NCBI RefSeq assembly: GCF_014195485.1
Contig: NZ_JACIBU010000001.1
Location: forward strand, 868,001 to 932,000
Length of the DNA: 64,000 nt
Source: Modestobacter versicolor
Lineage (GTDB): Bacteria > Actinomycetota > Actinomycetes > Mycobacteriales > Geodermatophilaceae
Reading direction: 5' to 3'
Both the position numbers and the translations under genes were made by a program. Numbering within the stretch: position 1 is the stretch's first letter; each line of letters starts with the position of its first letter. Of this stretch, positions 1-64,000 are shown in pieces. The notes under the pieces were generated by a model that worked only from the letters and a program-made list of their open reading frames with translations, had not been told where the DNA came from and did no database searches.

Positions 1-1
1 C

Positions 2-487
2 TCATCGGAGGAGGCGGACCCGCTCGCCGAGTCCGTCGAGCGGCCCCAGCTCGAGTTCGGTGCTGTGCTCGGCCAGCCCGGCCTGCGGCCAGCCGACGGT
101 GAGCCGGAGCCGCCCGTCGCTGGGCAGGGCTCCGATCCAGTAGCCGGCCCGCAGGTGAAAGTGGTCGGCTGAGCCCGTCGTGGTGCGGCCGGCCGGGTCG
201 ACGGGGCGGGTGGCGCCGTCCAGCTCGGCGGTCAGCAGGACACCGGACCAGGGGTCGCGGTCGGCGCGGTCGTCCCCCGGCCGCCAGCCGGCGCGCCGGC
301 CGGCCGCCTCGGCCTGGACGCCCTCCGCGCGGAGCACCAGGGGCAGGTGCAGGCCGGTGGGGTGGGCGAAGACGCAGCGCAGCCCAGCGGCGATGCCCGG
401 CGAGCGCGCGAGCACGACCGGCCCGTGGACGACGGCGCCCAGCTCGTCGTCGGGCGGGAGCTGGGCGGGCCACCGCAGCCTGGTCAC
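2..487 (-). CDS. Hypothetical protein, 161 aa
   Basis: Complete small ORF reading from an ATG at 487 to a TGA that ends two bases from the window edge. No family is recognised. The protein is soluble in character, with no signal peptide or membrane span. It contains an aromatic/His patch near the C-terminal third (SADHFHLRAGYWIGALPSDG) followed by alternating hydrophobic residues that suggest beta structure. It diverges from the DUF222/HNH gene that starts at 560, so the 72 bases between them must hold both promoters. Codon use (strong G/C at third positions in this frame) supports it as a real gene; the function is unknown. Confidence 0.6.
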   Translation of the reverse strand: MTRLRWPAQLPPDDELGAVVHGPVVLARSPGIAAGLRCVFAHPTGLHLPLVLRAEGVQAEAAGRRAGWRPGDDRADRDPWSGVLLTAELDGATRPVDPAGRTTTGSADHFHLRAGYWIGALPSDGRLRLTVGWPQAGLAEHSTELELGPLDGLGERVRLLR

Positions 488-551
488 GGCGGCAGTATGG
501 CGAGGGTCGTGCGTCCCTGACCAGCCAGAACTGTCGTACCCCCGCTCTAGG

Positions 552-567
552 TTGAGGGTGTGTTCGA
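552..567 (+). promoter_or_regulatory. Possible degenerate SOS (LexA) box over the start of the HNH gene
   Basis: The sequence TTGAGGGTGTGTTCGA has a perfect right half (GTTCGA) and 3 of 6 matches in the left half of the actinobacterial LexA consensus TCGAAC-N4-GTTCGA. It overlaps the GTG start at 560. Some mycobacterial 13E12/DUF222 genes are known LexA targets, which is why it is listed, but half of the dyad is weak. Confidence 0.25.
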
Positions 568-2104
568 GGCGGCGGGGTACGGGGTGGCGCTGACGATCGC
601 GCCTGTCCTCGAGTCGCCCGAGCCGGTGCCCTCACCGGCGACGTCGGGGGTGTCCCGTCGGCGGTCCCGGTTGACCGACGTCCTCGACCCGGCCGGGTTC
701 GACGACGCCGCCTGGGCGCGGGAGATGTCGGCCGTCTCCGTGGGCGCCGCGAAGCTGGCGGCCTACGAGGCGGCGCTGGTGGCCAGCATGGCGGCGCGTC
801 GGCCGGCGCAGACCGACCTGACCGCCGACCAGCCGGGGCACCGGGTCGAGGGGTGGACGGCGGAGCGCGTCCCGGTCGGGGTCAGCGAGTTCTTCGCCGA
901 CGAGCTGGCGCTGGTCAAGGGCATCTCCCGGACGGCGGCCACGGTGCTGGCCGAGCGGTCGCTGGTGCTGGTGCACGAACTGCCCTCGACCTGGGGCGCC
1001 CTGGCTGACGGGTTGATCGACCCGCCGCGGGCGACCGCGATCGTCAAGGCCCTCGGTGGGCAGTCGGTGGAGGCCGGCGGTGCGGTGGAGCCGGCGGTGG
1101 TGGCCGAGGTGGAGGCCCGGGCGCTGGCGTGGGCGCGGGCGGGGGAGACCCCGTGCCGGCTGCAGGACCGGGTCGTCGCCGCCCTGATTGCGGTCGACGA
1201 GGCCGCGGCCGACCGGCGCCGCAAGCGGGCCGAGCGGGCGGCGGACGTCACGGTGCGGTCGCTGCCCGACGGGATGGCCGAGTTCACCGCGACCCTGCCC
1301 GCAGCGGTCGCCGCGGCCTGCCGGGAGACGCTGGACTGCTACGCGCGGATGGCCAAGGCCGACGGTGATGCGCGGCCGATCGGTCAGCTGCGCGCCCAGG
1401 TGCTGGCCGATCTGGTGCTGCGCCCGTGGGACACCTCCCGGGAGCCGGTCACCGCCCACCTGACCCTGCTCGCCCCGTTGCCCGACCAGCCCGGCGACAC
1501 CGACGCGGCCAGCGTCGACGGGACGCCGATCACCGCCAGGCAGCTCCGCGACCTGCTGGAACGTCTGGACGCGCTGTGCCCCGGCGGGCTGCAGGCCCCG
1601 ACCGGGGGCAGCCTGGGCATCGACCTCACCGACCCGGTCACCGGGGCGCTGCGGGCCACGGTGACCCGCCGGGAGTTGGAGCGGCTGGCCCGCCGCGGCT
1701 GCATGGATCACCCCGACGATGAGTGTGGCTGCGCGGTGCTGGACCGGCCACCGCCGGTCGACCGGTACACCCCCAGCCCGGCCCAGCGCCGGTTCCTCGC
1801 CGCCCGCGACCGGTCCTGCCGGCACCCGGGCTGCCGCCGGCCGGCGCGGTGGACCGACGCGGACCACGTCGTCGCCCACGCCGACGGCGGCCCGACCGAC
1901 TGCAGCAACCTGTGCTCGCTGTGCCGCCGGCATCACCGGCTCAAGACCCACGCCCCCGGCTGGCGCTTCGTCATGGACGACGACGGCACGCTGCACGTCA
2001 TCACGCCGTCCGGCGTCACCCGCACCACCAGACCACCAGGCATGCACCAGCCGCTGATCACCAGCGGCGCATCACCGGGAGCCGACGACCCACCACCGTT
2101 CTGA
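560..2104 (+). CDS. DUF222 / HNH endonuclease domain protein (13E12 repeat family)
   Basis: 514 aa from a GTG at 560. The N-terminal two thirds is the helical, Ala/Arg-rich DUF222 region. The C-terminus carries a zinc-type HNH nuclease: a Cys pair in CRHPGC (about residue 420), the DADHVVAHADGG core with the catalytic His (about 434-445), and NLCSLCRRHHRLKTH holding the second Cys pair and the last His (about 450-464). All expected metal and catalytic residues are present, so it should be active on DNA. Members are usually multicopy in actinobacterial genomes and are thought to be mobile or SOS-linked; the biological role is not settled. The stop codon runs directly into an octanucleotide repeat array. 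Confidence 0.9.
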   Translation: MFEAAGYGVALTIAPVLESPEPVPSPATSGVSRRRSRLTDVLDPAGFDDAAWAREMSAVSVGAAKLAAYEAALVASMAARRPAQTDLTADQPGHRVEGWTAERVPVGVSEFFADELALVKGISRTAATVLAERSLVLVHELPSTWGALADGLIDPPRATAIVKALGGQSVEAGGAVEPAVVAEVEARALAWARAGETPCRLQDRVVAALIAVDEAAADRRRKRAERAADVTVRSLPDGMAEFTATLPAAVAAACRETLDCYARMAKADGDARPIGQLRAQVLADLVLRPWDTSREPVTAHLTLLAPLPDQPGDTDAASVDGTPITARQLRDLLERLDALCPGGLQAPTGGSLGIDLTDPVTGALRATVTRRELERLARRGCMDHPDDECGCAVLDRPPPVDRYTPSPAQRRFLAARDRSCRHPGCRRPARWTDADHVVAHADGGPTDCSNLCSLCRRHHRLKTHAPGWRFVMDDDGTLHVITPSGVTRTTRPPGMHQPLITSGASPGADDPPPF

Positions 2105-2254
2105 GTCGCCGAGTGGCCGAGTCGCTGTGTCGGCTGATCGCCATGTGCCCGTGTCGGTGAGTCGCCGTGTCGCCGTGTTGCCGAGTCGCCCAATCGCCGT
2201 GTCCCTGTGTCACCGAGTCGAAGTGTCGCTCTGTCGACTCAGCGACACGTCGCC
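2103..2254. repeat. Degenerate octanucleotide tandem repeat, about 19 units
   Basis: From the stop codon of the HNH gene onward the sequence can be cut into 19 consecutive 8-base units (GAGTCGCC, GAGTGGCC, GAGTCGCT, GTGTCGGC and so on) with consensus GTGTCGCC. Units 8-9 and 11 are near-perfect; the ends are more worn. It is unlike any coding sequence around it and encodes nothing credible in either direction. Confidence 0.8.
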
Positions 2255-2275
2255 CGGCACCGGGGGAGCGAGGCG

Positions 2276-2416
2276 TCAGGTGGCGTGGCCGTCCTCGGCG
2301 TCCGCGCCGTCGGGCAGGTCCTGCGGCACACCCTCCGACGGCGCGCGGTGCCGGCCCCGCGGGAGCTCCTCGGCCAGTCGCTGCTCCACGTCGGTGGTCT
2401 GCTCGGGCTCGCTCAT
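2276..2416 (-). CDS. Small acidic hypothetical protein, 46 aa
   Basis: ATG at 2416 to TGA at 2276, preceded by a GAGAGG-type ribosome binding site about 8 bases upstream. The product starts MSEPEQTTDVEQRLAEELPR and ends in an Asp/Glu/Gly-rich tail, so it is small, charged and probably disordered or a single helix. It diverges from the membrane-protein gene at 2569. Third-position G/C bias and the ribosome binding site argue that it is real. Function unknown. Confidence 0.5.
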   Translation of the reverse strand: MSEPEQTTDVEQRLAEELPRGRHRAPSEGVPQDLPDGADAEDGHAT

Positions 2417-2568
2417 GGACACGCCTCTCGTCGGGGGCCGGCCCACCGCGGACCCGCCCGATCGGACCAGCTGTTCCCGGAACCCGGACGGTTCATGTGC
2501 CGCGCCGCACGGGTAGCCCTCCCGGGTCCGAGCCCACGGACGTCCGGCCGACCCGACGAGGCCCCCCG

Positions 2569-3156
2569 ATGACCGACAGCGACAACCACTACATGGCCCA
2601 GGCCGTCCACGACCTCGGCTCCGCCCTCTGGTTCGGCGGCACCGTGATGGGCGTGGCCGGCGTGAACAAGTCCGGTGCCGACCTCACCCAGGGCATCGAC
2701 CGCGTCCGGGTCGCCAGCGCGGCCTGGAGCCGGTTCGCCCCCGCCCAGTGGGCCGGCATCGCCGCTACCCTCGTCGCCGGCCTCCGGCTGACCCAGGTCG
2801 GCGGCCGGCGGGTCGCCCTCCAGCAGGGCTTCGCCCGGGTCGGTGCGATCAAGGCCGGCCTGGCCGTCGCCGGTGCCGGCGCGACCGCCTACTCCGCCTA
2901 CAGCGGCGCGAAGATCGGCAAGCTCGCCGAGGAGGCCGACCGGCAGGGCAACCTGCTCGAGGTCAAGGACGCGACCATCCCCACCCCGGCCACCCCGCCG
3001 GAGATCGCCACGTGGCAGCGCCGCCAGCGGGCCACCCAGTTCGTCGTCCCGCTGCTCGCCGGGGCCAACATCGTCTGCAACTCGTGGCTGGTGCAGTCCT
3101 ACCGGGCCGGCTCCACGCTCAAGGGCGTCACCCGGCGCCTGCTGCCCGGCCGCTGA
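2569..3156 (+). CDS. Hypothetical protein with several hydrophobic segments, 195 aa
   Basis: The start is taken at the ATG 2569 (MTDSDNHYMAQAVHDLGSAL) rather than earlier in the open frame, because the upstream part is repeat-derived and out of style. Hydrophobic stretches lie near residues 20-32, 62-76, 92-114 and 157-178, the third being Ala/Gly/Ser-rich; together they could form a small integral membrane protein. No enzyme motif is visible. The gene converges on ligB with only 13 bases between the stop codons. I do not recognise a named function. Confidence 0.7.
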   Translation: MTDSDNHYMAQAVHDLGSALWFGGTVMGVAGVNKSGADLTQGIDRVRVASAAWSRFAPAQWAGIAATLVAGLRLTQVGGRRVALQQGFARVGAIKAGLAVAGAGATAYSAYSGAKIGKLAEEADRQGNLLEVKDATIPTPATPPEIATWQRRQRATQFVVPLLAGANIVCNSWLVQSYRAGSTLKGVTRRLLPGR

Positions 3157-3169
3157 CCCGGCAGCCGGC

Positions 3170-4702
3170 TCAGCCGCCGGCGAGCAGCGCCCGGACGGCG
3201 TCCAGGGAGTCCGCCTCGGCCGGCGTCTTGTCCGGCCGGTAGCGCAGCACCCGGGCGAACCGCAGCGCCACGCCGCCCGGGTAGCGCGGGCTGCGCTGGG
3301 CGCCGTCCAGGGCGATCTCGACCACCAGCTCCGGCCGCAGCAGCACGCCCCACCCCGGCTGCTCCCGCGCCAGCCCGGGGAACGTCGCGGTCTGCCACTC
3401 GAGCAGCTCGTCGGTCATCCCCTTGAACGTCTTGCCGACCATCACCGGCTCGCCGCCGTCGGGGTCACGGGCGCCCAGGTGGATGTTCGACAGCTTCCCG
3501 GACCGCCGCCCGTACCCCCACTCCGCGCCCAGCACGACCAGGTCGAGGGTGTGCACCGGCTTGACCTTCTGCCACGCCCTGCCCCGCCGGCCGGCCGCGT
3601 ACGGCGCGTCCAGCGCCTTCACCACCACGCCCTCGTGCCCCGCGGACAGCGCGCCGTCCAGCACCTCCGCCGCCTCCTCCGGCGACGGCCGCCGCACCCC
3701 GGGCATCCGCAGGGCCGCGTGCCGGTCGTCGGCGAGCAGCCCGGCCAGCGCGTCCAGCCGGACGGCGAGCGGCTCGTCGAGCAGGTCCCGGCCGTCCAGG
3801 TGCAGCACGTCGAACAGGAACGGGCTCAGCAGCACGCCCGCGTCGGCGGAGTCGCTGCCGAACCGGCTCATCGTGTCCTGGAACGGCCGCGGCCGTCCGT
3901 CGTCGTCCAGTGCCAGCGTCTCGCCGTCCAGCACCGCCGTCTCGCACGGCAGCGCCCGGACCCGGTCGACCAGCTCGGGCACCCCGTCGGTCACCTCGCG
4001 CAGCGTGCGCGTCCACACCCGGACGACGTCGCCGTCCCGGTGCACCTGGATGCGCGCCCCGTCCAGCTTGAACTCCACGGTGACGTCGGAGCCCAGGTCG
4101 GCGAGCGCGGCGTCCAGCGACGACCCCGGGCTGGCCAGCATCGGCCGCACCGGCCGCCCGACCTCCAGCCGCACCGCGTCCAGCGCCGTCACGCCGCCGG
4201 TCAGCGCGAGCGCCGCGGTCTCCGGCAGGCGGCCGGAGAGCATGAACGCCCGGCGCACGCTCGCGGCCGGCACGTCGGCCGCGGTCGCCACCGCGTCCAG
4301 CACGACGCCCTCCAGCGCGCCCTGCCGCAGCTCACCGGTCAGCAGCCGCACCAGGAACTGCTGCTCGTCCGCGGTCGCCGCCGACAGCAGCCCGCCGACG
4401 GCGGCGTCCCGGCGCGCCGCCGAGCCCGGTCCTGACGTCCCGGCCAGCTCGGCGAGCGCCCCGTCGACGGCACCGACGGTGAGCGACGGCGTGGCCGCCG
4501 GGTCGCCGGTCAGCCGGGACAGCGTCCGCCAGCCCAGCCCGAGCCGGCCCTGGCGCGGCTCGCCGGAGAGCCAGGCGGTGACCGGCTGCACCTCGTCGTG
4601 GTCCGCCCGGCGCAGCAGCTCGGCGATGGCCTGCGCCTTCGCCGTCCGGGACCGGGTGGCGGTGACCGCGGCGGAGGCGGCGAGGACGTCGGCGAGGAGC
4701 AC
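3170..4702 (-). CDS. ligB: ATP-dependent DNA ligase, LigB type
   Basis: 510 aa from a GTG at 4702, matching mycobacterial LigB in length and from its first residues (LLADVLAASAAVTATRSR). The N-terminal 170 residues form the DNA-binding domain. Motif I KLDGAR gives the adenylated lysine at about residue 212. The nucleotidyltransferase domain continues through GEGV-type motif IV (AGHEGVVVKALDAPY) and motif V/VI (WQKVKPVHTLDLVVLGAEWG). The OB domain ends with RYPGGVALRFARVLRYRPDK. The enzyme seals nicks in DNA using ATP and is accessory to the NAD-dependent LigA. The open frame extends 74 codons further upstream, but that part antisenses the next gene and is rejected. Confidence 0.93.
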   Translation of the reverse strand: MLLADVLAASAAVTATRSRTAKAQAIAELLRRADHDEVQPVTAWLSGEPRQGRLGLGWRTLSRLTGDPAATPSLTVGAVDGALAELAGTSGPGSAARRDAAVGGLLSAATADEQQFLVRLLTGELRQGALEGVVLDAVATAADVPAASVRRAFMLSGRLPETAALALTGGVTALDAVRLEVGRPVRPMLASPGSSLDAALADLGSDVTVEFKLDGARIQVHRDGDVVRVWTRTLREVTDGVPELVDRVRALPCETAVLDGETLALDDDGRPRPFQDTMSRFGSDSADAGVLLSPFLFDVLHLDGRDLLDEPLAVRLDALAGLLADDRHAALRMPGVRRPSPEEAAEVLDGALSAGHEGVVVKALDAPYAAGRRGRAWQKVKPVHTLDLVVLGAEWGYGRRSGKLSNIHLGARDPDGGEPVMVGKTFKGMTDELLEWQTATFPGLAREQPGWGVLLRPELVVEIALDGAQRSPRYPGGVALRFARVLRYRPDKTPAEADSLDAVRALLAGG

Positions 4703-4742
4703 GGCGCCATGCTCCCAGCCCCCGGCTTGGGAGGATGGCCGC

Positions 4743-5204
4743 GTGCCCGTCCTGCTGGTGGTCCACCACACCCCCTCGCCCGCCCTGCAGGCGGTGCTGG
4801 CGGCGGTGCGGGAGGGCGCCGCGCTGGTGGACGACGTCGAGCTGACCGTGCGGCCCGCGCTGTCGGCGGGGGCGGCCGACGTGCTGGCCGCCGACGGCGT
4901 GCTGCTCGGCACCCCGGCCAACATCGGCTACATGTCCGGTGCGCTCAAGCACTTCTTCGACACCGTCTACCACCCGTGCCTGGACGCCACCGCCGGCCTG
5001 CCCTACGGCGTCTACGTGCACGGCAACGACGACACCGCAGGCGCGCTGACCAGCGTCCAGCGGATCACCGGTGCGCTGCGCTGGAGGCAGGTCGCCGCAC
5101 CGCTCAGCCTCACCGGCGCGCCCGGCCCCGCGGACCTGGAGGCGGTGCGCGAGCTGGCGGCCACCGTCGCCGTCGGGCTCGGGCAGGGGAGCATGGGGGC
5201 GTGA
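4743..5204 (+). CDS. Flavodoxin-fold / NAD(P)H-dependent reductase family protein
   Basis: 153 aa from a GTG at 4743 with a GGGAGG ribosome binding site about 9 bases upstream. The N-terminal strand VPVLLVVHHTPSPALQAVL and the later segment ADGVLLGTPANIGYMSGAL correspond to the first phosphate loop and the T-P-x-Y-x-G flavin loop of the flavodoxin-like/NADPH-dependent FMN reductase fold. The phosphate loop is less glycine-rich than usual, so FMN binding is likely but not certain. It is divergent from ligB and overlaps the following membrane gene by four bases (GTGA), so those two are co-transcribed and probably translationally coupled. Confidence 0.75.
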   Translation: MPVLLVVHHTPSPALQAVLAAVREGAALVDDVELTVRPALSAGAADVLAADGVLLGTPANIGYMSGALKHFFDTVYHPCLDATAGLPYGVYVHGNDDTAGALTSVQRITGALRWRQVAAPLSLTGAPGPADLEAVRELAATVAVGLGQGSMGA

Positions 5205-6286
5205 GCGGCGACGGGACGGCGGAGCACGTGCCCCCGGCGCCGCCGTTGACCCCCGCCGCGCCGCGCCGCCGCGGCCGCCTGCAGGTGCTGCTGCGGGCCG
5301 CCGGCGTGCTGGCCGTGGTGGTGCTGGTCGTGGTGTTCCGGCACCGCATCGCCGAGTGGTGGGACGGCCTGGTCGGGGTGGCCTGGGGCTGGGTGCTGCT
5401 GGCCGCCGTCGTCCAGCTGGTGTCGATGCAGTGCCTGGTCCAGCAGCTGCGGGTCCTGCTCCGCGCCGGCGGCGGGGACGTCGGGCTCGCCGCGGCCACC
5501 AGCACCCTCTACGCCGGCAACACCATCTCCGCGTCGCTGCCCTTCGCCGGCGCGGCCGCCAGCACCGCCTACACCTACCGGCGGATGCACGCGCTGGGCA
5601 ACAGCGCCGCCCTGGTCGGCTGGGCGCTGGCGGTCTCCGGCATCGCCTCCACCGCCAGCCTGGCCCTGGTGCTCGCCTTCGGCTCCGCCATGACCGGGTC
5701 GGTCGCCGGCGCGCTGGGTGCGTTCGTCGCGACGGCGGCCGGCGTCCTGCCGGTGCTGGGCATCGTGCTGGCCTTCCGGCACGCCCGGACCCGCGCCGGG
5801 CTGGTCCGGGTGGTCAGCCGGGTGGCCCGGCTGCTGGGCCGCTGGGTCCCGGCGTTGCGCACCGGCCCGGTCGAGGAGAAGGTCGAGGACCTGCTCACCT
5901 CGCTCGGCTCGTTCCGGCTGCGCCTCCCGGCCGCCGCCGGCACCGGCGTGCTGGCGCTGGCCAACTGGGTGCTGGACGCCGGGTGCCTCGCGCTGGCCCT
6001 GGTGGCGGTCGGCGCCCCGGTGCCGTGGCAGGGCCTGGTGCTGGTCTGGGCGGCCGGCGCGCTGGTCTCCTCCGCGCGGCTGACCCCCGGCGGCATCGGC
6101 GTCGTGGAGGCCGCGCTGGCCTCGGCGCTGGTGGCCAGCGGGCTGCCCGCCAGCCAGGCCGTGCCCGCGGTGCTGGTCTACCGGCTGGTCAGCCTCTGGC
6201 TGCTCGTGGCGATCGGCGCGGTGTTCCTGCTGGCCACCCCCGGCCGCGGCCGGCTGCGCAGCGAGCCGGCCGCGGACGCCGGCTGA
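5201..6286 (+). CDS. UPF0104 / lysylphosphatidylglycerol synthase TM-region family membrane protein
   Basis: 361 aa from a GTG at 5201. An N-terminal basic, Pro-rich tail (PRRRGRLQVLL) precedes about eight transmembrane segments. The family-typical features are GNTISASLPFAGAAASTAYTY-like sequence around residues 105-125 and RLTPGGIGVVEAAL near residue 290, both conserved in the transmembrane (flippase-like) half of MprF and in free-standing UPF0104 proteins. There is no lysyl-transferase domain. Such proteins are thought to move lipids or polyprenyl-linked molecules across the membrane; the substrate cannot be read here. It is coupled to the upstream flavodoxin-like gene. Confidence 0.85.
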   Translation: MSGDGTAEHVPPAPPLTPAAPRRRGRLQVLLRAAGVLAVVVLVVVFRHRIAEWWDGLVGVAWGWVLLAAVVQLVSMQCLVQQLRVLLRAGGGDVGLAAATSTLYAGNTISASLPFAGAAASTAYTYRRMHALGNSAALVGWALAVSGIASTASLALVLAFGSAMTGSVAGALGAFVATAAGVLPVLGIVLAFRHARTRAGLVRVVSRVARLLGRWVPALRTGPVEEKVEDLLTSLGSFRLRLPAAAGTGVLALANWVLDAGCLALALVAVGAPVPWQGLVLVWAAGALVSSARLTPGGIGVVEAALASALVASGLPASQAVPAVLVYRLVSLWLLVAIGAVFLLATPGRGRLRSEPAADAG

Positions 6287-6292
6287 ACCGAA

Positions 6293-6313
6293 CCGCCGCG
6301 GGATCAGCGGCGG
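6293..6313. terminator. Hairpin between convergent genes
   Basis: CCGCCGC, a seven-base loop, then GCGGCGG: a perfect 7-bp stem lying between the stop of the UPF0104 gene and the stop of the small minus-strand gene. No U-tract follows, as is usual in such GC-rich genomes. Confidence 0.45.
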
Positions 6314-6447
6314 GCGGCCAGCGCGGCGATCTCGTGGGCCGACTCGAGGGTCGGTGCGGCGGCCACGGCGCGCTCGATCGCCCGGTCGTCGCGGAGGTGG
6401 GCGCGCAGCTCCCGGTGCCGGCGCAATGCGGTGTGCAGGCTGGTCAT
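6304..6447 (-). CDS. Small hypothetical protein, 47 aa
   Basis: ATG at 6447 preceded by a strong GGAGGA ribosome binding site at proper spacing. The product MTSLHTALRRHRELRAHLRD continues into an amphipathic Arg/Ala/Leu-rich helix with no membrane segment. It is too short for domain recognition. It resembles the many small helical actinobacterial proteins of unknown role. The strong ribosome binding site and biased third positions make it credible. Confidence 0.6.
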   Translation of the reverse strand: MTSLHTALRRHRELRAHLRDDRAIERAVAAAPTLESAHEIAALAARR

Positions 6448-6539
6448 GACGGGTCCTCCATCTCATCCGACGGTCCCTGCGACGTCCTCCCGGCGTCGTC
6501 AGTCCGTAAATCAAACCGTCCTCTCGGAGTGGCCGTTCG

Positions 6540-7481
6540 TCAAGCGGCACCGTCGTCCCGGGCCGGGAGCAGGCCGGCCGGCTCCAGCTGGCCGACCTGC
6601 TCGACCGCGGACCCGGCTGACCCGCGCCGCGGCAGGGCCACCGCCGCGGCGTTGGCCAGCACGACCACCGCGATGCCGACCCACTCGTGCAGGTCGAGCA
6701 CCTGCCCCAGCAGCACCAGGCCGACCACCGCGGCCAGCACCGGGTGGACGCTCATGAAGACGCCGAAGGACCGGGGCGGCACGTAGCGCAGCGCGGTGAG
6801 GTCGGCGGCGTACGGGACGACGGAGGACAGCACGCCGGCGACGACGGAGAACCCGAGCGCCGCCGCGGTCAGCCGGCCCTGCACGGCCAGCAGCACCAGC
6901 ACCGGGGCGTAGGCCAGCGCGCACAGCCCGGCGGCGACCGCGGGCGCCTGCACCCCGGGCAGCCGCGCGCCGGCGACCCGGTTCAGCACGATGTAGGCCG
7001 CCCAGCAGGCGCCGCCGGCCATCCCGACGGCGATGCCCCACCCGTCGCTCGAGGGGCCGGGCAGCACCAGCACGTAGACGCCGGCCGCCACCGCCGCGGC
7101 GATCAGCAGGTCGCGCCGCGAGCGGGACGCGGCCAGCGCGACGCCGAGCGGACCGAGGAACTCCAGGGTGACGGCCAGGCCCAGGCCGATGCGGTCGATG
7201 GCGGTGTACAGCGCCAGGTTCATGCAGCCGAACACCACGGCGAGCAGCAGCACCGGCCACCACTGCGGCCAGGTCATCCGGCGCAGCGGCGGGCGGGCGA
7301 CCGGCAGCAGCACCGCCGCCGCGACGACCTGGCGCACCGCGACGACGCCCGGCGGGCCGATCGCCCCGAAGGCGTGCGCCCCCACTGCAGCGCCCACCTG
7401 GTTGCTCAGCGCACTGCCCAGCATCGTGGTCACCCCGCGCAGGGGACGGGGTTCGGCGGGCACCTGGTCGAGTATCGGCAC
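6540..7481 (-). CDS. DMT-superfamily (EamA/RhtA-like) exporter
   Basis: About 313 aa if started at the GTG 7481. A GTG at 7433 and an ATG at 7424 are alternatives and the start is not certain. Ten hydrophobic segments fall in two EamA repeats. The second repeat contains PPRSFGVFMSVHPVLAAVVG, which resembles the RhtA threonine/homoserine exporter subgroup, and the first has LEFLGPLGVALA. It probably exports amino acids or similar small metabolites. It is divergent from the LysR gene at 7534 with about 50 bases between, the classic layout for a LysR-controlled exporter. Confidence 0.85.
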   Translation of the reverse strand: MPILDQVPAEPRPLRGVTTMLGSALSNQVGAAVGAHAFGAIGPPGVVAVRQVVAAAVLLPVARPPLRRMTWPQWWPVLLLAVVFGCMNLALYTAIDRIGLGLAVTLEFLGPLGVALAASRSRRDLLIAAAVAAGVYVLVLPGPSSDGWGIAVGMAGGACWAAYIVLNRVAGARLPGVQAPAVAAGLCALAYAPVLVLLAVQGRLTAAALGFSVVAGVLSSVVPYAADLTALRYVPPRSFGVFMSVHPVLAAVVGLVLLGQVLDLHEWVGIAVVVLANAAAVALPRRGSAGSAVEQVGQLEPAGLLPARDDGAA

Positions 7482-7520
7482 GTCAGCGGCGCGAGGGAAA
7501 TGCCGGCGGCGGCACCGTCG

Positions 7521-7535
7521 ATACGCTTGCCGTAT
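7521..7535. promoter_or_regulatory. LysR-type operator, T-N11-A dyad
   Basis: ATACGCTTGCCGTAT is a perfect dyad (ATACG-N5-CGTAT) that contains the T-N11-A pattern of LysR binding sites. It overlaps the ATG of the LysR gene (7534) in the divergent region with the exporter, so binding would give both autorepression and control of the neighbour. Confidence 0.5.
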
Positions 7536-8430
7536 GGATCCCGAGGTGCGCCAGCTGCGCGCGCTGCTGGCGGTGGTCGAGGCGGGCACGTTCACCGGGG
7601 CGGCGTCTCTGCTGGGCGTGTCCCAGGCGTCGGTGTCGCGCACCGTCGTCGCGCTCGAGCGCGCGCTCGGGGCGCGGGTGCTGCAGCGGACCACCCGGGC
7701 GGTGGCCCTCACCCCGGTCGGGGAGCGCGTCGCGGCGCACGCCCGGCGGGTGCTGGAGGAGGTCGCCGCCATGCGGCGCACCGCCGGCCAGGACCGCGGG
7801 GAGCTCCGGATCGGCTTCGCCTGGGCGGCGCTGGGCCGGCACACGGTCGCGGTGCAGCGGGCGTGGTCCCGGGCCCGTCCCGGCACGACGCTCGTCTTCG
7901 TCCAGTCGGTCACCCCGACCGCCGGGCTGGCCGAGGGCCTCGCCGACGTCAGCGTGCTGCGCCGCCCGGTCGACGACCGCCGGCTGCGCAGCGCGGTGGT
8001 GGGGGAGGAGCGGCGCTACGCCGCCGTGGCCGCCGACGACCCGCTGGCCCGCCGGCGCAGCCTGCGCCTCGCCGACCTGCACGGGCGGACGCTCGCGGTC
8101 GACCGGCTGACCGGCTCCACCACCGACGAGCTCTGGGGCTCGCTCCCTACGCCGCCCGCGACCCGGTCCGTGCGCGGCGTCGACGAGTGGCTCACCGTGA
8201 TCGCCGCCGGGCAGGCGGTCGGCATGACCGCCGGGGCCACGGCGGCGCAGCACCCCCGCCCCGGCGTCGTCTACCGGCCGGTCCGGGACGCCCCGCCGGT
8301 GGCGGTGCAGCTGACCTGGTGGGCGGACAGCCCGCCGGAGGGCCTGGCGGCGCTGCGCGCCCTGGTCACCGCCCAGTACGCCGGTGAGCGGTCGCCGTCC
8401 GGGGCGATGAGTAAGGGCACCCTTGGTTAG
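7534..8430 (+). CDS. LysR-family transcriptional regulator
   Basis: 298 aa. The N-terminal winged helix-turn-helix is canonical (LRALLAVVEAGTFTGAASLL, then GVSQASVSRTVVALERALGA, residues about 8-50). The rest is the periplasmic-binding-like effector domain with an effector-cleft loop around residues 95-130. It is divergent from the DMT exporter, which is its likely target. Unusually, its TAG stop codon lies inside the iron box that controls the following haem operon, so transcription from the regulator runs straight across that operator. Confidence 0.9.
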   Translation: MDPEVRQLRALLAVVEAGTFTGAASLLGVSQASVSRTVVALERALGARVLQRTTRAVALTPVGERVAAHARRVLEEVAAMRRTAGQDRGELRIGFAWAALGRHTVAVQRAWSRARPGTTLVFVQSVTPTAGLAEGLADVSVLRRPVDDRRLRSAVVGEERRYAAVAADDPLARRRSLRLADLHGRTLAVDRLTGSTTDELWGSLPTPPATRSVRGVDEWLTVIAAGQAVGMTAGATAAQHPRPGVVYRPVRDAPPVAVQLTWWADSPPEGLAALRALVTAQYAGERSPSGAMSKGTLG

Positions 8431-8452
8431 GTGAGCCTCACCTGTGTACGGT
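8423..8452 (+). promoter_or_regulatory. Iron-regulated promoter of the hmu operon with iron box
   Basis: TTAGGTGAGCCTCACCTGT at 8427-8445 matches 15 of 19 positions of the IdeR/DmdR/DtxR consensus TTAGGTTAGGCTAACCTAA. It fits in the spacer of a plausible promoter: TTGGTT at 8423 and TACGGT at 8447, 18 bases apart. Iron-loaded repressor would block RNA polymerase. The regulator gene itself is not in the window. Confidence 0.8.
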
Positions 8453-8520
8453 GCGCTCGGCGGTGATCATGACCGCCCCGGCGGCCACGGGGCGCCGGCC
8501 CGCCCGCCCCCGGAGGACCC

Positions 8521-9660
8521 GTGCCCGCCCGCTCCCGCACCCTGGCCCGCGTCGCCCTGCTCACGGTGGCCGCCACGCTGGCCGGCTGCGCCGGTGCCGT
8601 GGACGACGGGGGAGCGGCCCCCGACGTGCCGGTGGTGCGGCTGGCCGATGCCACGGTGCTCGCCGACCCGAAGAACTACGTCGGCGCCAGCACCGCGGTG
8701 CTCGGCGCGGCCGACGGCGCGGAGGTGGCGCCGGCCGAGCCGGAGCTGCCGGTCACCGTCACCGACGTGCAGGGCACCGAGGTCACCGTCACCGACGTCA
8801 GCCGGGTGCTCGCGCTGGACCTCTACGGCTCGCTCTCCCAGATCACCCACGACCTCGGCCTCGGCGACCGGCTCGTCGGGCGGGACACCTCCTCGTCCTT
8901 CCCGGGCAGCGAGGACCTGCCGCTGGTGACACCCAGCGCGCACCAGATCAACGCCGAGGCGGTGCTGGAGCTGGCGCCGACGCTGCTGGTCACCGACACC
9001 ACGCTGGGCCCCTGGGACGCCGTGCTGCAGGTGCGGGAGGCCGGGGTGCCGGTCGTCGTCGTCGACGCGCACCGCGACCTGGCCGGGGTGGGCACGCTCA
9101 CCGAGCAGGTCGCCGCCGCCCTCGGCGTGCCGGAGCGCGGCGCCGAGCTGGCCGCCGCCACCACCGCGGAGGTCTCCGCCAAGGTCGCCGAGATCGCCGC
9201 CGTCGCCCCGCAGGACCCGGCCCGCCGGGTGCGGATGGTCTTCCTCTACGTACGCGGCCAGGCCGGCGTCTACTACATGTTCGGCCAGGGCTCGGGCGCG
9301 GACTCGCTCATCTCCGCGGTCGGCGGCGTCGACGTGGCGGCCGAGATCGGCTGGACCGGGATGAAGCCGCTCACCGACGAGGGCCTGGTCGCCGCCCAGC
9401 CGGACCTGGTCCTGGTGATGACCGAGGGGCTGGCCTCCGTCGGCGGGGTCGACGGGCTGCTGGAGCAGGTGCCCGCGCTGGCGCAGACCCCCGCCGGCCA
9501 GCACCGCCGGGTGGTCGACATGGCCGACACCCAGGTGCTCAGCTTCGGCCCGCGCACCGCCGACGTGCTGGACGCGCTGGCCGTCGCCGTCTACGCCCCC
9601 GGCAGCCAGCCGGCGCCCGAGGCCGGCACGGCCGGCACCCCGGTCGAGCTGCCCCGGTGA
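8521..9660 (+). CDS. hmuT: Haem ABC transporter substrate-binding lipoprotein
   Basis: 379 aa from a GTG at 8521 with GGAGG eight bases upstream. The N-terminus is a lipoprotein signal (RTLARVALLTVAATLAGCAG) with lipobox LAGC, so the mature protein is anchored by its Cys at the outer face of the membrane. The remainder is a type III periplasmic-binding fold of the HmuT/HutB class, with DVSRVLALDLYGSLSQITHD and ELAPTLLVTDTTLGPWDAV. It receives haem and passes it to HmuUV. It is the first gene of an iron-box-controlled operon and overlaps hmuU by four bases. Family assignment is strong; haem as substrate is supported by the HtaA and haem-oxygenase neighbours. Confidence 0.92.
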   Translation: MPARSRTLARVALLTVAATLAGCAGAVDDGGAAPDVPVVRLADATVLADPKNYVGASTAVLGAADGAEVAPAEPELPVTVTDVQGTEVTVTDVSRVLALDLYGSLSQITHDLGLGDRLVGRDTSSSFPGSEDLPLVTPSAHQINAEAVLELAPTLLVTDTTLGPWDAVLQVREAGVPVVVVDAHRDLAGVGTLTEQVAAALGVPERGAELAAATTAEVSAKVAEIAAVAPQDPARRVRMVFLYVRGQAGVYYMFGQGSGADSLISAVGGVDVAAEIGWTGMKPLTDEGLVAAQPDLVLVMTEGLASVGGVDGLLEQVPALAQTPAGQHRRVVDMADTQVLSFGPRTADVLDALAVAVYAPGSQPAPEAGTAGTPVELPR

Positions 9661-10742
9661 CGCTGCTCCGCGACGCCCCCGCGACCCGGCCGGCGGTCGC
9701 CGACCCGCGCCGGACCCGCACCCGGCTGACCTTCCTGGCCCTGACGGCGGCCCTCGTCGTCCTCGCCCTCGTCGCGGCCGGCACCGGCCAGCTGCACGTG
9801 CCGCCGGCGGAGGTGCTCGGGTCGCTGCTGCACCGGCTGGGCCTGGACGCCGGGCCGGTGCCGACCCACCCCAACGGCGACGCGACGCTGTGGGCGATCC
9901 GGTTCCCGCGGGTGGCCATGGCGGTGCTGGTCGGCGCCGCGCTGGCCGCCGCGGGCGCGGTGATGCAGGGCGTCTTCGGCAACCCGCTGGCCGAGCCCGG
10001 CGTCGTCGGCGTCTCCTCCGGCGCGGCGCTGGCCGCCAGCAGCACCATCGTCTTCGGGTTCACCTTCCTGGGCGGCTGGACGATGGCCGCGTTCGCCTTC
10101 GCCGGCGGGCTGGTCGCCGCGCTGCTGGTCTACGGCCTCTCCCGCGCCGACGGCCGCACCGAGGTGGTCACCCTGGTGCTCACCGGGGTCGCGCTGAACG
10201 CGTTCACCGGCGCCGGGCTGGCCTTCCTCACCTTCCTCGGCGACCAGCAGGCCCGGGAGCAGATCGTCTTCTGGCAGCTGGGCAGCCTCAACGGGGTCCG
10301 GTGGGAGCACGTCGCCGTCGTCGCCCCGCTGGTCGCCGTCGGCCTGGCCGGCGTGCTCACCCTCAGCCGCCGGCTGGACCTGCTGGCGCTCGGCGACCGG
10401 GCGGCCCGGCACGTCGGGGTGGACGTCGAGCGGCTCCGGCTGGTCAGCGTCGTGCTGGTCGCGCTGCTCACCGCCGCCGCGGTCGCGTTCTGCGGGGTGA
10501 TCGCCTTCGTCGGCCTGGTCGTGCCGCACCTCGTGCGGATGACCTGCGGGCCCGGCCACCGGGTGCTGGTGCCGGCCTCGGCGCTCGGCGGCGCCGTGCT
10601 GCTGCTCGCCGCCGACCTGGTCGCCCGCAACGCCGTCCCGTACGCCGACCTGCCGATCGGCATGCTCACCTCGCTGGTGGGCAGCCCGTTCTTCTTCTGG
10701 CTGCTCCGCCGGTCACGCCGGTCGGCCGGGAGCTGGGCGTGA
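9657..10742 (+). CDS. hmuU: Haem ABC transporter permease (FecCD family)
   Basis: 361 aa from a GTG that overlaps the hmuT stop. About ten transmembrane segments. The FecCD signature is clear: IRFPRVAMAVLVGAALAAAG, then VMQGVFGNPLAEPG near residues 100-120, and GVIAFVGLVVPHLVR near 280, the last being the loop that docks on the ATPase. It forms the membrane channel of the haem importer, normally as a homodimer. The final codons overlap hmuV. Confidence 0.93.
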   Translation: MTLLRDAPATRPAVADPRRTRTRLTFLALTAALVVLALVAAGTGQLHVPPAEVLGSLLHRLGLDAGPVPTHPNGDATLWAIRFPRVAMAVLVGAALAAAGAVMQGVFGNPLAEPGVVGVSSGAALAASSTIVFGFTFLGGWTMAAFAFAGGLVAALLVYGLSRADGRTEVVTLVLTGVALNAFTGAGLAFLTFLGDQQAREQIVFWQLGSLNGVRWEHVAVVAPLVAVGLAGVLTLSRRLDLLALGDRAARHVGVDVERLRLVSVVLVALLTAAAVAFCGVIAFVGLVVPHLVRMTCGPGHRVLVPASALGGAVLLLAADLVARNAVPYADLPIGMLTSLVGSPFFFWLLRRSRRSAGSWA

Positions 10743-11557
10743 GCGCCGCGGTCACCGAGCGGGCCGGCGTCGTGCTGGAGGCGGCCGGGCTGTCGGTCGC
10801 GCTCGACGGCACCCCGGTGCTGCACGACGTCACCCTGCCGGTGCGGGCCGGCGAGCTGCTGGTGCTCGCCGGGCCCAACGGCGCCGGCAAGTCCACCCTG
10901 CTCGGCGCGCTCGCCGGCGACCTGGCACCGACCGCGGGGTGCGTCCGCCTGGCGGGGGCCGACGTCCGGCGGCTGCGCGCCGACGAGCTCGCCCGCCGGC
11001 GGTCGGTGATGCCGCAGGACCACCGGGTCGCCTTCTCCTTCCGGGTGCGCCAGCTGGTAGAGATGGGACGCGCGCCCTGGCGGCGCACCCCCCGGGCCGA
11101 CGAGGACGACGCCCTCGTCGACGCCGCCCTGGCCGCCGCCGACGTGCCGCACCTGGCCGACCGGCTCTACCCGACGCTCTCCGGCGGCGAGCGGGCCCGC
11201 ACCGCCTTCGCCCGGACGCTCGCGCAGGACTGCCCGGTGCTGCTGCTCGACGAGCCCACCGCGGCGCTGGACGTGCAGCACCAGGAGCGGCTGCTGGCGC
11301 ACACCCGGTCGCTGACCCGCGGCGGCGCAGCGGCCGTGGCGGTGCTGCACGACCTCAACCTCGCCGCCGGTCACGCCGACCGGGTCGCGCTGCTCGCCGG
11401 CGGGCGGCTGCGGGCCCTCGGCACGCCCGCGGAGGTGCTCACCGCGGACCTGCTCAGCGAGGTCTACGAGCACCCGATCGACGTCCTGCCCCACCCCGTC
11501 GGCGGCGGACCGCTGGTCCTGCCGCGCCGGCCGAGCCACCCGGAGGACCCCCGATGA
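10739..11557 (+). CDS. hmuV: Haem ABC transporter ATP-binding protein
   Basis: 272 aa, GTG start overlapping the hmuU stop. Walker A GPNGAGKST at residues 45-53, ABC signature LSGGE at 147-151, Walker B LLLDEPT around 170, followed by the D-loop AALD and a switch His in VLHDLNLAAGHADRV. All residues needed for ATP hydrolysis are present. It energises HmuU. The stop overlaps the start of the next gene (ATGA), so the Ig-like surface protein is part of the same operon. Confidence 0.94.
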   Translation: MSAAVTERAGVVLEAAGLSVALDGTPVLHDVTLPVRAGELLVLAGPNGAGKSTLLGALAGDLAPTAGCVRLAGADVRRLRADELARRRSVMPQDHRVAFSFRVRQLVEMGRAPWRRTPRADEDDALVDAALAAADVPHLADRLYPTLSGGERARTAFARTLAQDCPVLLLDEPTAALDVQHQERLLAHTRSLTRGGAAAVAVLHDLNLAAGHADRVALLAGGRLRALGTPAEVLTADLLSEVYEHPIDVLPHPVGGGPLVLPRRPSHPEDPR

Positions 11558-12798
11558 CGACCGCCGAACCCACCGGGCTGCTGCGCCGGCTGCTGGCGCT
11601 CGCCGTGCTCGCCGCCGCGGTGGCCGCCGCCACCGTGCTGACCGCCGCTCCGGCCGCGGCCGCGCCGCGGGTCACGGTGGCCGACGAGTCCGGCGCCGCC
11701 CGGGCCGACACCACCTACGCGACCACGCTCACCGTCTCCGGCACCGGCTTCCAGTCGGTGAGCGGCGGCTTCGGCGGCATCTACGTGCTCTTCGGCTGGG
11801 TCTCCGGTGCCGGGTGGCAGCCCAGCGCCGGCGGGACCAGCGGCACCGACTACCGGTTCGTCCCGGACTCCCAGGCGGCGGAGAACGCCGGCTTCCAGCG
11901 CTTCGTCGCCTTCCCCGGCAGCTCCACGGTCGCCGAGGCGAACGGCGGCACGATCGCCGCCGACGGCTCGTGGTCGACCCGGCTGATGGTGCCCGGGGCG
12001 ACGTTCCAGACCGTCGACGGCAGCGGGGCCACCGTTCCCGTCGACTGCCGCACGGTCACCTGCGGGGTGATCACCATCGGCGCCCACGGGGTGGTCAACC
12101 CGGCGAACGAGAGCTTCACCCCGGTGGCCTTCGCCGACCTGCAGACCACCGACCCCGGCACCGGCCCGGCGGCGGAGCAGACCACCGAGGCGCCGGCGGC
12201 GGGCAGCCCGGCACCGGCTGCACCCCCTGCCGGGGCGCCCCCGGCGGCCACCGCCCCCGCCGTGCTCATCGACCCGGCCACCGCGGTCGCCGGGCGGGTG
12301 CTCTCCTTCACCGGCAGCGGCCTGGTCGCCGGCGAGCAGGTGCTGGCCACCCTGGACGACGGCGTCGCGTCGGTCGGTCCGCTGCTGGTCAGCGCCCAGG
12401 GCACGGTCGCCGGTCTGCTGGAGCTCCCGGCCGAGCTGCCCGGCGGCAACCACGAGCTGCGGGTCACCGGCACCACCACCGGCGGCGTCCCGGTGCTGAC
12501 CTTCGCCGTCGAGTCCGACGCCGGGGCGCTGTCGGTGCCGGTCGCCCCGACGGCGAGCTCGCGGCCGTCGACCGCGGCGCTCTTCTTCGTCGCGGCGGCG
12601 GCGCTGGTGCTCGTCGTCGTGCTGACGGCAGCGGTCACCCGGCGCCGCACCCGGGCCCGTCTTCGCCGGGCGGCAGTGCCCGCCCCCGCCGGTGCCCCCG
12701 GCGGCCCGCCGGCCGGACCGCCTACGCCGCCCAGCCGCCGGGTACGCCGGGCGCTGGCCCGGCGGGAGACCGAGCTCGCCCGGACGGTCGCCCGGTGA
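11554..12798 (+). CDS. Secreted membrane-anchored Ig-like (neocarzinostatin-type) protein in the haem locus
   Basis: 414 aa. An N-terminal signal (LLRRLLALAVLAAAVAAATV, then APAAAA) is followed by a beta-rich domain about residues 38-200 with a Cys pair in VDCRTVTCGVITIGAHG, a pattern shared with neocarzinostatin/HtaA-associated actinobacterial proteins. Next come a Pro/Ala linker (200-235), a second beta domain (235-325) and a C-terminal transmembrane helix (about 345-367) with a basic, Pro-rich cytoplasmic tail. It is translationally coupled to hmuV and to the next gene. The position implies a surface role in haem capture or assembly of the receptor; no haem ligand set can be pointed to. 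Confidence 0.75.
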   Translation: MTTAEPTGLLRRLLALAVLAAAVAAATVLTAAPAAAAPRVTVADESGAARADTTYATTLTVSGTGFQSVSGGFGGIYVLFGWVSGAGWQPSAGGTSGTDYRFVPDSQAAENAGFQRFVAFPGSSTVAEANGGTIAADGSWSTRLMVPGATFQTVDGSGATVPVDCRTVTCGVITIGAHGVVNPANESFTPVAFADLQTTDPGTGPAAEQTTEAPAAGSPAPAAPPAGAPPAATAPAVLIDPATAVAGRVLSFTGSGLVAGEQVLATLDDGVASVGPLLVSAQGTVAGLLELPAELPGGNHELRVTGTTTGGVPVLTFAVESDAGALSVPVAPTASSRPSTAALFFVAAAALVLVVVLTAAVTRRRTRARLRRAAVPAPAGAPGGPPAGPPTPPSRRVRRALARRETELARTVAR

Positions 12799-14831
12799 GG
12801 CGGCCGGCCGCGGCGGTCGCCGCCGGGGTGCTGGGCGCCGCGCTGCTCGCCGGCGGTGCGCCGCCGGCGGCCGCCGCCGAGCAGGCCGTCACCGGCGCGG
12901 TGCTCCGCTGGGGCGTCAGCGCCGAGGCCGGGAACGCCGGCGCCTCGCCGGGCACGGTCAACGCCCTCGCCGCCGGCCGGGTCGGCGACGGGGACGGCAA
13001 CGGCCGGATCGACGAGCCGGAGTGGTCGGCGTCGGCCGGCGCGGTGGCGGTCGAGCAGCAGCGGGCCGACGGCACGTCGGCGCCCGCCACCTTCGCCGGG
13101 CTGCGCAGCACCCCCGACGGCACGCCGCTGACCGACCCGGGCGCGGGGCTGACCTCCGGGCTCGTCGCCGTGCTCACCGGCGGCGCCGGCACCGTCGACC
13201 CGCTGACCGGCGCCGCCGACGTGCGCTGGGACGGCGACCTCACCGTGGTGCTCGCCGACGGCGCGGGCCTGGTCTGGGTCGCCGACCCGCGGCTCGAGGT
13301 CTCCGCCGACGGCAGCGGCCGGCTGCTCGCCCAGGTGCAGGCCGCCGGCCGGGGAGTGACCACGGGCGCGGCCGAGGTCACCCTCGCCGAGCTGGATGCC
13401 GTCGACGTCGCCGCCGGCACCCAGCAGCTGACGCCGGCATTCCTCGGCGTCGGGTGGTCCGGGACGCCCCCGCAGGACACCACGGGCAGCAGCTGGGGCG
13501 CGTTCCCCGCCTCGTTCCTCGACCTGGTCGGGCAGGCCGGGCTCGCCGTCCCCTGGTACTCCACCGGCGACCCGGACGACGCGGCCAAGCCCCCGCTGCC
13601 GGTGCACCTGCAGCTGCCGGCGCCCGAGCCGCCGCCGTCCCCGCTGCCGTCCCCACCGACGTCCCCACCGCCGGATCCCGGTGGTGTCGACGTCACCGAC
13701 GCCCAGTTCCGCTGGGGCCTCAACCAGGAGGTCGGCAACGCCGCCTTCGCCCCCGGCACCGTCAACCTGCTGTCCGCCGGCCGGGTCCCGAGCACCGGCC
13801 CCGACCAGCAGATCGGTGCCGACCGCTGGGCAGCGACCGCGGGCAGCGTGCGGATCGAGAAACGCCAGCCGGACGGGTCCTACGCGCTCGCCACCTTCGC
13901 CGGCACCCGCACCACCCCGGCCGGGCAGCCGCTGACCACGCCGTCGGCCGGGCTGTGGAGCGACCACCAGGTGGTGCTGGACGGCGGGACGGGGCAGGTC
14001 GACGTCGCCGCGGGGGAGGCGACCGTCCGCTGGGACGGCGACTTCACCGTCGCGCTCTACAGCGGGCTGACCTTCTTCCACGTCTCCGACCCGGTGCTCA
14101 CCGTCGCCGCCGGCCGCGGCCAGGTGACCGCCACCCTGGGCGGGTACGCCGCCGACCGGGCCGACCCGACCGCCTGGCTGCCGCTGCCGGAGACCCCCGT
14201 CGTCCTCGCCGACCTGGGTGGTGTCGTGCTCGGCGCGCAGGGGTTCACCGCCACCCCGGCCTACCTCGGGGTCGGCTACGACCCGCCGCCGGGGAGCAGC
14301 ACCGCCGTGCAGCTGCGGGAGGGCGCGACCTGGGGCTCGTTCCCGCGCAGCTTCGTCGACTTCCAGGTCGCCGTCGGGCAGGGCTCCTACTGGTACTCCA
14401 GCGGCGGACCGACCGACCGGTTCAAGGTCGCCCTGCCGCTCACGGTCAGCTTCGACGCGAGCGACCCGGTGCCCCCGCCGGCTGCCGCACCCGGGGTCGC
14501 GGCACCCGCCCCGCCGGTGACCAACCCGGTCGTCCCGCCACCGGCGCGCACGCCGACCGCGAGCACCGGCTCCCCACCACGCACGGCGCCGCGGCCTCCC
14601 GCCGCACCGCCGGCATCCCCGCCGCTGACGACGGCCGACGCCCTCCTCGACGCTCCGGGCACCGTGCGCGTCGGGCGCGACGGCACCGACCTCGCCGGCC
14701 TGCTCACGCCCGTGCCGGGGCCGCGCGACCTGGGCTGGTGGACGGCCGGGGGCGCCTTGCTGCTGACCGCCCTGCTGACCTGGCTGGTCAGCTCCGGGCG
14801 GCTGACGCTCGGCCGCCGTGACCGACCGTGA
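12795..14831 (+). CDS. Two-domain HtaA-like surface protein, membrane anchored
   Basis: 678 aa from a GTG overlapping the previous stop. A signal peptide ends near residue 28 (APPAAAA). Two homologous HtaA-like domains follow, at about residues 31-270 and 296-554. Each opens with an R-W-G motif (AVLRWGVSAEAGNAG; AQFRWGLNQEVGNAA) and shares T-F-A-G and V-R-W-D-G-D blocks. A Pro-rich linker separates them, a second Pro/Thr-rich stalk follows, and a transmembrane helix (about 645-668) with a basic tail anchors it. The Tyr and His residues that bind haem in Corynebacterium HtaA domains are not present at the expected positions in either copy, so these may be diverged or structural domains. Confidence 0.75.
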   Translation: MRRPAAAVAAGVLGAALLAGGAPPAAAAEQAVTGAVLRWGVSAEAGNAGASPGTVNALAAGRVGDGDGNGRIDEPEWSASAGAVAVEQQRADGTSAPATFAGLRSTPDGTPLTDPGAGLTSGLVAVLTGGAGTVDPLTGAADVRWDGDLTVVLADGAGLVWVADPRLEVSADGSGRLLAQVQAAGRGVTTGAAEVTLAELDAVDVAAGTQQLTPAFLGVGWSGTPPQDTTGSSWGAFPASFLDLVGQAGLAVPWYSTGDPDDAAKPPLPVHLQLPAPEPPPSPLPSPPTSPPPDPGGVDVTDAQFRWGLNQEVGNAAFAPGTVNLLSAGRVPSTGPDQQIGADRWAATAGSVRIEKRQPDGSYALATFAGTRTTPAGQPLTTPSAGLWSDHQVVLDGGTGQVDVAAGEATVRWDGDFTVALYSGLTFFHVSDPVLTVAAGRGQVTATLGGYAADRADPTAWLPLPETPVVLADLGGVVLGAQGFTATPAYLGVGYDPPPGSSTAVQLREGATWGSFPRSFVDFQVAVGQGSYWYSSGGPTDRFKVALPLTVSFDASDPVPPPAAAPGVAAPAPPVTNPVVPPPARTPTASTGSPPRTAPRPPAAPPASPPLTTADALLDAPGTVRVGRDGTDLAGLLTPVPGPRDLGWWTAGGALLLTALLTWLVSSGRLTLGRRDRP

Positions 14832-14852
14832 CCGGGGTCCCGGGAATCGATC

Positions 14853-14894
14853 TTGACACTCACTCGGGTGGGCTATTAGGTGAGGCTTGCCTAA
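14853..14894 (+). promoter_or_regulatory. Second iron-regulated promoter with iron box
   Basis: TTGACA at 14853-14858 is a perfect -35. The iron box TTAGGTGAGGCTTGCCTAA at 14876-14894 matches 16 of 19 consensus positions and begins where the -10 should lie (TATTAG or TTAGGT, 15-17 bases downstream). Iron-loaded DtxR-family repressor would cover the -10. It gives the htaA-DUF916-hmuO block its own iron-repressed promoter. Confidence 0.85.
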
Positions 14895-14928
14895 CTAACT
14901 GGTGGGCACACCCGTACCGAGGAGAACC

Positions 14929-16107
14929 ATGACGCACACCTCCGCACGGCCCCGGCGGGCGACCCGAGTGGTCGCCGCCGCAGGGACCGCTGCGATCGCC
15001 TCCGGCCTGCTGCTGGCCGGAGCAGGGTCGGCCGCGGCGGCGGAGACCGCCGACGGCGGCTCGCTGAGCTGGGGGGTGAAGGCCTCCTTCCGCAGCTACA
15101 TCGCCGGCCCGATCGCCCACGGGTCGATCACCACCGGCGGTGGGGCGACCACCGCCGCCAACGGCACCTACGCCTTCCCGGCCACCGCCGGCACGGTCGA
15201 CGGCAGCAGCGTCGACGCGGCCTTCGCCGGCAGCGTCCACTTCACCGGCCACGCCGGGCAGCTGGACATGACGCTCACCGACCTGAACGTGGTCATCGAC
15301 GGCACCACCGGCGTGCTCTACGCCGACGTGGACTCCAAGTCGCTGTCCTCCGGGTCGCTCGTGCACTACGAGGACGTCGACTTCGCCGCGCTGGACCTGA
15401 GCGCGGTCACCGCCCAGCCCACCGCCGACGGCTACAGCTGGACGGCGATCCCGACCACGCTGACCGCGAACGGCGTGCCGGCGTTCGCCGACTTCTACGC
15501 CGAGGGGACGGCGCTGGACCCGCTGAGCTTCACCCTCGACGTCGCCGAGGCCACCGACCCCGACCCGGGCACCGACCCCGACCCGGGCACCGACCCCGAC
15601 CCGGGCACGCCGACCCAGGCCGAGCAGGACCTGACCGTGGTCGTGCCCGAGGGCACCGAGGAGCCGGAGCCGGGGACGTTCGGCTGGGAGGTCACCGGTG
15701 ACGGCTCGGCCGTCAGCCTGGGCACCGCGGCCGACGCCGGTGACCACCTCACCGCGACCGGGCAGCTCGCGCCGGTCGTGGTGACCGACACCCGCAGCAC
15801 CCGGTCGGCGTGGTCGATCACCGCCCAGGTCAGCGACTTCACCGCCGGCAGCACCACCCTCGCCGGCAAGCACCTGGGCTGGACGCCGCGGGTCGTCACC
15901 GCCGGGGGCGGGGCCGTCGCCGGCGCCGCCGTCACGCCCGGCCTGGTGTCCGGCAACGGCCTGGCGCAGACCGCCACCCTGGGCAGCGCCCCGACCGGGC
16001 ACGACCTGGGCACCGCCACGCTCGGCGCCGACCTGGAGCTGCAGCTGCCGTCCGACACCGAGGCCGGCACCTACGGCGCGACGCTGACGCTGACCGCGCT
16101 CAGCTGA
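14929..16107 (+). CDS. htaA: HtaA-domain haem-binding protein with C-terminal WxL-like domain
   Basis: 392 aa; the ATG at 14929 is chosen because a GAGGAGAA ribosome binding site precedes it. A signal peptide ends near residue 38. The HtaA domain (about 42-205) has the canonical opening LSWGVKASFRSYIAGPIAHG. It contains the three residue types known to hold haem in Corynebacterium HtaA: Tyr57 in SFRSY, His108 in FTGHAGQLD and a Tyr at 131. A DPDPGT linker repeated three times follows. The last 150 residues look like a WxL domain, with RSAWSITAQVSDF, a second LGWTP motif and a C-terminal GTYGATLTLTAL strand. It heads an iron-box promoter and is followed by a DUF916 partner gene. Secreted, cell-wall associated haem receptor. 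Confidence 0.85.
   Translation: MTHTSARPRRATRVVAAAGTAAIASGLLLAGAGSAAAAETADGGSLSWGVKASFRSYIAGPIAHGSITTGGGATTAANGTYAFPATAGTVDGSSVDAAFAGSVHFTGHAGQLDMTLTDLNVVIDGTTGVLYADVDSKSLSSGSLVHYEDVDFAALDLSAVTAQPTADGYSWTAIPTTLTANGVPAFADFYAEGTALDPLSFTLDVAEATDPDPGTDPDPGTDPDPGTPTQAEQDLTVVVPEGTEEPEPGTFGWEVTGDGSAVSLGTAADAGDHLTATGQLAPVVVTDTRSTRSAWSITAQVSDFTAGSTTLAGKHLGWTPRVVTAGGGAVAGAAVTPGLVSGNGLAQTATLGSAPTGHDLGTATLGADLELQLPSDTEAGTYGATLTLTALS
15556..15609 (+). repeat. Three 18-bp tandem repeats encoding a DPDPGT linker
   Basis: Three consecutive copies of an 18-base unit beginning GACCCCGACCCGGGCACC; the third differs only at its last base. They encode an acidic, proline-rich hinge between the HtaA and WxL-like domains. 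The near identity suggests recent slippage or active length variation. Confidence 0.85.
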
Positions 16108-16198
16108 CCCGACCGCCGGGACCGGCCCCCGGGACGCAGCCGACGCGCCCCGGGGGCCGGCCCCGGCATCCTCCACCACCGCACCCCGAGAGGCCCGG

Positions 16199-17239
16199 AT
16201 GACCACCGCACACCCACCCCGACGGGCCACGGCCGCCGCCGCCGTCCTGGCGCTGCTCGTGCTGGCGGTGCTCGGGGGCTGGGCCACCGCCCGGCCCGCC
16301 GCAGCCGAGACCGTGCAGTGGTCGGTCGGCCCGCGCACCGGCGACGCGGGCGCCCGGGCCAACTACGGCTTCGTGCTCGACCCGGGGGCGGTGGTGCAGG
16401 ACGCGCTCGTGGTCACCAACCAGGGGCAGACCCCGCTGACCCTCGGCCTCTACGCCGCCGACGGGTTCACCACCGACACCGGGCAGCTCGACGTGCTGCC
16501 CACCGGCGCCGCCTCGACCGACCTGGGCAGCTGGATCGCGCTGCCGGCCAGCAGCGTGCAGCTCGCCCCGGGGGAGCGGGTGGAGGTGCCGTTCACCCTC
16601 ACCGTGCCCGCCGACGCGGCCGCCGGTGACCACTCCGGGGCCATCGTCACCTCGCTGGTCTCCGGCAGCGGCACCGCCGGCGTGAGCCTGGACCGGCGGC
16701 TCGGCGTGCGGGTGCACACGCTGGTCAGCGGCGACCTCACCGCGGGGATGCAGGTCGGCGGGCTGGCCGTGGACTACCGGCCCGCTGCGGTGCCGTTCGC
16801 CGCGGGCTCGGCGGTGGTGACCTTCACCCTGACCAACACCGGCAACACCCGGGTCGCCGCCGACCAGGTGGTCCGGGTCAGCGGCCCGTTCGGGCTGGGC
16901 ACCCGCACGCTGACCGCCACCACCCCCGAGCTCCTCGCCGGGGCGTCGGTGCCGGTCTCGCTGACCGTGCCCGACGTGCCACCGGTCGGCCGGCTGACCG
17001 CGGAGGTGGCGCTCGCCCCGGCCGCGGTCGGCGCCAGCGACGTCACGGCCGACCCGGTGCTGACCAGCGCCGCCGGGCCCGCGCTGAGCTGGACCACCCT
17101 GGCCCTGCTGGCCGCCGTCGTCCTGGTGCCGCTGCTGGTGGCCCTCCGCCGCCGGCGCCGCCGGCTGCAGCAGGACCTGGACGCGTTCCTGCGCACCACC
17201 CCCGACCCGACCGACGACGCCGTGGAGGCCTCCCGATGA
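16199..17239 (+). CDS. DUF916-type (WxL-partner) surface protein with C-terminal membrane anchor
   Basis: 346 aa with a signal peptide ending near residue 38 (RPAAAE). The DUF916 pattern is clear: WSVGPRTGDAGARANYGFVL, then DALVVTNQGQTPLTLGLYAA with a conserved beta-sandwich, and PFTLTVPADAAAGDHSGAIV. A second beta domain (about 180-285) resembles the DUF3324-like partner half. A transmembrane helix (about 288-312) with an RRRRRR stop-transfer and cytoplasmic tail closes it. In Firmicutes DUF916/DUF3324 proteins bind peptidoglycan and WxL proteins. Here it follows an HtaA-WxL fusion directly and overlaps the haem oxygenase gene by four bases. Confidence 0.8.
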   Translation: MTTAHPPRRATAAAAVLALLVLAVLGGWATARPAAAETVQWSVGPRTGDAGARANYGFVLDPGAVVQDALVVTNQGQTPLTLGLYAADGFTTDTGQLDVLPTGAASTDLGSWIALPASSVQLAPGERVEVPFTLTVPADAAAGDHSGAIVTSLVSGSGTAGVSLDRRLGVRVHTLVSGDLTAGMQVGGLAVDYRPAAVPFAAGSAVVTFTLTNTGNTRVAADQVVRVSGPFGLGTRTLTATTPELLAGASVPVSLTVPDVPPVGRLTAEVALAPAAVGASDVTADPVLTSAAGPALSWTTLALLAAVVLVPLLVALRRRRRRLQQDLDAFLRTTPDPTDDAVEASR

Positions 17240-17892
17240 CCAGCACCGCCGTCCCCACCGGCTTCGCCGCCCGGCTGAGGACCGCCACCCAGGCCGACCA
17301 CACCGCCGCCGAGGGGTCGGCGTTCGTCGACGACCTGCTCTCCGGCCGGCTGCCGCGCACCGCCTACGCCGCGCTGCTCGCCCAGACGCACCTCGTCTAC
17401 GACGTGCTCGAGCAGGCCGTCGCCGCGCAGGCCCGGGTGCCCGAGGTGCAGCCCTTCCTGCACCCGGGGCTGGTCCGGCTGCCGTCCCTCGCCGCCGACC
17501 TGGAGCACCTGCTCGGCCCGGCCTGGCGGGAGGCCCTGGTGCCGCTGCCGGCCACCCAGCGCTACGTCGACCGGCTGCGCGAGGTGGCCTTCGACTCCCC
17601 GGCGCGCCTGGTGGCCCACCACTACCTGCGCTACCTCGGCGACCTCTCCGGCGGGCAGGTCATCCGGCGGCTGGTCGGCCGGGCCTACGGGCTGGAGCTC
17701 GACGGTGTCCGGTTTCACGTCTTCGACGCCCTCGGCAAGGCCAAGCCGTTCAAGGACGCCTACCGGGCCGCGCTGGACGCCGCGCCCTGGACGCCGGAGG
17801 AGCAGGACCAGCTGATCGCCGAGGTCGCCGTGGGCTACCGGCTCAACGCCGAGCTGTTCCGCGACCTCGGCGCCCGGCACGCCGTCGGCTGA
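17236..17892 (+). CDS. hmuO: Haem oxygenase (biliverdin-producing)
   Basis: 218 aa. The proximal haem ligand is His22 in TQADHTAAEGS, at nearly the same position as in Corynebacterium diphtheriae HmuO. The distal helix carries YLRYLGDLSGGQVIRR with the flexible GDLSGGQ motif that sits over the haem. Length and lack of a membrane tail match bacterial HO-1-type enzymes. It opens haem to biliverdin, CO and ferrous iron using oxygen and reductant. The ATG overlaps the DUF916 stop, so haem capture and degradation are co-expressed from the 14876 iron-box promoter. Its stop is six bases from the convergent paaE stop. Confidence 0.95.
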   Translation: MTSTAVPTGFAARLRTATQADHTAAEGSAFVDDLLSGRLPRTAYAALLAQTHLVYDVLEQAVAAQARVPEVQPFLHPGLVRLPSLAADLEHLLGPAWREALVPLPATQRYVDRLREVAFDSPARLVAHHYLRYLGDLSGGQVIRRLVGRAYGLELDGVRFHVFDALGKAKPFKDAYRAALDAAPWTPEEQDQLIAEVAVGYRLNAELFRDLGARHAVG

Positions 17893-17898
17893 CCCCGG

Positions 17899-18975
17899 TC
17901 AGGCGTCGTAGTCGACGGTGACCGCGTCGGAGACCGGCAGGCTCTGGCAGGTGAGCACGTACCCGGCGTCGACCTCGCGCGGGTCGAGGGCGTAGTTGCG
18001 GCGCATCTCCACCTCGCCGTCGGTGACCCGGGCCCGGCAGGTGCCGCACACCCCGCCCTTGCAGGCGAACGGCAGGTCGCCGCGGACCCGCTGGGCGGCG
18101 TCGAGCACCGGCACGTCGCGGGGGAGCGCCAGGGTGGTCGACCGGCCGTCGAGCACGATCGTCACCGCGGAGCTCGGCCCGTCGACGGTCTCCTCGTCGC
18201 CGCGCACCGGCTGCGGCGGGACGTCGTCGACGAAGAACAGCTCCTGGTGCACCCGCTCGGCCGGCACGCCCAGCTCGGTGAGCAGTGCCTGGGCCCCGGT
18301 GACCAGGCCGTGCGGCCCGCACAGCCACCAGTGGTCGACCTCCGGGACGTCGACCAGCGCGCCGACCAGGGTGCGCAGCCGGTCGCCGTCCAGCCGGCCG
18401 CTGGTCAGCTCGGCGTCCCGCGGCTCCCGGGAGAGCACGTGCACCAGCTGCAGCCGGGTGCCGTACCGGTCCTTGAGGTCGGCCAGCTCGTCGGCGAACA
18501 TCACCGTGCTGGTGCGGCGGTTGCCGTAGAACACGGTGACCGTCGACTCCCCGTCGCCCAGCACCGACGCGGCCAGGCTCAGCGCCGGGGTGATGCCGGA
18601 GCCGGCGACGACGAACACGTGGTCGGCCGGGGCGGACAGGTCGGCGGTGAAGGTGCCCGACGGTGGCAGCACCTCGATCTTGTCGCCCGGGCGCACCTCG
18701 TGCACCAGCCAGGCGGAGAAGAACCCGCCGGGCACCTCGCGGACGCCGACCCGCGGCGCGGCACCGACCGGCGCGCAGATCGAGTACGAGCGGCGCTCGT
18801 CGCGGTCGCCGTCCACCCGGCGCAGGGTCAGGGCCTGACCGGGGGAGAAGGCGTAGTCCCCGGCCAGCGCGGCCGGGACGTCGAAGGTCACCGCGACCGC
18901 GTCGTCGGTGAGCCGCTCCACCTGGGCGACCCGCAGCGGGTGGAACTGCGGCCGGCGGCGGGCGGGGGCGGACAT
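17899..18975 (-). CDS. paaE: Phenylacetyl-CoA epoxidase reductase subunit
   Basis: 358 aa, ATG at 18975 sharing one base with the paaD stop. A ferredoxin-NADP reductase-like half contains FAD-binding RRSYSICAPVG (about residues 60-70) and an NAD(P) site in VFVVAGSGITPALSLAASVL. The C-terminal plant-type 2Fe-2S domain has ligands C-x5-C-x2-C in CKGGVCGTC plus the distant Cys of YVLTCQSLP. It passes electrons from NADPH to the PaaA di-iron centre. It is the last gene of the paaABCDE operon. Confidence 0.95.
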   Translation of the reverse strand: MSAPARRRPQFHPLRVAQVERLTDDAVAVTFDVPAALAGDYAFSPGQALTLRRVDGDRDERRSYSICAPVGAAPRVGVREVPGGFFSAWLVHEVRPGDKIEVLPPSGTFTADLSAPADHVFVVAGSGITPALSLAASVLGDGESTVTVFYGNRRTSTVMFADELADLKDRYGTRLQLVHVLSREPRDAELTSGRLDGDRLRTLVGALVDVPEVDHWWLCGPHGLVTGAQALLTELGVPAERVHQELFFVDDVPPQPVRGDEETVDGPSSAVTIVLDGRSTTLALPRDVPVLDAAQRVRGDLPFACKGGVCGTCRARVTDGEVEMRRNYALDPREVDAGYVLTCQSLPVSDAVTVDYDA

Positions 18976-19535
18976 CAGATCTCCTTGACGTGCTCGAAGG
19001 GCTCCAGGCAGGCCCGGCACCGGCGCATCGCCTTGCACGCGGTGGCGCTGAACTCGCTGACCTCCTCGGTGTCCGGCGACCCGCACTGCGGGCAGGTCGC
19101 CGTCCGCCGGGACCGGCCCAGCTGCAGCGGCACCGGGCCGGGAGTGCGCACCGGTGCCGGCCCGGGCGGGGCGATGCCGCCGGCGGCGAGCTTGCGGCGG
19201 CCCTCCGCGGTGATCCAGTCGGTGCTCCAGGCGGGGGAGAGCACGGTGCGGACGTCGACGTCGGCGAACCCGGCCCGGTGCAGCGCGTGCACCAGGTCCG
19301 CGCGCATGACGCCCATCGCCGGGCAGCCGGAGTAGGTGGGGGTGATCTCGACGACCACGGTGCCCTGCTCGTCGCGGACGTCCCGCAGCACGCCGAGGTC
19401 GGCGAGGGTCAGCATCGGCAGCTCGGGGTCGGTGACCGTCTCCGCCACCACCCGCGCCCCCCGGAGATGGCGATCTCCGGGGTCGTGGGCTGCCCGGAGA
19501 TGGCCATCTTCGTGGAGGGCGTGCACCGCGGTCAC
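18975..19535 (-). CDS. paaD: Phenylacetyl-CoA epoxidase, PaaD (iron-sulfur assembly-like) subunit
   Basis: About 186 aa if started at the GTG 19535, which overlaps the paaC stop (GTGA). The core is typical: ETVTDPELPMLTLADLGVLR, then TYSGCPAM, which is the MIP18/SufT-like domain with its Cys. The C-terminus holds a zinc-ribbon-like set (CPQCGS, then CRACLEPF). The N-terminal 20 or so residues (HEDGHLRAAHDPGDRHLRGA) do not look like other PaaD proteins and are encoded by a palindromic stretch at 19461-19509, possibly an insertion that kept the frame. An internal GTG just before AETVTDPE would give a normal-length protein. Confidence 0.88.
   Translation of the reverse strand: MTAVHALHEDGHLRAAHDPGDRHLRGARVVAETVTDPELPMLTLADLGVLRDVRDEQGTVVVEITPTYSGCPAMGVMRADLVHALHRAGFADVDVRTVLSPAWSTDWITAEGRRKLAAGGIAPPGPAPVRTPGPVPLQLGRSRRTATCPQCGSPDTEEVSEFSATACKAMRRCRACLEPFEHVKEI
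19461..19509. repeat. Pair of related palindromes inside the 5' end of paaD
   Basis: Two copies of a CCGGAGATGGC-type element 33 bases apart. The first, 19461-19480, has perfect 8-bp arms CCGGAGAT and ATCTCCGG around GGCG. The second contains the perfect 12-bp palindrome AGATGGCCATCT at 19498-19509. It is unlike neighbouring coding sequence and resembles a small interspersed repeat. Confidence 0.5.
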
Positions 19536-20440
19536 CAGGTGGCCGCGGGGTGCTCGCGGGCCAGGCCCTGGAGGTCGGCCAGCAGTGCGATCAGCTCGGG
19601 GCCGTGCTCGCCGGCGCGGCCACGGCTGGGCTGCTCGGCCGGCCACGCCGGCACGGCCAGCGTCGCCCGCTCGAGCACCAGGGTGAGCACGTCGCGGACC
19701 TCCTCGCGCAGCTCCGCGGGGTCGACGGCGACACCGGCCGCGGTCAGCCGCCGCTCGACGTCGGTGGCGGTGAACAGGTCGGCCAGCAGCGGCCAGACGG
19801 CGTCCACCCCGGCCTGCGTGCGGCGGTGCGACTCCGGCGTCCCGTCACCGAGCCGGAGCACCCAGCGGGCGGCGTGGTCGCGGTGGTAGGTCAGCTCGGG
19901 AACGCCCTTCGCGGCGATCGCGGCGAGCACCGGGTCGCGCGACCCGCGCAGCCGGGTGAACAGCGCCAGCCGCCACGCGGACGCGGCGAGCAGCCGGACG
20001 ACGGTCTGGCCGAAGTCGCCGTTGGGCGCCTCGACCAGGGCGCTGTTGCGGAACTCGTCGGCGTCCCGGAAGTAGGCCAGCGCGTCCTCGTCCGGGATCG
20101 ACCCGGTGGCCAGCGTGCGGCTGCGGCCGAGCACGCCCACCGAGCCGGCCCGGGCCAGCAGCAGCCGCGCCTGGCCGAGCAGGTCCAGCCCGCAGTTGGC
20201 GAGCGCGACCTCCTCCTCCAGCTCGGGGGCGTTGGTCACCCACTGGGTGAGCCGCTGGCAGAGCACCAGGGCGTCGTCACCGAGCATCAGGCAGTAGGCG
20301 CCCAGGTCCGCGGGGTCGATGCCCTCGGGCACGGTGGTGTCCACCCCGGCCAGCGGCTCGTCGAACCCGGTGCCGAACGCCCACTGGCCCTCGCCCCCGT
20401 GCGCGTGGTCCAGCGCGTCGTACACGGTCTCTTCGTGCAT
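19532..20440 (-). CDS. paaC: Phenylacetyl-CoA epoxidase structural subunit
   Basis: 302 aa, ATG at 20440 with AGGAGG upstream. It is a ferritin-like four-helix protein: LGDDALVLCQRLTQWVTNAP near the N-terminus, NCGLDLLGQARLLLARAG, and YHRDHAARWVLRLGDGT. PaaC is the non-catalytic partner of PaaA and holds the alpha/beta-like heterodimer together. Eleven bases separate it from paaB and it overlaps paaD, consistent with one transcript from the promoter near 21800. Confidence 0.95.
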   Translation of the reverse strand: MHEETVYDALDHAHGGEGQWAFGTGFDEPLAGVDTTVPEGIDPADLGAYCLMLGDDALVLCQRLTQWVTNAPELEEEVALANCGLDLLGQARLLLARAGSVGVLGRSRTLATGSIPDEDALAYFRDADEFRNSALVEAPNGDFGQTVVRLLAASAWRLALFTRLRGSRDPVLAAIAAKGVPELTYHRDHAARWVLRLGDGTPESHRRTQAGVDAVWPLLADLFTATDVERRLTAAGVAVDPAELREEVRDVLTLVLERATLAVPAWPAEQPSRGRAGEHGPELIALLADLQGLAREHPAATW

Positions 20441-20451
20441 GGTGGCGCCTC

Positions 20452-20817
20452 CTACATGTGGGGGACGTCGTCGGGGATCGCGTAGAACGTCGGGTGCCGG
20501 TAGACCTTGTCGCCGCTGGGGGCGAACATCGGGTCCTTCTCGTCCGGGCTGGACGCCGTGATGTCGGCGGCCCGCACCACCCAGATGCTCACGCCCTCGT
20601 TGCGCCGGGTGTAGAGGTCGCGGGCGGAGTGCACCGCCATCTCGTCGTCGGGGGCGTGCAGCGAGCCGACGTGCACGTGGTTGAGCCCGCGCTTGCCGCG
20701 CACGAAGACCTCGTAGAGCGGCCAGTCGCGGCGGCTGACCGCCGGCTGGTCGGCGACCGGCACCTGCGGGCCGGTCGGGACGGCGCCGTGCCCGCCCTCG
20801 CTGGTCAGGTCGGTCAT
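20452..20817 (-). CDS. paaB: Phenylacetyl-CoA epoxidase subunit B
   Basis: 121 aa from an ATG at 20817 that overlaps the paaA stop (ATGA). The longer open frame upstream is antisense noise from paaA. The core [20 protein letters not shown] and [18 protein letters not shown] is typical PaaB, a small protein that bridges PaaAC heterodimers in the multicomponent epoxidase. Slightly longer than the Escherichia coli protein because of an extra hydrophilic N-terminal 25 residues. Confidence 0.95.
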
Positions 20818-21764
20818 GCGTGCTTCTCCGCGTAGACCGACGCGGCTTCCGTGACCCAGGCGTTGCCGTCGCGGGCCGCGCGCCGCCGGGCGATCCGCTC
20901 GTCGTTGCACGGGCCGTTGCCGGCGAGCACCTGCTTGAACTCCGCCCAGTCGATCGGGCCGAACCGGTACCGCCCGGTCTGCGGGTCCAGCTCCAGGTCC
21001 GGGTCGGGCAGCGTGACGCCCAGGACGGCGGCCTGCGGCACGGTCATGTCGACGAAGCGCTGCCGCAGCTCGTCGTTGCTGTGCCGCTTGACCCCCCAGC
21101 GCATCGACTGCGCCGAGTTGGGGCTGTCGTCGTCCGGCGGGCCGAACATCATCAGCGAGGGCCACCACCAGCGGTCGACGGCGTCCTGCACCATCGCCCG
21201 CTGGGCGTCGGTGCCGCGCATCATCGTCATCAGCAGCTCGTAGCCCTGCCGCTGGTGGAAGGACTCCTCCTTGCAGACCCGGATCATCGCCCGCGCGTAG
21301 GGGCCGTAGCTCGACCGGCACAGCGGCACCTGGTTGCAGATTGCGGCGCCGTCGACCAGCCAGCCGATGACCCCGACGTCGGCGTAGGTCAGCGTCGGGT
21401 AGTTGAAGATCGAGCTGTACTTCTGCTTGCGCTCGATGAGCTTGTCGGTGAGGTCGGCCCGGTCGGCGCCCAAGGTCTCCGCCGCCGAGTAGAGGTACAG
21501 CCCGTGGCCGGCCTCGTCCTGCACCTTGGCCAGCAGGATCGCCTTGCGCCGCAGGCTGGGGGCGGCGAGCAGCCAGTCACCCTCGGGCTGCATGCCGATG
21601 ATCTCGGAGTGGGCGTGCTGGGCGATCTGCCGGATCAGCCCGTTCCGGTAGGCCTCCGGCATCCAGTCGCGCGGCTCGATCCGGTGGTCGGCGGCGATGG
21701 TGGCGTCGAACTGCGCCTGCAGCGCGGCGGTGTCCGACGGGCGGTCCAGAGCGGGGGCGGACAT
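20814..21764 (-). CDS. paaA: Phenylacetyl-CoA epoxidase catalytic subunit
   Basis: 316 aa; the ATG at 21764 has a GGAGA ribosome binding site six bases upstream. It is a ferritin-like di-iron oxygenase: first E-x-x-H set in [20 protein letters not shown], second in [16 protein letters not shown], with the substrate-loop region [19 protein letters not shown]. It converts phenylacetyl-CoA to its ring-1,2-epoxide with oxygen. It is first in the operon, divergent from paaK, with the shared operator in between. Confidence 0.96.
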
Positions 21765-21796
21765 CGCATCTCCTGGCGCAGTGGGCGGTCCGGGAT

Positions 21797-21818
21797 TTAC
21801 CGACCGGGTGTTCAGTAA
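21797..21818. promoter_or_regulatory. Probable operator for the paa TetR regulator
   Basis: TTACCGACC followed by GGTGT-type spacer and GTTCAGTAA forms an imperfect inverted repeat with 7 of 9 matching positions per arm. It is centred between the divergent paaA and paaK starts, and a TAATAG-like -10 lies at its right edge. This is a typical site for a TetR repressor released by phenylacetyl-CoA. Confidence 0.55.
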
Positions 21819-21895
21819 TAGTGTGACCCGGCACACCGCGGTCCACAAGCGCCGGCGCGCACTGCGCCCGGCGCGCTGCTGAGGGGACGTCGACG

Positions 21896-23260
21896 ATGAC
21901 GACGACCGAGCCGACGACGACCCAGCCGACGACGACCCAGGGCACCCGGCGGCTGGGCGCGGCGCCCGACCCCGAGCTGCTGGACCCCGCCGAGCGGGTG
22001 GGCCTCGACGAGCTCCGCGCCCTGCAGCTGGAGCGGCTGCGGTGGAGCCTGCGGCACGCCTACGACAACGTGCCGCACCACCGGGCCGCCTTCGACGCCG
22101 CCGGCGTGCACCCCGACGACTGCCGCGAGCTCGCCGACCTGGCCCGCTTCCCGACCACCAGCAAGGCGGACCTGCGCGAGGGCTACCCGTTCGGCATGTT
22201 CGCCGTCCCCCGGGAGCAGGTCCGGCGGGTGCACGCCTCCTCGGGCACCACCGGCCGGCCGACGGTGGTCGGCTACACCGAGCGCGACCTCGCCACCTGG
22301 GCCACCGTGATGGCCCGCTCCATCCGGGCCGCGGGCGGGCGCGCCGGCGACCTGCTGCACAACGCCTACGGCTACGGCCTGTTCACCGGCGGGCTCGGCG
22401 CGCACTACGGCGCCGAGGCGCTGGGCTGCACCGTCGTCCCGGTGTCCGGCGGCATGACCCCGCGGCAGGTGCAGCTGATCACCGACTTCGGCCCCCGGGT
22501 GATCATGGTGACGCCCAGCTACATGCTCACCGTCATCGACGAGTTCGAGAAGCAGGGGCTGGACCCGCGCGCCTCGAGCCTGCAGATCGGCATCTTCGGC
22601 GCCGAGCCGTGGACCGAGCAGATGCGCCGGGAGATGGAGCAGCGGCTGGACATCGACGCGGTCGACATCTACGGCCTGTCGGAGGTGATGGGGCCCGGCG
22701 TCGCGCAGGAGTGCGTGGAGACCAAGGACGGGCTGCACGTCTGGGAGGACCACTTCTACCCCGAGGTGATCGACCCGGTCACCGAGGAGGTGCTGCCCGA
22801 GGGCGAGGTGGGGGAGCTGGTCCTCACCTCGCTGACCAAGGAGGCGATGCCGGTCGTCCGCTACCGCACCCGCGACCTGACCCGGCTGCTGCCGGGCACG
22901 GCGCGGCCGGGGATGCGCCGGATGGAGAAGGTGACCGGCCGGACCGACGACATGATCATCCTGCGCGGGGTGAACCTGTTCCCGACCCAGATCGAGGAGG
23001 TCGTGCTGCGCACCCCGGGGCTGTCGCCGCACTTCTCCCTGGAGCTCACCACCCGCGGCCGGCTGGACCACCTCACCGTGCACGTCGAGGCCCGCCCGGA
23101 CTGCCCGGCCGACCGTCGCGGTCCGGCCGCCCGCGAGGTCGAGCAGGCGGTCAAGGACACGATCGGCACCAGCGTCGAGGTGGACGTCGTCGACCCGGAG
23201 ACGCTGGCCCGGTCGGTGGGCAAGCTGCAGCGCCTCACCGACCGCCGGGAGCGCGGGTGA
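21896..23260 (+). CDS. paaK: Phenylacetate-CoA ligase
   Basis: 454 aa. The ANL-superfamily phosphate loop SSGTTGRPT is at residues 115-123. [10 protein letters not shown] supplies the A5-type motif, and [20 protein letters not shown] the hinge and C-terminal domain. It activates phenylacetate to phenylacetyl-CoA with ATP. The N-terminus carries a low-complexity Thr/Pro run ([14 protein letters not shown]) made by a 15-base direct repeat, absent from most relatives. A GAGGGGA ribosome binding site precedes it. The stop overlaps the TetR gene. Confidence 0.95.
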
Positions 23261-23895
23261 CCGCCGTCCCGGCGCGGCGGGGGAGGCCGGGGCACTCGCT
23301 GGACTCGCTGCTGGACGTCGCTGTGGCGGTGTTCAACGAGCGCGGCTACGAGGCGACCAGCATGGACGAGCTGGCCGCCCGGCTCGGCGTCACCAAGTCC
23401 GCGATCTACCACCACGTGCCCAGCAAGGTCGAGCTGCTGCGGTTGGCCCTGGACCGCGCGCTGGACGCGCTCTTCGCCGTCCTCGACGAACCCGGCGCCA
23501 CGTCCGGGCCGGCCATCGACCGGCTGGAGCACGTCGTCCGCGGCTCGGTGCGGGTGCTGACCACCCACCTGCCCGTCGTCACCCTGCTGCTGCGGGTGCG
23601 GGGCAACTCCGAGGTCGAGACCCAGGCGCTGCGCCGCCGGCGGGAGTTCGACCGGGTCGTCACCGACCTGGTCCGCGCCGCGGAGGAGGAGGGCGACGTG
23701 CGGCCCGACGTCGACCCGGCGGTCACCAGCCGGCTGCTGTTCGGCACCGTCAACTCGCTCACCGAGTGGTACCGGCCCGGGCGCGGGCTGGACGCCGACG
23801 CGCTGGCCGACGCGCTCGTCACCACCACCTTCAGCGGTCTGCGCACGGCCGCCCGCCCGGCCGCCGGCCCGGTCGCCGCGGAGCGGGGCCGCTGA
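23257..23895 (+). CDS. TetR-family regulator, probable PaaR
   Basis: 212 aa from a GTG overlapping the paaK stop. The N-terminal helix-turn-helix is standard (DVAVAVFNERGYEATSMDEL, then RLGVTKSAIYHHVPSKVELL, residues about 22-63). The C-terminal ligand domain has TetR_C_33-like features (HLPVVTLLLRVRGNSEVE). Co-transcription with paaK makes it the likely repressor of both paa units, acting at the inverted repeat near 21800. PaaR-type TetR repressors that respond to phenylacetyl-CoA are known; the identity here is inferred from position. Confidence 0.85.
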   Translation: MTAVPARRGRPGHSLDSLLDVAVAVFNERGYEATSMDELAARLGVTKSAIYHHVPSKVELLRLALDRALDALFAVLDEPGATSGPAIDRLEHVVRGSVRVLTTHLPVVTLLLRVRGNSEVETQALRRRREFDRVVTDLVRAAEEEGDVRPDVDPAVTSRLLFGTVNSLTEWYRPGRGLDADALADALVTTTFSGLRTAARPAAGPVAAERGR

Positions 23896-24001
23896 CCGAC
23901 GTGTCGGCTTGCGGCTCGCCCGGCAGGAGCGGGACCGTTCCGGGACCGTCGCGGACCCACGGGGACCGGAACCACCGCGACCGCCCTGGGGGTGAGTCGG
24001 G

Positions 24002-24295
24002 ATGTGGGAGCTGGCAGGGATCGCGGTGGCCTTCCTGGCCGTCTCGGTCGGCGTGGCCGCGCTGGCCCGCCGGACGACGGCCCGCTGGGAGCGGGAACGC
24101 GAACGGCGCGCCGAGCGGGCCCGCCGGCGGGCGGTGACCGACCCACCGGTCGGTGCCCGCGGCCGGCGCGAGGGGCACCGGCCCGGCGCGGCACTGCCGC
24201 GGCTGGCCCGGCACCTCGCCCAGCGGACGTCGTCCCGGCCGCCGGGCCGCTCCGGTGCGCAGCGCCCCGGCGGCGGGGTAGACCCCCCGGACTGA
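24002..24295 (+). CDS. Small single-span membrane protein, 97 aa
   Basis: ATG at 24002. An N-terminal transmembrane helix (ELAGIAVAFLAVSVGVAALA) is followed at once by a highly basic coiled-coil-like stretch (RRTTARWERERERRAERARR) and a disordered Pro/Gly/Arg tail. Topology would be N-out/C-in with the positive part in the cytoplasm. The ribosome binding site is weak (GGGGGTGAG). It converges on the STAS-domain gene with a four-base gap. Function unknown. Confidence 0.55.
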   Translation: MWELAGIAVAFLAVSVGVAALARRTTARWERERERRAERARRRAVTDPPVGARGRREGHRPGAALPRLARHLAQRTSSRPPGRSGAQRPGGGVDPPD

Positions 24296-24299
24296 GCGG

Positions 24300-24605
24300 T
24301 CAGCGGTCCCGGGCCGCGGCCAGCAACCGCTCGACCTGCGGGGAGCGGCGGACGACGACCGGCCGCCCGGCGGACGCGGCCGCGTCCAGGTGGTCCAGCA
24401 GCAGGTCGAGCGCCGGTCCCGACAGGTGGGTGACCGAGCCGGTGTCGATGGCCTCGACCCGCGCCGGCTCGCGGCCGTAGCGGCGGAGGAAGGCGTCGAC
24501 GGCGGCTCCGTCGACCTCGCCGGCCAGGCAGAGCACCCGCCCACCGGCGGTGTTGAACAGCCGGACGACGCCCCGCACGCCGGGGCCCGCGCTGGGCAGC
24601 GTCAC
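24300..24605 (-). CDS. STAS-domain protein (anti-sigma factor antagonist-like)
   Basis: About 101 aa from a GTG at 24605; the frame is open back to 24722, but that start would sit inside the -35 region of the divergent riboswitch promoter. The fold reads as STAS: strand GRVLCLAGEVDGAAVDAFLR, then RVEAIDTGSVTHLSGPALDL with the Ser/Thr-rich loop where SpoIIAA-type proteins are phosphorylated (the serine of THLSG). Such proteins bind anti-sigma HATPases to free sigma factors. A HATPase gene lies 1.5 kb away at 26101, not adjacent, so pairing is only a possibility. Confidence 0.7.
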   Translation of the reverse strand: MTLPSAGPGVRGVVRLFNTAGGRVLCLAGEVDGAAVDAFLRRYGREPARVEAIDTGSVTHLSGPALDLLLDHLDAAASAGRPVVVRRSPQVERLLAAARDR

Positions 24606-24715
24606 CGGTCCAGTCTCGCCCCCCGGTCCGGCTCCGGCGAGCCCGGGCACCGCTCCTGGGGCCGGCAGCGCGACCCCCGCGACGCTCGTCACTCGACGAA
24701 ATCCGCTGCGGATGA

Positions 24716-24744
24716 TTGTCACGACTGCATAACGCCGTTACCTT
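24716..24744 (+). promoter_or_regulatory. Promoter for the riboswitch leader
   Basis: TTGTCA (24716-24721) and TACCTT (24739-24744) are separated by 17 bases, a good housekeeping sigma pair. Start of transcription would be near 24751, about 40 bases before the c-di-AMP aptamer. Confidence 0.6.
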
Positions 24745-24789
24745 TGCTGCGTCGGTTCGGTCATCACGTCCCCGTCCGGGGAGCCCGAG

Positions 24790-24938
24790 CAGACGCCGCC
24801 GAGTCGCCCTCCGGGGCGAGCCGGGGACCCACCGCACAACTGGGGTGAATCCAGCTCCCGGGCACCTGCCCGGAGCCGGTAGGGCTGCTTCCCGCCCGAA
24901 CCCGTCAGCTAACTCGGTAGGCGGCGACCGGAAGAAGT
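24790..24938 (+). ncRNA. Cyclic di-AMP riboswitch (ydaO-yuaA class)
   Basis: Conserved ydaO core elements occur in order: GCCGAGTC, GGGGACCCA, GGGTGAATC (24843-24851), a hairpin (CTCCCGGGCACCTGCCCGGAG), GTAGGGCTGCTT, then CCCGAACCCGTCAGCTAAC (24895-24913), CGGTAGGCGGC and GGAAG. This block is diagnostic of the c-di-AMP riboswitch found in actinobacteria ahead of cell-wall hydrolase and resuscitation-factor genes. It lies in a leader of about 400 nt before the secreted protein gene at 25152. In this class ligand binding turns expression off. Confidence 0.93.
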
Positions 24939-25151
24939 GGAGAGCCGCCGGATGGCGTGCCCCTGTACCGCGCTGCCCAGCACGACCCTCCGCACCGGGG
25001 TGCGCCCCCGCACCTGACGCCGCTGCCCGCCGGTGACCCGCTCCCGGCGCCCGGCATGCCGGCCCCACCCCGCTGCACGGACCACCACCGCAGCCCGCCG
25101 CCCTCCGGGGCGCCGGCGCCGCGCCCGCACACCCTCGGAGCACCTCTCCCC

Positions 25152-26069
25152 ATGGCACCCCGCACCACCACCTCCGGCCGCGCTGCCGCCCGCCGCGACC
25201 GGGCCTCCTCCGGCCATCGCCGCCCGCCCGCCGGCGTCCGCCGTCCGAGCCTCCTGCTCGGCGCCGCCGCGGCCGGGGCCGTGCTGGTCAACGTCCTCGT
25301 CGGCGCCGAGCCCGCCGCCCACGCCGAGGCCGGGGCGTCCGAGCAGCTCAGCGTGGCCGAGCAGCTCGGCCTGACCTCGCAGACCTCGACCGCCACCGAC
25401 GCCCCGGACCTGGCACCGCTCGAGGAGCTGGCCGCCAGCCGCAGCAGCCGCGAGGCGGCGCAGACCGCCGCGCAGGCGTCGCAGGCTGCCGCCGACCAGG
25501 CGGTGCTCGACCAGCAGCGGGCCGCCGCGGAGGCCGAGGCCGCCCGGGTCGCCGCCGAGGCGGCCGCCGCCGCGCAGGCCGCCGCAGCAGCCGAGGCCGC
25601 GGAGGCAGCCGAGGCCGCGGAGGCCTCGGCAGCGCAGGCCGCCCCGACCGCCGCGGAGCGGGCCGAGAAGCCCGCGGCGACCAGCGGCGCCGCCCTGGCG
25701 ACCGCGGTCGCGAAGATCACCAACAGCTCGGGCAGCGTCAAGCCCGTCGTGCAGGCTGCCGCCAACGCGGTCGTCTCCAACGTCCCGGGCGCGGCCGGCA
25801 TCACCCTCGGCGGCACCCGGCCCAGCGCCACCGACCCCGGCGGCCACCCGTCCGGCCTCGCGCTGGACTACATGGTGATGACCAACAGCGCCCTGGGTGA
25901 CGCGATCACGCAGTACCACATCGACCACTGGGACGAGCTGGGCGTGGAGTACATCATCTGGGAGCAGCGGATGCTCAGCTCGCCGGGTGGCTCGTGGAAG
26001 GCGATGGAGGACCGCGGGGGCACGACCGCGAACCACTACGACCACGTGCACGTGAACTACCAGGGCTGA
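25152..26069 (+). CDS. Secreted coiled-coil protein with C-terminal VldE/ARB-07466-like domain, riboswitch controlled
   Basis: 305 aa from ATG 25152. A basic N-terminus and hydrophobic stretch (RRPSLLLGAAAAGAVLVNVL) ending at AHA around residue 60 form a signal. Residues about 85-170 are an extreme Ala/Glu coiled coil (AAEAEAARVAAEAAAAAQAA). The C-terminal 100 residues, from GAAGITLGGTRPSATDPGGH to ANHYDHVHVNYQG, match the globular domain found at the end of many actinobacterial secreted proteins. The conserved H-P-S-G-L-A-L-D and H-Y-D-H-V-H motifs resemble a Zn/peptidase-type site. The c-di-AMP leader suggests a role in cell-wall remodelling; activity is not proven. Confidence 0.85.
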   Translation: MAPRTTTSGRAAARRDRASSGHRRPPAGVRRPSLLLGAAAAGAVLVNVLVGAEPAAHAEAGASEQLSVAEQLGLTSQTSTATDAPDLAPLEELAASRSSREAAQTAAQASQAAADQAVLDQQRAAAEAEAARVAAEAAAAAQAAAAAEAAEAAEAAEASAAQAAPTAAERAEKPAATSGAALATAVAKITNSSGSVKPVVQAAANAVVSNVPGAAGITLGGTRPSATDPGGHPSGLALDYMVMTNSALGDAITQYHIDHWDELGVEYIIWEQRMLSSPGGSWKAMEDRGGTTANHYDHVHVNYQG

Positions 26070-26100
26070 CCCGGCCGGGTCCGGCTGGACCCCTGCCGGG
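26070..26100. terminator. Nested hairpin filling a convergent gap
   Basis: An outer CCCGGC/GCCGGG stem and an inner GGGTCC-GGCT-GGACCC stem occupy exactly the 31 bases between two convergent stop codons. It probably ends transcription from both sides. Confidence 0.6.
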
Positions 26101-26547
26101 TCAGGCGGGGGCCAGCACCGCCCAGACGTGCTTGCGCCCGCCGTCGCTGCACCAGCCGTAGGCCGTCGTCAGGTCGGCGACCATCCGCAGCCCGAGCCCG
26201 CCGCGGGCGGGGTCCCGGTCGGGGTCCGGGTGCGGCGGGACGGTGGCCGCGGCGTCGGACACCACCAGCAGCCAGGACGACGCCGTGCGGCGGACCAGCC
26301 CGGCCACGGGAGCCCGGCCGTGCCGCAGCGCGTTGGACAGCAGCTCGTCCATCAGCAGGACCAGCCGCTCGTGCAGCTCCTCCTCCTGCTCGGCGGCCGC
26401 GTCCGACGTGTCGGCGACCAGCGAGCGGCGCAGCTCGCGCCGGATCAGCGGCAGCTCGGAGAGCAGCTGGGGCCGCCAGGACCAGCGGTCCTGGCCGGCG
26501 GGCGGGGCCTCGTGCGGCCAGCGCCCTGAGTTCTGCGTCGTCGACAT
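26101..26547 (-). CDS. HATPase-domain (RsbW/anti-sigma-like) regulatory protein
   Basis: 148 aa from ATG 26547. The GHKL fold is recognisable: N-box ERLVLLMDELLSNALRHG, with the Glu and Asn needed for Mg-ATP binding, and the G-box GGLGLRMVADLTTAYG. A short C-terminal strand ends the domain. Its length and lack of a dimerisation helix match the stand-alone anti-sigma kinases common in actinobacteria (HATPase_c_2). The partner sigma or antagonist is not adjacent; the STAS protein at 24300 is a candidate. Confidence 0.85.
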   Translation of the reverse strand: MSTTQNSGRWPHEAPPAGQDRWSWRPQLLSELPLIRRELRRSLVADTSDAAAEQEEELHERLVLLMDELLSNALRHGRAPVAGLVRRTASSWLLVVSDAAATVPPHPDPDRDPARGGLGLRMVADLTTAYGWCSDGGRKHVWAVLAPA

Positions 26548-26696
26548 GGTGCGGTGCCTCGCAGAGAGCCCGGCCAGCGGGTGCCACGGCAACTCTGCGG
26601 CCGCTGCTCGACCAGGTGACCGCGCCCGGGAGAACCGGAACGGGTCATCCCCTTTGTAGCCCTCCCGGCCCGGGAGTGCCACCGCGAGCCCGGAGC

Positions 26697-28160
26697 TCAG
26701 GTGCCGCAGAAGGTCCGGTAGGCGCCGAAGTCGGCCGGCGCCGGCTCGGCGTAGCGCTCCCGGCCGGGCCGCTCGACGAAGGGGTCGGCCAGCACGGCGA
26801 GCAGCCGGTGCAGCGGGTCCAGGTCGCCGTCGGTCCCGGCCGACAGCGCCTCCTCGACCAGGTGGTTCCGGGCGATGTAGACCGGGTTGACCCGGTCCAT
26901 CGCCTCGGCGTCCGGTGCCAGCGCACGCCAGCGGGCCAGCCAGCCGTCGAAGCCGGCGAGGTCGAGGAAGAGCAGCCGCGCGGGCTCGGCGTCCCCGCGG
27001 GCGGCGCCGGCCAGCCGGCGGAAGAACGAGGTGCCGTCGACGTGGTCGGCCTGCAGGAGCCCGAGCAGCTCGTCGACCAGCGGGGACGCGACCGCCTCGT
27101 CCAGGTCGGCGGGCAGGCCGAGCTTGGCGCGCATGCCGGCCGACCAGGCGGCGTCGTAGCGCTCCCGGAAGCCGCCGAGCGACTCGACCGCGCGGGCGAT
27201 CGCCTGCTCCTGGTCCTCGTCGACGAGCGGCAGCAGCGCCTCGGCCAGCCGGGCCAGGTTCCACTCGGCGACCACCGGCTGGTTGCCGTAGGCATAGCGG
27301 CCGCCGGTGTCGATCGAGCTGTACACGGTGGCCGGGTCGAAGGCGTCCAGGAAGGCGCACGGCCCGTAGTCGATCGTCTCGCCGGAGATCGTGCTGTTGT
27401 CGGTGTTCATCACCCCGTGCACGAAGCCCACCAGCATCCACCGGGCGACCAGCGACGCCTGCGCCGCGACCACCGCCTCGAACAGGGCGAGGGCGGGCCG
27501 CTCGGCGTCCGCGGCGGCGGGGTGGTGCCGGGCGATCGCGACGTCGGTGAGCCGGCGCAGCAGGTCCAGGTCGCCGGTGGCCCGCGCGTACTGGAAGCTG
27601 CCGACCCGCAGGTGGCTGCTCGCCACCCGGGCGAGCACGGCGCCGGGCAGCACGGTCTCGCGGCGCACCGGCCGCCCGGTGGCCACCACGGCGAGCGAGC
27701 GGGTGGTGGGGATGCCCAGGCCGTGCATCGCCTCGCTCACGACGTACTCGCGCAGCATCGGCCCGACGGCGGCCAGGCCGTCGCCGCCGCGGGCGAACGG
27801 GGTGCGCCCCGAGCCCTTGAGGTGCAGGTCGCGCAGCCGGCCGTCGGCACCGGTCAGCTCGCCGAGCAGCAGCGCCCGGCCGTCGCCCAGCCGCGGGTTG
27901 AACCCGCCGAACTGGTGCCCGGCGTAGGCCTGCGCCACCGGCGTCGCGCCGCCGGGGACGGCGGTGCCCACCAGCAGCCGCACGCCCTCGTCGCTGCGCA
28001 GCGCGGCCGGGTCCAGGCCGAGCTCGGCGGCCAGCGGCTCGTTGAGCACCAGCAGGCGCGGGTCGGGGGCCTCGGCGGCCTGCCAGGGGACGGCCATCTC
28101 CGGCAGCTCGCGGGCGAAGCGGCTCTGCAGGACGACGGTCGGTGCCGGTGCGACGCTCAC
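26697..28160 (-). CDS. selO: Protein adenylyltransferase SelO (YdiU/UPF0061)
   Basis: 487 aa from GTG 28160, the usual length. The pseudokinase-type active site is intact: [15 protein letters not shown] with the ATP-positioning Lys115, [18 protein letters not shown], and the metal-binding Asn/Asp in [18 protein letters not shown]. SelO transfers AMP to Ser, Thr or Tyr of target proteins and is linked to oxidative stress. Many homologues end in a Cys or Sec motif; this one ends CGT. Flanking genes give no obvious operon; the next gene upstream on this strand starts after an 11-base gap to its stop. Confidence 0.93.
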
Positions 28161-28170
28161 CCCGACCAGG

Positions 28171-29085
28171 CTACGTCGGCAGCTCCGCCGGGGCAGGCCG
28201 GTGCGCCGGGGCGGGGCCGAGCAGCGGGGGCAGGTGCTCCGCGGCCCAGGACCGCAGCGTGGTCGGCGTCGTCGTCAGCAGGGTCCGCGGGTCCTCGGGC
28301 GTGAAGCCCTCCCGCAGGCCGGCCGACATCAGCACGAAGCCCTCGACCTGGCGCTCGGACATGCCCACCGCCCGCAGGCCGGCCCGCAGCTCGTCGTCGC
28401 CGATCTGCCGGGCCTGCACCGGCCACCCGGTCACCTCGCCGACCACCGCGGCCACCTGCGCGAAGCTGAGGTCGGCAGGCCCGTGGACGGCGAGCACCCG
28501 GCGGCCGGACCAGCCGGGGGAGAGCAGGTTGGCCACCGCGACGTCACCGACGTCCCGCGGGTCGACCCAGGGCAGCGGCCGGTCGGTCGGCATCGTCGTG
28601 CTGAGCACGCCGGCGCGCAGCTGGTCGAGGTCGTAGGCCAGGTTGGTCATGAAGTACCCGCAGCGCAGGTGCAGCACGTCGGCGCCGGTGCCCTCCAGCA
28701 GCTCCTCGGTGCGGGCCAGCCCGTCGATCTGCCCGACGCCGACGCGCTTCTCGGCGCCCACGCTGCTCTGGAACACCACCCGGGGGACGCCGTTCGCCCG
28801 CACCTCCGCGGCGGCCGCGGCGCCCATCCGGGCGGAGCCGGCGACCGGGTCGTCGGCGTCGGTGGGCGGATCGACCCAGTACAGGGCGTCGGCGCCGGCG
28901 GTGGCCCGCTGCACGGCGGCCGGGTCGCCCTGGTCACCGGTGACCAGGTCGACGCGCTGCCGGGTGTCCGGGTCCAGCCGGGCGGGGTCGCGCAGCAGCA
29001 GGGTGGGGCGCAGCCCCGCCTGCAGCAGCAACCTGACCACCCGTGAGCCCACGTGCCCGGTGGGGGTGGTGACGACGACCTTCAC
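28171..29085 (-). CDS. NmrA-like NAD(P)-binding protein
   Basis: 304 aa from GTG 29085 with GGGAGG eight bases upstream. The atypical short-chain dehydrogenase dinucleotide loop is [15 protein letters not shown] (residues about 6-20). [18 protein letters not shown] supplies the middle strand, but the Tyr of the YxxxK catalytic pair is missing, as usual in NmrA and QOR2-type proteins, which often sense NADP or reduce small quinones. It ends ten bases before selO starts, so both may be on one transcript. Confidence 0.85.
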
Positions 29086-29160
29086 GGCGGACCTCCCTGC
29101 GGTGCAGCTGACCGGTTCCCCGGCATGGCAGCACAGGGGTCCGACAGTCCTCCCGGACGC

Positions 29161-29198
29161 GAGCAGGGCCCGCCTCCCGGGGGAGACGGGCCCTGCTC
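29161..29198. terminator. Strong hairpin terminator after the MMPL gene
   Basis: GAGCAGGGCCCG pairs perfectly with CGGGCCCTGCTC (12 bp), and the loop itself can pair further (TCCC with GGGA). It begins six bases past the stop of the minus-strand MMPL gene and precedes the promoter of the NmrA-like gene. No U-tract. Confidence 0.75.
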
Positions 29199-29204
29199 GT
29201 CGGG

Positions 29205-31394
29205 TCAGCGGGCGCCGGCGCCGACCGGCTCGGGGTCCCGGCGGGCGGGGGACCGCTCCAGCGCGGCGCCCTCGACGTCGAGCTCGGGGAGCCAGCGCAG
29301 CCAGCGGGGGAGCCACCAGGCCCGCTCGCCCAGCAGCGCGAGCGCCGCCGGCACCAGCACCATCCGGACCACGAAGGCGTCGAACAGGATGCCCGCGGCC
29401 AGCGCGAAGGCGATCGACTTGATGGTCGCGTCGCCGGCCGGCACGAACCCGGCGAACACCGAGAACATGATCAGCGCCGCGGCCACGACGACCGGTGCCG
29501 CCTGCCGGAAGCCGGTGCGGACCGCGTCCATCGGCGACGCGCCGTGGCTGTGCGCCTCGTGCATCCGGGAGACCAGGAAGATCTGGTAGTCCATCGCCAG
29601 CCCGAACAGGATCCCGATCACCAGGATCGGCGTGAGGCTGATCAGCGGGCCGGTGGTGTCCAGGTTGACCGCGCCGGCCAGCCAGCCCCACTGGAACACC
29701 GCCACCGTGGCGCCCAGCGCGGCGCCGATGGTGAGCAGGAAGCCCAGGACGCCGACCAGCGGCACCAGCAGCGAGCGGAAGACCAGCACGAGCAGCACCA
29801 GCGCCAGCCCGACGACCAGCACCAGGTAGACCGGCAGCGCGTCGTCCAGGGACTTCGCGACGTCGACGCTGACCGCCGTCTGCCCGGTGACGTAGGCGTC
29901 CACGCCGTCCAGGTCGGCCAGCGCCGCGCGCAGGTCGGTGACCAGCTGCTCGGTGGCCTGGGTGGTGGGGCCGGACTCGGGGACGACGGTGAGCAGCGCC
30001 GCGGCCCCGTCGGGGCTGGGCACCGCCGGGCTGACCTGCGCGACGTCGTCCAGGCCGGTGATCGTGCCGGTGGCCCCGGTCGCGGCCTCGACGGCGGAGT
30101 CGCCCTCGAACAGCACGGTGATCGGGCCGAGGGAGCCCTCGCCGAAGCCGTCGGCCAGCAGCTGCTCGGCGCGGGCCTGGGTGCTGTCGGTGGCGGGGGT
30201 CTGGACGAGCGTGGTCTGCATGGAGAAGAACGGGACGGAGACCACGCCGAGGGCCACGACCGTCAGCAGCAGCGACAGCGCCCGGTGGCGGGTGACCGCC
30301 GCGATCCAGCCGGCGAGCAGCCCCCGGCCGCCGGTCGGCGCGGTCGCCTCGTCGCCCACGGGTGCGGCACCGCGGTGCTTCTTCGGCAGGGCGCGCTGCC
30401 CGAGCAGCCCCAGCACCGCGGGCACCAGGGTGAGCGCGATCAGCACCGCGACGACGATCGTCGCGGCGGCGGCCAGGCCCATCTGGGTGAGGAACGGGAT
30501 GCCGACGACCGAGAGCCCGGCCAGCGCGATCACCACGGTGAGGCCGGCGGTGACGACGGCCGAGCCGGCGGTGCCCACGGCGGTGGCGACCGCTGTCGCG
30601 ACGTCGGAGCCGCGCCGCAGCTCCTGCCGGTGCCGGGTGACGATGAACAGCGTGTAGTCGATGCCGACCGCCAGGCCGAGCATCGCCGCCAGCGTCGGGG
30701 TGGTGGAGGACAGGTCGGTGAAGCCGGTGGCGATGGTGATGCCCAGGACGCCGATGCCGACGCCGACGACCGCGGTGAGCAGGTTCATCCCGGCGAGCGC
30801 CAGCGACCCGTAGGTGACGGCGAGGACGATCAGCGCGACGACCACGCCGACCACCTCGGTGGGGCCGCCGACGTGCGGGGCCTCCTGGGTCGCGTCCCCG
30901 GTCGCCTCGACGGTGAGCCCGCCGTCCCGGGCGTCGGCGACGGCGTCGAGCAGGGCGTCCTGCTCGGCGACGGTCACCTCACCGGGGACGCCGGAGTAGG
31001 TCACCGTGCTGTAGCCGGTGGTCTGGTCGGCGTTGACCGCGCCCGCGGCCGGGTCGAGCGGGTCGGTCGCGGAGACCACCCCGGGCAGCCGGCCGAGCGT
31101 GCCGACCAGCTCCTGGACCGCCGCGGCGTTCGTGCCGTCGGTCAGCGTCTGCCCGTCGGGGGCCTGCACGACCACCCGGGCGGTCGCGCCCTCGCCGCCG
31201 GCACCGAACTGCTCGCCGATCTTGTCCAGGGCGACCGTGGACTCCTGGCCGGGGATCGAGAACGTGCTCGACGTCTCGCCGGCGAGGGTGGCGGCGCCGA
31301 CGCCGCCGCCGACGAGGACGACCAGCCAGAGGCCGACGACGGCCAGCCGGTGCCGGTGCGAGAGGGCACCGAGTCGGGACAACAAGACAGCCAT
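29205..31394 (-). CDS. MMPL/RND-family transporter
   Basis: 729 aa. Transmembrane segment 1 (LAVVGLWLVVLVGGGVGAAT) is followed by a large extracytoplasmic domain. Then comes a five-span block with the MMPL signature AMLGLAVGIDYTLFIVTRHR, a second outside domain and a second block with LVIGILFGLAMDYQIFLVSR. The two G-x-x-x-D-Y motifs are the proton-relay positions of the family. These export lipids, siderophores or drugs. The TetR gene ends three bases upstream on the same strand, so transporter and regulator are co-transcribed and probably autoregulated. Confidence 0.92.
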   Translation of the reverse strand: MAVLLSRLGALSHRHRLAVVGLWLVVLVGGGVGAATLAGETSSTFSIPGQESTVALDKIGEQFGAGGEGATARVVVQAPDGQTLTDGTNAAAVQELVGTLGRLPGVVSATDPLDPAAGAVNADQTTGYSTVTYSGVPGEVTVAEQDALLDAVADARDGGLTVEATGDATQEAPHVGGPTEVVGVVVALIVLAVTYGSLALAGMNLLTAVVGVGIGVLGITIATGFTDLSSTTPTLAAMLGLAVGIDYTLFIVTRHRQELRRGSDVATAVATAVGTAGSAVVTAGLTVVIALAGLSVVGIPFLTQMGLAAAATIVVAVLIALTLVPAVLGLLGQRALPKKHRGAAPVGDEATAPTGGRGLLAGWIAAVTRHRALSLLLTVVALGVVSVPFFSMQTTLVQTPATDSTQARAEQLLADGFGEGSLGPITVLFEGDSAVEAATGATGTITGLDDVAQVSPAVPSPDGAAALLTVVPESGPTTQATEQLVTDLRAALADLDGVDAYVTGQTAVSVDVAKSLDDALPVYLVLVVGLALVLLVLVFRSLLVPLVGVLGFLLTIGAALGATVAVFQWGWLAGAVNLDTTGPLISLTPILVIGILFGLAMDYQIFLVSRMHEAHSHGASPMDAVRTGFRQAAPVVVAAALIMFSVFAGFVPAGDATIKSIAFALAAGILFDAFVVRMVLVPAALALLGERAWWLPRWLRWLPELDVEGAALERSPARRDPEPVGAGAR

Positions 31395-31397
31395 GGG

Positions 31398-31991
31398 TCA
31401 GGCCTCCACCTGGTCGGGACGGGACGGTGTGGCGCCGGGACGGCGGTGGCCGAGCGCGTCGGTGCAGGTGGCGACCACGAAGGGCCGCCACGCGGTGGTC
31501 TGGTCGTGCTGGTCGGCGGCGAGGGCGAGGACGGCGACCGCGGCCAGCGCGCCGATCACCCGGACCACCCGCTCGGTGTCGGCGGTCTCCGGGTCGACGC
31601 CGAAGGCCCGCAGCGCGGCGGCGCCGGCCCCGGCGGCCTGCGCCTCGCCGGGGTCGCCCTGGGTGACCGGTGCCAGCAGCAGCGCGACCATCCCCGGGTG
31701 CGCGAGGGCGAAGTCGACCATCGCCTCCACCGCGGCCCGGTCGCGCGCCACGCCGACCGGCAGGTGGTCGACCTGGTCGACGACCCGCTGGCCGAGGTCG
31801 GCGGACTGCGCGAGCACCGCGGCGTGCAGCGCGTCCTTGCTCGGGAAGTGGTGCAGGAGCCCGGCCTTGGACAGCCCCACGGCGTCGGCGACCGCCTGCA
31901 CCGACGTGTGCTCGAACCCGTGCCGGGCGAACAGCGCCGCCGCCCGGTCGAGGATCTGCTCGTCGGCCTGCTGCCGGAACGTCCGTGTCAC
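31398..31991 (-). CDS. TetR-family regulator of the MMPL transporter
   Basis: 197 aa from GTG 31991. Helix-turn-helix: DRAAALFARHGFEHTSVQAV then ADAVGLSKAGLLHHFPSKDA (residues about 13-57). The C-terminal domain is Ala/Leu-rich with a tail that overlaps nothing. It is the first gene before the MMPL transporter, and two copies of a 19-bp palindrome lie 20-60 bases upstream of its start, between it and the divergent monooxygenase gene. This makes autorepression likely and suggests control of the divergent gene. Confidence 0.88.
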   Translation of the reverse strand: MTRTFRQQADEQILDRAAALFARHGFEHTSVQAVADAVGLSKAGLLHHFPSKDALHAAVLAQSADLGQRVVDQVDHLPVGVARDRAAVEAMVDFALAHPGMVALLLAPVTQGDPGEAQAAGAGAAALRAFGVDPETADTERVVRVIGALAAVAVLALAADQHDQTTAWRPFVVATCTDALGHRRPGATPSRPDQVEA

Positions 31992-32011
31992 GGGAGCGAG
32001 GCTACGCCCGG

Positions 32012-32051
32012 CCCGACCAGATCGGTCGGTCCACCGACCAGATCGGTCGGT
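32012..32051. promoter_or_regulatory. Tandem TetR operators, 21-bp repeat spacing
   Basis: Copy 2 (32033-32051) is ACCGACC-AGATC-GGTCGGT with perfect 7-bp arms. Copy 1 (32012-32030) is CCCGACC-AGATC-GGTCGGT, one base off. Their starts are 21 bases apart, two DNA turns, so two repressor dimers would sit on one face. They lie between the TetR and luciferase-like genes. Confidence 0.8.
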
Positions 32052-32086
32052 GTGGTCCCTCACACGGGGTGGGCCAGACTGTCCCG

Positions 32087-32977
32087 GTGAGCTCCGCGCC
32101 CGTCCCGACCCTGTCCGCGCTCGTGCTGCCCGACCGGCACCCGGTGTCCACCTTCGTCGCCGAGGTGCAGGACGCCGAGCGGTTCGGCGTCCGCGCGGTG
32201 TTCACCTACGACCACCTGACCTGGCCGCTGCTGGCCGACGGGCCCTGGTACGGCGCCGTCCCGCTGCTCGCCGCCGCCGCGGCGGCCACCGACCGGGTGC
32301 GCCTGGGCACCCAGGTCGCCTCGCCGAACTTCCGGCACCCGGTGCCGTTCGCCACCGAGCTGGTCACCCTCGACCAGCTCTCCGGCGGGCGGCTGGAGCT
32401 CGGCGTGGGTGCCGGCACGGAGAGCCTGGACGCGAAGGTGCTGGGCGACCCGCCGCTGAGCCGCCCGGAGCGGATGACCCGGTTCGAGGAGTGGCTCACC
32501 CTGCTCGACCAGCTGCTGCGGGAGCCGGTCGTCACCGTGCACGGCGAGCGGTACACCGCGATCGACGCCCACCAGCTGCCCGGCTGCGTGCAGACGCCGC
32601 GGCTGCCGTTCACCGTCGCCGCCACCGGTCCGCGGGCCCTGCGGCTGGCCGCCCGGCTCGGCCAGCGGTGGGTGACCTACGGGCCCTACGGCGCCGACGT
32701 CGAGCCCGAGGCCTGGTTCGCCGCGGTCGCCGAGCAGTCCGCGCGGCTGACCGACGCGCTGGCCGAGGACGGGCGCGAGCCGTCGTCGATGCGGCGCAGC
32801 GCCCAGCTCGGGCTGGAGACGTACTGGCCGTTCGAGAGCCGCGAGCGGTACGCCGACACCCTCGGCCGGCTCACCGAGGCCGGCATCGACGAGGTGAGCG
32901 TGCACTGGCCGCGCCCCGACGGGCGCGGCGTGCCGACCGCCGCGCTGCCGGTCCTGGCGGAGGCCCACGGGCTCTGA
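32087..32977 (+). CDS. Luciferase-like (F420/FMN) monooxygenase-family protein
   Basis: 296 aa from GTG 32087. A TIM-barrel bacterial-luciferase fold: AERFGVRAVFTYDHLTWPLL, then ATDRVRLGTQVASPNFRHPV, LVTLDQLSGGRLELGVGAGT and FTVAATGPRALRLAARLG. In actinobacteria this subgroup is often F420-dependent; the cofactor cannot be told from sequence by eye. It is divergent from the TetR/MMPL unit across the tandem operators, and two bases upstream of an alpha/beta hydrolase gene, so it may belong to the same stimulus response. Confidence 0.85.
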   Translation: MSSAPVPTLSALVLPDRHPVSTFVAEVQDAERFGVRAVFTYDHLTWPLLADGPWYGAVPLLAAAAAATDRVRLGTQVASPNFRHPVPFATELVTLDQLSGGRLELGVGAGTESLDAKVLGDPPLSRPERMTRFEEWLTLLDQLLREPVVTVHGERYTAIDAHQLPGCVQTPRLPFTVAATGPRALRLAARLGQRWVTYGPYGADVEPEAWFAAVAEQSARLTDALAEDGREPSSMRRSAQLGLETYWPFESRERYADTLGRLTEAGIDEVSVHWPRPDGRGVPTAALPVLAEAHGL

Positions 32978-32979
32978 CC

Positions 32980-33816
32980 GTGGCCGGCACCCGGGCGCTG
33001 CGGCGCGTGCTCCGGCCCGCGCTGGTCGTCGTCCTCGTGTTGGCTGTGCTGGTGGGTCTGCTGTGGGCGTTCCAGCGGCGGCTGGTCTACCTGCCCGACG
33101 CCGGGCCGGTGCCGGCCGCCGCGGACGCGGTGCCCGGTGCCCGCGACGTCGAGCTGACCACCTCCGACGGGCTGACCCTCGGCGCCTGGTTCGTGCCCGG
33201 CGCGACGGCCGACGTCCCCACCGTCCTGGTGGCCAACGGCAACGGCGGCCACCGCGGGATGCGCGCCCCGCTGGCCCGGGCGCTGTCGGCCGCCGGGCTG
33301 GCCGTGCTGCTGTTCGACTACCGCGGCTACGGCGGCAACCCGGGCAGCCCGTCGGAGGAGGGGCTGGCCCGCGACGCCCGGGCGGCGCGCAGCTGGCTGC
33401 TCGAGGACGCCGGGGTGCCGCCGGGGCGGCTGCTGTACCTGGGGGAGAGCCTGGGCTGCGCCGTCGTCACCGGGCTGGCCGTCGAGCACCCGCCGGCCGG
33501 CCTGGTGCTGCGCTCGCCGTTCGTCGACCTGGCGGCGGTGGGCGGCGAGCACTACCCGTTCCTGCCGGTCCGCCTGCTGCTGCGCGACCGGTACCCGGTG
33601 GCCGAGCAGGTCGCCCGGGTGCAGGTGCCCACCACCGTCGTCGTGGGCAGCCGGGACTCGATCGTCCCGCCCGCGCAGAGCCGGCAGGTGGCCGACGCGG
33701 CCGCCCGGCTGCACCGCCTGGTCGAGGTGCCCGGCGCCGACCACAACGACGCGGTGCTGCTCGACGGGCGCGCCCTCGTCGACGCCGTGCTGGAGCTCGC
33801 CGCGCTGACCGGCTGA
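32980..33816 (+). CDS. Membrane-anchored alpha/beta hydrolase
   Basis: 278 aa from GTG 32980, two bases after the monooxygenase stop. An N-terminal hydrophobic helix (PALVVVLVLAVLVGLLWAFQ) anchors a hydrolase domain outside. Nucleophile Ser in the elbow YLGESLGCAVV, acid Asp in VVVGSRDSIVPP and His in VPGADHNDAVLL complete the triad. It resembles the BEM46/YfhR-type family (FDYRGYGGNPGSPSEEG). Substrate unknown; co-transcribed with the preceding gene. Confidence 0.87.
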   Translation: MAGTRALRRVLRPALVVVLVLAVLVGLLWAFQRRLVYLPDAGPVPAAADAVPGARDVELTTSDGLTLGAWFVPGATADVPTVLVANGNGGHRGMRAPLARALSAAGLAVLLFDYRGYGGNPGSPSEEGLARDARAARSWLLEDAGVPPGRLLYLGESLGCAVVTGLAVEHPPAGLVLRSPFVDLAAVGGEHYPFLPVRLLLRDRYPVAEQVARVQVPTTVVVGSRDSIVPPAQSRQVADAAARLHRLVEVPGADHNDAVLLDGRALVDAVLELAALTG

Positions 33817-33826
33817 GACCCGCCCG

Positions 33827-33856
33827 TTGACACCGCCGCACCTGCCTTCCTACGGT
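33827..33856 (+). promoter_or_regulatory. Promoter of the aldose epimerase gene
   Basis: A perfect TTGACA (33827-33832) and TACGGT (33851-33856) are 18 bases apart. Transcription would begin near 33863, giving a leader of about 100 nt before the ATG at 33966. Confidence 0.6.
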
Positions 33857-33965
33857 CACAGGGCGTTCTAGGACTGCTCACAGGGGCCGGAGCTGCACTC
33901 CGTTCGGGGGGCCCCATGCCACCGTGCGACGACGCCGGTGGACCGCCACCGACATCGGAGTCCCC

Positions 33966-35225
33966 ATGCCCGAACGCCCGTCCCTCCCGCTCTTCACCGC
34001 CCCGGCGCCGCGGCGCCGGTGGCTGGTCGTCGCCGGCCTGAGCGTCGCCGTGCTGGTCGGTGGGGCCGCCGGCCCGGCCGTGGCCGGTGACCGACCCGGC
34101 GGGGGCCACCACGGCGGCTGGCCCCACCCCGGCCGCGATGCCTCGACGACGGTCGAGCCGTTCGGCACCGCACCCGACGGCACCCCGGTCGAGCGCTGGA
34201 CGCTGGCCAACGGCGACATGACCGTCCGGGTGCTCACCTGGGGCGGGGTGATCCAGACGCTGGAGGTGCCCGACCGGCGCGGGAACGTGGAGAACGTCGT
34301 CCTCGGCTTCCCCGACCTGGCCGGCTACGTCTCCGACGACGACCCCTACTTCGGCTCGCTGATCGGCCGGTACGGCAACCGGATCGCCGGGGGCAGCTTC
34401 ACCCTGGACGGGACGACGTACCAGCTGCCGCAGAACGACGGCCCGAACACCCTGCACGGCGGACCGCAGGGCTTCGACGACCAGGTCTGGACCGCCACCC
34501 CGGTCGGTGACCAGGACGTCGCCGCGCTGCGCCTGGAGCTGGTCAGCCCCGCCGGCGACCAGGGCTTCCCCGGCACGCTGACCACCGCGGTCACCTACAG
34601 CCTGGACGACCGCGAGCGGCTGAGCGTGCACTACGAGGCGACGACCGACGCCCCGACCGTGGTCAACCTGACCCAGCACACCTACTGGAACCTCTCCGGC
34701 GAGGGCTCGGGGACCATCTACGACCACCAGCTGCGGATCGACGCCAGCGCCTACACGCCGGTCGACGAGACGCTCATCCCGACCGGGGAGATCGCCCCGG
34801 TGGAGGGCACGCCGTTCGACTTCCGCCGGCCGACGGCGATCGGCGAGCGGATCCGCGAGTCCGACCAGCAGCTGCTCTACGGGCAGGGCTACGACCACAA
34901 CTGGGTGCTCGACCGCGAGGACGACGGCGCGCGCCCGGGCTCGGACGCCGAGGACGCGCTGGAGGAGGCCGCCCAGCTGCGCGACCCGGAGAGCGGCCGG
35001 CGGCTGACCATCTCCACGACCGAGCCGGGGCTGCAGTTCTACTCCGGCAACTTCCTCGACGGCACGCTCGTGGGCACCAGCGGCCGCACCTACCGCCAGG
35101 GCGACGGGCTGGCGCTGGAGACCCAGCACTTCCCGGACTCCCCGAACCAGCCGCAGTTCCCCTCGACGGTGCTGCGCCCGGGCGAGGTCTACGACAGCAC
35201 CACGGTGTTCGAGCTCGACGACTGA
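33966..35225 (+). CDS. galM: Secreted aldose 1-epimerase (mutarotase)
   Basis: 419 aa; the ATG 33966 is preferred to one 14 codons upstream because it places a basic segment then a hydrophobic helix ([19 protein letters not shown], cut near VAGDR) as a clean export signal. Family blocks are present: [32 protein letters not shown] and [14 protein letters not shown] with the catalytic His238. The catalytic Glu385 is in [14 protein letters not shown]. It interconverts anomers of glucose or galactose. Export of a mutarotase is common in actinobacteria that degrade polysaccharides. It has its own promoter and terminator. Confidence 0.93.
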
Positions 35226-35231
35226 GGGGGC

Positions 35232-35262
35232 GGCGCGGCCGGGATCGTTTTCCGGCCGCGCC
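35232..35262. terminator. Terminator hairpin after galM
   Basis: GGCGCGGCCGG and CCGGCCGCGCC form a perfect 11-bp stem with a nine-base loop that contains TTTT. It sits seven bases after the stop of the aldose epimerase gene. Confidence 0.75.
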
Positions 35263-35280
35263 ACCGGGCACAGCTCCATC

Positions 35281-35928
35281 GTGCCCAACGAGTCCGCGCG
35301 GGGCCGCGCGCCCGGCGACGTCCCGCCCACCCTGCTCGACGCCAACCGGCTGTGGGTCGACTCCCGCGTCCGGGCCCTCGTGCAGCAGCGGGTCGAGGCG
35401 CCGCTGCTGCTGCGGCTGGGCGGCCCGGTGCCCGGCGGCCGGGTGCTGGAGCTCGGCACCGGACGGCGGGGGACCGGGCTCCGGCTGGCACTGGACGTCT
35501 TCGGCGCCGCGCACGCCGACGGGGTCGAGCTGCACGAGGCGAGCGTCGCGGCGTGCCGGGCGGCCGTGCGCGACCTGGGCGACCGGGTGGCGGTGCAGCG
35601 CGGTGACGCCACCGCGCTGACCGCGGCAGCGGGCTCCTACGACGCGGTCTTCGGCTACCACGTGCTGCACCACGCCGACGCCTGGCGGGACGTCGTGGCC
35701 GAGGCCGCGCGGGTCCTCCGCCCGGGCGGGCGCTTCTACTCCTGCGAGATGACCGCCCGGTTCGTCGACAGCCGGCCGCTGCGCGCCGTCTCCCGGCACC
35801 CCGCGGACGGCGACCGGCCCACCCCGGACGGGATCGCCGCGGCCTGCCGGGACGCCGGGCTGACCGTGGCCGGTCAGCAGACCCGGGTGGCCGGCTGCTG
35901 GACCGCGCTGGTCGCGACCCGGCGGTGA
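35281..35928 (+). CDS. Class I SAM-dependent methyltransferase
   Basis: 215 aa from GTG 35281. SAM motif I is [15 protein letters not shown] (about residue 57-71), motif II has the acidic [12 protein letters not shown], and motif IV is [29 protein letters not shown] follows as the post-motif. The loop GTGRRG is a little unusual but keeps the Gly pattern. Target unknown. Its stop overlaps the following membrane gene, so they form a small operon. Confidence 0.88.
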
Positions 35929-36485
35929 GCCCGGCGCCCGGGGTCCTGCGGTCCGCCCTGCACCTGCTGCGCCGGCACTGGCGCGCGGCCTACCTGGCGT
36001 CGCTCGCGGCCACGCTGGTCAACACCGTGCCCGACGTGCTGCGCCAGGTGCTCGTCTGGGACGACCCCCGGGTGGCCGCCGCCGTCGCGGTGGACGTGGT
36101 CGGCTTCGGCACCGCGCTGGTCGCCCAGCTGTGGGTGACCGGGGCGGTGGCCGGGCTCCCGGACGGCGGTGGGCTGACCCCGGCCGGGGCGCTGCGCCGC
36201 GGCGCGGGCCTGGCCTGGACCGCCGTCCGGCGCGCGCCGGGCTCGGTGGCGGCCGGCGTCGTCTGCGGTGGCGCGGTGTCGGCGCTGCTCACCGTCCCGG
36301 CGTCGGTGGCCGCGCTGGGGTGGCACCGGGTGCTCGGGCCGCTGGACTCACCTGACCCGGGCGCGTTCGCGGTGGCGACCGCCAGCGACCTGGTGGCCAG
36401 CGCCGTCACGCTGCCGTTCCTGGCGCTGGTGCTGGTGCTCGTCGCCGGCGGCCGCCGGTTGGCCCGCACGCCGGCCGGGCAGTAG
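35925..36485 (+). CDS. Hypothetical integral membrane protein, 186 aa
   Basis: GTG start overlapping the methyltransferase stop by four bases. About four or five hydrophobic segments: residues 21-36, 48-72, 96-125 and 138-165. Shape and Ala/Val content resemble other actinobacterial proteins with no assigned role (DUF-type, similar to YciC/UPF0259-like layout). No motif is recognised. Coupled to the methyltransferase, so it may help deliver or export its substrate, but this is only a guess. Confidence 0.65.
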   Translation: MSPAPGVLRSALHLLRRHWRAAYLASLAATLVNTVPDVLRQVLVWDDPRVAAAVAVDVVGFGTALVAQLWVTGAVAGLPDGGGLTPAGALRRGAGLAWTAVRRAPGSVAAGVVCGGAVSALLTVPASVAALGWHRVLGPLDSPDPGAFAVATASDLVASAVTLPFLALVLVLVAGGRRLARTPAGQ

Positions 36486-36491
36486 CCGACC

Positions 36492-36869
36492 ATGGCCAGG
36501 GACTGGGACCTCACCCGCAAGAGCATCGGGACGCTGTCGATCTGGCTGGGCACCGGTGCGCTGTTCGCGCCCCGGGCGATCACCAGCGTGCTCGGCGTCG
36601 ACGACACCGCCGCCCGCACCGACACCGCGCTCCCGCTGCTGGTCCGGCTGATCGCCGCGCGCAACATCGCCATGGGCGCCGCGCTGCTGGTCACCCCGGC
36701 GCCGCAGGCCCGCCGCACCACCGAGGTGACGATGCTGCTGACCGTGCTGGACGCGGCCGCCGTGCTGGTCGCCCGCCGGGGCGGCGACGTGGCGCAGCGC
36801 AGCGCGGGCCTCTCGCTGACCGTGCTGGCCACCGCGGCCGCCGGGGCGGTGCGCTGGCACCGCCGCTGA
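36492..36869 (+). CDS. Small membrane protein, DUF4267-like
   Basis: 125 aa from ATG 36492, six bases after the preceding stop. Four short hydrophobic helices: SIGTLSIWLGTGALFAPRAI, RLIAARNIAMGAALLVTP, VTMLLTVLDAAAVLVA and the C-terminal LTVLATAAAGAVRW. The R-x-x-A-A-R-N-x-A-x-G-x-A-L pattern is typical of small DoxX/DUF4267-type membrane proteins. Probable last gene of the operon that begins at 35281. Function unknown. Confidence 0.65.
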   Translation: MARDWDLTRKSIGTLSIWLGTGALFAPRAITSVLGVDDTAARTDTALPLLVRLIAARNIAMGAALLVTPAPQARRTTEVTMLLTVLDAAAVLVARRGGDVAQRSAGLSLTVLATAAAGAVRWHRR

Positions 36870-36909
36870 CCGCTCGTCGGGTCGGCGCACCGCGCCGCAC
36901 GGAAACCAC

Positions 36910-36940
36910 TTGACCTCCAGTGGGCTGGAGGGTCGACGCT
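36910..36940 (+). promoter_or_regulatory. MerR-type promoter with central dyad, ahead of the DrrAB-like exporter
   Basis: TTGACC (36910-36915) is followed by the dyad ACCTCCAG-TGGG-CTGGAGGG (36913-36932) and a GACGCT -10-like hexamer at 36935, a 19-base spacer. A dyad inside a long spacer is the hallmark of promoters activated by MerR proteins. No MerR gene is present in the window. Confidence 0.5.
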
Positions 36941-37050
36941 GCTCTGCGACCGGCGGGGGCGGACGGTCGCCGGAGGACCGATGAGTTCTCCGGCCGCCTC
37001 CCGTCCCAGCTGGCAGAGACGTCGTCCTGCAGCTCGAGGTGAGGAACCCG

Positions 37051-38037
37051 ATGACCACGCAGACACCGCTCGCCATCGAGGCGAGCGGGCTCAGGAAGTC
37101 CTTCGGCACCACCCGCGCCGTCGACGGGGTCGACCTGGCCGTCCCGGCCGGCTCGGTCTACGGGGTGCTCGGGCCGAACGGTGCGGGCAAGACCACGACG
37201 ATCCGGATGCTCGCGACGCTGATCGCACCGGACGCCGGCAGCGCCCAGGTGCTCGGCCACGACATCGTGCACGAGGCCGACACCGTGCGCGGGCTGGTGA
37301 GCCTCACCGGCCAGCTCGCCTCGGTCGACGAGGAGCTCACCGGCCGGGAGAACCTGGTGCTGCTCGGCCGCCTGCTCGGCTACTCCCGGCCCGCCGCCCG
37401 GGACCGCGCCGACGAGCTGCTGGAGGCCTTCGACATCGCCGAGGCCGGCGGGAAGCTGGTCAAGCACTTCTCGGGGGGCATGCGCCGCCGGCTGGACATC
37501 GCCGCCAGCATCGTCGTCACCCCGCGGCTGATGTTCCTCGACGAGCCGACCACCGGGCTCGACCCGCGCTCACGCAACCAGGTGTGGGAGATCGCCCGGG
37601 CCCTGGTCGCCGAGGGCACGACGATCCTGCTCTGCACCCAGTACCTCGAGGAGGCCGACCAGCTCGCCGACGGCATCGCCGTCATCGACCGCGGCCGGGT
37701 CATCGCCGAGGGCACCCCCGGCCACCTCAAGGCGTCGGTGGGCACCGGCTCGCTGCGGGTCCGGCTGCTGGACCCGGCCCGCCGGGGCGAGGCGGCCGGG
37801 GTGCTCGAGCGCGTGATCGGCCCGGTGGTGCTGGAGGCCGAGCCGGCGGCGCTGTCGGCCGCGGGGGCCGACCCCGCGCAGGCGGCCATCGGCGTCGCCG
37901 AGCTGGCCCGGGCGGGCATCCCGCTCGCGCACTTCTCGCTCGAGCAGCCCAGCCTCGACGAGGTGTTCCTCGCCCTCACCGGCCACGCGGCCGAGGAGAC
38001 CACCGTGCCGTCCCAGACCCTCCAGGAGCTGTCGTGA
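37051..38037 (+). CDS. ABC exporter ATP-binding protein (DrrA type)
   Basis: 328 aa from ATG 37051, preceded by GAGGTGAGG. Walker [11 protein letters not shown] (about residues 44-53), signature [14 protein letters not shown], Walker [14 protein letters not shown] and the switch region [15 protein letters not shown]. The C-terminal extension ([19 protein letters not shown]...) is the regulatory domain seen in DrrA, the daunorubicin/doxorubicin exporter ATPase. It overlaps its permease gene by four bases. Drug or lipid export driven from a MerR-type promoter is likely; substrate unknown. Confidence 0.92.
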
Positions 38038-38870
38038 CCACCACCACCCGCACCCCGGGCACGGCCGACACCGCCGCGGTGCGCCGGGCCATCTCCTCGA
38101 CCGCCCGGCCCGCCCGGCCCGGCCGGCTGTCGACCGCGCTGACGTTCGGCTGGCGGGGGATGCTCAAGGTCAAGCACGTGCCGGAGCAGCTGCTGGACGT
38201 GACGATCACGCCGGTCATGTTCGTGCTGATGTTCACGTACCTGTTCGGCGGCGCGATCGCCGGCTCGACCGGGGCCTACCTGGACTTCATCCTGCCCGGG
38301 ATGCTGGTCATGTCGGTGCTGTTCACGACCGTCTACTCCGGGGTCTCGCTGAACACCGACCTGACCAAGGGCGTGGTGGACCGCTTCCGGTCGCTGCCGA
38401 TCTGGCGGCCGTCGCCGCTGCTGGGCTCGCTGCTGGGCGACAGCGTCCGCTACGTGATCGCCGGGACGGTGATCATCGTGCTGGGCGTCGCGCTGGGGTT
38501 CCGGCCCGACGGCGGGTTCGTGGGGGCGCTCTCCGCGCTGGCGCTGGTGGTGGTCTTCTCGTTCGGGCTGTCCTGGGTGTTCTCGGTCCTCGGCCTGCTG
38601 CTGCGCTCCCCGAACGCGGTGATGAACGCCGGGTTCATGGCCATCTTCCCGCTGACCTTCCTGTCCAACGTCTTCGTCGACCCGGCGACCCTGCCCGGCC
38701 CGCTGGAGGCGTTCGTCGGGGTCAACCCGATCTCGGTGCTGGCCACCGCGTCCCGGTCGCTGATGGCCGGCGAGCCCGACGGCACGGCGATCGCCGTCTC
38801 GCTGGCGGTGGCCGCGGGTCTGGCCGCGGTGTTCCTGCCGCTGACGACGCGGCTCTACCGCAGCCGCTGA
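38034..38870 (+). CDS. ABC-2 exporter permease (DrrB type)
   Basis: 278 aa from GTG 38034 overlapping the ATPase stop. A hydrophilic N-terminus with [20 protein letters not shown] is the DrrB-like amphipathic entry. Six transmembrane spans follow, starting with [17 protein letters not shown] and including the ABC-2 signature [20 protein letters not shown] and [17 protein letters not shown]. Forms the translocation pore with the preceding ATPase. Confidence 0.92.
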
Positions 38871-38885
38871 GGTGCGCCGACCGGC

Positions 38886-39281
38886 TCAGAACGCGTCGCC
38901 GGTGCGCCAGGGCATCTCCTGCAGGGTGAGGGTGTTGCCGTCCGGGTCGCTGAACCAGGCGTACCGGACCCTGCCGCCGACGTCCTGCACCTCGCCGACC
39001 TCGACGCCCCGGCCGACGAGCTCGGCGCGGGACCGCTCGATGTCGGCGACGACCAGGTGCAGCCCGCGCACCGAGCCGGGCGCGGTGTCGGAGATGCCGG
39101 GCATCCCGGTGCCGATGACCAGCGAGCAGGCCGAGCCCGGGGGAGTCAGCTGGACCACCCGCATGCCCTCGGTCGGCCGGACGTCGACGTCGGCGACGAA
39201 CCCCAGCTGGTCGACGTAGAAGGCCTTGGCGCGGTCCACGTCGGTCACCGGCACCGGGACGAGCTCGAGCTTCATGTCCAT
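38886..39281 (-). CDS. VOC (glyoxalase/bleomycin-resistance fold) protein
   Basis: 131 aa from ATG 39281 (a second in-frame ATG two codons later is equally possible). Two beta-alpha-beta-beta-beta halves: VPVTDVDRAKAFYVDQLGF and then GLHLVVADIERSRAELVG, with the last strand AWFSDPDGNTLTLQEM, which carries a typical metal-binding Glu. Close to the glyoxalase-like family used widely in actinobacteria for thiol or drug modification. Divergent from the reductase gene at 39365. Confidence 0.85.
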   Translation of the reverse strand: MDMKLELVPVPVTDVDRAKAFYVDQLGFVADVDVRPTEGMRVVQLTPPGSACSLVIGTGMPGISDTAPGSVRGLHLVVADIERSRAELVGRGVEVGEVQDVGGRVRYAWFSDPDGNTLTLQEMPWRTGDAF

Positions 39282-39364
39282 GACGCACTTCTACGGACCC
39301 GCGCGCCGTCTGGGAAGAGGCGGCAGCGGTGGAGGTCCGCCGGCCGCCGGGTGAGGATGACCGG

Positions 39365-40594
39365 ATGACAGCGGACGAGCGGACCCACGACCTGGTCGTC
39401 TACGGCGCCAGCGGCTTCGTCGGGCGGCTGCTCGCCGCCCACCTGGCCGAGCACGCGCCCACCGCCACCCGGATCGCGCTCGCCGGCCGGTCCCGCGAGC
39501 GCGTGGCGGCGGTCCGCGACGGGCTCCCCGGCGCCGCCCGGGAGTGGCCGGTGCTGGCGGCGGACTCCGACGACCCCGCGTCGCTGGCCGCCCTCGCCGC
39601 GCAGACCCGGGTGCTGGTGACGACGGTCGGCCCCTACCTCCGCTACGGGCTGCCGGTGGTCGAGGCCTGCGCCCGCGCCGGCACGCACTACGCCGACCTC
39701 AGCGGCGAGGTGCTGTTCGTCCGGGAGGCGATCGACCGGTGCGACACCGTCGCCAGGGAGACCGGCGCCCGCATCGTGCACGCCTGCGGGTACGACTCCG
39801 TCCCGTCCGACCTGGCGACCATGCTGCTCGCCGACCGGGCTGCCGCCGACGGTGCGGGCGGGCTCACCGACGTCCGCCTCGTGGCCACGGCGCGGGGCGG
39901 CTTCAGCGGCGGCACGATCGACTCCGCCCGCGCCCAGGCCGAGGCCGTCGGCCGCGACCGCACCCTGCGCCGGGTGCTCGCCGACCCGTTCGCGCTGAGC
40001 CCCGACCGGGCCGCCGAGCCGGGCACCCGGCAGCCGCGGGACGCTGCCCCACCGGCACGCACCCCGGACGGCCGGTGGACCGCGCCGTTCGTCATGGCGC
40101 CGTTCAACACCCGCGTCGTCCGGCGCAGCAACGCCCTGCAGGGGTGGCGGTACGGCCGGTCGCTGAGCTACGGCGAGGTGATGGGCGCCGGCCGGGGGCC
40201 GCAGGGCGCGGCGACCGCCGTCGGGGTCACCGCCGCGCTGGCCGGGGTCTTCGGCGCGATGTCGTTCCCGCCCACCCGCGCCGTCCTGGACCGGCTGCTG
40301 CCGGCCCCGGGCAGCGGCCCGAGCGCCGCGGTGCGGGAGAAGGGGTGGTTCCGCTCGGTCGTCGACGCCGGCACCGAGGACGGCCGGCGCTACCGGGCCA
40401 CCGCGGCCGGCCGGGGCGACCCGGGGTACGCGGCGACCGCGGTGATGCTCGGCGAGACGGCCCTGGCGCTCGCCCTGGACGGCGACCGGCTGCCCGACCG
40501 CGCCGGGTCGCTGACCCCGGCCACCGCGCTCGGCGACGTGCTGGTCGAGCGGCTGCGCGCGGCCGGGCACACCTACGAGGTACAGCCCGCCTGA
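39365..40594 (+). CDS. Saccharopine dehydrogenase-like / trans-acting enoyl reductase family protein
   Basis: 409 aa; ATG 39365 chosen because it places the dinucleotide loop LVVYGASGFVGRLLAAHLAE right at the N-terminus. ALAGRSRERVAAVRDGL provides the NADP ribose-binding Arg. The middle has YADLSGEVLFVREAI and ACGYDSVPSDLA, motifs shared with the mycobacterial trans-acting enoyl reductase Rv2953 family, which reduces double bonds in phthiocerol-type lipids. A C-terminal hydrophobic turn (TAALAGVFGAMSF) suggests membrane association. No lipid synthase lies nearby, so the substrate remains open. Confidence 0.85.
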   Translation: MTADERTHDLVVYGASGFVGRLLAAHLAEHAPTATRIALAGRSRERVAAVRDGLPGAAREWPVLAADSDDPASLAALAAQTRVLVTTVGPYLRYGLPVVEACARAGTHYADLSGEVLFVREAIDRCDTVARETGARIVHACGYDSVPSDLATMLLADRAAADGAGGLTDVRLVATARGGFSGGTIDSARAQAEAVGRDRTLRRVLADPFALSPDRAAEPGTRQPRDAAPPARTPDGRWTAPFVMAPFNTRVVRRSNALQGWRYGRSLSYGEVMGAGRGPQGAATAVGVTAALAGVFGAMSFPPTRAVLDRLLPAPGSGPSAAVREKGWFRSVVDAGTEDGRRYRATAAGRGDPGYAATAVMLGETALALALDGDRLPDRAGSLTPATALGDVLVERLRAAGHTYEVQPA

Positions 40595-40614
40595 TCCGGG
40601 CCCGGACATGACGA

Positions 40615-40643
40615 AGGGCCGTGACGCGGTGCGTCACGGCCCT
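40615..40643. terminator. Perfect hairpin between the reductase and cspA
   Basis: AGGGCCGTGACGC-GGT-GCGTCACGGCCCT is a perfect 13-bp stem with a three-base loop, 20 bases after one stop and 12 bases before the convergent cspA stop. It can terminate in both directions. Confidence 0.85.
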
Positions 40644-40655
40644 CCGTCGATCACG

Positions 40656-40859
40656 TCAGAGGACGCGGACGTTCTCCGCCTGCGGGCCCTTCTGGCCCTG
40701 CGTGACGTCGAACTCGACCTGCTGGCCCTCGTCGAGGGACTTGTAGCCGTCGCCGCCGATGGCGGAGTAGTGGCAGAAGACGTCAGCGCCGCCGCCGTCC
40801 TGGGCGATGAAGCCGAAGCCCTTCTCCGCGTTGAACCACTTCACAGTGCCCTGAGCCAT
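40656..40859 (-). CDS. cspA: Cold shock protein
   Basis: 67 aa. Starts [18 protein letters not shown] with the RNP1 motif KGFGFI (residues 13-18); RNP2 is [10 protein letters not shown], with Cys-Tyr in place of the usual Val-His-Phe pattern, a mild variant. The single cold-shock domain binds single-stranded RNA and DNA and melts secondary structure. The leader on the upstream side is long (a possible TAGGGT -10 at 41007-41012 would give about 140 nt), as is usual for cold-shock mRNAs. The convergent gene is separated by a perfect terminator hairpin. Confidence 0.96.
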
Positions 40860-41276
40860 GTTGATCTTCTTCCGTGCTGGGGTGTCGGGACCGGAAGAGC
40901 CCGGAACCGGGTCGCCGCACCGACCGGCAGGACCGAGAGGAACGTCAGGCAGAGACGACTGCGGACGTCCGTGAACGAAGCAGAGGCGCAACAGCGACCG
41001 AGCAGGACCCTACCCTGCCGACCGCGCCCGGGGGCGGGAACCCGCTCCGCGCGAGGTCCGGTGGACGATCCGGGGCGCGGATGACCAGCCGGAGCGGACC
41101 CGCGACCGAGGTCGGGGGCGGGCGCGCGACCCCGGCATGGAAACACCCGGGGCCCCTCGCGCGTCCCCGCACCGCCCTCCCATGGTGGCGGGGGCGCACC
41201 GGCCGCCGGGCCCGACCAGCGCCGGCCCGGACGGCACCCAGCAGGTCCGTGAGCACGCCTCGACCAGGGAGGGCCC
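40860..41276. other. Intergenic region, cspA leader and beta-helix gene promoter
   Basis: 417 bases with no credible gene. The left part holds the cspA leader and a possible minus-strand -10 (TAGGGT at 41007-41012). The rest is GC-rich and I see no repeat or RNA structure to report, apart from an AGGGAGGG ribosome binding site just before 41277. Confidence 0.5.
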
Positions 41277-42560
41277 ATGCACCACGTCAGCGCAGGACGA
41301 GGGGGACGACGCGGCGGGGGAGGGCGACGGCTGGCGGTGACGACCTCGCTGGTCGTGCTGTTCACCGCCCTGCCGGGCACGGCGGCGTGGGCGGGTGGCG
41401 GGAGCCGGACCTGGGTGGTCCACCCCGGCGAGTCGATCCAGGCCGCCGTCGACCGGGCGGCGTCCGGGGACACGATCCGGATCGAGGCGGGGACCTACCA
41501 GGAAGCCGTCTGCGTCGCGGGCAAGGGCCTGACCATCGACGGTGCCGGTCGGGACGCGACGCGCATCGTCTGGCCGGAGTGGTCGACGACGGCCGACCTC
41601 CCCGACGTCGAGTCGAACGCCTGCTGGGAAGCGCAGGACGACGCGGACCCGCAGAGCGTCCCCGGCACGCTGGCCGACGACGTCTCCGGCATCTTCTTCC
41701 TGGACCCCGACGGCCCGGTCGACGTGAGCCACCTGTCGACCTGGCACCACCCGGCCAACGGGATCGCCGCCTGGGGCGCCGACGGCTTCCGCGTCTACAA
41801 GACGAAGGGGCACGGGCACGACCGCTACGGCGTCCTGGCGGCCGACTCGACCCACGTCCGGATCCAGCGGAACATCGAGGAGGGCGTCGACCGGGGCACG
41901 CCGGACCAGCCCGACAGCGGGACCGCCGGCATCGGCTCCACCGACTCCGACGAGGCGTACGCCGACATCGTGGCCAACGACGTCCAGGGCTACAACATCG
42001 GCGTCTTCGCCCGCGAATCGCGCGTCGGCCAGATCAGGAACAACTACGTGGCCGGCAACTGCGTCGGCGTGCTCGTCTTCGACGACGCCGCCACCGAGGT
42101 CCCCGACACCTCCCGGGAGATCGAGGGCGGGGACTGGACGATCCGGTCGAACGAGTCGTCGGCCAACGACCGCTTCTGCCTCGCCGGGATCGGTGAGGTC
42201 GAGGGGGCACTGCGGGTCTCGGGCACCGGCGTGGCCGTGGTCAACGCCGACCACGTGGGCATCCACGACAACCGGATCCGGGACAACCGCCCGGCCGTGG
42301 ACCCCGCGACGCTGCAGTTCCCCGCCGCGGGGGTCGCACTGCTGACCCTGCCGCCGTTCAACGACCAGTCGGGCGCCGACCCCGGCCCGGTCACCGCGGT
42401 GCAGGTGCGGGGCAACACCATCACCGGGAACAGCCCGGTCGACGTCCTGCGCGGCTGGCCGCCGCCCCTGGACGCCCAGTTCCCGCCGGTCGGCGCCGAC
42501 GTGTCGGTCCGCGGCAACACCTGCACCACCAGCATCCCGGCCTCGATCTGCGGCTCCTGA
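41277..42560 (+). CDS. Secreted right-handed parallel beta-helix protein
   Basis: 427 aa. Signal peptide: a basic Gly/Arg start then LAVTTSLVVLFTALPGTAAW, cleaved near AWA. The mature chain opens with VVHPGESIQAAVDRAASGDT and IEAGTYQEAVCVAGKGLTID, the entry to NosD/pectate-lyase-type beta-helices. Short solenoid coils follow (VRIQRN, ADIVANDVQGYNIGVFA, VGQIRNNYVAGNCVGVLVFD, VGIHDNRIRDNRPAV, VQVRGNTITGNSPV). Several Cys pairs could cap the helix. No Asp cluster for a lyase or hydrolase can be singled out, so binding or enzyme activity is undecided. Confidence 0.85.
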   Translation: MHHVSAGRGGRRGGGGRRLAVTTSLVVLFTALPGTAAWAGGGSRTWVVHPGESIQAAVDRAASGDTIRIEAGTYQEAVCVAGKGLTIDGAGRDATRIVWPEWSTTADLPDVESNACWEAQDDADPQSVPGTLADDVSGIFFLDPDGPVDVSHLSTWHHPANGIAAWGADGFRVYKTKGHGHDRYGVLAADSTHVRIQRNIEEGVDRGTPDQPDSGTAGIGSTDSDEAYADIVANDVQGYNIGVFARESRVGQIRNNYVAGNCVGVLVFDDAATEVPDTSREIEGGDWTIRSNESSANDRFCLAGIGEVEGALRVSGTGVAVVNADHVGIHDNRIRDNRPAVDPATLQFPAAGVALLTLPPFNDQSGADPGPVTAVQVRGNTITGNSPVDVLRGWPPPLDAQFPPVGADVSVRGNTCTTSIPASICGS

Positions 42561-42567
42561 CCCGTGC

Positions 42568-42594
42568 GCCGGAGACGCCCGAGGAGTCTCCGGC
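42568..42594. terminator. Hairpin between convergent beta-helix and helR genes
   Basis: GCCGGAGAC and GTCTCCGGC form a perfect 9-bp stem around a nine-base loop in the 42 bases between the two stop codons. A bidirectional terminator is likely. Confidence 0.7.
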
Positions 42595-42602
42595 ACCGGC
42601 CG

Positions 42603-44753
42603 TCAGGAGCTGGTCAGGACGACGAGCCGCTGGGTCGCCCGGGTCATCGCGACGTAGCGGTCGACCGCCCCCTCGATGCCGCTGCCGAACGCCTCGGGGT
42701 CGACCAGCACGACCAGGTCGAACTCCAGCCCCTTGGCGAGCTCGGGGGTCAGCGACCGGACCCGGGACGTCGCCGGGAACGCCGGGTCGCCGATGACGCA
42801 GGCGGTGCCCTCGTCGTGCTCGGCGAGCCAGCGGTCGAGGATCGGACGCAGCTCGGAGACCGGCCCGTGCACCACCGGGACGCCGGTGCTGCGGACGGAG
42901 GTCGGCACGTTGGCGTCGGGCAGCACGGCCCGGATGACCGGCTCGGCCTCGGCCATCACCTCCGCCGGCGTCCGGTAGTTGATCCCCAGCGAGGCCACGG
43001 TGACCCGGCGCAGCCCCACCCGCTCCAGCCGCTCCGGCCACGACTCGGTGAACCCGTGCCGGGCCTGGGCGCGGTCCCCGACGACGGTGAAGCTCCCGGA
43101 CGGGCAGCGGAGCCGCAGCACCTGCCACTCCGCGTCGGTCAGCTCCTGCGCCTCGTCCACCACGACGTGCGCGAACGGGCCGGCCAGCTGGTCGGGCTCG
43201 GCGGTCGGCAGCGCGTCCGGGTCGACCAGGGCGTCGCGGAGGTCCTCGTGCCGCAGGGTGGTCATCAGCAGCAGCTCGGAGTCGTCGGTCGCGATCAGCT
43301 CGTCGATGACGTCGGCCATCCGCGCCCGCTCGGCGGCGGACACGACGGCCTGCCGGCGCGTCCGCCGGGCGGCCTTGGCGTCCCCGAGCCGCTGCCGGGC
43401 GGCGTCCAGCAGCGGCAGGTCCGCCGTCGTCCAGGCACGCGGGTCGGGCCGCTGCAGGGTGCGGACGTCGGCGGCGCTCAGCCACGGGGCGCAGTGCCGC
43501 AGGTAGGCGGGCACCGACCACAGGTCGCCGATGACGTCGGCGGCCTCCAGCAACGGCCAGGTCCGGTCGAGCACGGCGCGCAGCTCCCCGTCCCGGCGCA
43601 GCGCGGCGCGCACCTCGTCGGGGGAGGCCTCCTCGGTGTCGTGCGCGTCGACCAGGATGCCCAGCAGCGCCTCCCACACCTGCTCGCGGGCCTCGTTGTG
43701 CGGGGTGCCGGGCTCGGCCGCCGCGAACGCCTCCGCCCAGTCGTCCGGGCCCAGCCGGACGTCGGCCCACGGGGTGGCGACGACCGTGCCGCGGGCGGGC
43801 GGCTCCTCGTGGAACCGGACGGCCGCCTCGATCGCCGTCACCATCTCCGCCGACGACTTCAGCCGGGCCACCTCCGGGTCGCGCTCGACCACGGCGGTCG
43901 CGCCCTCGGGCACCAGGTCGCGCAGCGTGCAGGTCCGCACGCCCTCCTCGCCGAGGCTGGGCAGGACGTCGGCGACGTAGGCGAGGTAGGGCTGGTGCGG
44001 GCCGACGAACAGCACGCCACCCCGGCGGTGGCCCAGCCGCGGGTCGGCGTAGAGCAGGTAGGCGGTGCGGTGCAGGGCGACGACGGTCTTGCCCGTGCCG
44101 GGGCCGCCGTCGACGACCAGCGCGCCGTCCGAGCCGGCCCGGATGACGGCGTCCTGGTCGGCCTGGATGGTGCCCAGCACGTCGCGCATCCGCGCCGACC
44201 GGTGGGCGCCCAGGCTGGCGATGAAGGCGGACTGGTCGTCCAGCGCCGCGTGGCCCGCCAGCCCGTCGGCGGTGAACACCTCGTCCCAGTAGTCGGTGAC
44301 CCGGCCCCGGGTCCAGCGGTACCGGCGGCGGCTGGCCAGGCCCATCGGGTCGGCGTGGGTCGCGCCGAAGAACGGCTCGGCGGCGGGGGAGCGCCAGTCG
44401 AGCAGCAGCCGGCGGCCGGTGCGGTCGGTGAGCCCGAGCCGCCCGACGTACACCGGCTCCGCGCCGTCGGCCGCGACGATCCGGCCGAGGCAGAGGTCCA
44501 GGCCGAACCGGCGCAGCGTCCGCAGCCGGGCGGCGAGCCGGTGCACCTCCAGGTCGCGGTCCAGGGCGGCCTGGCCGGTGCCGCCGGGTGCCCGGCGCTC
44601 GGCGTCCAGCCGGTCGGTGAGGTCGGCGATCGACTCGGCCAGCGTCTGCGCGATGGCCGCGAAGTGCTGCTCGTCGCCGGCGACGAGCGCCGGGTCGGCC
44701 TTGGCGGCGAGGTGGTCGGGGAGGTCGAAGGCAGTGGTGGTGGAACGGCTCAC
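42603..44753 (-). CDS. helR: HelR-type HelD helicase: RNA polymerase recycling factor, rifamycin resistance
   Basis: 716 aa from GTG 44753 with GGAG about 10 bases upstream; the frame runs to 44819 but that would start within the RAE palindrome. Superfamily 1 helicase motifs: Walker A GGPGTGKT with Lys222, HVVVDEAQELTDAEW (motif II), VVGDRAQARHGF (III), and NYRTPAEVMAEAEPVIRA then VDRYVAMTRATQRLVVLT (motifs IV to VI). The N-terminal coiled coil (residues about 20-80) is the arm that enters the RNA polymerase channel. HelR proteins displace rifamycin from RNA polymerase. The RAE element upstream strongly supports HelR rather than a generic HelD. Confidence 0.93.
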   Translation of the reverse strand: MSRSTTTAFDLPDHLAAKADPALVAGDEQHFAAIAQTLAESIADLTDRLDAERRAPGGTGQAALDRDLEVHRLAARLRTLRRFGLDLCLGRIVAADGAEPVYVGRLGLTDRTGRRLLLDWRSPAAEPFFGATHADPMGLASRRRYRWTRGRVTDYWDEVFTADGLAGHAALDDQSAFIASLGAHRSARMRDVLGTIQADQDAVIRAGSDGALVVDGGPGTGKTVVALHRTAYLLYADPRLGHRRGGVLFVGPHQPYLAYVADVLPSLGEEGVRTCTLRDLVPEGATAVVERDPEVARLKSSAEMVTAIEAAVRFHEEPPARGTVVATPWADVRLGPDDWAEAFAAAEPGTPHNEAREQVWEALLGILVDAHDTEEASPDEVRAALRRDGELRAVLDRTWPLLEAADVIGDLWSVPAYLRHCAPWLSAADVRTLQRPDPRAWTTADLPLLDAARQRLGDAKAARRTRRQAVVSAAERARMADVIDELIATDDSELLLMTTLRHEDLRDALVDPDALPTAEPDQLAGPFAHVVVDEAQELTDAEWQVLRLRCPSGSFTVVGDRAQARHGFTESWPERLERVGLRRVTVASLGINYRTPAEVMAEAEPVIRAVLPDANVPTSVRSTGVPVVHGPVSELRPILDRWLAEHDEGTACVIGDPAFPATSRVRSLTPELAKGLEFDLVVLVDPEAFGSGIEGAVDRYVAMTRATQRLVVLTSS

Positions 44754-44800
44754 GATGTCATCTCCGCAGGTCAGGGCCACGGGCGATGAGTGTGGGGGCC

Positions 44801-44829
44801 ACCGGGGGGCTTGCCGCAAGGCCCCCGGT
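44801..44829. promoter_or_regulatory. Rifamycin-associated element (RAE) ahead of helR
   Basis: A 29-base palindrome centred at 44815: ACCGGGGGGCTTGCC and its mirrored half GCAAGGCCCCCGGT, with one mismatched pair. The core GGGGCTTGCCGCAAGGCCC differs from the RAE sequence as I remember it (GGGGCTTGCGGCAAGGCCC) at the central base only. It lies 48 bases upstream of the GTG of helR. RAEs are found ahead of rifamycin-inducible resistance genes. Confidence 0.85.
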
Positions 44830-44860
44830 GCGCTATACGTTCGAGTGGGCGGAGAGGTCG

Positions 44861-45964
44861 TCAGCCGCGGGCCAGCGCCACCGCCTCGGCCAGCCCTGCC
44901 GCGTACGCCTCGGGCTGCTCCCAGGCGGCGAAGTGACCACCGGCGGGCTCCTCGTGCCAGCCCCGGACGTCGAAGACGCGGGCGGCGAACTCCCGGGGCG
45001 CGTTGACCAGGTCGCGGGGGAAGACCGTGACGACGGTCGGCGCCACCGGCTGCCGGCCGGGCACCGAGCTGTGCGCGTACGGGGTGAACGACGTGCCGAT
45101 GGCCCCGCTGACCCAGTACGCGGTGATCCAGGTCAGCAGCTCGTCGCGGGAGAACACCCGGTCCAGCCGGCCACCGTGGTCGGTCCAGGACGTGTACTTC
45201 TCCAGCAGCCAGGCGGCCAGCCCGGCGGGGGAGTCACCGAGCCCGACGGCGAGGGTCCGCGGCTTGGTCTTCTGCTCGTGCATGTAGCCGCCCTCCGCCT
45301 CCTGCCACCGCCGGCCGTGCTCGACGTAGGCCTGCTCGGTGCCGCTGAGGTCGTCGGGCAGGGCCGCGAGGAAGTGGTACTGCGACACGTCGGTGAGGTG
45401 GAGCGCCGCGACCGCGTCCGAGTGCTCGGCCGCCAGCGCCTCCGCCACGTCGCAGCCCACGTCGCCGGCCGACACGACGTAGCGGTCGTACCCCAGCTCG
45501 GTCATCGCCTGGGCGACCGCCTCCGCCATCTCCGCCGAGCTGAGGCCGCCGTCGGGCACCGGAGCGGCGAACGGGTAGCCCGGCAGCGCCGGGACGACGA
45601 CGTGCTGGCCGGCCAGCAGCGGCAGCACCCGCTCGAACCGGAGCACGGAGTCCGGCCAGCCGTGCAGCAGCACGACGGGGACGGCGTCGGGGGCGGGGGA
45701 GCGGCGGTGCACCAGGCGCAGCGGCCCCCGGTCGGTCGAGGTGAGCACCCAGGGCAGCGACCGGATGCGCTCCTCGTGCGGTCGCCAGTCGTACTCCTCC
45801 GCCCAGGCGGCGAGCAGGTCGGCGAGCTCCGCGGGGTCGACCCCGTGCTCGTCCCGCAGGGTCGCCGCCACCGGCACGGGGCGGTACCGGCGGAGGCGGT
45901 CGCGCAGGTCGTCCAGGACCTCCTGCGGCACGGGTTCGGGCGCGCTGTCGATCATGGCGGCCAT
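44861..45964 (-). CDS. Epoxide hydrolase family alpha/beta hydrolase
   Basis: 367 aa with the N-terminal EHN domain (VPQEVLDDLRDRLRRYRPVP, residues 12-60). Oxyanion motif HGWP at 101-104, nucleophile Asp168 in SAGDVGCDVAEAL, and the catalytic His in GGHFAAWEQPEAY near the C-terminus. The EHN plus Asp nucleophile identify the microsomal-type epoxide hydrolase family, which opens epoxides to diols. It lies upstream of helR on the same strand, but the RAE and promoter in between suggest separate control. Confidence 0.9.
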   Translation of the reverse strand: MAAMIDSAPEPVPQEVLDDLRDRLRRYRPVPVAATLRDEHGVDPAELADLLAAWAEEYDWRPHEERIRSLPWVLTSTDRGPLRLVHRRSPAPDAVPVVLLHGWPDSVLRFERVLPLLAGQHVVVPALPGYPFAAPVPDGGLSSAEMAEAVAQAMTELGYDRYVVSAGDVGCDVAEALAAEHSDAVAALHLTDVSQYHFLAALPDDLSGTEQAYVEHGRRWQEAEGGYMHEQKTKPRTLAVGLGDSPAGLAAWLLEKYTSWTDHGGRLDRVFSRDELLTWITAYWVSGAIGTSFTPYAHSSVPGRQPVAPTVVTVFPRDLVNAPREFAARVFDVRGWHEEPAGGHFAAWEQPEAYAAGLAEAVALARG

Positions 45965-46026
45965 CGTGCCCTCCCGCCCCCGACGGTGACCAGACCGGAC
46001 GTCCGACCTGCGACGACGCGGTGGCC

Positions 46027-46872
46027 TCAGTGCTCGGGCAGCTCCTGCGCCTGGTCCCGCTCGGCAGCGAGGGAGCCCAGCAGCCGGAGGGCGTCGGAGT
46101 CGCTCGAGCCCGGCTCGGCCAGGTAGACGACGAGCTGCTGCCCGGGCGCGCTGCGGACGTCGAGGGTCTGCATCCGCAGGGTCACCCGGCCGACGCCGGG
46201 GTGCAGGAACGTCTTCTCCTCGGCGCTCTTGCCGCGTGCCTCCTGCCGCGCCCAGATCCGGGCGAAGTCGGGGCTCTGCTGGGTCAGGTGCCGCACCAGG
46301 TGCCGGGCACGCGGGTCGCCCGGCCGGGCGCCGTGCTGCAGCCGGAACCCGGCGACGGTGTTGACCGCCGCGCGCGACCAGTCCGCGTAGAACGTGCGCG
46401 CGGCGGGGTCCAGGAACACGTTGAGCAGCAGGTTGCCCGAGTGGGTGAGCGGGGCGAACAGCGCCGCGCCCAGGCGGTTGCCGGCCAGCACGTCGTAGCT
46501 GCGGCCGAGCACCAGCGCCGGGTTGTCCGGCCAGGCCTCCATCAGCCGGAGCAGGTCGGGGTCGACCCGCTCGGGCGAGGTGTCCACCGCCGGCAGGGGT
46601 GCGACGTCGGCCAGCCGGTAGAGGTGCAGCCGGGCGTCGTCGTCCAGCAGCAGCACGCCGCTGAGCGCGTCCAGCACCTGCACCGACGGGTGCCGCTCGC
46701 GGCCCTGCTCGAGCCGGACGTAGTAGTCGACGCTCACCCCGGCCAGCAGCGCCACCTCCTCGCGGCGCAGGCCCGGCACCCGGCGCCCGTGCCCCGGCGC
46801 CAGGGCCACCTGGGCGGGCGTGACCAGCGCGCGGTGGGCCCGCAGGAAGGCGCCCAGCTCACCAGAGGACAT
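46027..46872 (-). CDS. XRE-family regulator with MmyB-type ligand domain
   Basis: 281 aa from ATG 46872. The N-terminal helix-turn-helix (GRRVPGLRREEVALLAGVSV, then DYYVRLEQGRERHPS) is at residues about 30-62. The C-terminal domain (WPDNPALVLGRSYDVLAGNR, LLNVFLDPAARTFYADW) is the PAS-like MmyB domain, thought to bind fatty acids or other hydrophobic ligands. Divergent from a short-chain dehydrogenase gene with two similar inverted repeats in the 120-base gap. Confidence 0.92.
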   Translation of the reverse strand: MSSGELGAFLRAHRALVTPAQVALAPGHGRRVPGLRREEVALLAGVSVDYYVRLEQGRERHPSVQVLDALSGVLLLDDDARLHLYRLADVAPLPAVDTSPERVDPDLLRLMEAWPDNPALVLGRSYDVLAGNRLGAALFAPLTHSGNLLLNVFLDPAARTFYADWSRAAVNTVAGFRLQHGARPGDPRARHLVRHLTQQSPDFARIWARQEARGKSAEEKTFLHPGVGRVTLRMQTLDVRSAPGQQLVVYLAEPGSSDSDALRLLGSLAAERDQAQELPEH

Positions 46873-46906
46873 GCCCTGACCGTAGGTCCCGCGGCACCGG
46901 CCCGGG

Positions 46907-46980
46907 TGGGTGCGGCACACCCAGGAGGACCGCGGCACCCCAGCGACCGGGCGGCCGGCCGACGGTGGGAGCACCCCACC
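46907..46980. promoter_or_regulatory. Two inverted repeats in the XRE/SDR divergent region
   Basis: Site 1 (46907-46923): TGGGTG-CGGCA-CACCCA. Site 2 (46964-46980): GGTGGG-AGCAC-CCCACC. Both have 6-bp perfect arms and a 5-base spacer with a shared GTGGG/CCCAC core. Their centres are 57 bases apart. Likely binding sites for the divergent XRE/MmyB regulator. Confidence 0.5.
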
Positions 46981-46995
46981 GATGGAGGAGCAGCC

Positions 46996-47736
46996 ATGAC
47001 CAGCACACCGTCCAGCCCCCGGGTCGTCCTCGTCACCGGCGCCAGCAGCGGCATCGGCGCCGCCACCACCCGCCGGCTCGCCGGGGAGGGGCACGTCGTC
47101 GTCGCGGCCGCCCGCCGCACCGGGCACCTGGAGGCGCTGGCCGCCGAGTGCGCGAAGACCGGCGGCCGGGTCGAACCGCTGGCGCTCGACGTCACCGACC
47201 GCGCCGCCGTCGCCGCGGCGGTCGACGGCGTCGTCGACCGGCACGGCCGGGTCGACGTCCTGGTCGCCAACGCCGGGGTGATGCCGCTGTCCCGGCTGGA
47301 CGCCCTGCTCGTCGAGGAGTGGGACCGGATGATCGACGTCAACGTGCGCGGTCTGCTGCACGGCATCGCCGCGGTGCTGCCGCACTTCCAGCGGCAGGGC
47401 AGCGGCCACGTCGTCACCCTGGCCTCGATCGGCGCGCACGCGGTGTCGCCGACGGCGGCGGTCTACTGCGGCACCAAGTACGCCGCCTGGGCGATCACCG
47501 AGGGGCTGCGGCAGGAGGCCGACCCGAGCATCCGGGTCACCACCATCTCCCCGGGGGTGACCACCTCGGAGCTCGCGGAGAGCATCTCCGACCCGGTCGC
47601 GCAGGAGGCGATGCGCACCTACCGGGCACAGGCCATCCCCGCCGACGCCGTGGCCGGCGCGATCTCCTTCGCGTTGGCGCAGCCGGCCGAGGTGGACGTC
47701 AACGAGATCGTCATCCGGCCGGCCGCGCAGCGCTGA
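46996..47736 (+). CDS. Short-chain dehydrogenase/reductase
   Basis: 246 aa from ATG 46996 with GGAGGAG upstream. NAD(P) loop VTGASSGIGAATTRRLAGEG (residues 13-32), NAG motif VANAGVMPLS, active-site Ser in TLASIGAH and the Y-x-x-x-K pair in YCGTKYAAWAITEG. A basic residue pattern (AARRTGHLEAL) after the second strand favours NADPH. It is the likely target of the divergent XRE/MmyB regulator, an arrangement common in actinobacteria. Substrate unknown. Confidence 0.92.
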   Translation: MTSTPSSPRVVLVTGASSGIGAATTRRLAGEGHVVVAAARRTGHLEALAAECAKTGGRVEPLALDVTDRAAVAAAVDGVVDRHGRVDVLVANAGVMPLSRLDALLVEEWDRMIDVNVRGLLHGIAAVLPHFQRQGSGHVVTLASIGAHAVSPTAAVYCGTKYAAWAITEGLRQEADPSIRVTTISPGVTTSELAESISDPVAQEAMRTYRAQAIPADAVAGAISFALAQPAEVDVNEIVIRPAAQR

Positions 47737-47739
47737 CCC

Positions 47740-49869
47740 TCAGCTCTGCGCCGAGGCCCCGGACCCGCTGGCGACCGGGCTGCCCTCGCCGACCGGCGGC
47801 TCCGCCTCGTCGGGCCGGCCGGCGAGCCGGCTGGGCCACCACATGTGCCGGCCGACGTCCAGGGTGAGGGCGGTGACCAGCACCGAGCGCACGATGATCG
47901 TGTCCAGCAGCACGCCGAGCGCCACCGCGATGCCCAGCTGGGTCAGGAACGTCAGCGGCAGCGTGCCGAGCACCGCGAACGTCGCCGCCAGCACGCACCC
48001 GGCCGAGGTGATGACGCCCCCGGTGGCCGCCAGCCCGATCAGCGCGGCCCGGCGGGTGCCGTGGTCGGCCGCCTCCTCCCGCACCCGGGTCATCAGGAAG
48101 ATGTTGTAGTCGATGCCCAGGGCGACGAGGAACACGAACACGAACAGCGGGAACGAGCTGTCGGTCGCGGTGACCCCGATGGTCCAGTCGAAGATCAGCG
48201 CGCTGAGCCCCAGGGCGGCGCCGAAGGACAGCACCACGGTGGCGATCAGGATCACCGGTGCGACCAGCGCCCGGAGCAGCAGGCCGAGCACCACCAGGAC
48301 GACGAGCATGATCAGCGGGATGATCACCACGTTGTCCCGCTGGGCGGCGTCCTGGACGTCGAGGTTCAGCGCGGTGTTGCCGCCGACCAGCGCCTCGCCG
48401 TCGCCGGCGTCGTCCAGCGTCGTCCGCAGCCGCTCGATGGTGCTGTAGGCCGCGGGGCTGTCGAAGGGGTCGGCCAGCGAGGCCTCGATGAGCGCCCGGT
48501 CGCCGACCACCTGCGGCTCGCCGGCCTCGGCGATGCCCCGGGTCGCGGCGGTCGTGTCGGCCACCTCGGCGACGGAGTCGGCCGTGGTGACGACGTAGAC
48601 GGAGTTGCCCGCGACGGCCGGGAAGTGCTGGGCCGCCACCCGCTCGCCCTCGATCGACTCGGGGGTGCCCCGGAAGCCCTCCGCCTGGGTCAGCCCGTTG
48701 GGGGAGAGCAGCAGCACCCCGGCGCAGGCCACCAGCAGCAGCGCCCCGGTGACGACCCAGGTGGCCCGCGGCCGAGGCTTGATCCGGGCACCCACCCGGG
48801 CCCAGATCCCGGTCGCGCTGGGCTCGGCGCTGCCGAAGGTGGGGCGCACCGGCCAGAAGACCCACCGGCCGCAGATCACCAGCAGCGCGGGCAGCAACGT
48901 CATCAGCACCATCAGGGTGACGGCGACGCCGATCGCGGCCACCGGGCCCAGCCCGGCGGTGGAGTTCATCTCCGCGACGACCAGGCACAGCATGCCGAGC
49001 ACGACCGTGCCGCCGCTCGCGAGCACGGCGGGGCCGGCCCGGTGCACCGCCTCGGTCATCGCCTCGTGCCGGTCGGTGTGCAGCCGCAGCTCCTCCCGGT
49101 ACCGCGCGACCAGGAGGAGGGCGTAGTCGGTGCCGGCCCCGACGACCAGCACGGTCAGGATGCTCGCGCTCTGCGCGTTGACCGTGAGGTCGGCGTAGCG
49201 GGCCAGCAGGTAGATGACCGCCTGCGAGACGAACAGGGCGATGACCGCGGAGAAGATCGGCAGCACCCACAGCACCGGGCTGCGGTAGGTGATCAGCAGG
49301 ATGAGGACGACGACGCCCAGCGCCGCGAACAGCAGCGTGCCGTCGATCCCCTCGAAGGCCTCCGCCGAGTCGGCGGCGCTGCCCGCCGGGCCGGTCACGT
49401 AGGCGGACAGGCCGTCGGGGCCGTCCGAGGCCTCGGCGCGGATGTCGTCGACGAGCGGGGCGATCTGCTCCCAGCCGTCGTCGCCGACGTTGAGCGGGAC
49501 GATCAGCTGGACGGCCTCGCCGTCCTCGGCGGGGATCGGTCCGGTGACGGTGCCGTCGAGGGCCTCGAGCTGCCCGAACTCCGCCACGTCGTCGGTGACC
49601 GCCGCGGTGTCGGCCTCGGTCAGCCCCCCGCTCCGCTCGTAGACGACCACGGCCGGGATGAGGTCGGGGTCCGACCCCAGCTCGGTCTGCAGCTGCAGGG
49701 CGCGGGTCGACTCCGCGTCCGACGGCAACCACGCCGCGATGTCGTTCTCCTGCTCGTCGGTGAGGCCACCGGCCAGCGGCGCCGACGCGGCGGCCACCAC
49801 CAGCCAGAAGACCAGCACCACCCACTTCAGGCGCGGATGGCTGACGCGGGACGCGAACGACCTGCCCAT
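47740..49869 (-). CDS. MMPL/RND-family transporter (second)
   Basis: 709 aa with two six-span halves and two large outside domains. Start MGRSFASRVSHPRLKWVVLVFWLVVAAASAP is typical. The signature D-Y motifs are VLVVGAGTDYALLLVARYRE and FLVALGIDYNIFLMTRVREE. It is distinct from the transporter at 29205 (about family-level similarity only). No regulator gene is adjacent; instead a perfect 18-bp palindrome fills the spacer of its promoter, so it should be repressed by a protein encoded elsewhere. Confidence 0.92.
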   Translation of the reverse strand: MGRSFASRVSHPRLKWVVLVFWLVVAAASAPLAGGLTDEQENDIAAWLPSDAESTRALQLQTELGSDPDLIPAVVVYERSGGLTEADTAAVTDDVAEFGQLEALDGTVTGPIPAEDGEAVQLIVPLNVGDDGWEQIAPLVDDIRAEASDGPDGLSAYVTGPAGSAADSAEAFEGIDGTLLFAALGVVVLILLITYRSPVLWVLPIFSAVIALFVSQAVIYLLARYADLTVNAQSASILTVLVVGAGTDYALLLVARYREELRLHTDRHEAMTEAVHRAGPAVLASGGTVVLGMLCLVVAEMNSTAGLGPVAAIGVAVTLMVLMTLLPALLVICGRWVFWPVRPTFGSAEPSATGIWARVGARIKPRPRATWVVTGALLLVACAGVLLLSPNGLTQAEGFRGTPESIEGERVAAQHFPAVAGNSVYVVTTADSVAEVADTTAATRGIAEAGEPQVVGDRALIEASLADPFDSPAAYSTIERLRTTLDDAGDGEALVGGNTALNLDVQDAAQRDNVVIIPLIMLVVLVVLGLLLRALVAPVILIATVVLSFGAALGLSALIFDWTIGVTATDSSFPLFVFVFLVALGIDYNIFLMTRVREEAADHGTRRAALIGLAATGGVITSAGCVLAATFAVLGTLPLTFLTQLGIAVALGVLLDTIIVRSVLVTALTLDVGRHMWWPSRLAGRPDEAEPPVGEGSPVASGSGASAQS

Positions 49870-49926
49870 GGGGACCCCCAGGGAGAGCCGGGTCGGCAGA
49901 CCCGGACGGCGACGGGTGCGGCGGGG

Positions 49927-49955
49927 ACGCTAGCGAGACCGGGCGGTCTCGTCAC
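49927..49955 (-). promoter_or_regulatory. MMPL promoter with operator in the -35/-10 spacer
   Basis: Read on the minus strand, GTGACG (-35, 49950-49955) and TAGCGT (-10, 49927-49932) are 17 bases apart. The palindrome CGAGACC-GGGC-GGTCTCG (49934-49951) has perfect 7-bp arms and almost exactly covers that spacer. A bound repressor would exclude RNA polymerase. Confidence 0.65.
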
Positions 49956-49997
49956 CGCCTTTTCGCGCGATCGGTAGAGCGCTCCCACGCCCGACGG

Positions 49998-50016
49998 CAC
50001 GGGCCTCCGGCCCGTG
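49998..50016. terminator. Hairpin after the quinone-oxidoreductase-like gene
   Basis: CACGGGCC-TCC-GGCCCGTG, a perfect 8-bp stem, 30 bases beyond the stop at 50046. It would separate that transcript from the MMPL gene downstream on the same strand. Confidence 0.6.
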
Positions 50017-50045
50017 ATCATGTGCTCGCCCGCGGTGACCGGAGG

Positions 50046-51026
50046 TCAGGCGTCGACGTCGACGAGGACGCGCTCCCGGCTCCCGGCGTCGACCCGCTCG
50101 TGCGCGTCGGCGATCGCAGCCAGCGGGAACGGGACGGCGGTCGGCACGCGCAGCGCGCCGGCGGCCGCCGCCGCGGTGAGGTCGGCGGCGGCCTGCCGCT
50201 TGGCGGCGACGGGGAAGTCGTCGCTGCCGAGCAGCCGGATCGTCACGTTGTCGAAGAGCATCGGCCAGAACGGGAAGGCGGGCCGGTCCTCCCCGGTGGC
50301 GTAGGCGGCGATCACCGTGCCGACCCGGCTCACCGCGGCGTCCAGGTCGGCGTTGGCGGAGAAGGACACCTCCACGACCCGGTCGACGCCGTCGGGCGCG
50401 ACCGCCCGGACGGCCGCAGCCGGGTCCGGCCCGTCGAGGGCGACGGCGTGGACGACGCCGGCCGCCTCCGCAGCGGGCAGGTCGCGGCCGCGGCGGACCG
50501 TGCCGATGACCGTCGCCCCACCCCAGCGGGCCAGCTGGGCGGCGAGCGCGCCGACGCCGCCCAGCACCCCGTGCACCAGCACGGTCGCCCCGGTGACCGG
50601 GCCGTCGCCGAAGACCGCCCGGTGCGCGGTGATGCCGGGGATGCCCAGGCAGGCGCCCAGCTCGTCGGTCACCCCGTCGGGCAGGTCGACGGCGAGCGCC
50701 TCGGGCACCACGGTGAACTGCGCGGCGGTGCCGGCGGCCCGGTAGGACTGCGCGCCGTACACCCACACGCGCCGGCCGATCCGAGCGCGGTCGACCCCCT
50801 CGCCGACGGCGTCGACGACCCCGGCGGCGTCGCTGTGCGGGACCACCTGCGGGTGGGGCATGGCGGAGCCGAGCCAGCCGCGACGCTTCTTGGTGTCCCC
50901 GGGGTTGACGCCGGAGAGGCGGACCCGGACCCGCACCTCCCCGGCGGCCGGTACGGGGGCGGGCAGGTCCTCGACGTGCAGGACGTCGTGGGCCGGGCCC
51001 TGGCGGTCGTACACGGCTGCGCGCAT
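50046..51026 (-). CDS. MDR-family quinone oxidoreductase-like protein
   Basis: 326 aa. GroES-like half with VRVRVRLSGVNPGDTKKRRG and HSDAAGVVDAVGEGV; Rossmann half with VLVHGVLGGVGALAAQLARW (the A-x-x-G-x-V-G pattern of zeta-crystallin-type enzymes). No zinc-binding Cys set is present. It would reduce quinones or enones with NADPH. A TTCCTAGGAA palindrome lies 33 bases upstream, next to a truncated MarR-like fragment that diverges from this gene. Confidence 0.9.
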   Translation of the reverse strand: MRAAVYDRQGPAHDVLHVEDLPAPVPAAGEVRVRVRLSGVNPGDTKKRRGWLGSAMPHPQVVPHSDAAGVVDAVGEGVDRARIGRRVWVYGAQSYRAAGTAAQFTVVPEALAVDLPDGVTDELGACLGIPGITAHRAVFGDGPVTGATVLVHGVLGGVGALAAQLARWGGATVIGTVRRGRDLPAAEAAGVVHAVALDGPDPAAAVRAVAPDGVDRVVEVSFSANADLDAAVSRVGTVIAAYATGEDRPAFPFWPMLFDNVTIRLLGSDDFPVAAKRQAAADLTAAAAAGALRVPTAVPFPLAAIADAHERVDAGSRERVLVDVDA

Positions 51027-51059
51027 CGGAGCTCCAGGATGTGAGACGTCGGAAGATGC

Positions 51060-51069
51060 TTCCTAGGAA
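51060..51069. promoter_or_regulatory. Palindrome TTCCTAGGAA, possible MarR-type operator
   Basis: A perfect 10-bp palindrome between the quinone-oxidoreductase gene (start 51026) and the MarR-like remnant (start 51081). Placement in the divergent region suggests it was the regulator's site. Confidence 0.4.
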
Positions 51070-51080
51070 TACGCTCCACC

Positions 51081-51153
51081 ATGGAGCCGCGCAAGGACGA
51101 CCGCCGGCAGCTGATCGGCGCGCTGGACCGTGCCGGGACGCGCGCCGAGCGCG
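51081..51153 (+). pseudogene. Truncated N-terminus of a MarR-like regulator
   Basis: An ATG at 51081 begins MEPRKDDRRQLIGALDRAGT, a sequence that looks like the first helix of actinobacterial MarR-family regulators. After about 24 codons the frame runs into the stop and 3' end of the minus-strand NmrA-like gene and no longer resembles a MarR protein. No helix-turn-helix is left. It reads as a regulator destroyed by deletion; recognition of such a short piece is uncertain. Confidence 0.45.
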
Positions 51154-51993
51154 TCAGGCCGGCCGCAGCACCGCCTCGTGGTCGGCGAGGAAGGTCTCCA
51201 GCGACCGCGCCGGCCGCCCGGTCACCCGCTCCACCGTGCCGGTCACCGGCGCGAAGACGCCGGCCCGCACCCGCTCGAACGTGAGCACGGACAGCTCCCG
51301 CTCAAAGCCCTCGGTCCCGGCCACGGCCTCGTCCACCGACACCTCGCGGTGCACCACCGGTCGCCGGGTGGCGGCCGCGAGCAGCTCCGCCGTGCGCGGC
51401 AGGGTCAGCGACCCCGGGCCGGAGAGCTCGAGCACCTGCCCGGCCAGCCCCCGGTCGAGCAGCGCCCGCTCGGCCACCGCGGCGATGTCCCGCGCGTCGA
51501 TCCAGGCGACGCTCGCGCCCCCGCTCACGAACGGCAGGTCGCCACCGTCGCGGAGCCGGCCGAGGTAGAAGCGCGGGTCGGTGAACACCTGCATGAACCA
51601 GCTCGGCCGCAGCACCGTCCAGCTCCGCCCGCTGCCGCGGACGACGTCCTCGGCCCGCACCGCCCACCCGTCGGGGCCCACCTGGTCGGCGTCGCGCTCG
51701 GACAGCAGGACGACGTGCGTGTCGGGCGCCGTCGCGTCGAGCAGCGCGCCGATCAGCTCGGGCGCGTCGGCGCGGTCCGGCCGGACGACGTACACCGCGT
51801 CGACGCCGTCGGTCGCCGCGGGCCAGCCGGCCGGGTCGTCCCAGGAGAACGGGGTCGGCCGCACGCCCGCGGCGTCGACCGTGGCCGGGTCGCTGCTGCC
51901 GCCGAGCACCTCGACGCCGGTCCGGGCCACCAGCAGCTCCGCCAGCGGCGCGCCGGTCTTGCCCCGGACCCCGGTCAGCAGGACGCGGCTCAC
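51154..51993 (-). CDS. NmrA/SDR-a-like NAD(P)-binding protein
   Basis: 279 aa from GTG 51993, overlapping the stop of the upstream gene by four bases. Dinucleotide loop LLTGVRGKTGAPLAELLV (residues 5-22), then AVYVVRPDRADAPELI and WTVLRPSWFMQVFTDPRF, typical of the NmrA-like/AzoB family that often acts on quinones or senses NADP. VAWIDARDIAAVAERALL is the late conserved block. Convergent with the MarR remnant. Confidence 0.88.
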   Translation of the reverse strand: MSRVLLTGVRGKTGAPLAELLVARTGVEVLGGSSDPATVDAAGVRPTPFSWDDPAGWPAATDGVDAVYVVRPDRADAPELIGALLDATAPDTHVVLLSERDADQVGPDGWAVRAEDVVRGSGRSWTVLRPSWFMQVFTDPRFYLGRLRDGGDLPFVSGGASVAWIDARDIAAVAERALLDRGLAGQVLELSGPGSLTLPRTAELLAAATRRPVVHREVSVDEAVAGTEGFERELSVLTFERVRAGVFAPVTGTVERVTGRPARSLETFLADHEAVLRPA

Positions 51994-52700
51994 GACGGCC
52001 CGCCCGTGCTCCGGCGCCCGCCCGGCGGGAGCCCGGGCAGCGGGGGAGCGGACGGCGCGGTGAGCTCCTCGTAGGCGCTGGTGTGCGCGCGCAGCGCGGA
52101 GACCGCATCGGTGACGTCGGTGGCCGGCCGGGCGGCCCGGGAGGCCACCCGCTCGGCCTGGCGCAGCGCGTCGCAGACGTCGGCGACCGTGGCCAGGTGC
52201 GCCTGGACCTCCGACTCCAGGTCGGCACCGTCGGCCGGGCCGGTGTCGAGCGCCCGCTGCCGCAACCGCTGCTCGAGCCGGCGTCCCTCGGCCTCCAGGT
52301 GCGGCACCACGTCGGGAACGTCACCGAGGTGGGCCCCCGCGGCCCGGGCGCCGTCCAGCTGGCGGCGCAGCCCGTCCCGGGTCCGGGCCACCTCCAGCTG
52401 GAGCTCGGCGGCGGCGCGCCGGTGGCCCGGCGGCAGGCGGCGGGCCGCGACGGCCGTGGCCCCCTGCGAGCCCAGCTCCCGGCCGCGCTGGGCGAGCTCC
52501 CGGCTCCGGGCCACCAGCGGGCTGCGGCGGACCCGCCGCAGCACCAGCCACCCGGCGAGCGCGGCGAGCAGCAGGAGCACGACCAGCGTGCCGCCGAGGA
52601 CCGCGAGCACCGTGGGGTCCAGCGAGAGCAGCCACGACAGGTCCTCGTCGTCCTCCAGCTCGAGGGCGACGACGGCGCCGGTGGGCAGGGGGGTGGTCAT
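51990..52700 (-). CDS. Single-span membrane protein with cytoplasmic helical domain, 236 aa
   Basis: ATG 52700. A short N-terminal stretch, acidic at its end, precedes one transmembrane helix (TVLAVLGGTLVVLLLLAALA, about residues 30-52). A long Arg/Ala/Leu-rich region follows with coiled-coil character (residues about 60-215) and a Pro-rich tail. No enzyme motif. Similar proteins occur in actinobacteria without assigned function. It overlaps the NmrA-like gene, so both share a transcript. Confidence 0.7.
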   Translation of the reverse strand: MTTPLPTGAVVALELEDDEDLSWLLSLDPTVLAVLGGTLVVLLLLAALAGWLVLRRVRRSPLVARSRELAQRGRELGSQGATAVAARRLPPGHRRAAAELQLEVARTRDGLRRQLDGARAAGAHLGDVPDVVPHLEAEGRRLEQRLRQRALDTGPADGADLESEVQAHLATVADVCDALRQAERVASRAARPATDVTDAVSALRAHTSAYEELTAPSAPPLPGLPPGGRRSTGGPS

Positions 52701-52845
52701 GCGGCTCCTCGTCCGGGCGGTGTCGGCCCCTGGGGAACGGTCCGGCTCCGTCCCGCGGTTCCCGCCCGTCCGGGCGGAGTGGTCAGGAGCCCACCCGCTG
52801 GGGTCTACTCCTCCGGTGTCGACGAGTCCAGGAGAGGGGCCGGCC

Positions 52846-53160
52846 GTGCAGGTGACGGTGACGGACGCCGCGGAGCAGCACCGGTACGAGGGGCGGGTCG
52901 ACGGGCAGCTGGCCGCGATCGCGGAGTACATCGCGACCCCGGACCTGGTCGTCTTCACGCACACCGAGGTCCTCCCCGGGCACGAGGGACGCGGGATCGC
53001 CTCGCAGCTCGTGCACCAGGCGCTGGACGACGTGCGGCGGCAGGGCTCCAAGGTGCTGCCGCTGTGCCCCTTCGTGGCCGGCTGGATGCAGCGGCACAGC
53101 GAGGGCTACGGCGACCTGGAGTACCGCTCGCGGACGACCATCACGGCCTCGACCGGCTGA
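52846..53160 (+). CDS. Short GNAT-family acetyltransferase, YjdJ type
   Basis: 104 aa from GTG 52846, chosen because GGAGAGG stands about 9 bases upstream; a GTG 30 bases earlier is possible. The protein is the minimal GNAT fold of the YjdJ/PF14542 group: HRYEGRVDGQLAAIAEYI, then VVFTHTEVLPGHEGRGIASQ with the acetyl-CoA loop, and KVLPLCPFVAGWMQRHSEGY at the end. The Cys-Pro-Phe and His-x-x-Tyr are conserved in the group. Substrate unknown. Divergent from the membrane protein gene at 51990. Confidence 0.9.
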   Translation: MQVTVTDAAEQHRYEGRVDGQLAAIAEYIATPDLVVFTHTEVLPGHEGRGIASQLVHQALDDVRRQGSKVLPLCPFVAGWMQRHSEGYGDLEYRSRTTITASTG

Positions 53161-53264
53161 GCCGCGGGAGCAGCCGGACGGCGGAGGGTACGAGCCGGCG
53201 GATGTGGCGGGCGTAAGGGGAACCGCGAACGCCCGGGCGACACGACGGCGCCTTCACTCGCCGC

Positions 53265-54011
53265 ATGAACGGGAGCAGAGGAGCACGACCGGCCACCCGC
53301 CGAGCGCCGCGGGCCGTGGCCGCGGGGTTGCTGGTGGTGCTCGCCGCGGCCGTCGCCGTGCTGGGCCTCCGGTCGCTGGCGGGACCGTCGCCGCTGACCG
53401 GGTCGCCGGGGGCCGGGTCGACGGCTACCGCCGCGACCCTGAGCGCCGTCCCGCCGGACGCTGCCCCCGCAGCCGGCTCCCCGGGAGCCGCGCCGCCGCC
53501 CGCCGACCCGCCGCCCGGGGTGCTGCCCCGCGACGGCCGGACCATCGACGAGGCCGACGGCCTGCTCCCGGGCGGCGCGACGGTCGACGACGAGCGCCCA
53601 GGGGTGGCCGCGCTCGACCCGGCCCTGCTCGAGGCGCTGCGCCGGGCGGCCGCGGCCGCCGCGGACGACGGTGTGACGTTCTCGGTCACCAGCGGCTGGC
53701 GGTCCGCGCAGTACCAGGAGCAGCTGCTCCGCGAGGCGGTCGCCGAGCACGGGACGGCGGAGGAGGCCGCGCGGTGGGTCGCCACCCCGGAGACCTCCGC
53801 GCACGTCTCGGGGGAGGCGGTCGACGTCGGTCCCACGGACGCGATGAGCTGGCTGTCCCAGCACGGCGCCGCGCACGGGCTGTGCCAGGTCTACGGCAAC
53901 GAGCCCTGGCACTACGAGCTGCGCCCGGAGGCGATCGGCGAGGGCTGCCCGGAGATGTACGACGACCCCACGCAGGACCCGCGGATGCAGGTCGCCGGGG
54001 CCCACCGCTGA
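53265..54011 (+). CDS. Secreted D-Ala-D-Ala carboxypeptidase (VanY/M15-type)
   Basis: 248 aa. A basic N-terminus plus hydrophobic helix (VAAGLLVVLAAAVAVLGLRS) serves as signal or anchor, then a Pro/Ala stalk (residues 45-85). The M15B domain begins near residue 110: VTFSVTSGWRSAQYQEQLLR, zinc ligands in SAHVSGEAVDVG (His and Asp) and the third His in NEPWHYELRPE. It trims the last D-Ala from peptidoglycan stems or precursors. A stand-alone gene, not a vancomycin-resistance cluster, so housekeeping wall editing is likely. Confidence 0.9.
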   Translation: MNGSRGARPATRRAPRAVAAGLLVVLAAAVAVLGLRSLAGPSPLTGSPGAGSTATAATLSAVPPDAAPAAGSPGAAPPPADPPPGVLPRDGRTIDEADGLLPGGATVDDERPGVAALDPALLEALRRAAAAAADDGVTFSVTSGWRSAQYQEQLLREAVAEHGTAEEAARWVATPETSAHVSGEAVDVGPTDAMSWLSQHGAAHGLCQVYGNEPWHYELRPEAIGEGCPEMYDDPTQDPRMQVAGAHR

Positions 54012-54112
54012 CGACCCGGCGGCGCAGCCACCGCGCGGCGGAAGTGCGGTGGCGCTCGGCCCGGGCGTCGGTGAGTGTGGGAGGCCGGAGCGGGGCGAAG
54101 GGGCGATGACGC

Positions 54113-55588
54113 ATGACGGTCGGCGGCGCAGGGTTCAGCGGCAACCTCGGGGAAGGGGAGTACCACCCGGGTCGGGAGGAGGGCTACTCGACCGACGGCA
54201 CGCTGCACCTGGAGGAGCCCGCGGCCCCGGTCGACCTGGGCACGGTGCACGAGCCAGCCCGGGACACGGTCGTCTACGCCGAGACCGACGTCCTGGTCGT
54301 CGGCGGCGGGCCGGCGGGGTGCGCCGCGGCGATCGCCGCCGCCCGGGCCGGCGCCCGGGTCACGCTCGTCGAGCGGTACAACCACCTCGGTGGCCTGTCC
54401 ACCGGCGGCCTGGTGATCTGGATCGACCGGATGACCGACTGGACCGGGTTCCCGGTGATCTCCGGGTTCGCCGGCGAGATCCTCGACCGGCTGCCCGCCG
54501 ACGCCGTCGCCGGTGCGCCGCGCGAGCTGTGGGGCTCCACCGACCCGGTGCACGTCGAGCACTGGCGCGAGCGCCTCGGGGCGGCCCGGGAGACGGTGAC
54601 CTGGTCGCCGATGATCGACCCCGAGTGGCTGAAGACGGTCTCCGCCGAGCTGGTGCACGCCGAGGGCGTCACGCTGGTGCTGCACTCCTGGGTGGTCGGC
54701 ACGCTCGTCGAGGGCCGCACCGTCCGCGGCGTGCTGTTCGAGAGCAAGGAGGGCCGGCGCGCCATCCTGGCGAAGGTGGTCATCGACGCCACCGGCGACC
54801 TCGACGTCTGCGCCGGCGCGGGGGTGCCCTTCGAGTCCGACGTCGACAGCGACGAGAGCCCCGTGGCGCACTGCCTGAACACCAGCTGGATGTGGGCCGG
54901 CATCGACTTCGGCCGCTGGCTGGAGTTCCGCCGGACCGATCCCGCCGGGCACACCGCGCTGATGGCGCTGGCGCGCCAGGAGCTGGGCTACGTGGAGCGG
55001 CCGTTCGTGGGCTGGCGCGACGACGTGGCGGTGTTCCTCGGGCCGCGGCTGTCCGGCTACAGCGGCCTCAAGGTCGCCGACCTCACCGCGGTCGAGCTCG
55101 AGTCGCGGCGGCGGATGCTGGCGCACCTGGAGTTCTTCCGCGCGCACGCTCCCGGCTTCGAGCGCGCCTGGCTGATGCTGTCGGCGCCGCAGCTCGGCAT
55201 CCGGCACACCCGCCGGCTGATCGGCCGGCACAAGATGAGCCGCGCGGAGTGGATGGAGGCCGTCGTCCACCCGGACGAGATCGGCGTCTCGCCGTCACCG
55301 TCGCAGAAGTACGCCAACATCTCGGTGCCCTACGGCGCGCTGGTGGCACGGGACCTGGACAACGTGCTCGCCGCCGGCCGGCACGTGGCCAGCGACCCGG
55401 CGACGCAGGCCTTCATGCGGGAGATCCCGCAGTGCTGGATGACCGGGCAGGCCGCCGGGGTCGCCGCCGCCCTCGCCGTCGCCACCGGCACGACGACCGC
55501 CGCGGTGGACGTCGGGCTGGTGCAGCAGGAACTGCTCCGCCAGGGCGCGCACCTGCGGCCGGCTGCCGCACGCGTCCCGGCGGGCTGA
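54113..55588 (+). CDS. FAD-dependent oxidoreductase
   Basis: 491 aa from ATG 54113. The FAD-binding loop is VLVVGGGPAGCAAAIAAARA (about residues 62-81) followed by the acidic VERYNHLGGLSTGG, characteristic of the FAD_oxidored (PF12831) family. VVIDATGDLDVCAGAGVPFE is the second nucleotide motif and VLAAGRHVASDPATQAFMRE the last. A 60-residue N-terminal extension is unusual. It converges on a CmcJ/NvfI-type gene with a gap of seven bases. Substrate unknown. Confidence 0.9.
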   Translation: MTVGGAGFSGNLGEGEYHPGREEGYSTDGTLHLEEPAAPVDLGTVHEPARDTVVYAETDVLVVGGGPAGCAAAIAAARAGARVTLVERYNHLGGLSTGGLVIWIDRMTDWTGFPVISGFAGEILDRLPADAVAGAPRELWGSTDPVHVEHWRERLGAARETVTWSPMIDPEWLKTVSAELVHAEGVTLVLHSWVVGTLVEGRTVRGVLFESKEGRRAILAKVVIDATGDLDVCAGAGVPFESDVDSDESPVAHCLNTSWMWAGIDFGRWLEFRRTDPAGHTALMALARQELGYVERPFVGWRDDVAVFLGPRLSGYSGLKVADLTAVELESRRRMLAHLEFFRAHAPGFERAWLMLSAPQLGIRHTRRLIGRHKMSRAEWMEAVVHPDEIGVSPSPSQKYANISVPYGALVARDLDNVLAAGRHVASDPATQAFMREIPQCWMTGQAAGVAAALAVATGTTTAAVDVGLVQQELLRQGAHLRPAAARVPAG

Positions 55589-55595
55589 GGGTCGG

Positions 55596-56429
55596 TCAGC
55601 CGAAGTAGGCGAAGGTGCGGAACTCGATGCTGTGCCGGGGCACGCCGCCCTGACCGGCGGGGTCGGGGAACGCGGTGTGCGGCGCCGACCACGCCCCGCC
55701 GCGGTCGGTGTCGCCCAGCTTGATCAGCAGCACCTCGTCCCGCGTCATCCCGGGGAAGTACCACCACTGCTGCTCCGGGCGGTGGTGCACCTTCCAGCTG
55801 CTGCCGACCGGCTTCAGGTGGTCGACCGGGCCGGCGGGGTCGGCCGGCAGCTCGTCGACGAACCACGTGGTCACCGGTGCGCCGTCGTCCGCGGCGACGG
55901 TGCGGGCGTCGCACAGCGCCAGCGGCCAGTCCTGCGGCGGCGGGCTGAACACCCGCCAGGTGCTGGTGACGACGGCCCGTCGGTACCCGGGACCGTCCGG
56001 GAAGTGCCGTCGGTAGGCCCGCGTGACCATGCCCGGCACGTGGTCGGGGGCGTAGTCGACGTGCACCCCGCCGGCCGGCGGCTGCGCCCCGTGCTCGGCC
56101 GGGGCGACCGAGCGGCGCAGCTCCCAGCCGCGCGAGAGCACCTGGTCGGCGCCCAGCCGCTGCTGCACGAACCGGCACACCTCGTCGACGTAGACCTGCT
56201 CCAGCTGGCCCTGGTCGGTGAAGTCGGTGACCGCGCTGCGGTGGTCGACCACCTCGAAGCCCTGGACGTCGAGGGCGAAGGTGCCCTGCACCGGCCGGCC
56301 GTCGCGGACGTCGACCGGGTGCTGCACGCTGCGCTCGGTGGACACCCGGGCGCCGGGGGCGATGAACTGCCGCAGCGGGGTCGTCCCCGGGTCGAGGAAG
56401 GTCAGCTCCACCCGGACCGGTGAGCCCAT
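55596..56429 (-). CDS. CmcJ/NvfI-family oxidoreductase/methoxylation-type protein
   Basis: 277 aa from ATG 56429. The family pattern is seen in HVDYAPDHVPGMVTRAYRRH (His-x-Asp near residue 135), STWRVFSPPPQDWPLALCDA, and HRPEQQWWYFPGMTRDEVLL followed by HTAFPDP and RHSIEFRTFAYFG, as in CmcJ (cephamycin methoxylation), AsaB and NvfI. The His-x-Asp plus later His could form a 2OG/iron site. Members modify natural products, mainly in fungi and some actinobacteria. It overlaps the next upstream gene by one base. Confidence 0.8.
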   Translation of the reverse strand: MGSPVRVELTFLDPGTTPLRQFIAPGARVSTERSVQHPVDVRDGRPVQGTFALDVQGFEVVDHRSAVTDFTDQGQLEQVYVDEVCRFVQQRLGADQVLSRGWELRRSVAPAEHGAQPPAGGVHVDYAPDHVPGMVTRAYRRHFPDGPGYRRAVVTSTWRVFSPPPQDWPLALCDARTVAADDGAPVTTWFVDELPADPAGPVDHLKPVGSSWKVHHRPEQQWWYFPGMTRDEVLLIKLGDTDRGGAWSAPHTAFPDPAGQGGVPRHSIEFRTFAYFG

Positions 56430-56893
56430 CAGCCCTCCTCCGCCGGGGCCGGGAGCCACCAGAGCGCGGTCGTCAGCGCCCCGTACAGCAGCGCCGGGCC
56501 GGTGTGCGGCAGCCGCTTGCCCGCGGCCGCCCGCCGTTCCCCGCGGCGGAACACCGACCGCTCCGCGGCGACCGCGCCGCGGACGGCCAGGACCAGCGCG
56601 GCGGTTGCCGACCCGAGCAGCACGGCCTTCTTCCCGGCGGGCAGCGACCGGACGTCGATCGAGGGCAGCGGCTCGCCGTCGACCTCGGGCCGGCGGCGCG
56701 CGGCGGCCCACGCCGCCCGCAGCTCCGGTGCGGCCGCGACGAGCGAGACGGCGACGATGCCGGTCTTGGCCCAGGCCCGAGCGGTGCGGGAGGCGATGAC
56801 GTCGGGGGTGGCGTAGTAGGCGGCGGTCGCCAGCCCGGAGACGAGGACGGTCCCAGCACGGGGGGACGGCGGTCGGGTGGTCATGCGGCCCAT
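56429..56893 (-). CDS. Hypothetical membrane protein, 154 aa
   Basis: ATG 56893 (or the second ATG at 56884). Three or four hydrophobic segments: VLVSGLATAAYYATPDVIAS, TGIVAVSLVAAAPEL, AVLLGSATAALVLAVRGAVA and ALLYGALTTALWWLPAPA. Basic loops follow the third. Not recognised beyond an actinobacterial small membrane protein. Its last base is shared with the start of the CmcJ/NvfI-type gene, so both are co-translated. Confidence 0.7.
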   Translation of the reverse strand: MGRMTTRPPSPRAGTVLVSGLATAAYYATPDVIASRTARAWAKTGIVAVSLVAAAPELRAAWAAARRRPEVDGEPLPSIDVRSLPAGKKAVLLGSATAALVLAVRGAVAAERSVFRRGERRAAAGKRLPHTGPALLYGALTTALWWLPAPAEEG

Positions 56894-56952
56894 CCTGGCG
56901 TGCGCGCGGGGCGGGGACGAGGTCAGGGCGACGTTCCCGCCGTCCGTGGGCC

Positions 56953-58665
56953 TCAGCCGCGATCGGGGTCGGCCCTCGGTGCGCCGGCGTGCCGCTGCCG
57001 GTCCTCGGACAGGTAGCCGCTCACCCGCTGCTCGGCCGTCGAGGAGGTGGCGGTGGAGCCGGTGACCGCCGCGACGAACTCCGGGCCGCTGAGGACGACC
57101 AGGTCGGTGTCCTCGAGCGCACGCACGGTCGCCGTCCGGGGGACCGCGCGCAGCAGCGCGATCTCGCCGAAGGAGTCACCGGGGCCCAGCCGGCGGATCT
57201 CGACGCCGTCGTCGAGCACCGCCACCCGGCCGGACCGGATGACGTAGAACGCGTCGCCCAGGTCGCCCCGGGCGAACACGTCGGTCTGCGCCGGCACGTG
57301 CGACTCGCGCAGGCGCAGCGCCAGGCTCTCGATCGCCGGGACCGGCAGGAGCCGCAGCATGGCGACCCGGCGCAGCAGCACGATCCGGTCCTTGCGCACC
57401 CCGATGTCGGCGTCGATGGCCCGGAGCCCGGTCCACCGCACCAGGACCACCAGCGGCAGGAGGCAGCCGGTCGCGACGAGCGCGCCGGTGCCGCCGAGCG
57501 CGGAGAGGACGAACGGGACGGCCAGCGAGCCGAGCGCCAGGGCGAGGGAGAACGCCGCCTCGGTCAGGGCGAGCACCCGCGCCAGGGTCTGGTCGGGGAC
57601 GAGCCGCTGGAGCAGGGTGAACCCGGCGACGTCGACGACCGCGTTGGCGGCGCCGATGACGACGAAGGCGCCGACCGCCACCGGGCTGCCCGTGAGCACG
57701 CCGATCAGCACCACCGGGAGGCCCCACAGGGCGATCCCGAGCCCGAAGAGGGTGCCGAGCCGGGCGCTGCCCGCCGCGCCGATCGAGGCGATGGCCGCGG
57801 CGAACCCACCCACCCCGAACGCGGCCCAGAGCAGGCCGACGCCGGGCCGCCCCAGGTCGGTCACCTCCACGGCCACCACCACGGCCAGCACGGTGAGCGC
57901 GCCGCGCACCAGGCACTGCGCGCCGCCCAGCACGATCACGTCGAGCGCCCGGGGACGGCGGCGCAGCTCGGCCAGCCCGTCGACCACGTCCGCGACCACG
58001 CCGCCCGGTCCGGCCCCCGCGTCGGTCGCGACCGGGCGCGGGGACTCGTACCGCAGGCCGGCAGCCAGCACGCCGGCGACGCCGGCGAGCAGGCCGACCG
58101 CGAGGAAGGCGGCCGCCGGGTCGTACGCCGCGAGCAGCGCGGCCGCGGCCAGGGGGCCGACCAGGGCGGCCGCGCCGTCGAGCACGGCCCGCACGGCGTT
58201 GACCCCGGTGAGCTCCTCCGGGGTGGTGCACAGCGTGGGGAACAGCGCGGCGAGCACCGGCCGGTAGGCGGCATGGCAGACGGTCGAGAGGGTGAGCAGC
58301 GCGTAGACCACCGTCGGCTGGGCGACGGCCGCCGCGGCGCCGGCCGCGGTGACCGCGCGCAGCGTGCAGGCGGCCACCAGCAGCCCCCGGCGGGACACCC
58401 GGTCGGCCAGCGCGCCCAGCCAGGGGAGCGCCAGCGTCGCCGGCAGCACCCGCAGGAAGCCGACCAGCCCCACCCCGGCGGCGCCGTCCTGGTCGAAGGC
58501 GTAGACCGTCATCGCGGAGAGGAACAGGAACTCGCCGGTCCAGGCCGACAGGGACGACGCCTGCGCGAGCCGGAGGTTGCGGTTGCGGGTCACCGAGGCC
58601 CACGCCTGGCGGTAGGGGCCGCGCACGCCGACGGCGGTCCGCGCCCTGGACGTCGGCTCGGGCAC
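56953..58665 (-). CDS. MFS transporter fused to a cyclic-nucleotide-binding domain
   Basis: 570 aa from GTG 58665. Residues about 25-430 are a 12-span MFS transporter (SSLSAWTGEFLFLSAMTVYA, PWLGALADRVSRRGLLVAAC with the loop 2-3 motif, then LLQRLVPDQTLARVLALTEA). Residues about 434-550 form a CNB domain: GDLGDAFYVIRSGRVAVLDD and the phosphate cassette around 497-512, FGEIALL...PRTATV, with the Glu that binds the ribose and the Arg that binds the phosphate both present. It should therefore bind cAMP or cGMP. It lies five bases after a cyclase-like gene. Confidence 0.88.
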   Translation of the reverse strand: MPEPTSRARTAVGVRGPYRQAWASVTRNRNLRLAQASSLSAWTGEFLFLSAMTVYAFDQDGAAGVGLVGFLRVLPATLALPWLGALADRVSRRGLLVAACTLRAVTAAGAAAAVAQPTVVYALLTLSTVCHAAYRPVLAALFPTLCTTPEELTGVNAVRAVLDGAAALVGPLAAAALLAAYDPAAAFLAVGLLAGVAGVLAAGLRYESPRPVATDAGAGPGGVVADVVDGLAELRRRPRALDVIVLGGAQCLVRGALTVLAVVVAVEVTDLGRPGVGLLWAAFGVGGFAAAIASIGAAGSARLGTLFGLGIALWGLPVVLIGVLTGSPVAVGAFVVIGAANAVVDVAGFTLLQRLVPDQTLARVLALTEAAFSLALALGSLAVPFVLSALGGTGALVATGCLLPLVVLVRWTGLRAIDADIGVRKDRIVLLRRVAMLRLLPVPAIESLALRLRESHVPAQTDVFARGDLGDAFYVIRSGRVAVLDDGVEIRRLGPGDSFGEIALLRAVPRTATVRALEDTDLVVLSGPEFVAAVTGSTATSSTAEQRVSGYLSEDRQRHAGAPRADPDRG

Positions 58666-58670
58666 GGGCC

Positions 58671-59390
58671 TCAGCCGGACGGGACGAGCGACCGCGGGCG
58701 CCGCCGCGGGACGACGTGGGGGAGCCCGCGGCCGACCATGTCCAGCGTGGCGCCGATGCGGACCAGCCAGGACGGGTCCCGGGACGGGGCGGGCGGCGGG
58801 GCCAGGTCCGCCACGTCTGCGTAGAACGTCTGCACCCGCCCGATGCCCTCGAGGTCCTGCGCGAGCTCCTGGACGACGAGCTCGGCCGAGCTGGGCCCGC
58901 CGGCCTGGTAGAGCTCGTCGGAGACCAGGAGGTACTCGGGCACCGGGACCGGGTTCTTGAGCAGCCGGTGGACGTGGATCACGTCCACGCCGACCAGCTT
59001 CTTCCGGCGCCTGATCGTCTGGGTGGCGACGTCGCCGACGTGCGCGACGAACTTCAGCTTCAGCGCGCTCGTCCGCGTGCAGCTCTTGCAGGGGCACATG
59101 TTGAGCTCGACGAGCCGGCGCTGCGCGTGGAACGCCCGGTGCATCGCGACGGCGGCACCGGTGACGGCGGACAGCGTCGCCGCCCCGTCCAGCCCGTCGG
59201 CGTCCCGGGAGAGGAAGGCGGCGTCGCCCTCGATCTCGACCAGGTCGAAGCCCGGCGCGGCGTCGACGATCTGGTCGAGCAGCCGCCTGGTGACCGCCTC
59301 GGCGTGCCCGAGCATGCTGCGGTGGAACTGCATGTACTCGGTGTAGCCGCCCATGTCCGCGATCAGCAGCAGTGCCCGCCGGGTGGCCAT
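58671..59390 (-). CDS. Class III nucleotide cyclase-like protein (DUF2652)
   Basis: 239 aa from ATG 59390. The cyclase homology domain is visible: LLLIADMGGYTEYM with metal-binding Asp12, then LVEIEGDAAFLSRD with Asp56. A Cys cluster CPCKSC (Cys99, 101, 104) is typical of DUF2652. The late motif GVDVIHVHRLL (residues 134-144) keeps the Arg of the V-N-x-A-x-R transition-state pattern but not the Asn, so activity may be altered or lost. It immediately precedes a transporter with a cyclic-nucleotide-binding domain, suggesting a local signal pair. Confidence 0.8.
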   Translation of the reverse strand: MATRRALLLIADMGGYTEYMQFHRSMLGHAEAVTRRLLDQIVDAAPGFDLVEIEGDAAFLSRDADGLDGAATLSAVTGAAVAMHRAFHAQRRLVELNMCPCKSCTRTSALKLKFVAHVGDVATQTIRRRKKLVGVDVIHVHRLLKNPVPVPEYLLVSDELYQAGGPSSAELVVQELAQDLEGIGRVQTFYADVADLAPPPAPSRDPSWLVRIGATLDMVGRGLPHVVPRRRPRSLVPSG

Positions 59391-59454
59391 GGCGGACAGT
59401 AGCGCCGCCGACCACGTCGTGGCTGCCCCTCCGTCGCGGGACGAGCCCGCTCGG

Positions 59455-60219
59455 TCACCGCTCGGGAGCCTGCGGCCGGGGGACGCGGCGGGTCTGCCGC
59501 ACCCGGGCCAGCAGCGCACCGCCCTCGGCACGCAGCTCCGCGTCGTCCACGGCGACGTCCGCGTCGTGCCAGGTCGTCCACTGGTCGATCCGCACCCAGT
59601 CCGCGGGCCCGGGAGCCGCGGCCGCCAGGTGCGCGGTCAGCTCGACGGTCGCCATCGGCAGCGGGGTGGTGCGGACGGCGAACAGCGACGGGGGCAGCGC
59701 GTCGAACAGCACGCCGAGCCGCACGAGCGGCGCCAGGTCGCCGTTGACGCGCACCCAGGCGCACAGCCGCGGGTCGCCGCCGCCGGCGAGCGGCCGGTCG
59801 GCCCCCAGCGCGCGGATCTCGGTGTGGTCGGCGATCGGCACGAGGTCGCGGGGGAGCGCGAAGGGCTCGCCGTCCTCGGGGCGGCCGACGGCGACCGGTG
59901 GGCCAGGGGTGACGACCGGCGACACCGGGACGGCGACCGTCAGCGTGCGCGCCACCGCACGCAGACCGCCGTCCTGGTGCAGCTCGCTGCGCACGCTCGC
60001 CGTCCGGCCCGGCCGGTCGACGGCCGCGGCCACGCCGACCTCAGCGCCGGCCCGGACCGGCCCGAGCAGGTGGGCGCTCACCGACCGCGGCGCGGCGCCG
60101 GTCAGCCCGGCCGCGGCGTCGAGCAGGTGGCCGACCAGCAGGCCGCCCTGGATGCTGCTGAACGACCGCCAGCTCGGCTCGAACTGCAGCACCCGCCGGC
60201 CGTCGAGGAGCCCGGTCAC
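59455..60219 (-). CDS. Acyl-CoA thioesterase family (double hotdog) protein
   Basis: 254 aa from GTG 60219, overlapping the SDR stop by four bases. Two hotdog halves: WRSFSSIQGGLLVGHLLDAA, then RSVSAHLLGPVRAGAEVGVA, GRTASVRSELHQDGGLRAVA; and PLVRLGVLFDALPPSLFAVR, MATVELTAHLAAAAPGPADW in the second. This is the TesB-like PF13622 arrangement. It should hydrolyse an acyl-CoA. Co-transcribed with the SDR upstream, behind an unusual 23-bp operator. Confidence 0.85.
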   Translation of the reverse strand: MTGLLDGRRVLQFEPSWRSFSSIQGGLLVGHLLDAAAGLTGAAPRSVSAHLLGPVRAGAEVGVAAAVDRPGRTASVRSELHQDGGLRAVARTLTVAVPVSPVVTPGPPVAVGRPEDGEPFALPRDLVPIADHTEIRALGADRPLAGGGDPRLCAWVRVNGDLAPLVRLGVLFDALPPSLFAVRTTPLPMATVELTAHLAAAAPGPADWVRIDQWTTWHDADVAVDDAELRAEGGALLARVRQTRRVPRPQAPER

Positions 60220-60914
60220 GGCAGCTGCGGGTAGAGGGCGGCGACCCCACCGGCCAGCCCGGCCTGCACCTGGCGGCTGACGTCGTCGGCGAGGACCTCG
60301 TGGGCCCCGGCGGCGATGCCGTCGACGGCGGTGCGGGCGACGTCGGCCGGGTCGGACTTCGGCACCGACAGCCCGGCGGTCATGTCGGTGTCGACGTAGC
60401 CGACGTGCAGCCCGGCGACCCGGATGCCGCGGGGGGCGAGCTGGACCCGCAGCGCGTTGGTCATCGCCCAGGAGGCGGACTTGGCCGCGCAGTAGGCCCC
60501 GGTGCCGGGGAACGCGATCCAGGACAGCGCGGACAGCACGTTGAACACCGACCCGCCGCCGTTGGCCTCGATCTGCGGGACGAACGCCCGGGTCATCGCC
60601 AGGGTGCCGTAGCAGTTGGTCCGCATCTCGTCCTCGATCGCCGACCAGTCGCCGTCGAGCAGGTCGACCCGGGTGTCGATGCCGGCGTTGTTGACCAGCA
60701 GCGTGACGTCCCCGGTCGCTGCGACGGCCGAGGCCACGGACGCCGGGTCGGTGATGTCCAGCGCGACCTCCGTGGCACCGGGCAGGTCGACGGAGCCCGG
60801 CCGGCGCGCCCCGGCGTAGACCGTGGCCCCGCGGGCGAGCAGCTCCCGGGCGAGGTGCCGGCCGATGCCGCGGTTGGCGCCGGTGACCAGCGCGGTGGTG
60901 GTGGACAGGTCCAT
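60216..60914 (-). CDS. Short-chain dehydrogenase/reductase
   Basis: 232 aa from ATG 60914. Dinucleotide loop VTGANRGIGRHLARELLARG (residues 10-29), NNAG in LLVNNAGIDTR, active Ser in NVLSALSWIAF and the Y-x-x-x-K pair in YCAAKSASWAM. It forms an operon with the thioesterase that overlaps its stop. A perfect 9-bp inverted repeat sits just upstream, so the pair is probably controlled by a repressor not seen in the window. Confidence 0.92.
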   Translation of the reverse strand: MDLSTTTALVTGANRGIGRHLARELLARGATVYAGARRPGSVDLPGATEVALDITDPASVASAVAATGDVTLLVNNAGIDTRVDLLDGDWSAIEDEMRTNCYGTLAMTRAFVPQIEANGGGSVFNVLSALSWIAFPGTGAYCAAKSASWAMTNALRVQLAPRGIRVAGLHVGYVDTDMTAGLSVPKSDPADVARTAVDGIAAGAHEVLADDVSRQVQAGLAGGVAALYPQLP

Positions 60915-60934
60915 GCGGGCTCCTGGGCGGACGG

Positions 60935-60957
60935 GTCGGTTCGGTTGTCGAACCGAC
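60935..60957. promoter_or_regulatory. Operator of the SDR/thioesterase unit
   Basis: GTCGGTTCG-GTTGT-CGAACCGAC: perfect 9-bp arms with a five-base spacer, 20 bases before the SDR start and just downstream of a minus-strand TAGCGT -10 (60967-60972). It should cover the transcription start. Size and form fit a TetR-family site. Confidence 0.7.
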
Positions 60958-61003
60958 AGCGCCCGGACGCTACCGCACTCGGTTGGGGATCCGTACCGAC
61001 TGG

Positions 61004-61315
61004 TCAGCCTCCGGCGGGCGCGGCTCCGGGCGCGGGCGGGTCGTCGCCGTCGGGCCGCGCGGCCGCGCCGTCGGTGCGCTCGAGGCGCTGGCGGATCGCG
61101 GCCACGTTGAGGGCCAGGTCCTCCAGCGCCTCGACGGCCCGGGTGGCGAGCGCGAAGGTCAGGTTCTCCCTCTGCTGACCCGGGCTGGGCTCGCGGTTGC
61201 CCCGGGCCGCCGCGTCCCACGGCTCGGGCCCTCCGGACGCGCCGCCGAACAGCTCGCGCATCATCTGCTGGGCCCGCTCGAAGAACTCGCTGGGGTCGGG
61301 CCGGTCGCTCGACAT
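61004..61315 (-). CDS. Hypothetical protein, 103 aa
   Basis: ATG 61315. MSSDRPDPSEFFERAQQMMR begins a helical N-terminus; the middle LTFALATRAVEALEDLALNV is an amphipathic helix and the tail is Pro/Ala/Gly-rich and disordered. Reminiscent of small actinobacterial proteins that associate with others through a central helix; I do not recognise a family. Same strand as the zinc-ribbon gene 28 bases upstream, so probably one transcript. Confidence 0.6.
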   Translation of the reverse strand: MSSDRPDPSEFFERAQQMMRELFGGASGGPEPWDAAARGNREPSPGQQRENLTFALATRAVEALEDLALNVAAIRQRLERTDGAAARPDGDDPPAPGAAPAGG

Positions 61316-61343
61316 CCGTGCTCCTGTCTCCGGTGCTGCTGGA

Positions 61344-61547
61344 TCAGACCTCGACGGCCGTGCCGCAGATGCCGCAGACCTCGAGCCGGCGTCGTCCCCA
61401 CCGGGCGATCGGGACGAAGAAGACGGTGACCTGCTTGACCGTCTGCACCCGGGCCCACGTCGTGGTGTTGCCGCAGTGCGGGCAGGTGCGCACCTCGCCA
61501 GGACCCAGGTCCTTCTCCTTGGTGCCGAAGCCGAAGAGGAAGAACAT
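61344..61547 (-). CDS. Small zinc-ribbon protein, 67 aa
   Basis: ATG 61547. Two CxxC knuckles: Cys22/Cys25 in RTCPHCGN and Cys58/Cys61 in VCGICGT, with a hydrophobic middle (VKQVTVFFVPIARWG) that resembles the zinc-ribbon-plus-WG pattern of the zf-ribbon_15 group. MFFLFGFGTKEKDLGPGEVR is a typical N-terminus of that family. It probably binds one zinc. Role unknown. Confidence 0.8.
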   Translation of the reverse strand: MFFLFGFGTKEKDLGPGEVRTCPHCGNTTTWARVQTVKQVTVFFVPIARWGRRRLEVCGICGTAVEV

Positions 61548-61638
61548 CCCGCCACCGTAGGCAGCGTGCGCGGCCACCGCCTGGGGAGCGGTGCTGCTCC
61601 CGGTGCACCGTCGACATGTGCCCGTCATCACACAGCCG

Positions 61639-61644
61639 TAGCGT
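61639..61644 (+). promoter_or_regulatory. -10 element giving a likely leaderless permease mRNA
   Basis: TAGCGT ends nine bases before the ATG at 61653, so transcription should begin at or within a few bases of the start codon. No ribosome binding site precedes the ATG. The -35 is not clear. Confidence 0.45.
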
Positions 61645-61652
61645 CATCCCGC

Positions 61653-63080
61653 ATGACCACTTCCGCCGCCGCGGAGAACACCGAGCGCACCGGGCTCAAG
61701 CGTTCGATCACGGCCACGCAGCTCTACTTCTACGTGGTCGGTGACGTCCTCGGGTCGGGCATCTACGTCCTGATCGGCCTGGTGGCCGCAGCCGTCGGCG
61801 GTGCGTTCTGGATGGCCTTCCTGGCCGGGGTCGCGGTGGCCGCCGTCACCGGCCTGGCCTACGCCGAGCTCGTCACCAAGTACCCGCAGGCCGCCGGCGC
61901 CTCGCTGTACGTCAACAAGGCGTTCCGCCGGCCGGTGCTCACCTTCTTCATCACCATCTGCATGCTGTCGGCCAACATGGCCGCCGTCGGGTCGCTGGCC
62001 TCGGGTTTCGTCCGCTACTTCGCCGGGGTCGTCGGGATGTCCGAGGACGCGGTCATCCCGACCCTGCTGATCGCGCTGGCCTTCATCACCCTCATCACGG
62101 TCGTCAACCTGATCGGCATCAGCGAGTCGGTCGCGGTCAACGTGGTCATGACGTTCATCGAGCTCAGCGGCCTGCTGCTCATCATGGTCATCGGCGTCAT
62201 CGCGATCTTCCAGGGCATCTCCGAGCCCGGCGTGCTGCTGGAGTTCAGCGGCGAGGGCAGCAAGGCCATCGCCGTGGTCTCCGGCGTCTCGCTGGCGTTC
62301 TTCGCCATGACCGGGTTCGAGAACGCGGCGAACGTGGCCGAGGAGACGATCGACCCGTCTCGCGCCTTCCCGCGGGCGCTGATCGGCGGCATGGTGACCG
62401 CCGGCGCCGTCTACGTGCTGGTCTCCATCGCGGCGGCGCTCGCCGTGCCGATCGACACCCTGGCCGGCAACACGCTGCTGGAGGTGATCCGCGCCGACCT
62501 GCTGCCCATCTCGGCGAGCGTCATGCTGGTCGTCTTCGGCCTCATCGCCATGGTCGCGATCAGCAACACCGCGCTGGTCACCGTGGTCGCCCAGTCGCGG
62601 ATCCTCTACGGGATGGCCCGCGAGGACGTCGTCCCGGGCGTGTTCGCCACGGTCCACCCGACCCGCCGCAGCCCCTACGTCGCACTGCTGTTCGGCGCCG
62701 CCGTCGTGGGCTCGCTGCTGGTGATCGGCGCGGTCTTCCAGCTCACCGGGTCCGACCTGGACATCGTCGACCGGCTGGCCACCATCACCGTGGTGTTCCT
62801 GCTGTTCATCTACGCGCTGGTGATCGTCGCCTGCCTGAAGCTGCGGGGCAGCGACGAGACGCCGGACACCTACCGGGCGAACACCCCGCTGCTGGTCCTC
62901 GGCATCATCGGCAACCTGCTGGTGCTGGCCTACACGGTCATCGACGACCCGGCCGCGCTGCTGTGGGTGGCCGGGCTGCTGGCGATCGGGCTGCTCCTCT
63001 TCCTGGCCGAGTACTCCAGCAAGAAGCGGGCCCGAACCGGCACTCCCGCCGACGCACCGCCGACCGACAGGGGACTGTGA
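61653..63080 (+). CDS. APC-superfamily amino acid permease
   Basis: 475 aa with twelve transmembrane segments. The first (YFYVVGDVLGSGIYVLIGLV) carries the unwound G-x-G-S-G-I-Y substrate motif of APC carriers. The sixth contains SLAFFAMTGFENAANVAEET, the conserved glycine- and glutamate-rich loop. YPQAAGASLYVNKAF lies in the second to third span. It imports or exchanges amino acids or amines. Its mRNA appears leaderless. The universal stress protein gene follows after three bases, a common APC-USP pairing. Confidence 0.93.
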   Translation: MTTSAAAENTERTGLKRSITATQLYFYVVGDVLGSGIYVLIGLVAAAVGGAFWMAFLAGVAVAAVTGLAYAELVTKYPQAAGASLYVNKAFRRPVLTFFITICMLSANMAAVGSLASGFVRYFAGVVGMSEDAVIPTLLIALAFITLITVVNLIGISESVAVNVVMTFIELSGLLLIMVIGVIAIFQGISEPGVLLEFSGEGSKAIAVVSGVSLAFFAMTGFENAANVAEETIDPSRAFPRALIGGMVTAGAVYVLVSIAAALAVPIDTLAGNTLLEVIRADLLPISASVMLVVFGLIAMVAISNTALVTVVAQSRILYGMAREDVVPGVFATVHPTRRSPYVALLFGAAVVGSLLVIGAVFQLTGSDLDIVDRLATITVVFLLFIYALVIVACLKLRGSDETPDTYRANTPLLVLGIIGNLLVLAYTVIDDPAALLWVAGLLAIGLLLFLAEYSSKKRARTGTPADAPPTDRGL

Positions 63081-63083
63081 GCC

Positions 63084-63542
63084 GTGCACGTCATCGTCGC
63101 GACCGACGGGTCCCAGGCCTCGCTGGCCGCAGCCGGGCAGTTCCAGTGGATCGCGGACTCCCGCGAGATCACCGAGGTCACCGTGGTGGCCGTGGTGAGC
63201 CCGTACGCCGCTGTCCCGTTCGCCAACGAGCTCACCGAGCGCCGCAACGTCGAGCCGACCGACTTCAGCTTCCAGGCGGAGGCCGCGGCCGCGGTCGACG
63301 TGGTCGCCGGGCTGTTCGACGGCTGGGGGCCGACCATCCACACGCAGGTGCGCAGCGGCTCGCCCGCCGCGGAGATCATCCGGGCGGCCCAGGAGGTCGG
63401 CGCGGGCCTCATCTCGCTGGCGTCGGGCAGCCGCGGGCTGACCGCGACCATCCTGCTGGGCACCACGGCGTCACGCGTGCAGCACTCCGCACCCTGCCCG
63501 GTGCTGGTCTGCCGGCCCACCCGCACCGCCGACGGCGGCTGA
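63084..63542 (+). CDS. Universal stress protein
   Basis: 152 aa from GTG 63084 with AGGGGAC upstream. The UspA fold starts MHVIVATDGSQASLAAAGQF with the ATP-contacting Asp, and ends with the nucleotide motif ASGSRGLTATILLGTTASRV (G-x2-G-x9-G-[ST] pattern) followed by PCPVLVCRP. ATP binding is therefore likely. Co-transcribed with the permease and probably modulates it. Confidence 0.93.
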   Translation: MHVIVATDGSQASLAAAGQFQWIADSREITEVTVVAVVSPYAAVPFANELTERRNVEPTDFSFQAEAAAAVDVVAGLFDGWGPTIHTQVRSGSPAAEIIRAAQEVGAGLISLASGSRGLTATILLGTTASRVQHSAPCPVLVCRPTRTADGG

Positions 63543-63582
63543 GCGGCCCGGCGGCTGATCCCGGGGACCTCCCCGGCCCCTG

Positions 63583-64000
63583 TCAGGCCGGCACGTGCTC
63601 GTCGAGCCAGTCGAAGACCCGTTCGCCACGCAGCGCCGCCGCCGCCGGTTCGCAGTGCGCGCCCGCCCCTTCGGCAGCCGAGAAGGGCAGGAGCGTGACG
63701 GGGCAGGTCAGCGCCGCCGCCATCCGCGCGGACTGACCGGGCCAGAACTGCTCGTCCTCGGGATCGGTGATCAGCATCGGGCAGCGGATCCCGGCCAGCT
63801 GCTCGGCGGTCAGCGCGTACTCGCGCGCCGCGGTGAAGAAGTCGAACGGCGAGGTGACCCCGTAGGGCCGCATCCGCCAGGCCAGCAGGGTGCGGGTCGC
63901 GGGGGACACCTTGAGTGCCCAGGACATGTCGGTGTCGAACTTCTGCCGGTCCCCGGCGTCCAGCAGCTTCACCAGGAAGCGGGGGAGCTGCTGGAGCATG
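63583..64000 (-). CDS. Alpha/beta hydrolase, 5' end outside the window
   Basis: The last 138 residues are inside; the frame is open to the window edge. RCPMLITDPEDEQFWPGQSA supplies the acid Asp region and GAGAHCEPAAAALRGERVFD the catalytic His, so this is the C-terminal part of a hydrolase whose nucleophile elbow lies beyond 64000. The Met at 63999 is probably internal. Confidence 0.75.
   Translation of the reverse strand, partial: MLQQLPRFLVKLLDAGDRQKFDTDMSWALKVSPATRTLLAWRMRPYGVTSPFDFFTAAREYALTAEQLAGIRCPMLITDPEDEQFWPGQSARMAAALTCPVTLLPFSAAEGAGAHCEPAAAALRGERVFDWLDEHVPA

Follow-up and report, generated by a model that had tools for sequence, protein, structure and literature searches.

Surface attachment through a WxL domain and a WxLIP partner has been described as nearly restricted to Lactobacillales and Bacillales, where it is discussed as a host-linking device and where a typical Firmicutes cluster sets multiple WxL genes beside a WxLIP gene (PMC10599100; this and the other papers are cited for the sections available to us). 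In these clusters, the WxL domain (PF13731) forms the C-terminus of a larger cargo, and the adjacent WxLIP (PF06030, DUF916, plus DUF3324) is membrane anchored. In Actinomycetota, DUF916 genes, called WxLIPs, are among the common neighbours of Ang-2, an actinomycete surface-protein gene, as are metallophosphatases; the available sections of that paper mention neither WxL tails on actinomycete cargo nor haem proteins (PMC12537917). HtaA proteins, on the other side, have been described with a C-terminal membrane helix or an LPxTG signal, for example in Streptomyces (PMC10924467), and a Streptomyces atratus cluster associates HtaA proteins with a haem ABC transporter and a haem oxygenase (PMC10060970).

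Here, we describe a locus of Modestobacter versicolor that appears to combine the two systems, found in a stretch of 64,000 nucleotides (hereafter the window). As in the Firmicutes clusters, a C-terminal WxL domain is carried by a larger cargo encoded next to a membrane-anchored WxLIP, but the host belongs to the Actinomycetes and the cargo is predicted to bind haem. The protein shares with Corynebacterium HtaA, ChtA, and HtaB a CR domain with its axial Tyr, helper His, and propionate residues, as mapped by spacing; it differs from them by its WxL tail, the word WxL being absent from the available text of the paper describing these proteins (PMC12494546). HtaA proteins of the Streptomyces type possess the same haem-binding domain, but in these a membrane or sortase-type tail takes the place of the WxL domain and WxLIP.

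Gene Cluster and Haem-Binding Domain

The gene order of the cluster is given in table 1. The first three genes encode a haem ABC transporter, the second and third of which we take to be hmuU-like and hmuV-like from synteny; the likely start of the latter is a GTG overlapping the hmuU stop. The protein encoded next matches the NCBIfam enediyne chromoprotein model at E 3.6e-4 and 20.4 bits, far under the cut-off of 86, and has homologues in 4/23 HtaA-WxL loci (because loci L049 and L056 apparently represent one T. fusca contig, the counts of 23, 60, 73, and 92 given here and below may hold a duplicate). The following product has no Pfam match at E ≤ 1, its two HtaA-like repeats being detected at E 9.3e-7 and 7.9e-4 by our own HtaA profile in a search of three proteins, and its homologue in the relative G092 matches HtaA at 25 bits. 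The gene that follows the DUF916 gene is indeed a haem oxygenase gene, as the initial annotation had it, its first 4 bases overlapping the WxLIP stop. Homologues of hmuT, hmuU, and hmuV are present in 23/23 HtaA-WxL loci and haem oxygenase in 12/23, one locus being counted twice. When DtxR/IdeR-type boxes were scored against a 19-position consensus, only two sites in the entire window reached 14 or more, one before hmuT and one before htaA-WxL, and in 18 of 20 loci of relatives such a box precedes the HtaA domain by about 250 bases or less.

Table 1. Features of the haem-uptake cluster, in window positions
Feature	Coordinates	Strand	Basis
DtxR/IdeR-type box before hmuT	8427..8445	+	15/19 positions of consensus
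Haem ABC transporter substrate-binding protein (hmuT-like)	8521..9660	+	ORF; Pfam PF01497, E 4.9e-27
ABC transporter permease (hmuU-like)	9657..10742	+	ORF; homologues in G092 and other HtaA-WxL loci
ABC transporter ATPase (hmuV-like)	10739..11557	+	ORF; homologues in G092 and other HtaA-WxL loci
Probably membrane-anchored protein with weak neocarzinostatin-type match	11554..12798	+	NCBIfam; C-terminal hydrophobic stretch seen by eye
Protein with two divergent HtaA-like repeats, probably membrane anchored	12795..14831	+	Own HtaA profile
DtxR/IdeR-type box before htaA-WxL	14876..14894	+	16/19 positions of consensus
HtaA-WxL protein, 392 aa	14929..16107	+	ORF; signal peptide judged by eye (residues 1 to about 38)
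HtaA (CR) haem-binding domain, residues 43-202	15055..15534	+	Pfam; AlphaFold model
DPDPGT hinge, three copies, residues 210-227	15556..15609	+	Sequence
Divergent WxL domain (residues 231-392), with WSI at 295-297 and YGATLTLTALS as last strand	15619..16104	+	Pfam E 3.8e-4 (below cut-off); hhalign 96%
WxLIP/DUF916-type partner with signal peptide (judged by eye), WxLIP_PGBD (residues 58-149), a probable second Ig-like domain, and a TM helix at the C-terminus	16199..17239	+	Pfam PF06030; family profile
C-terminal TM helix of WxLIP, then RRRRRR	17093..17149	+	Sequence, by eye
Haem oxygenase	17236..17892	+	Pfam PF01126, E 2.3e-53

The HtaA domain of the 14929 product is confirmed by its match to PF04213 (E 1.6e-53, 182 bits, cut-off 24) and by an AlphaFold model that matches C. 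glutamicum HtaA (6jsa) with a TM score of 0.92 of target; the repeated DPDPGT hinge noticed at the outset is likewise present, in three copies. Residue roles were assigned by mapping motif spacing onto the Corynebacterium CR domains, as given in the available sections of PMC12494546, and by comparing conservation in relatives. The axial Tyr, the helper His, and the propionate Ser/Tyr all have counterparts in the window domain, in which Tyr57 and His108 fit the axial and helper positions while Ser53 and Tyr190 would form the propionate-binding pair. The initial annotation had singled out Tyr57, His108, and Tyr131: the first two stand, whereas Tyr131, although present, is variable among relatives, matches neither of these roles nor the propionate pair, and was discarded as a haem ligand. 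The helper His is missing in Actinoplanes-type HtaA-WxL proteins. CR domains are reported to display a Soret band near 405 nm (PMC12494546).

A Divergent WxL Tail

Compared with PF13731, the full-length protein scored E 0.64 (10.4 bits) and the trimmed tail E 3.8e-4 (21 bits), so that, with a gathering cut-off of 25 bits, the window tail by itself is sub-threshold for this family. All 29 aligned tails, seven of which come from loci originally found using PF13731, nevertheless matched it at E ≤ 0.1 (best E 2.7e-8), and the profile built from them aligned with seven Lactobacillales WxL proteins at a probability of 96% and E 4.1e-9 (hhalign). By these sequence profiles, the tail, initially described as WxL-like, appears to be a divergent homologue of the Lactobacillales WxL domains. 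Single E. mundtii proteins gave 0.3% for the large WxL protein and 90% over 42 columns for the small one.

Both name-giving W-x-L motifs are altered in the window tail. At the proximal motif, the Trp is invariant and W-x-L is found in 25/29 tails, with W-S-I in the window. The distal motif, YxxxLTWxLxxxP (PMC5817068), is not matched in the window, where YGATLTLTALS is followed by the stop; in contrast to Firmicutes WxL domains, 25 of the 29 tails read LTLTL in place of LTWxL and end there, without the final xxxP. The domain occupies the very end of the protein (residue 392 of 392), and in relatives 92/92 tails lie at most 15 residues from the protein end and lack a TM helix. The AlphaFold model of this part is beta-rich and of mixed confidence; the 50 PDB matches listed for it include neither a WxL chain nor a convincing hit, and a search of PDB sequences with the tail profile found no WxL chain either.

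In a class sample of 394 genomes, PF13731 was matched over its cut-off in 17 and at E ≤ 0.01 in 45, and our tail searches gave matches in 74, of which 61 were examined (that of the window, 8, and 52 others). On the plasmids searched, no relative of HtaA-WxL reached 80% query coverage. A third tail match in the window's family was weak (G028, E 8.5e-4, two TAG codons inside) and was left uncounted.

The Predicted WxLIP Partner

The adjacent gene encodes a DUF916-type protein with its own membrane anchor, as proposed in the initial annotation: it matches PF06030 at E 9.3e-7 and 29.3 bits, over the cut-off of 27.3, and ends with a hydrophobic stretch and six arginines. Hydropathy places a TM helix near the C-terminal end in 68/73 WxLIP matches of relatives. 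The WxLIP family profile matched EfmWxLIP1 (E 4e-7, PDB profile search), and E. faecium WxLIP took Foldseek ranks 1-3 for the model of a relative's WxLIP, which aligns with the EfmWxLIP1 chain (267 residues) over 270 columns (TM 0.58 of target); by both approaches, the closest solved structures are thus E. faecium WxLIP. The single-sequence comparison of the E. mundtii WxLIP with the profile was weak (37%), as were the Pfam scores of other Ig-like families on the 16199 product. Unlike in Firmicutes WxLIPs, Pfam recognized no DUF3324/HBD second domain at E ≤ 1, and the NQIDKxxxYFDLK motif near the N-terminus is absent, the equivalent place being held by WSVxP with a later Arg. The linked WxL and WxLIP model had a pTM of 0.53.

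Linkage of Tail and Partner in Actinomycetes

Using HtaA-only patterns, we fetched 78 HtaA loci, 16 with a WxL tail and 62 without. A WxLIP gene was found at most 6 kb away in 14/16 tailed loci versus 0/62 untailed ones, among which 3 ORFs are truncated by the end of the locus and 12 loci are shorter than 12 kb, so that a tail or a WxLIP may have been missed there (Fisher p 1.2e-13, a test that ignores kinship, 11 of the 16 tailed loci being from Micromonosporaceae). Within Nocardiopsidaceae alone, the figures are 3/3 versus 0/14. The two exceptions are Nonomuraea HtaA-WxL genes, each with one WxLIP match elsewhere, one of these matches having a TGA inside; in another tailed genome (G180, 94% complete), no WxLIP was found. 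Tail and C-terminal TM helix exclude each other, the helix being present in 0/16 tailed and 46/62 untailed proteins. The expected association of WxL-like tails with DUF916 genes is thus observed.

It extends beyond HtaA. WxLIP was adjacent in 56 of 60 WxL regions of relatives; because 8 of these had been picked after the neighbours of most had already been seen, we quote the other 52, in which WxLIP adjoins WxL in 48, across 13 family codes. Nine of these 52 genomes overlap an earlier sample of 30 short loci (about 1.5 kb on either side), in which WxLIP was seen in 14/30, including 5 of the 9. Two or more WxL ORFs lie beside WxLIP in 11/60 regions, as in a typical Firmicutes cluster. The HtaA-WxL architecture itself is not unique to M. 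versicolor, being found in at least six family codes (f1, f3, f5, f15, f19, and f47).

The cargo of WxL proteins varies and includes nutrient-uptake and enzyme domains (20 hand-picked proteins scanned). On the best HtaA-domain tree (86 rows, 23 tailed), five changes are needed, only one of which is forced by starred branches, while the tail tree (90 rows, 23 HtaA-bearing) requires seven, five of them forced. A single clade of HtaA-bearing tails was rejected on the tail tree (p-AU 5.4e-5; quick tree, direction of change not given), which together with the forced changes argues against one ancestral HtaA-WxL fusion, whereas the HtaA-domain tree forces a single change. An independent-pairs test had one pair on starred branches, which puts significance out of reach. 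On balance, we consider it probable that a general WxL/WxLIP display system with swappable cargo operates in actinomycetes alongside sortase and membrane-helix anchors, that HtaA receptors moved onto it several times, and that, within one type of haem operon, the same protein would end in either a membrane helix or a WxL tail, depending on the species.

Discussion

Linkage and profiles support the initial reading of a haem receptor with a WxL/DUF916-type attachment, and we put at about 0.77 the probability that the protein encoded at 14929 is secreted and acts as a surface haem receptor retained by its WxLIP partner, haem binding, contact between the two proteins, and wall location all being predicted. 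The HtaA domain would take haem via Tyr57, with His108 as helper and Ser53 and Tyr190 contacting the propionates. The WxL domain would be the attachment part of a protein devoid of membrane helix and sortase signal, and the WxLIP, whose C-terminal helix would sit in the membrane, would keep it at the envelope. Haem may then be handed to the HmuT-like binding protein, then to HmuUV, and the haem oxygenase, product of the last gene, would open it. Expression of both hmuTUV and htaA-WxL would be induced under iron starvation by way of a DtxR/IdeR-type repressor.

Other interpretations assign different roles to the tail and its partner. The tail might itself bind peptidoglycan, WxLIP being an export or folding helper rather than the holder; WxL proteins are indeed said to bind the wall from outside and to occur in the medium (available sections of the review PMC5817068), and the two Nonomuraea genes lack a WxLIP within 6 kb. 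The adjacency of WxLIP in 48/52 regions and a PDB title describing WxLIP complexed with a long WxL (9i25) speak against this scenario, although both are compatible with a helper role, and we regard it as rather improbable. Alternatively, HtaA-WxL could act mainly as a haemophore that is shed and brings haem to the cell, docking there on WxLIP. Tailed proteins have no membrane helix (0/16), and in C. diphtheriae HtaA and ChtA are secreted haemophores (PMC12494546), but a membrane-anchored partner encoded next door suggests retention, which makes shedding an unlikely main role.

The weak single-sequence scores (E 0.64 for WxL, 37% and 0.3% with E. mundtii proteins, and other Ig-like families on the neighbour) could also mean that the tail and the neighbouring protein adopt generic Ig-like folds and are paired by chance. 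We rejected this view, which is extremely improbable in the face of the linkage (14/16 vs. 0/62, and 48/52), the 96% profile match to Lactobacillales WxL proteins, and the match of the WxLIP profile to EfmWxLIP1.

DUF916 genes near other actinobacterial genes have already been published; the HtaA-WxL combination was not found in the literature searched. The pairing, which appears to form a two-part attachment known mainly from lactic-acid bacteria and their relatives, recurs in other actinobacterial haem-uptake clusters. Found in 13 family codes of actinomycetes, on cargo that includes nutrient-uptake proteins and enzymes, it suggests that this mode of display is a general one. Because the predicted job of this cargo, haem binding, is measurable by spectroscopy, attachment and function could be separated by deleting one neighbouring gene, which makes the HtaA-WxL/WxLIP pairing a clean test case. 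More broadly, the WxL/WxLIP pairing may aid the annotation of hypothetical actinobacterial surface proteins.

Organization of the HtaA-WxL Locus

The HtaA domain and repeated DPDPGT hinge read by the initial annotation in the 14929 product, the neighboring DUF916 gene with its membrane anchor, and the haem oxygenase gene that follows were all recovered. The C-terminal end of the 16199 product carries a hydrophobic stretch and then six arginines. In the source genome (4.59 Mb), the 14929 product is the sole Pfam HtaA match at E 0.001, and the 16199 product the sole DUF916 match at E 1. The HtaA-WxL gene is preceded on its 5' side by hmuTUV-like genes and by genes for two more proteins with hydrophobic C-terminal stretches; on the 3' side, phenylacetate-degradation-like genes (17899-23260) were recognized by eye in the ORF list.

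Features of the HtaA-WxL gene and its 3' neighbors in the window
Feature	Position	Remarks
HtaA-WxL gene	14929-16107	product of 392 aa; signal peptide judged by eye
HtaA domain	residues 43-202 of 14929 product	Pfam E 1.6e-53
DPDPGT, three copies	residues 210-227 of 14929 product	
Tail	residues 231-392 of 14929 product	
WxLIP/DUF916 gene	16199-17239	WxLIP peptidoglycan-binding domain (DUF916) above Pfam cut-off
Haem oxygenase gene	from 17236	4-base overlap with WxLIP gene

Sequence Profiles Point to a Divergent WxL Tail and a WxLIP Neighbor

By sequence the tail belongs with the WxL domains, as a divergent member, as had been suspected. The Pfam WxL model gave only E 0.64 on the whole 14929 protein and E 3.8e-4 on the trimmed tail (21 bits, for a cut-off of 25). 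Every one of the 29 aligned tails matched this model with E ≤ 0.1, the lowest value being 2.7e-8. Seven were taken from loci that the model itself had first detected; the window, its relative G092, and the HtaA-based scan described below supplied the rest. Moreover, hhalign aligned the tails with seven WxL proteins from Lactobacillales plasmids over 104 columns (96%, E 4.1e-9), the common core being VxDxRGTNAGWxL. The first motif reads W-x-L in 25/29 tails (WSI in the window). The second is LTLTL in 25/29 actinomycete tails, whereas it is mostly LTWxL in the Lactobacillales set; the window protein ends with LTLTALS at this position. The model of the window protein (pLDDT 82, pTM 0.55) resembles Corynebacterium glutamicum HtaA (TM 0.92 of the target), and the predicted fold of its tail had no convincing structure match among the 50 listed.

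The gene next to HtaA-WxL encodes a WxLIP. When 23 such neighbors were combined into a profile, it retrieved EfmWxLIP1 from the PDB (E 4e-7). A linked WxL and WxLIP model from Actinoplanes couchii (pLDDT 78, pTM 0.53) had as its first three Foldseek matches 9i1y and 9i25, which are the Enterococcus faecium WxLIP by itself and in complex with long WxL, respectively. Judging from the span of the alignments, 269-270 columns for chains of 251-267 residues, the match concerns the WxLIP portion with its two Ig-like domains. Any contact of WxL with WxLIP is unreadable in this model, which speaks neither for nor against their binding. For E. faecium, PMC5817068 cites work in which WxL proteins interacted in vitro with their transmembrane partner.

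A Putative Haem Site

For the CR1 domain of C. diphtheriae HtaA, the available portion of PMC12494546 describes Ser45, the axial Tyr49, a Gly106-His107 helper, and Tyr197, whose predicted equivalents in the window protein are, by spacing, Ser53, Tyr57, Gly107-His108, and Tyr190. The previously singled out Tyr57 and His108 would thus be the axial tyrosine and the helper histidine. In alignment A5, all 14 other HtaA-WxL rows and all 11 untailed rows (HtaA proteins without WxL domain) share the Ser, the axial Tyr, and Tyr190, and the helper His is found in 3/14 versus 11/11. Micromonosporaceae HtaA-WxL proteins (L068, L070, L072, L086, and others) have Tyr/His-Pro instead of Gly-His at the helper position.

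Genomic Context in Relatives

Among 23 HtaA-WxL loci (one a duplicate), hmuT/U/V homologues were present in all and haem oxygenase in 12. Two DtxR-type boxes, scored against a DtxR-type consensus, lie in the window before hmuT and before htaA; no Markov window (n = 5) reached 13/19. In 18/20 relatives such a box precedes the HtaA domain by no more than about 250 bases; in the two Nonomuraea loci it is located farther upstream, before hmuT.

The 11554 and 12795 proteins of the window have homologues in four of the 23 loci as well (L157, L158, L162, and L185). The 12795 protein (12795-14831) comprises two divergent HtaA-like repeats, with Ala at the axial Tyr position by eye, and then a hydrophobic C-terminal stretch; it is perhaps a scaffold or a non-haem version. 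Its homologues in L158 (7909-9435) and L162 (7910-9469), encoded between HtaA-WxL and WxLIP, bear a WxL tail instead of this stretch, an apparent anchor swap. In a Nocardiopsis ansamitocini haem cluster, the 5374-6417 gene of L057 combines a sub-threshold neocarzinostatin match with a WxL tail identical, as aligned, to that of the next gene, HtaA-WxL.

WxL Tails and WxLIP Genes Are Linked

The expected linkage between WxL tails and DUF916 genes held in relatives. Named genomes were scanned with two peptide patterns, both within the HtaA domain and therefore blind to the tail; the best 80 of 216 relatives were kept (78 distinct loci), in which tail and WxLIP were scored with profiles built for this analysis. 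The best HtaA protein was tailed in 16/78 loci. A WxLIP was found within about 6 kb in 14/16 tailed versus 0/62 untailed loci (Fisher p 1.2e-13, relatedness ignored; in the untailed set, 3 ORFs run past the locus end and 12 loci are shorter than 12 kb), and in Nocardiopsidaceae alone in 3/3 versus 0/14. Each of the two exceptions, Nonomuraea L102 and L127, has a single WxLIP match elsewhere in its genome, one with an internal TGA, which suggests that a single partner might act in trans. Since hydropathy indicated a C-terminal membrane helix in 0/16 tailed versus 46/62 untailed HtaA proteins, we conclude that the WxL tail stands in place of the usual anchor.

Across 112 genomes of the window's family, tail protein and WxLIP were clear in two, the window's and G092, where the whole operon is conserved (58-83% identity). 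HtaA-bearing tails did not form one clade in the tail tree, indicating that HtaA and WxL were probably joined or exchanged more than once.

WxL Tails Beyond Haem Proteins

In the class, the tail profile matched 74/394 genomes and 28/138 genera. Of 52 regions picked by tail match, 48, spread over 13 family codes, have a WxLIP gene next to the WxL gene, on the same strand and with no more than 205 bases separating the two frames; 9 of the 52 genomes had previously been examined as short loci, WxLIP having been seen in 5. Three of the four other regions have a WxLIP elsewhere and none was found for G180; G180 and G443, two of these four, are cut by contig ends. The tails of relatives were C-terminal and helix-free in 92/92 cases, and 68/73 WxLIP hits had a helix.

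A Pfam scan of 20 hand-picked WxL proteins identified three purple-acid-phosphatase-type phosphoesterases, three HtaA proteins (chosen for that reason), one each of M64 peptidase, S15 peptidase, GH43 with ricin-type lectin, and Big_3_5, and one sub-threshold neocarzinostatin match; two had WxL alone and seven no match at E 0.001. In L054 (2076-8061), one WxLIP lies beside tandem M64 peptidase-WxL and S15 peptidase-WxL genes.

In the open-access literature, partly examined, we found no description of HtaA-WxL or of actinomycete WxL tails. Words beginning with "actino" are absent from the text of PMC1534035, and an excerpt of PMC4449606, on the honeybee, places WxL in Firm-4 lactobacilli. The accessible part of PMC9772566 assigns >91% of 938 WxL sequences to Firmicutes, implying that some non-Firmicutes WxL were already in databases. 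The most common neighbors reported in PMC12537917 for Ang-2 genes, themselves confined to Actinomycetota, include metallophosphatases and DUF916 genes, the latter being called WxLIPs there; this fits the phosphoesterase-WxL cargo. We conclude that the HtaA-WxL and WxLIP architecture is real and conserved, and regard its contact, haem binding, and location as putative.
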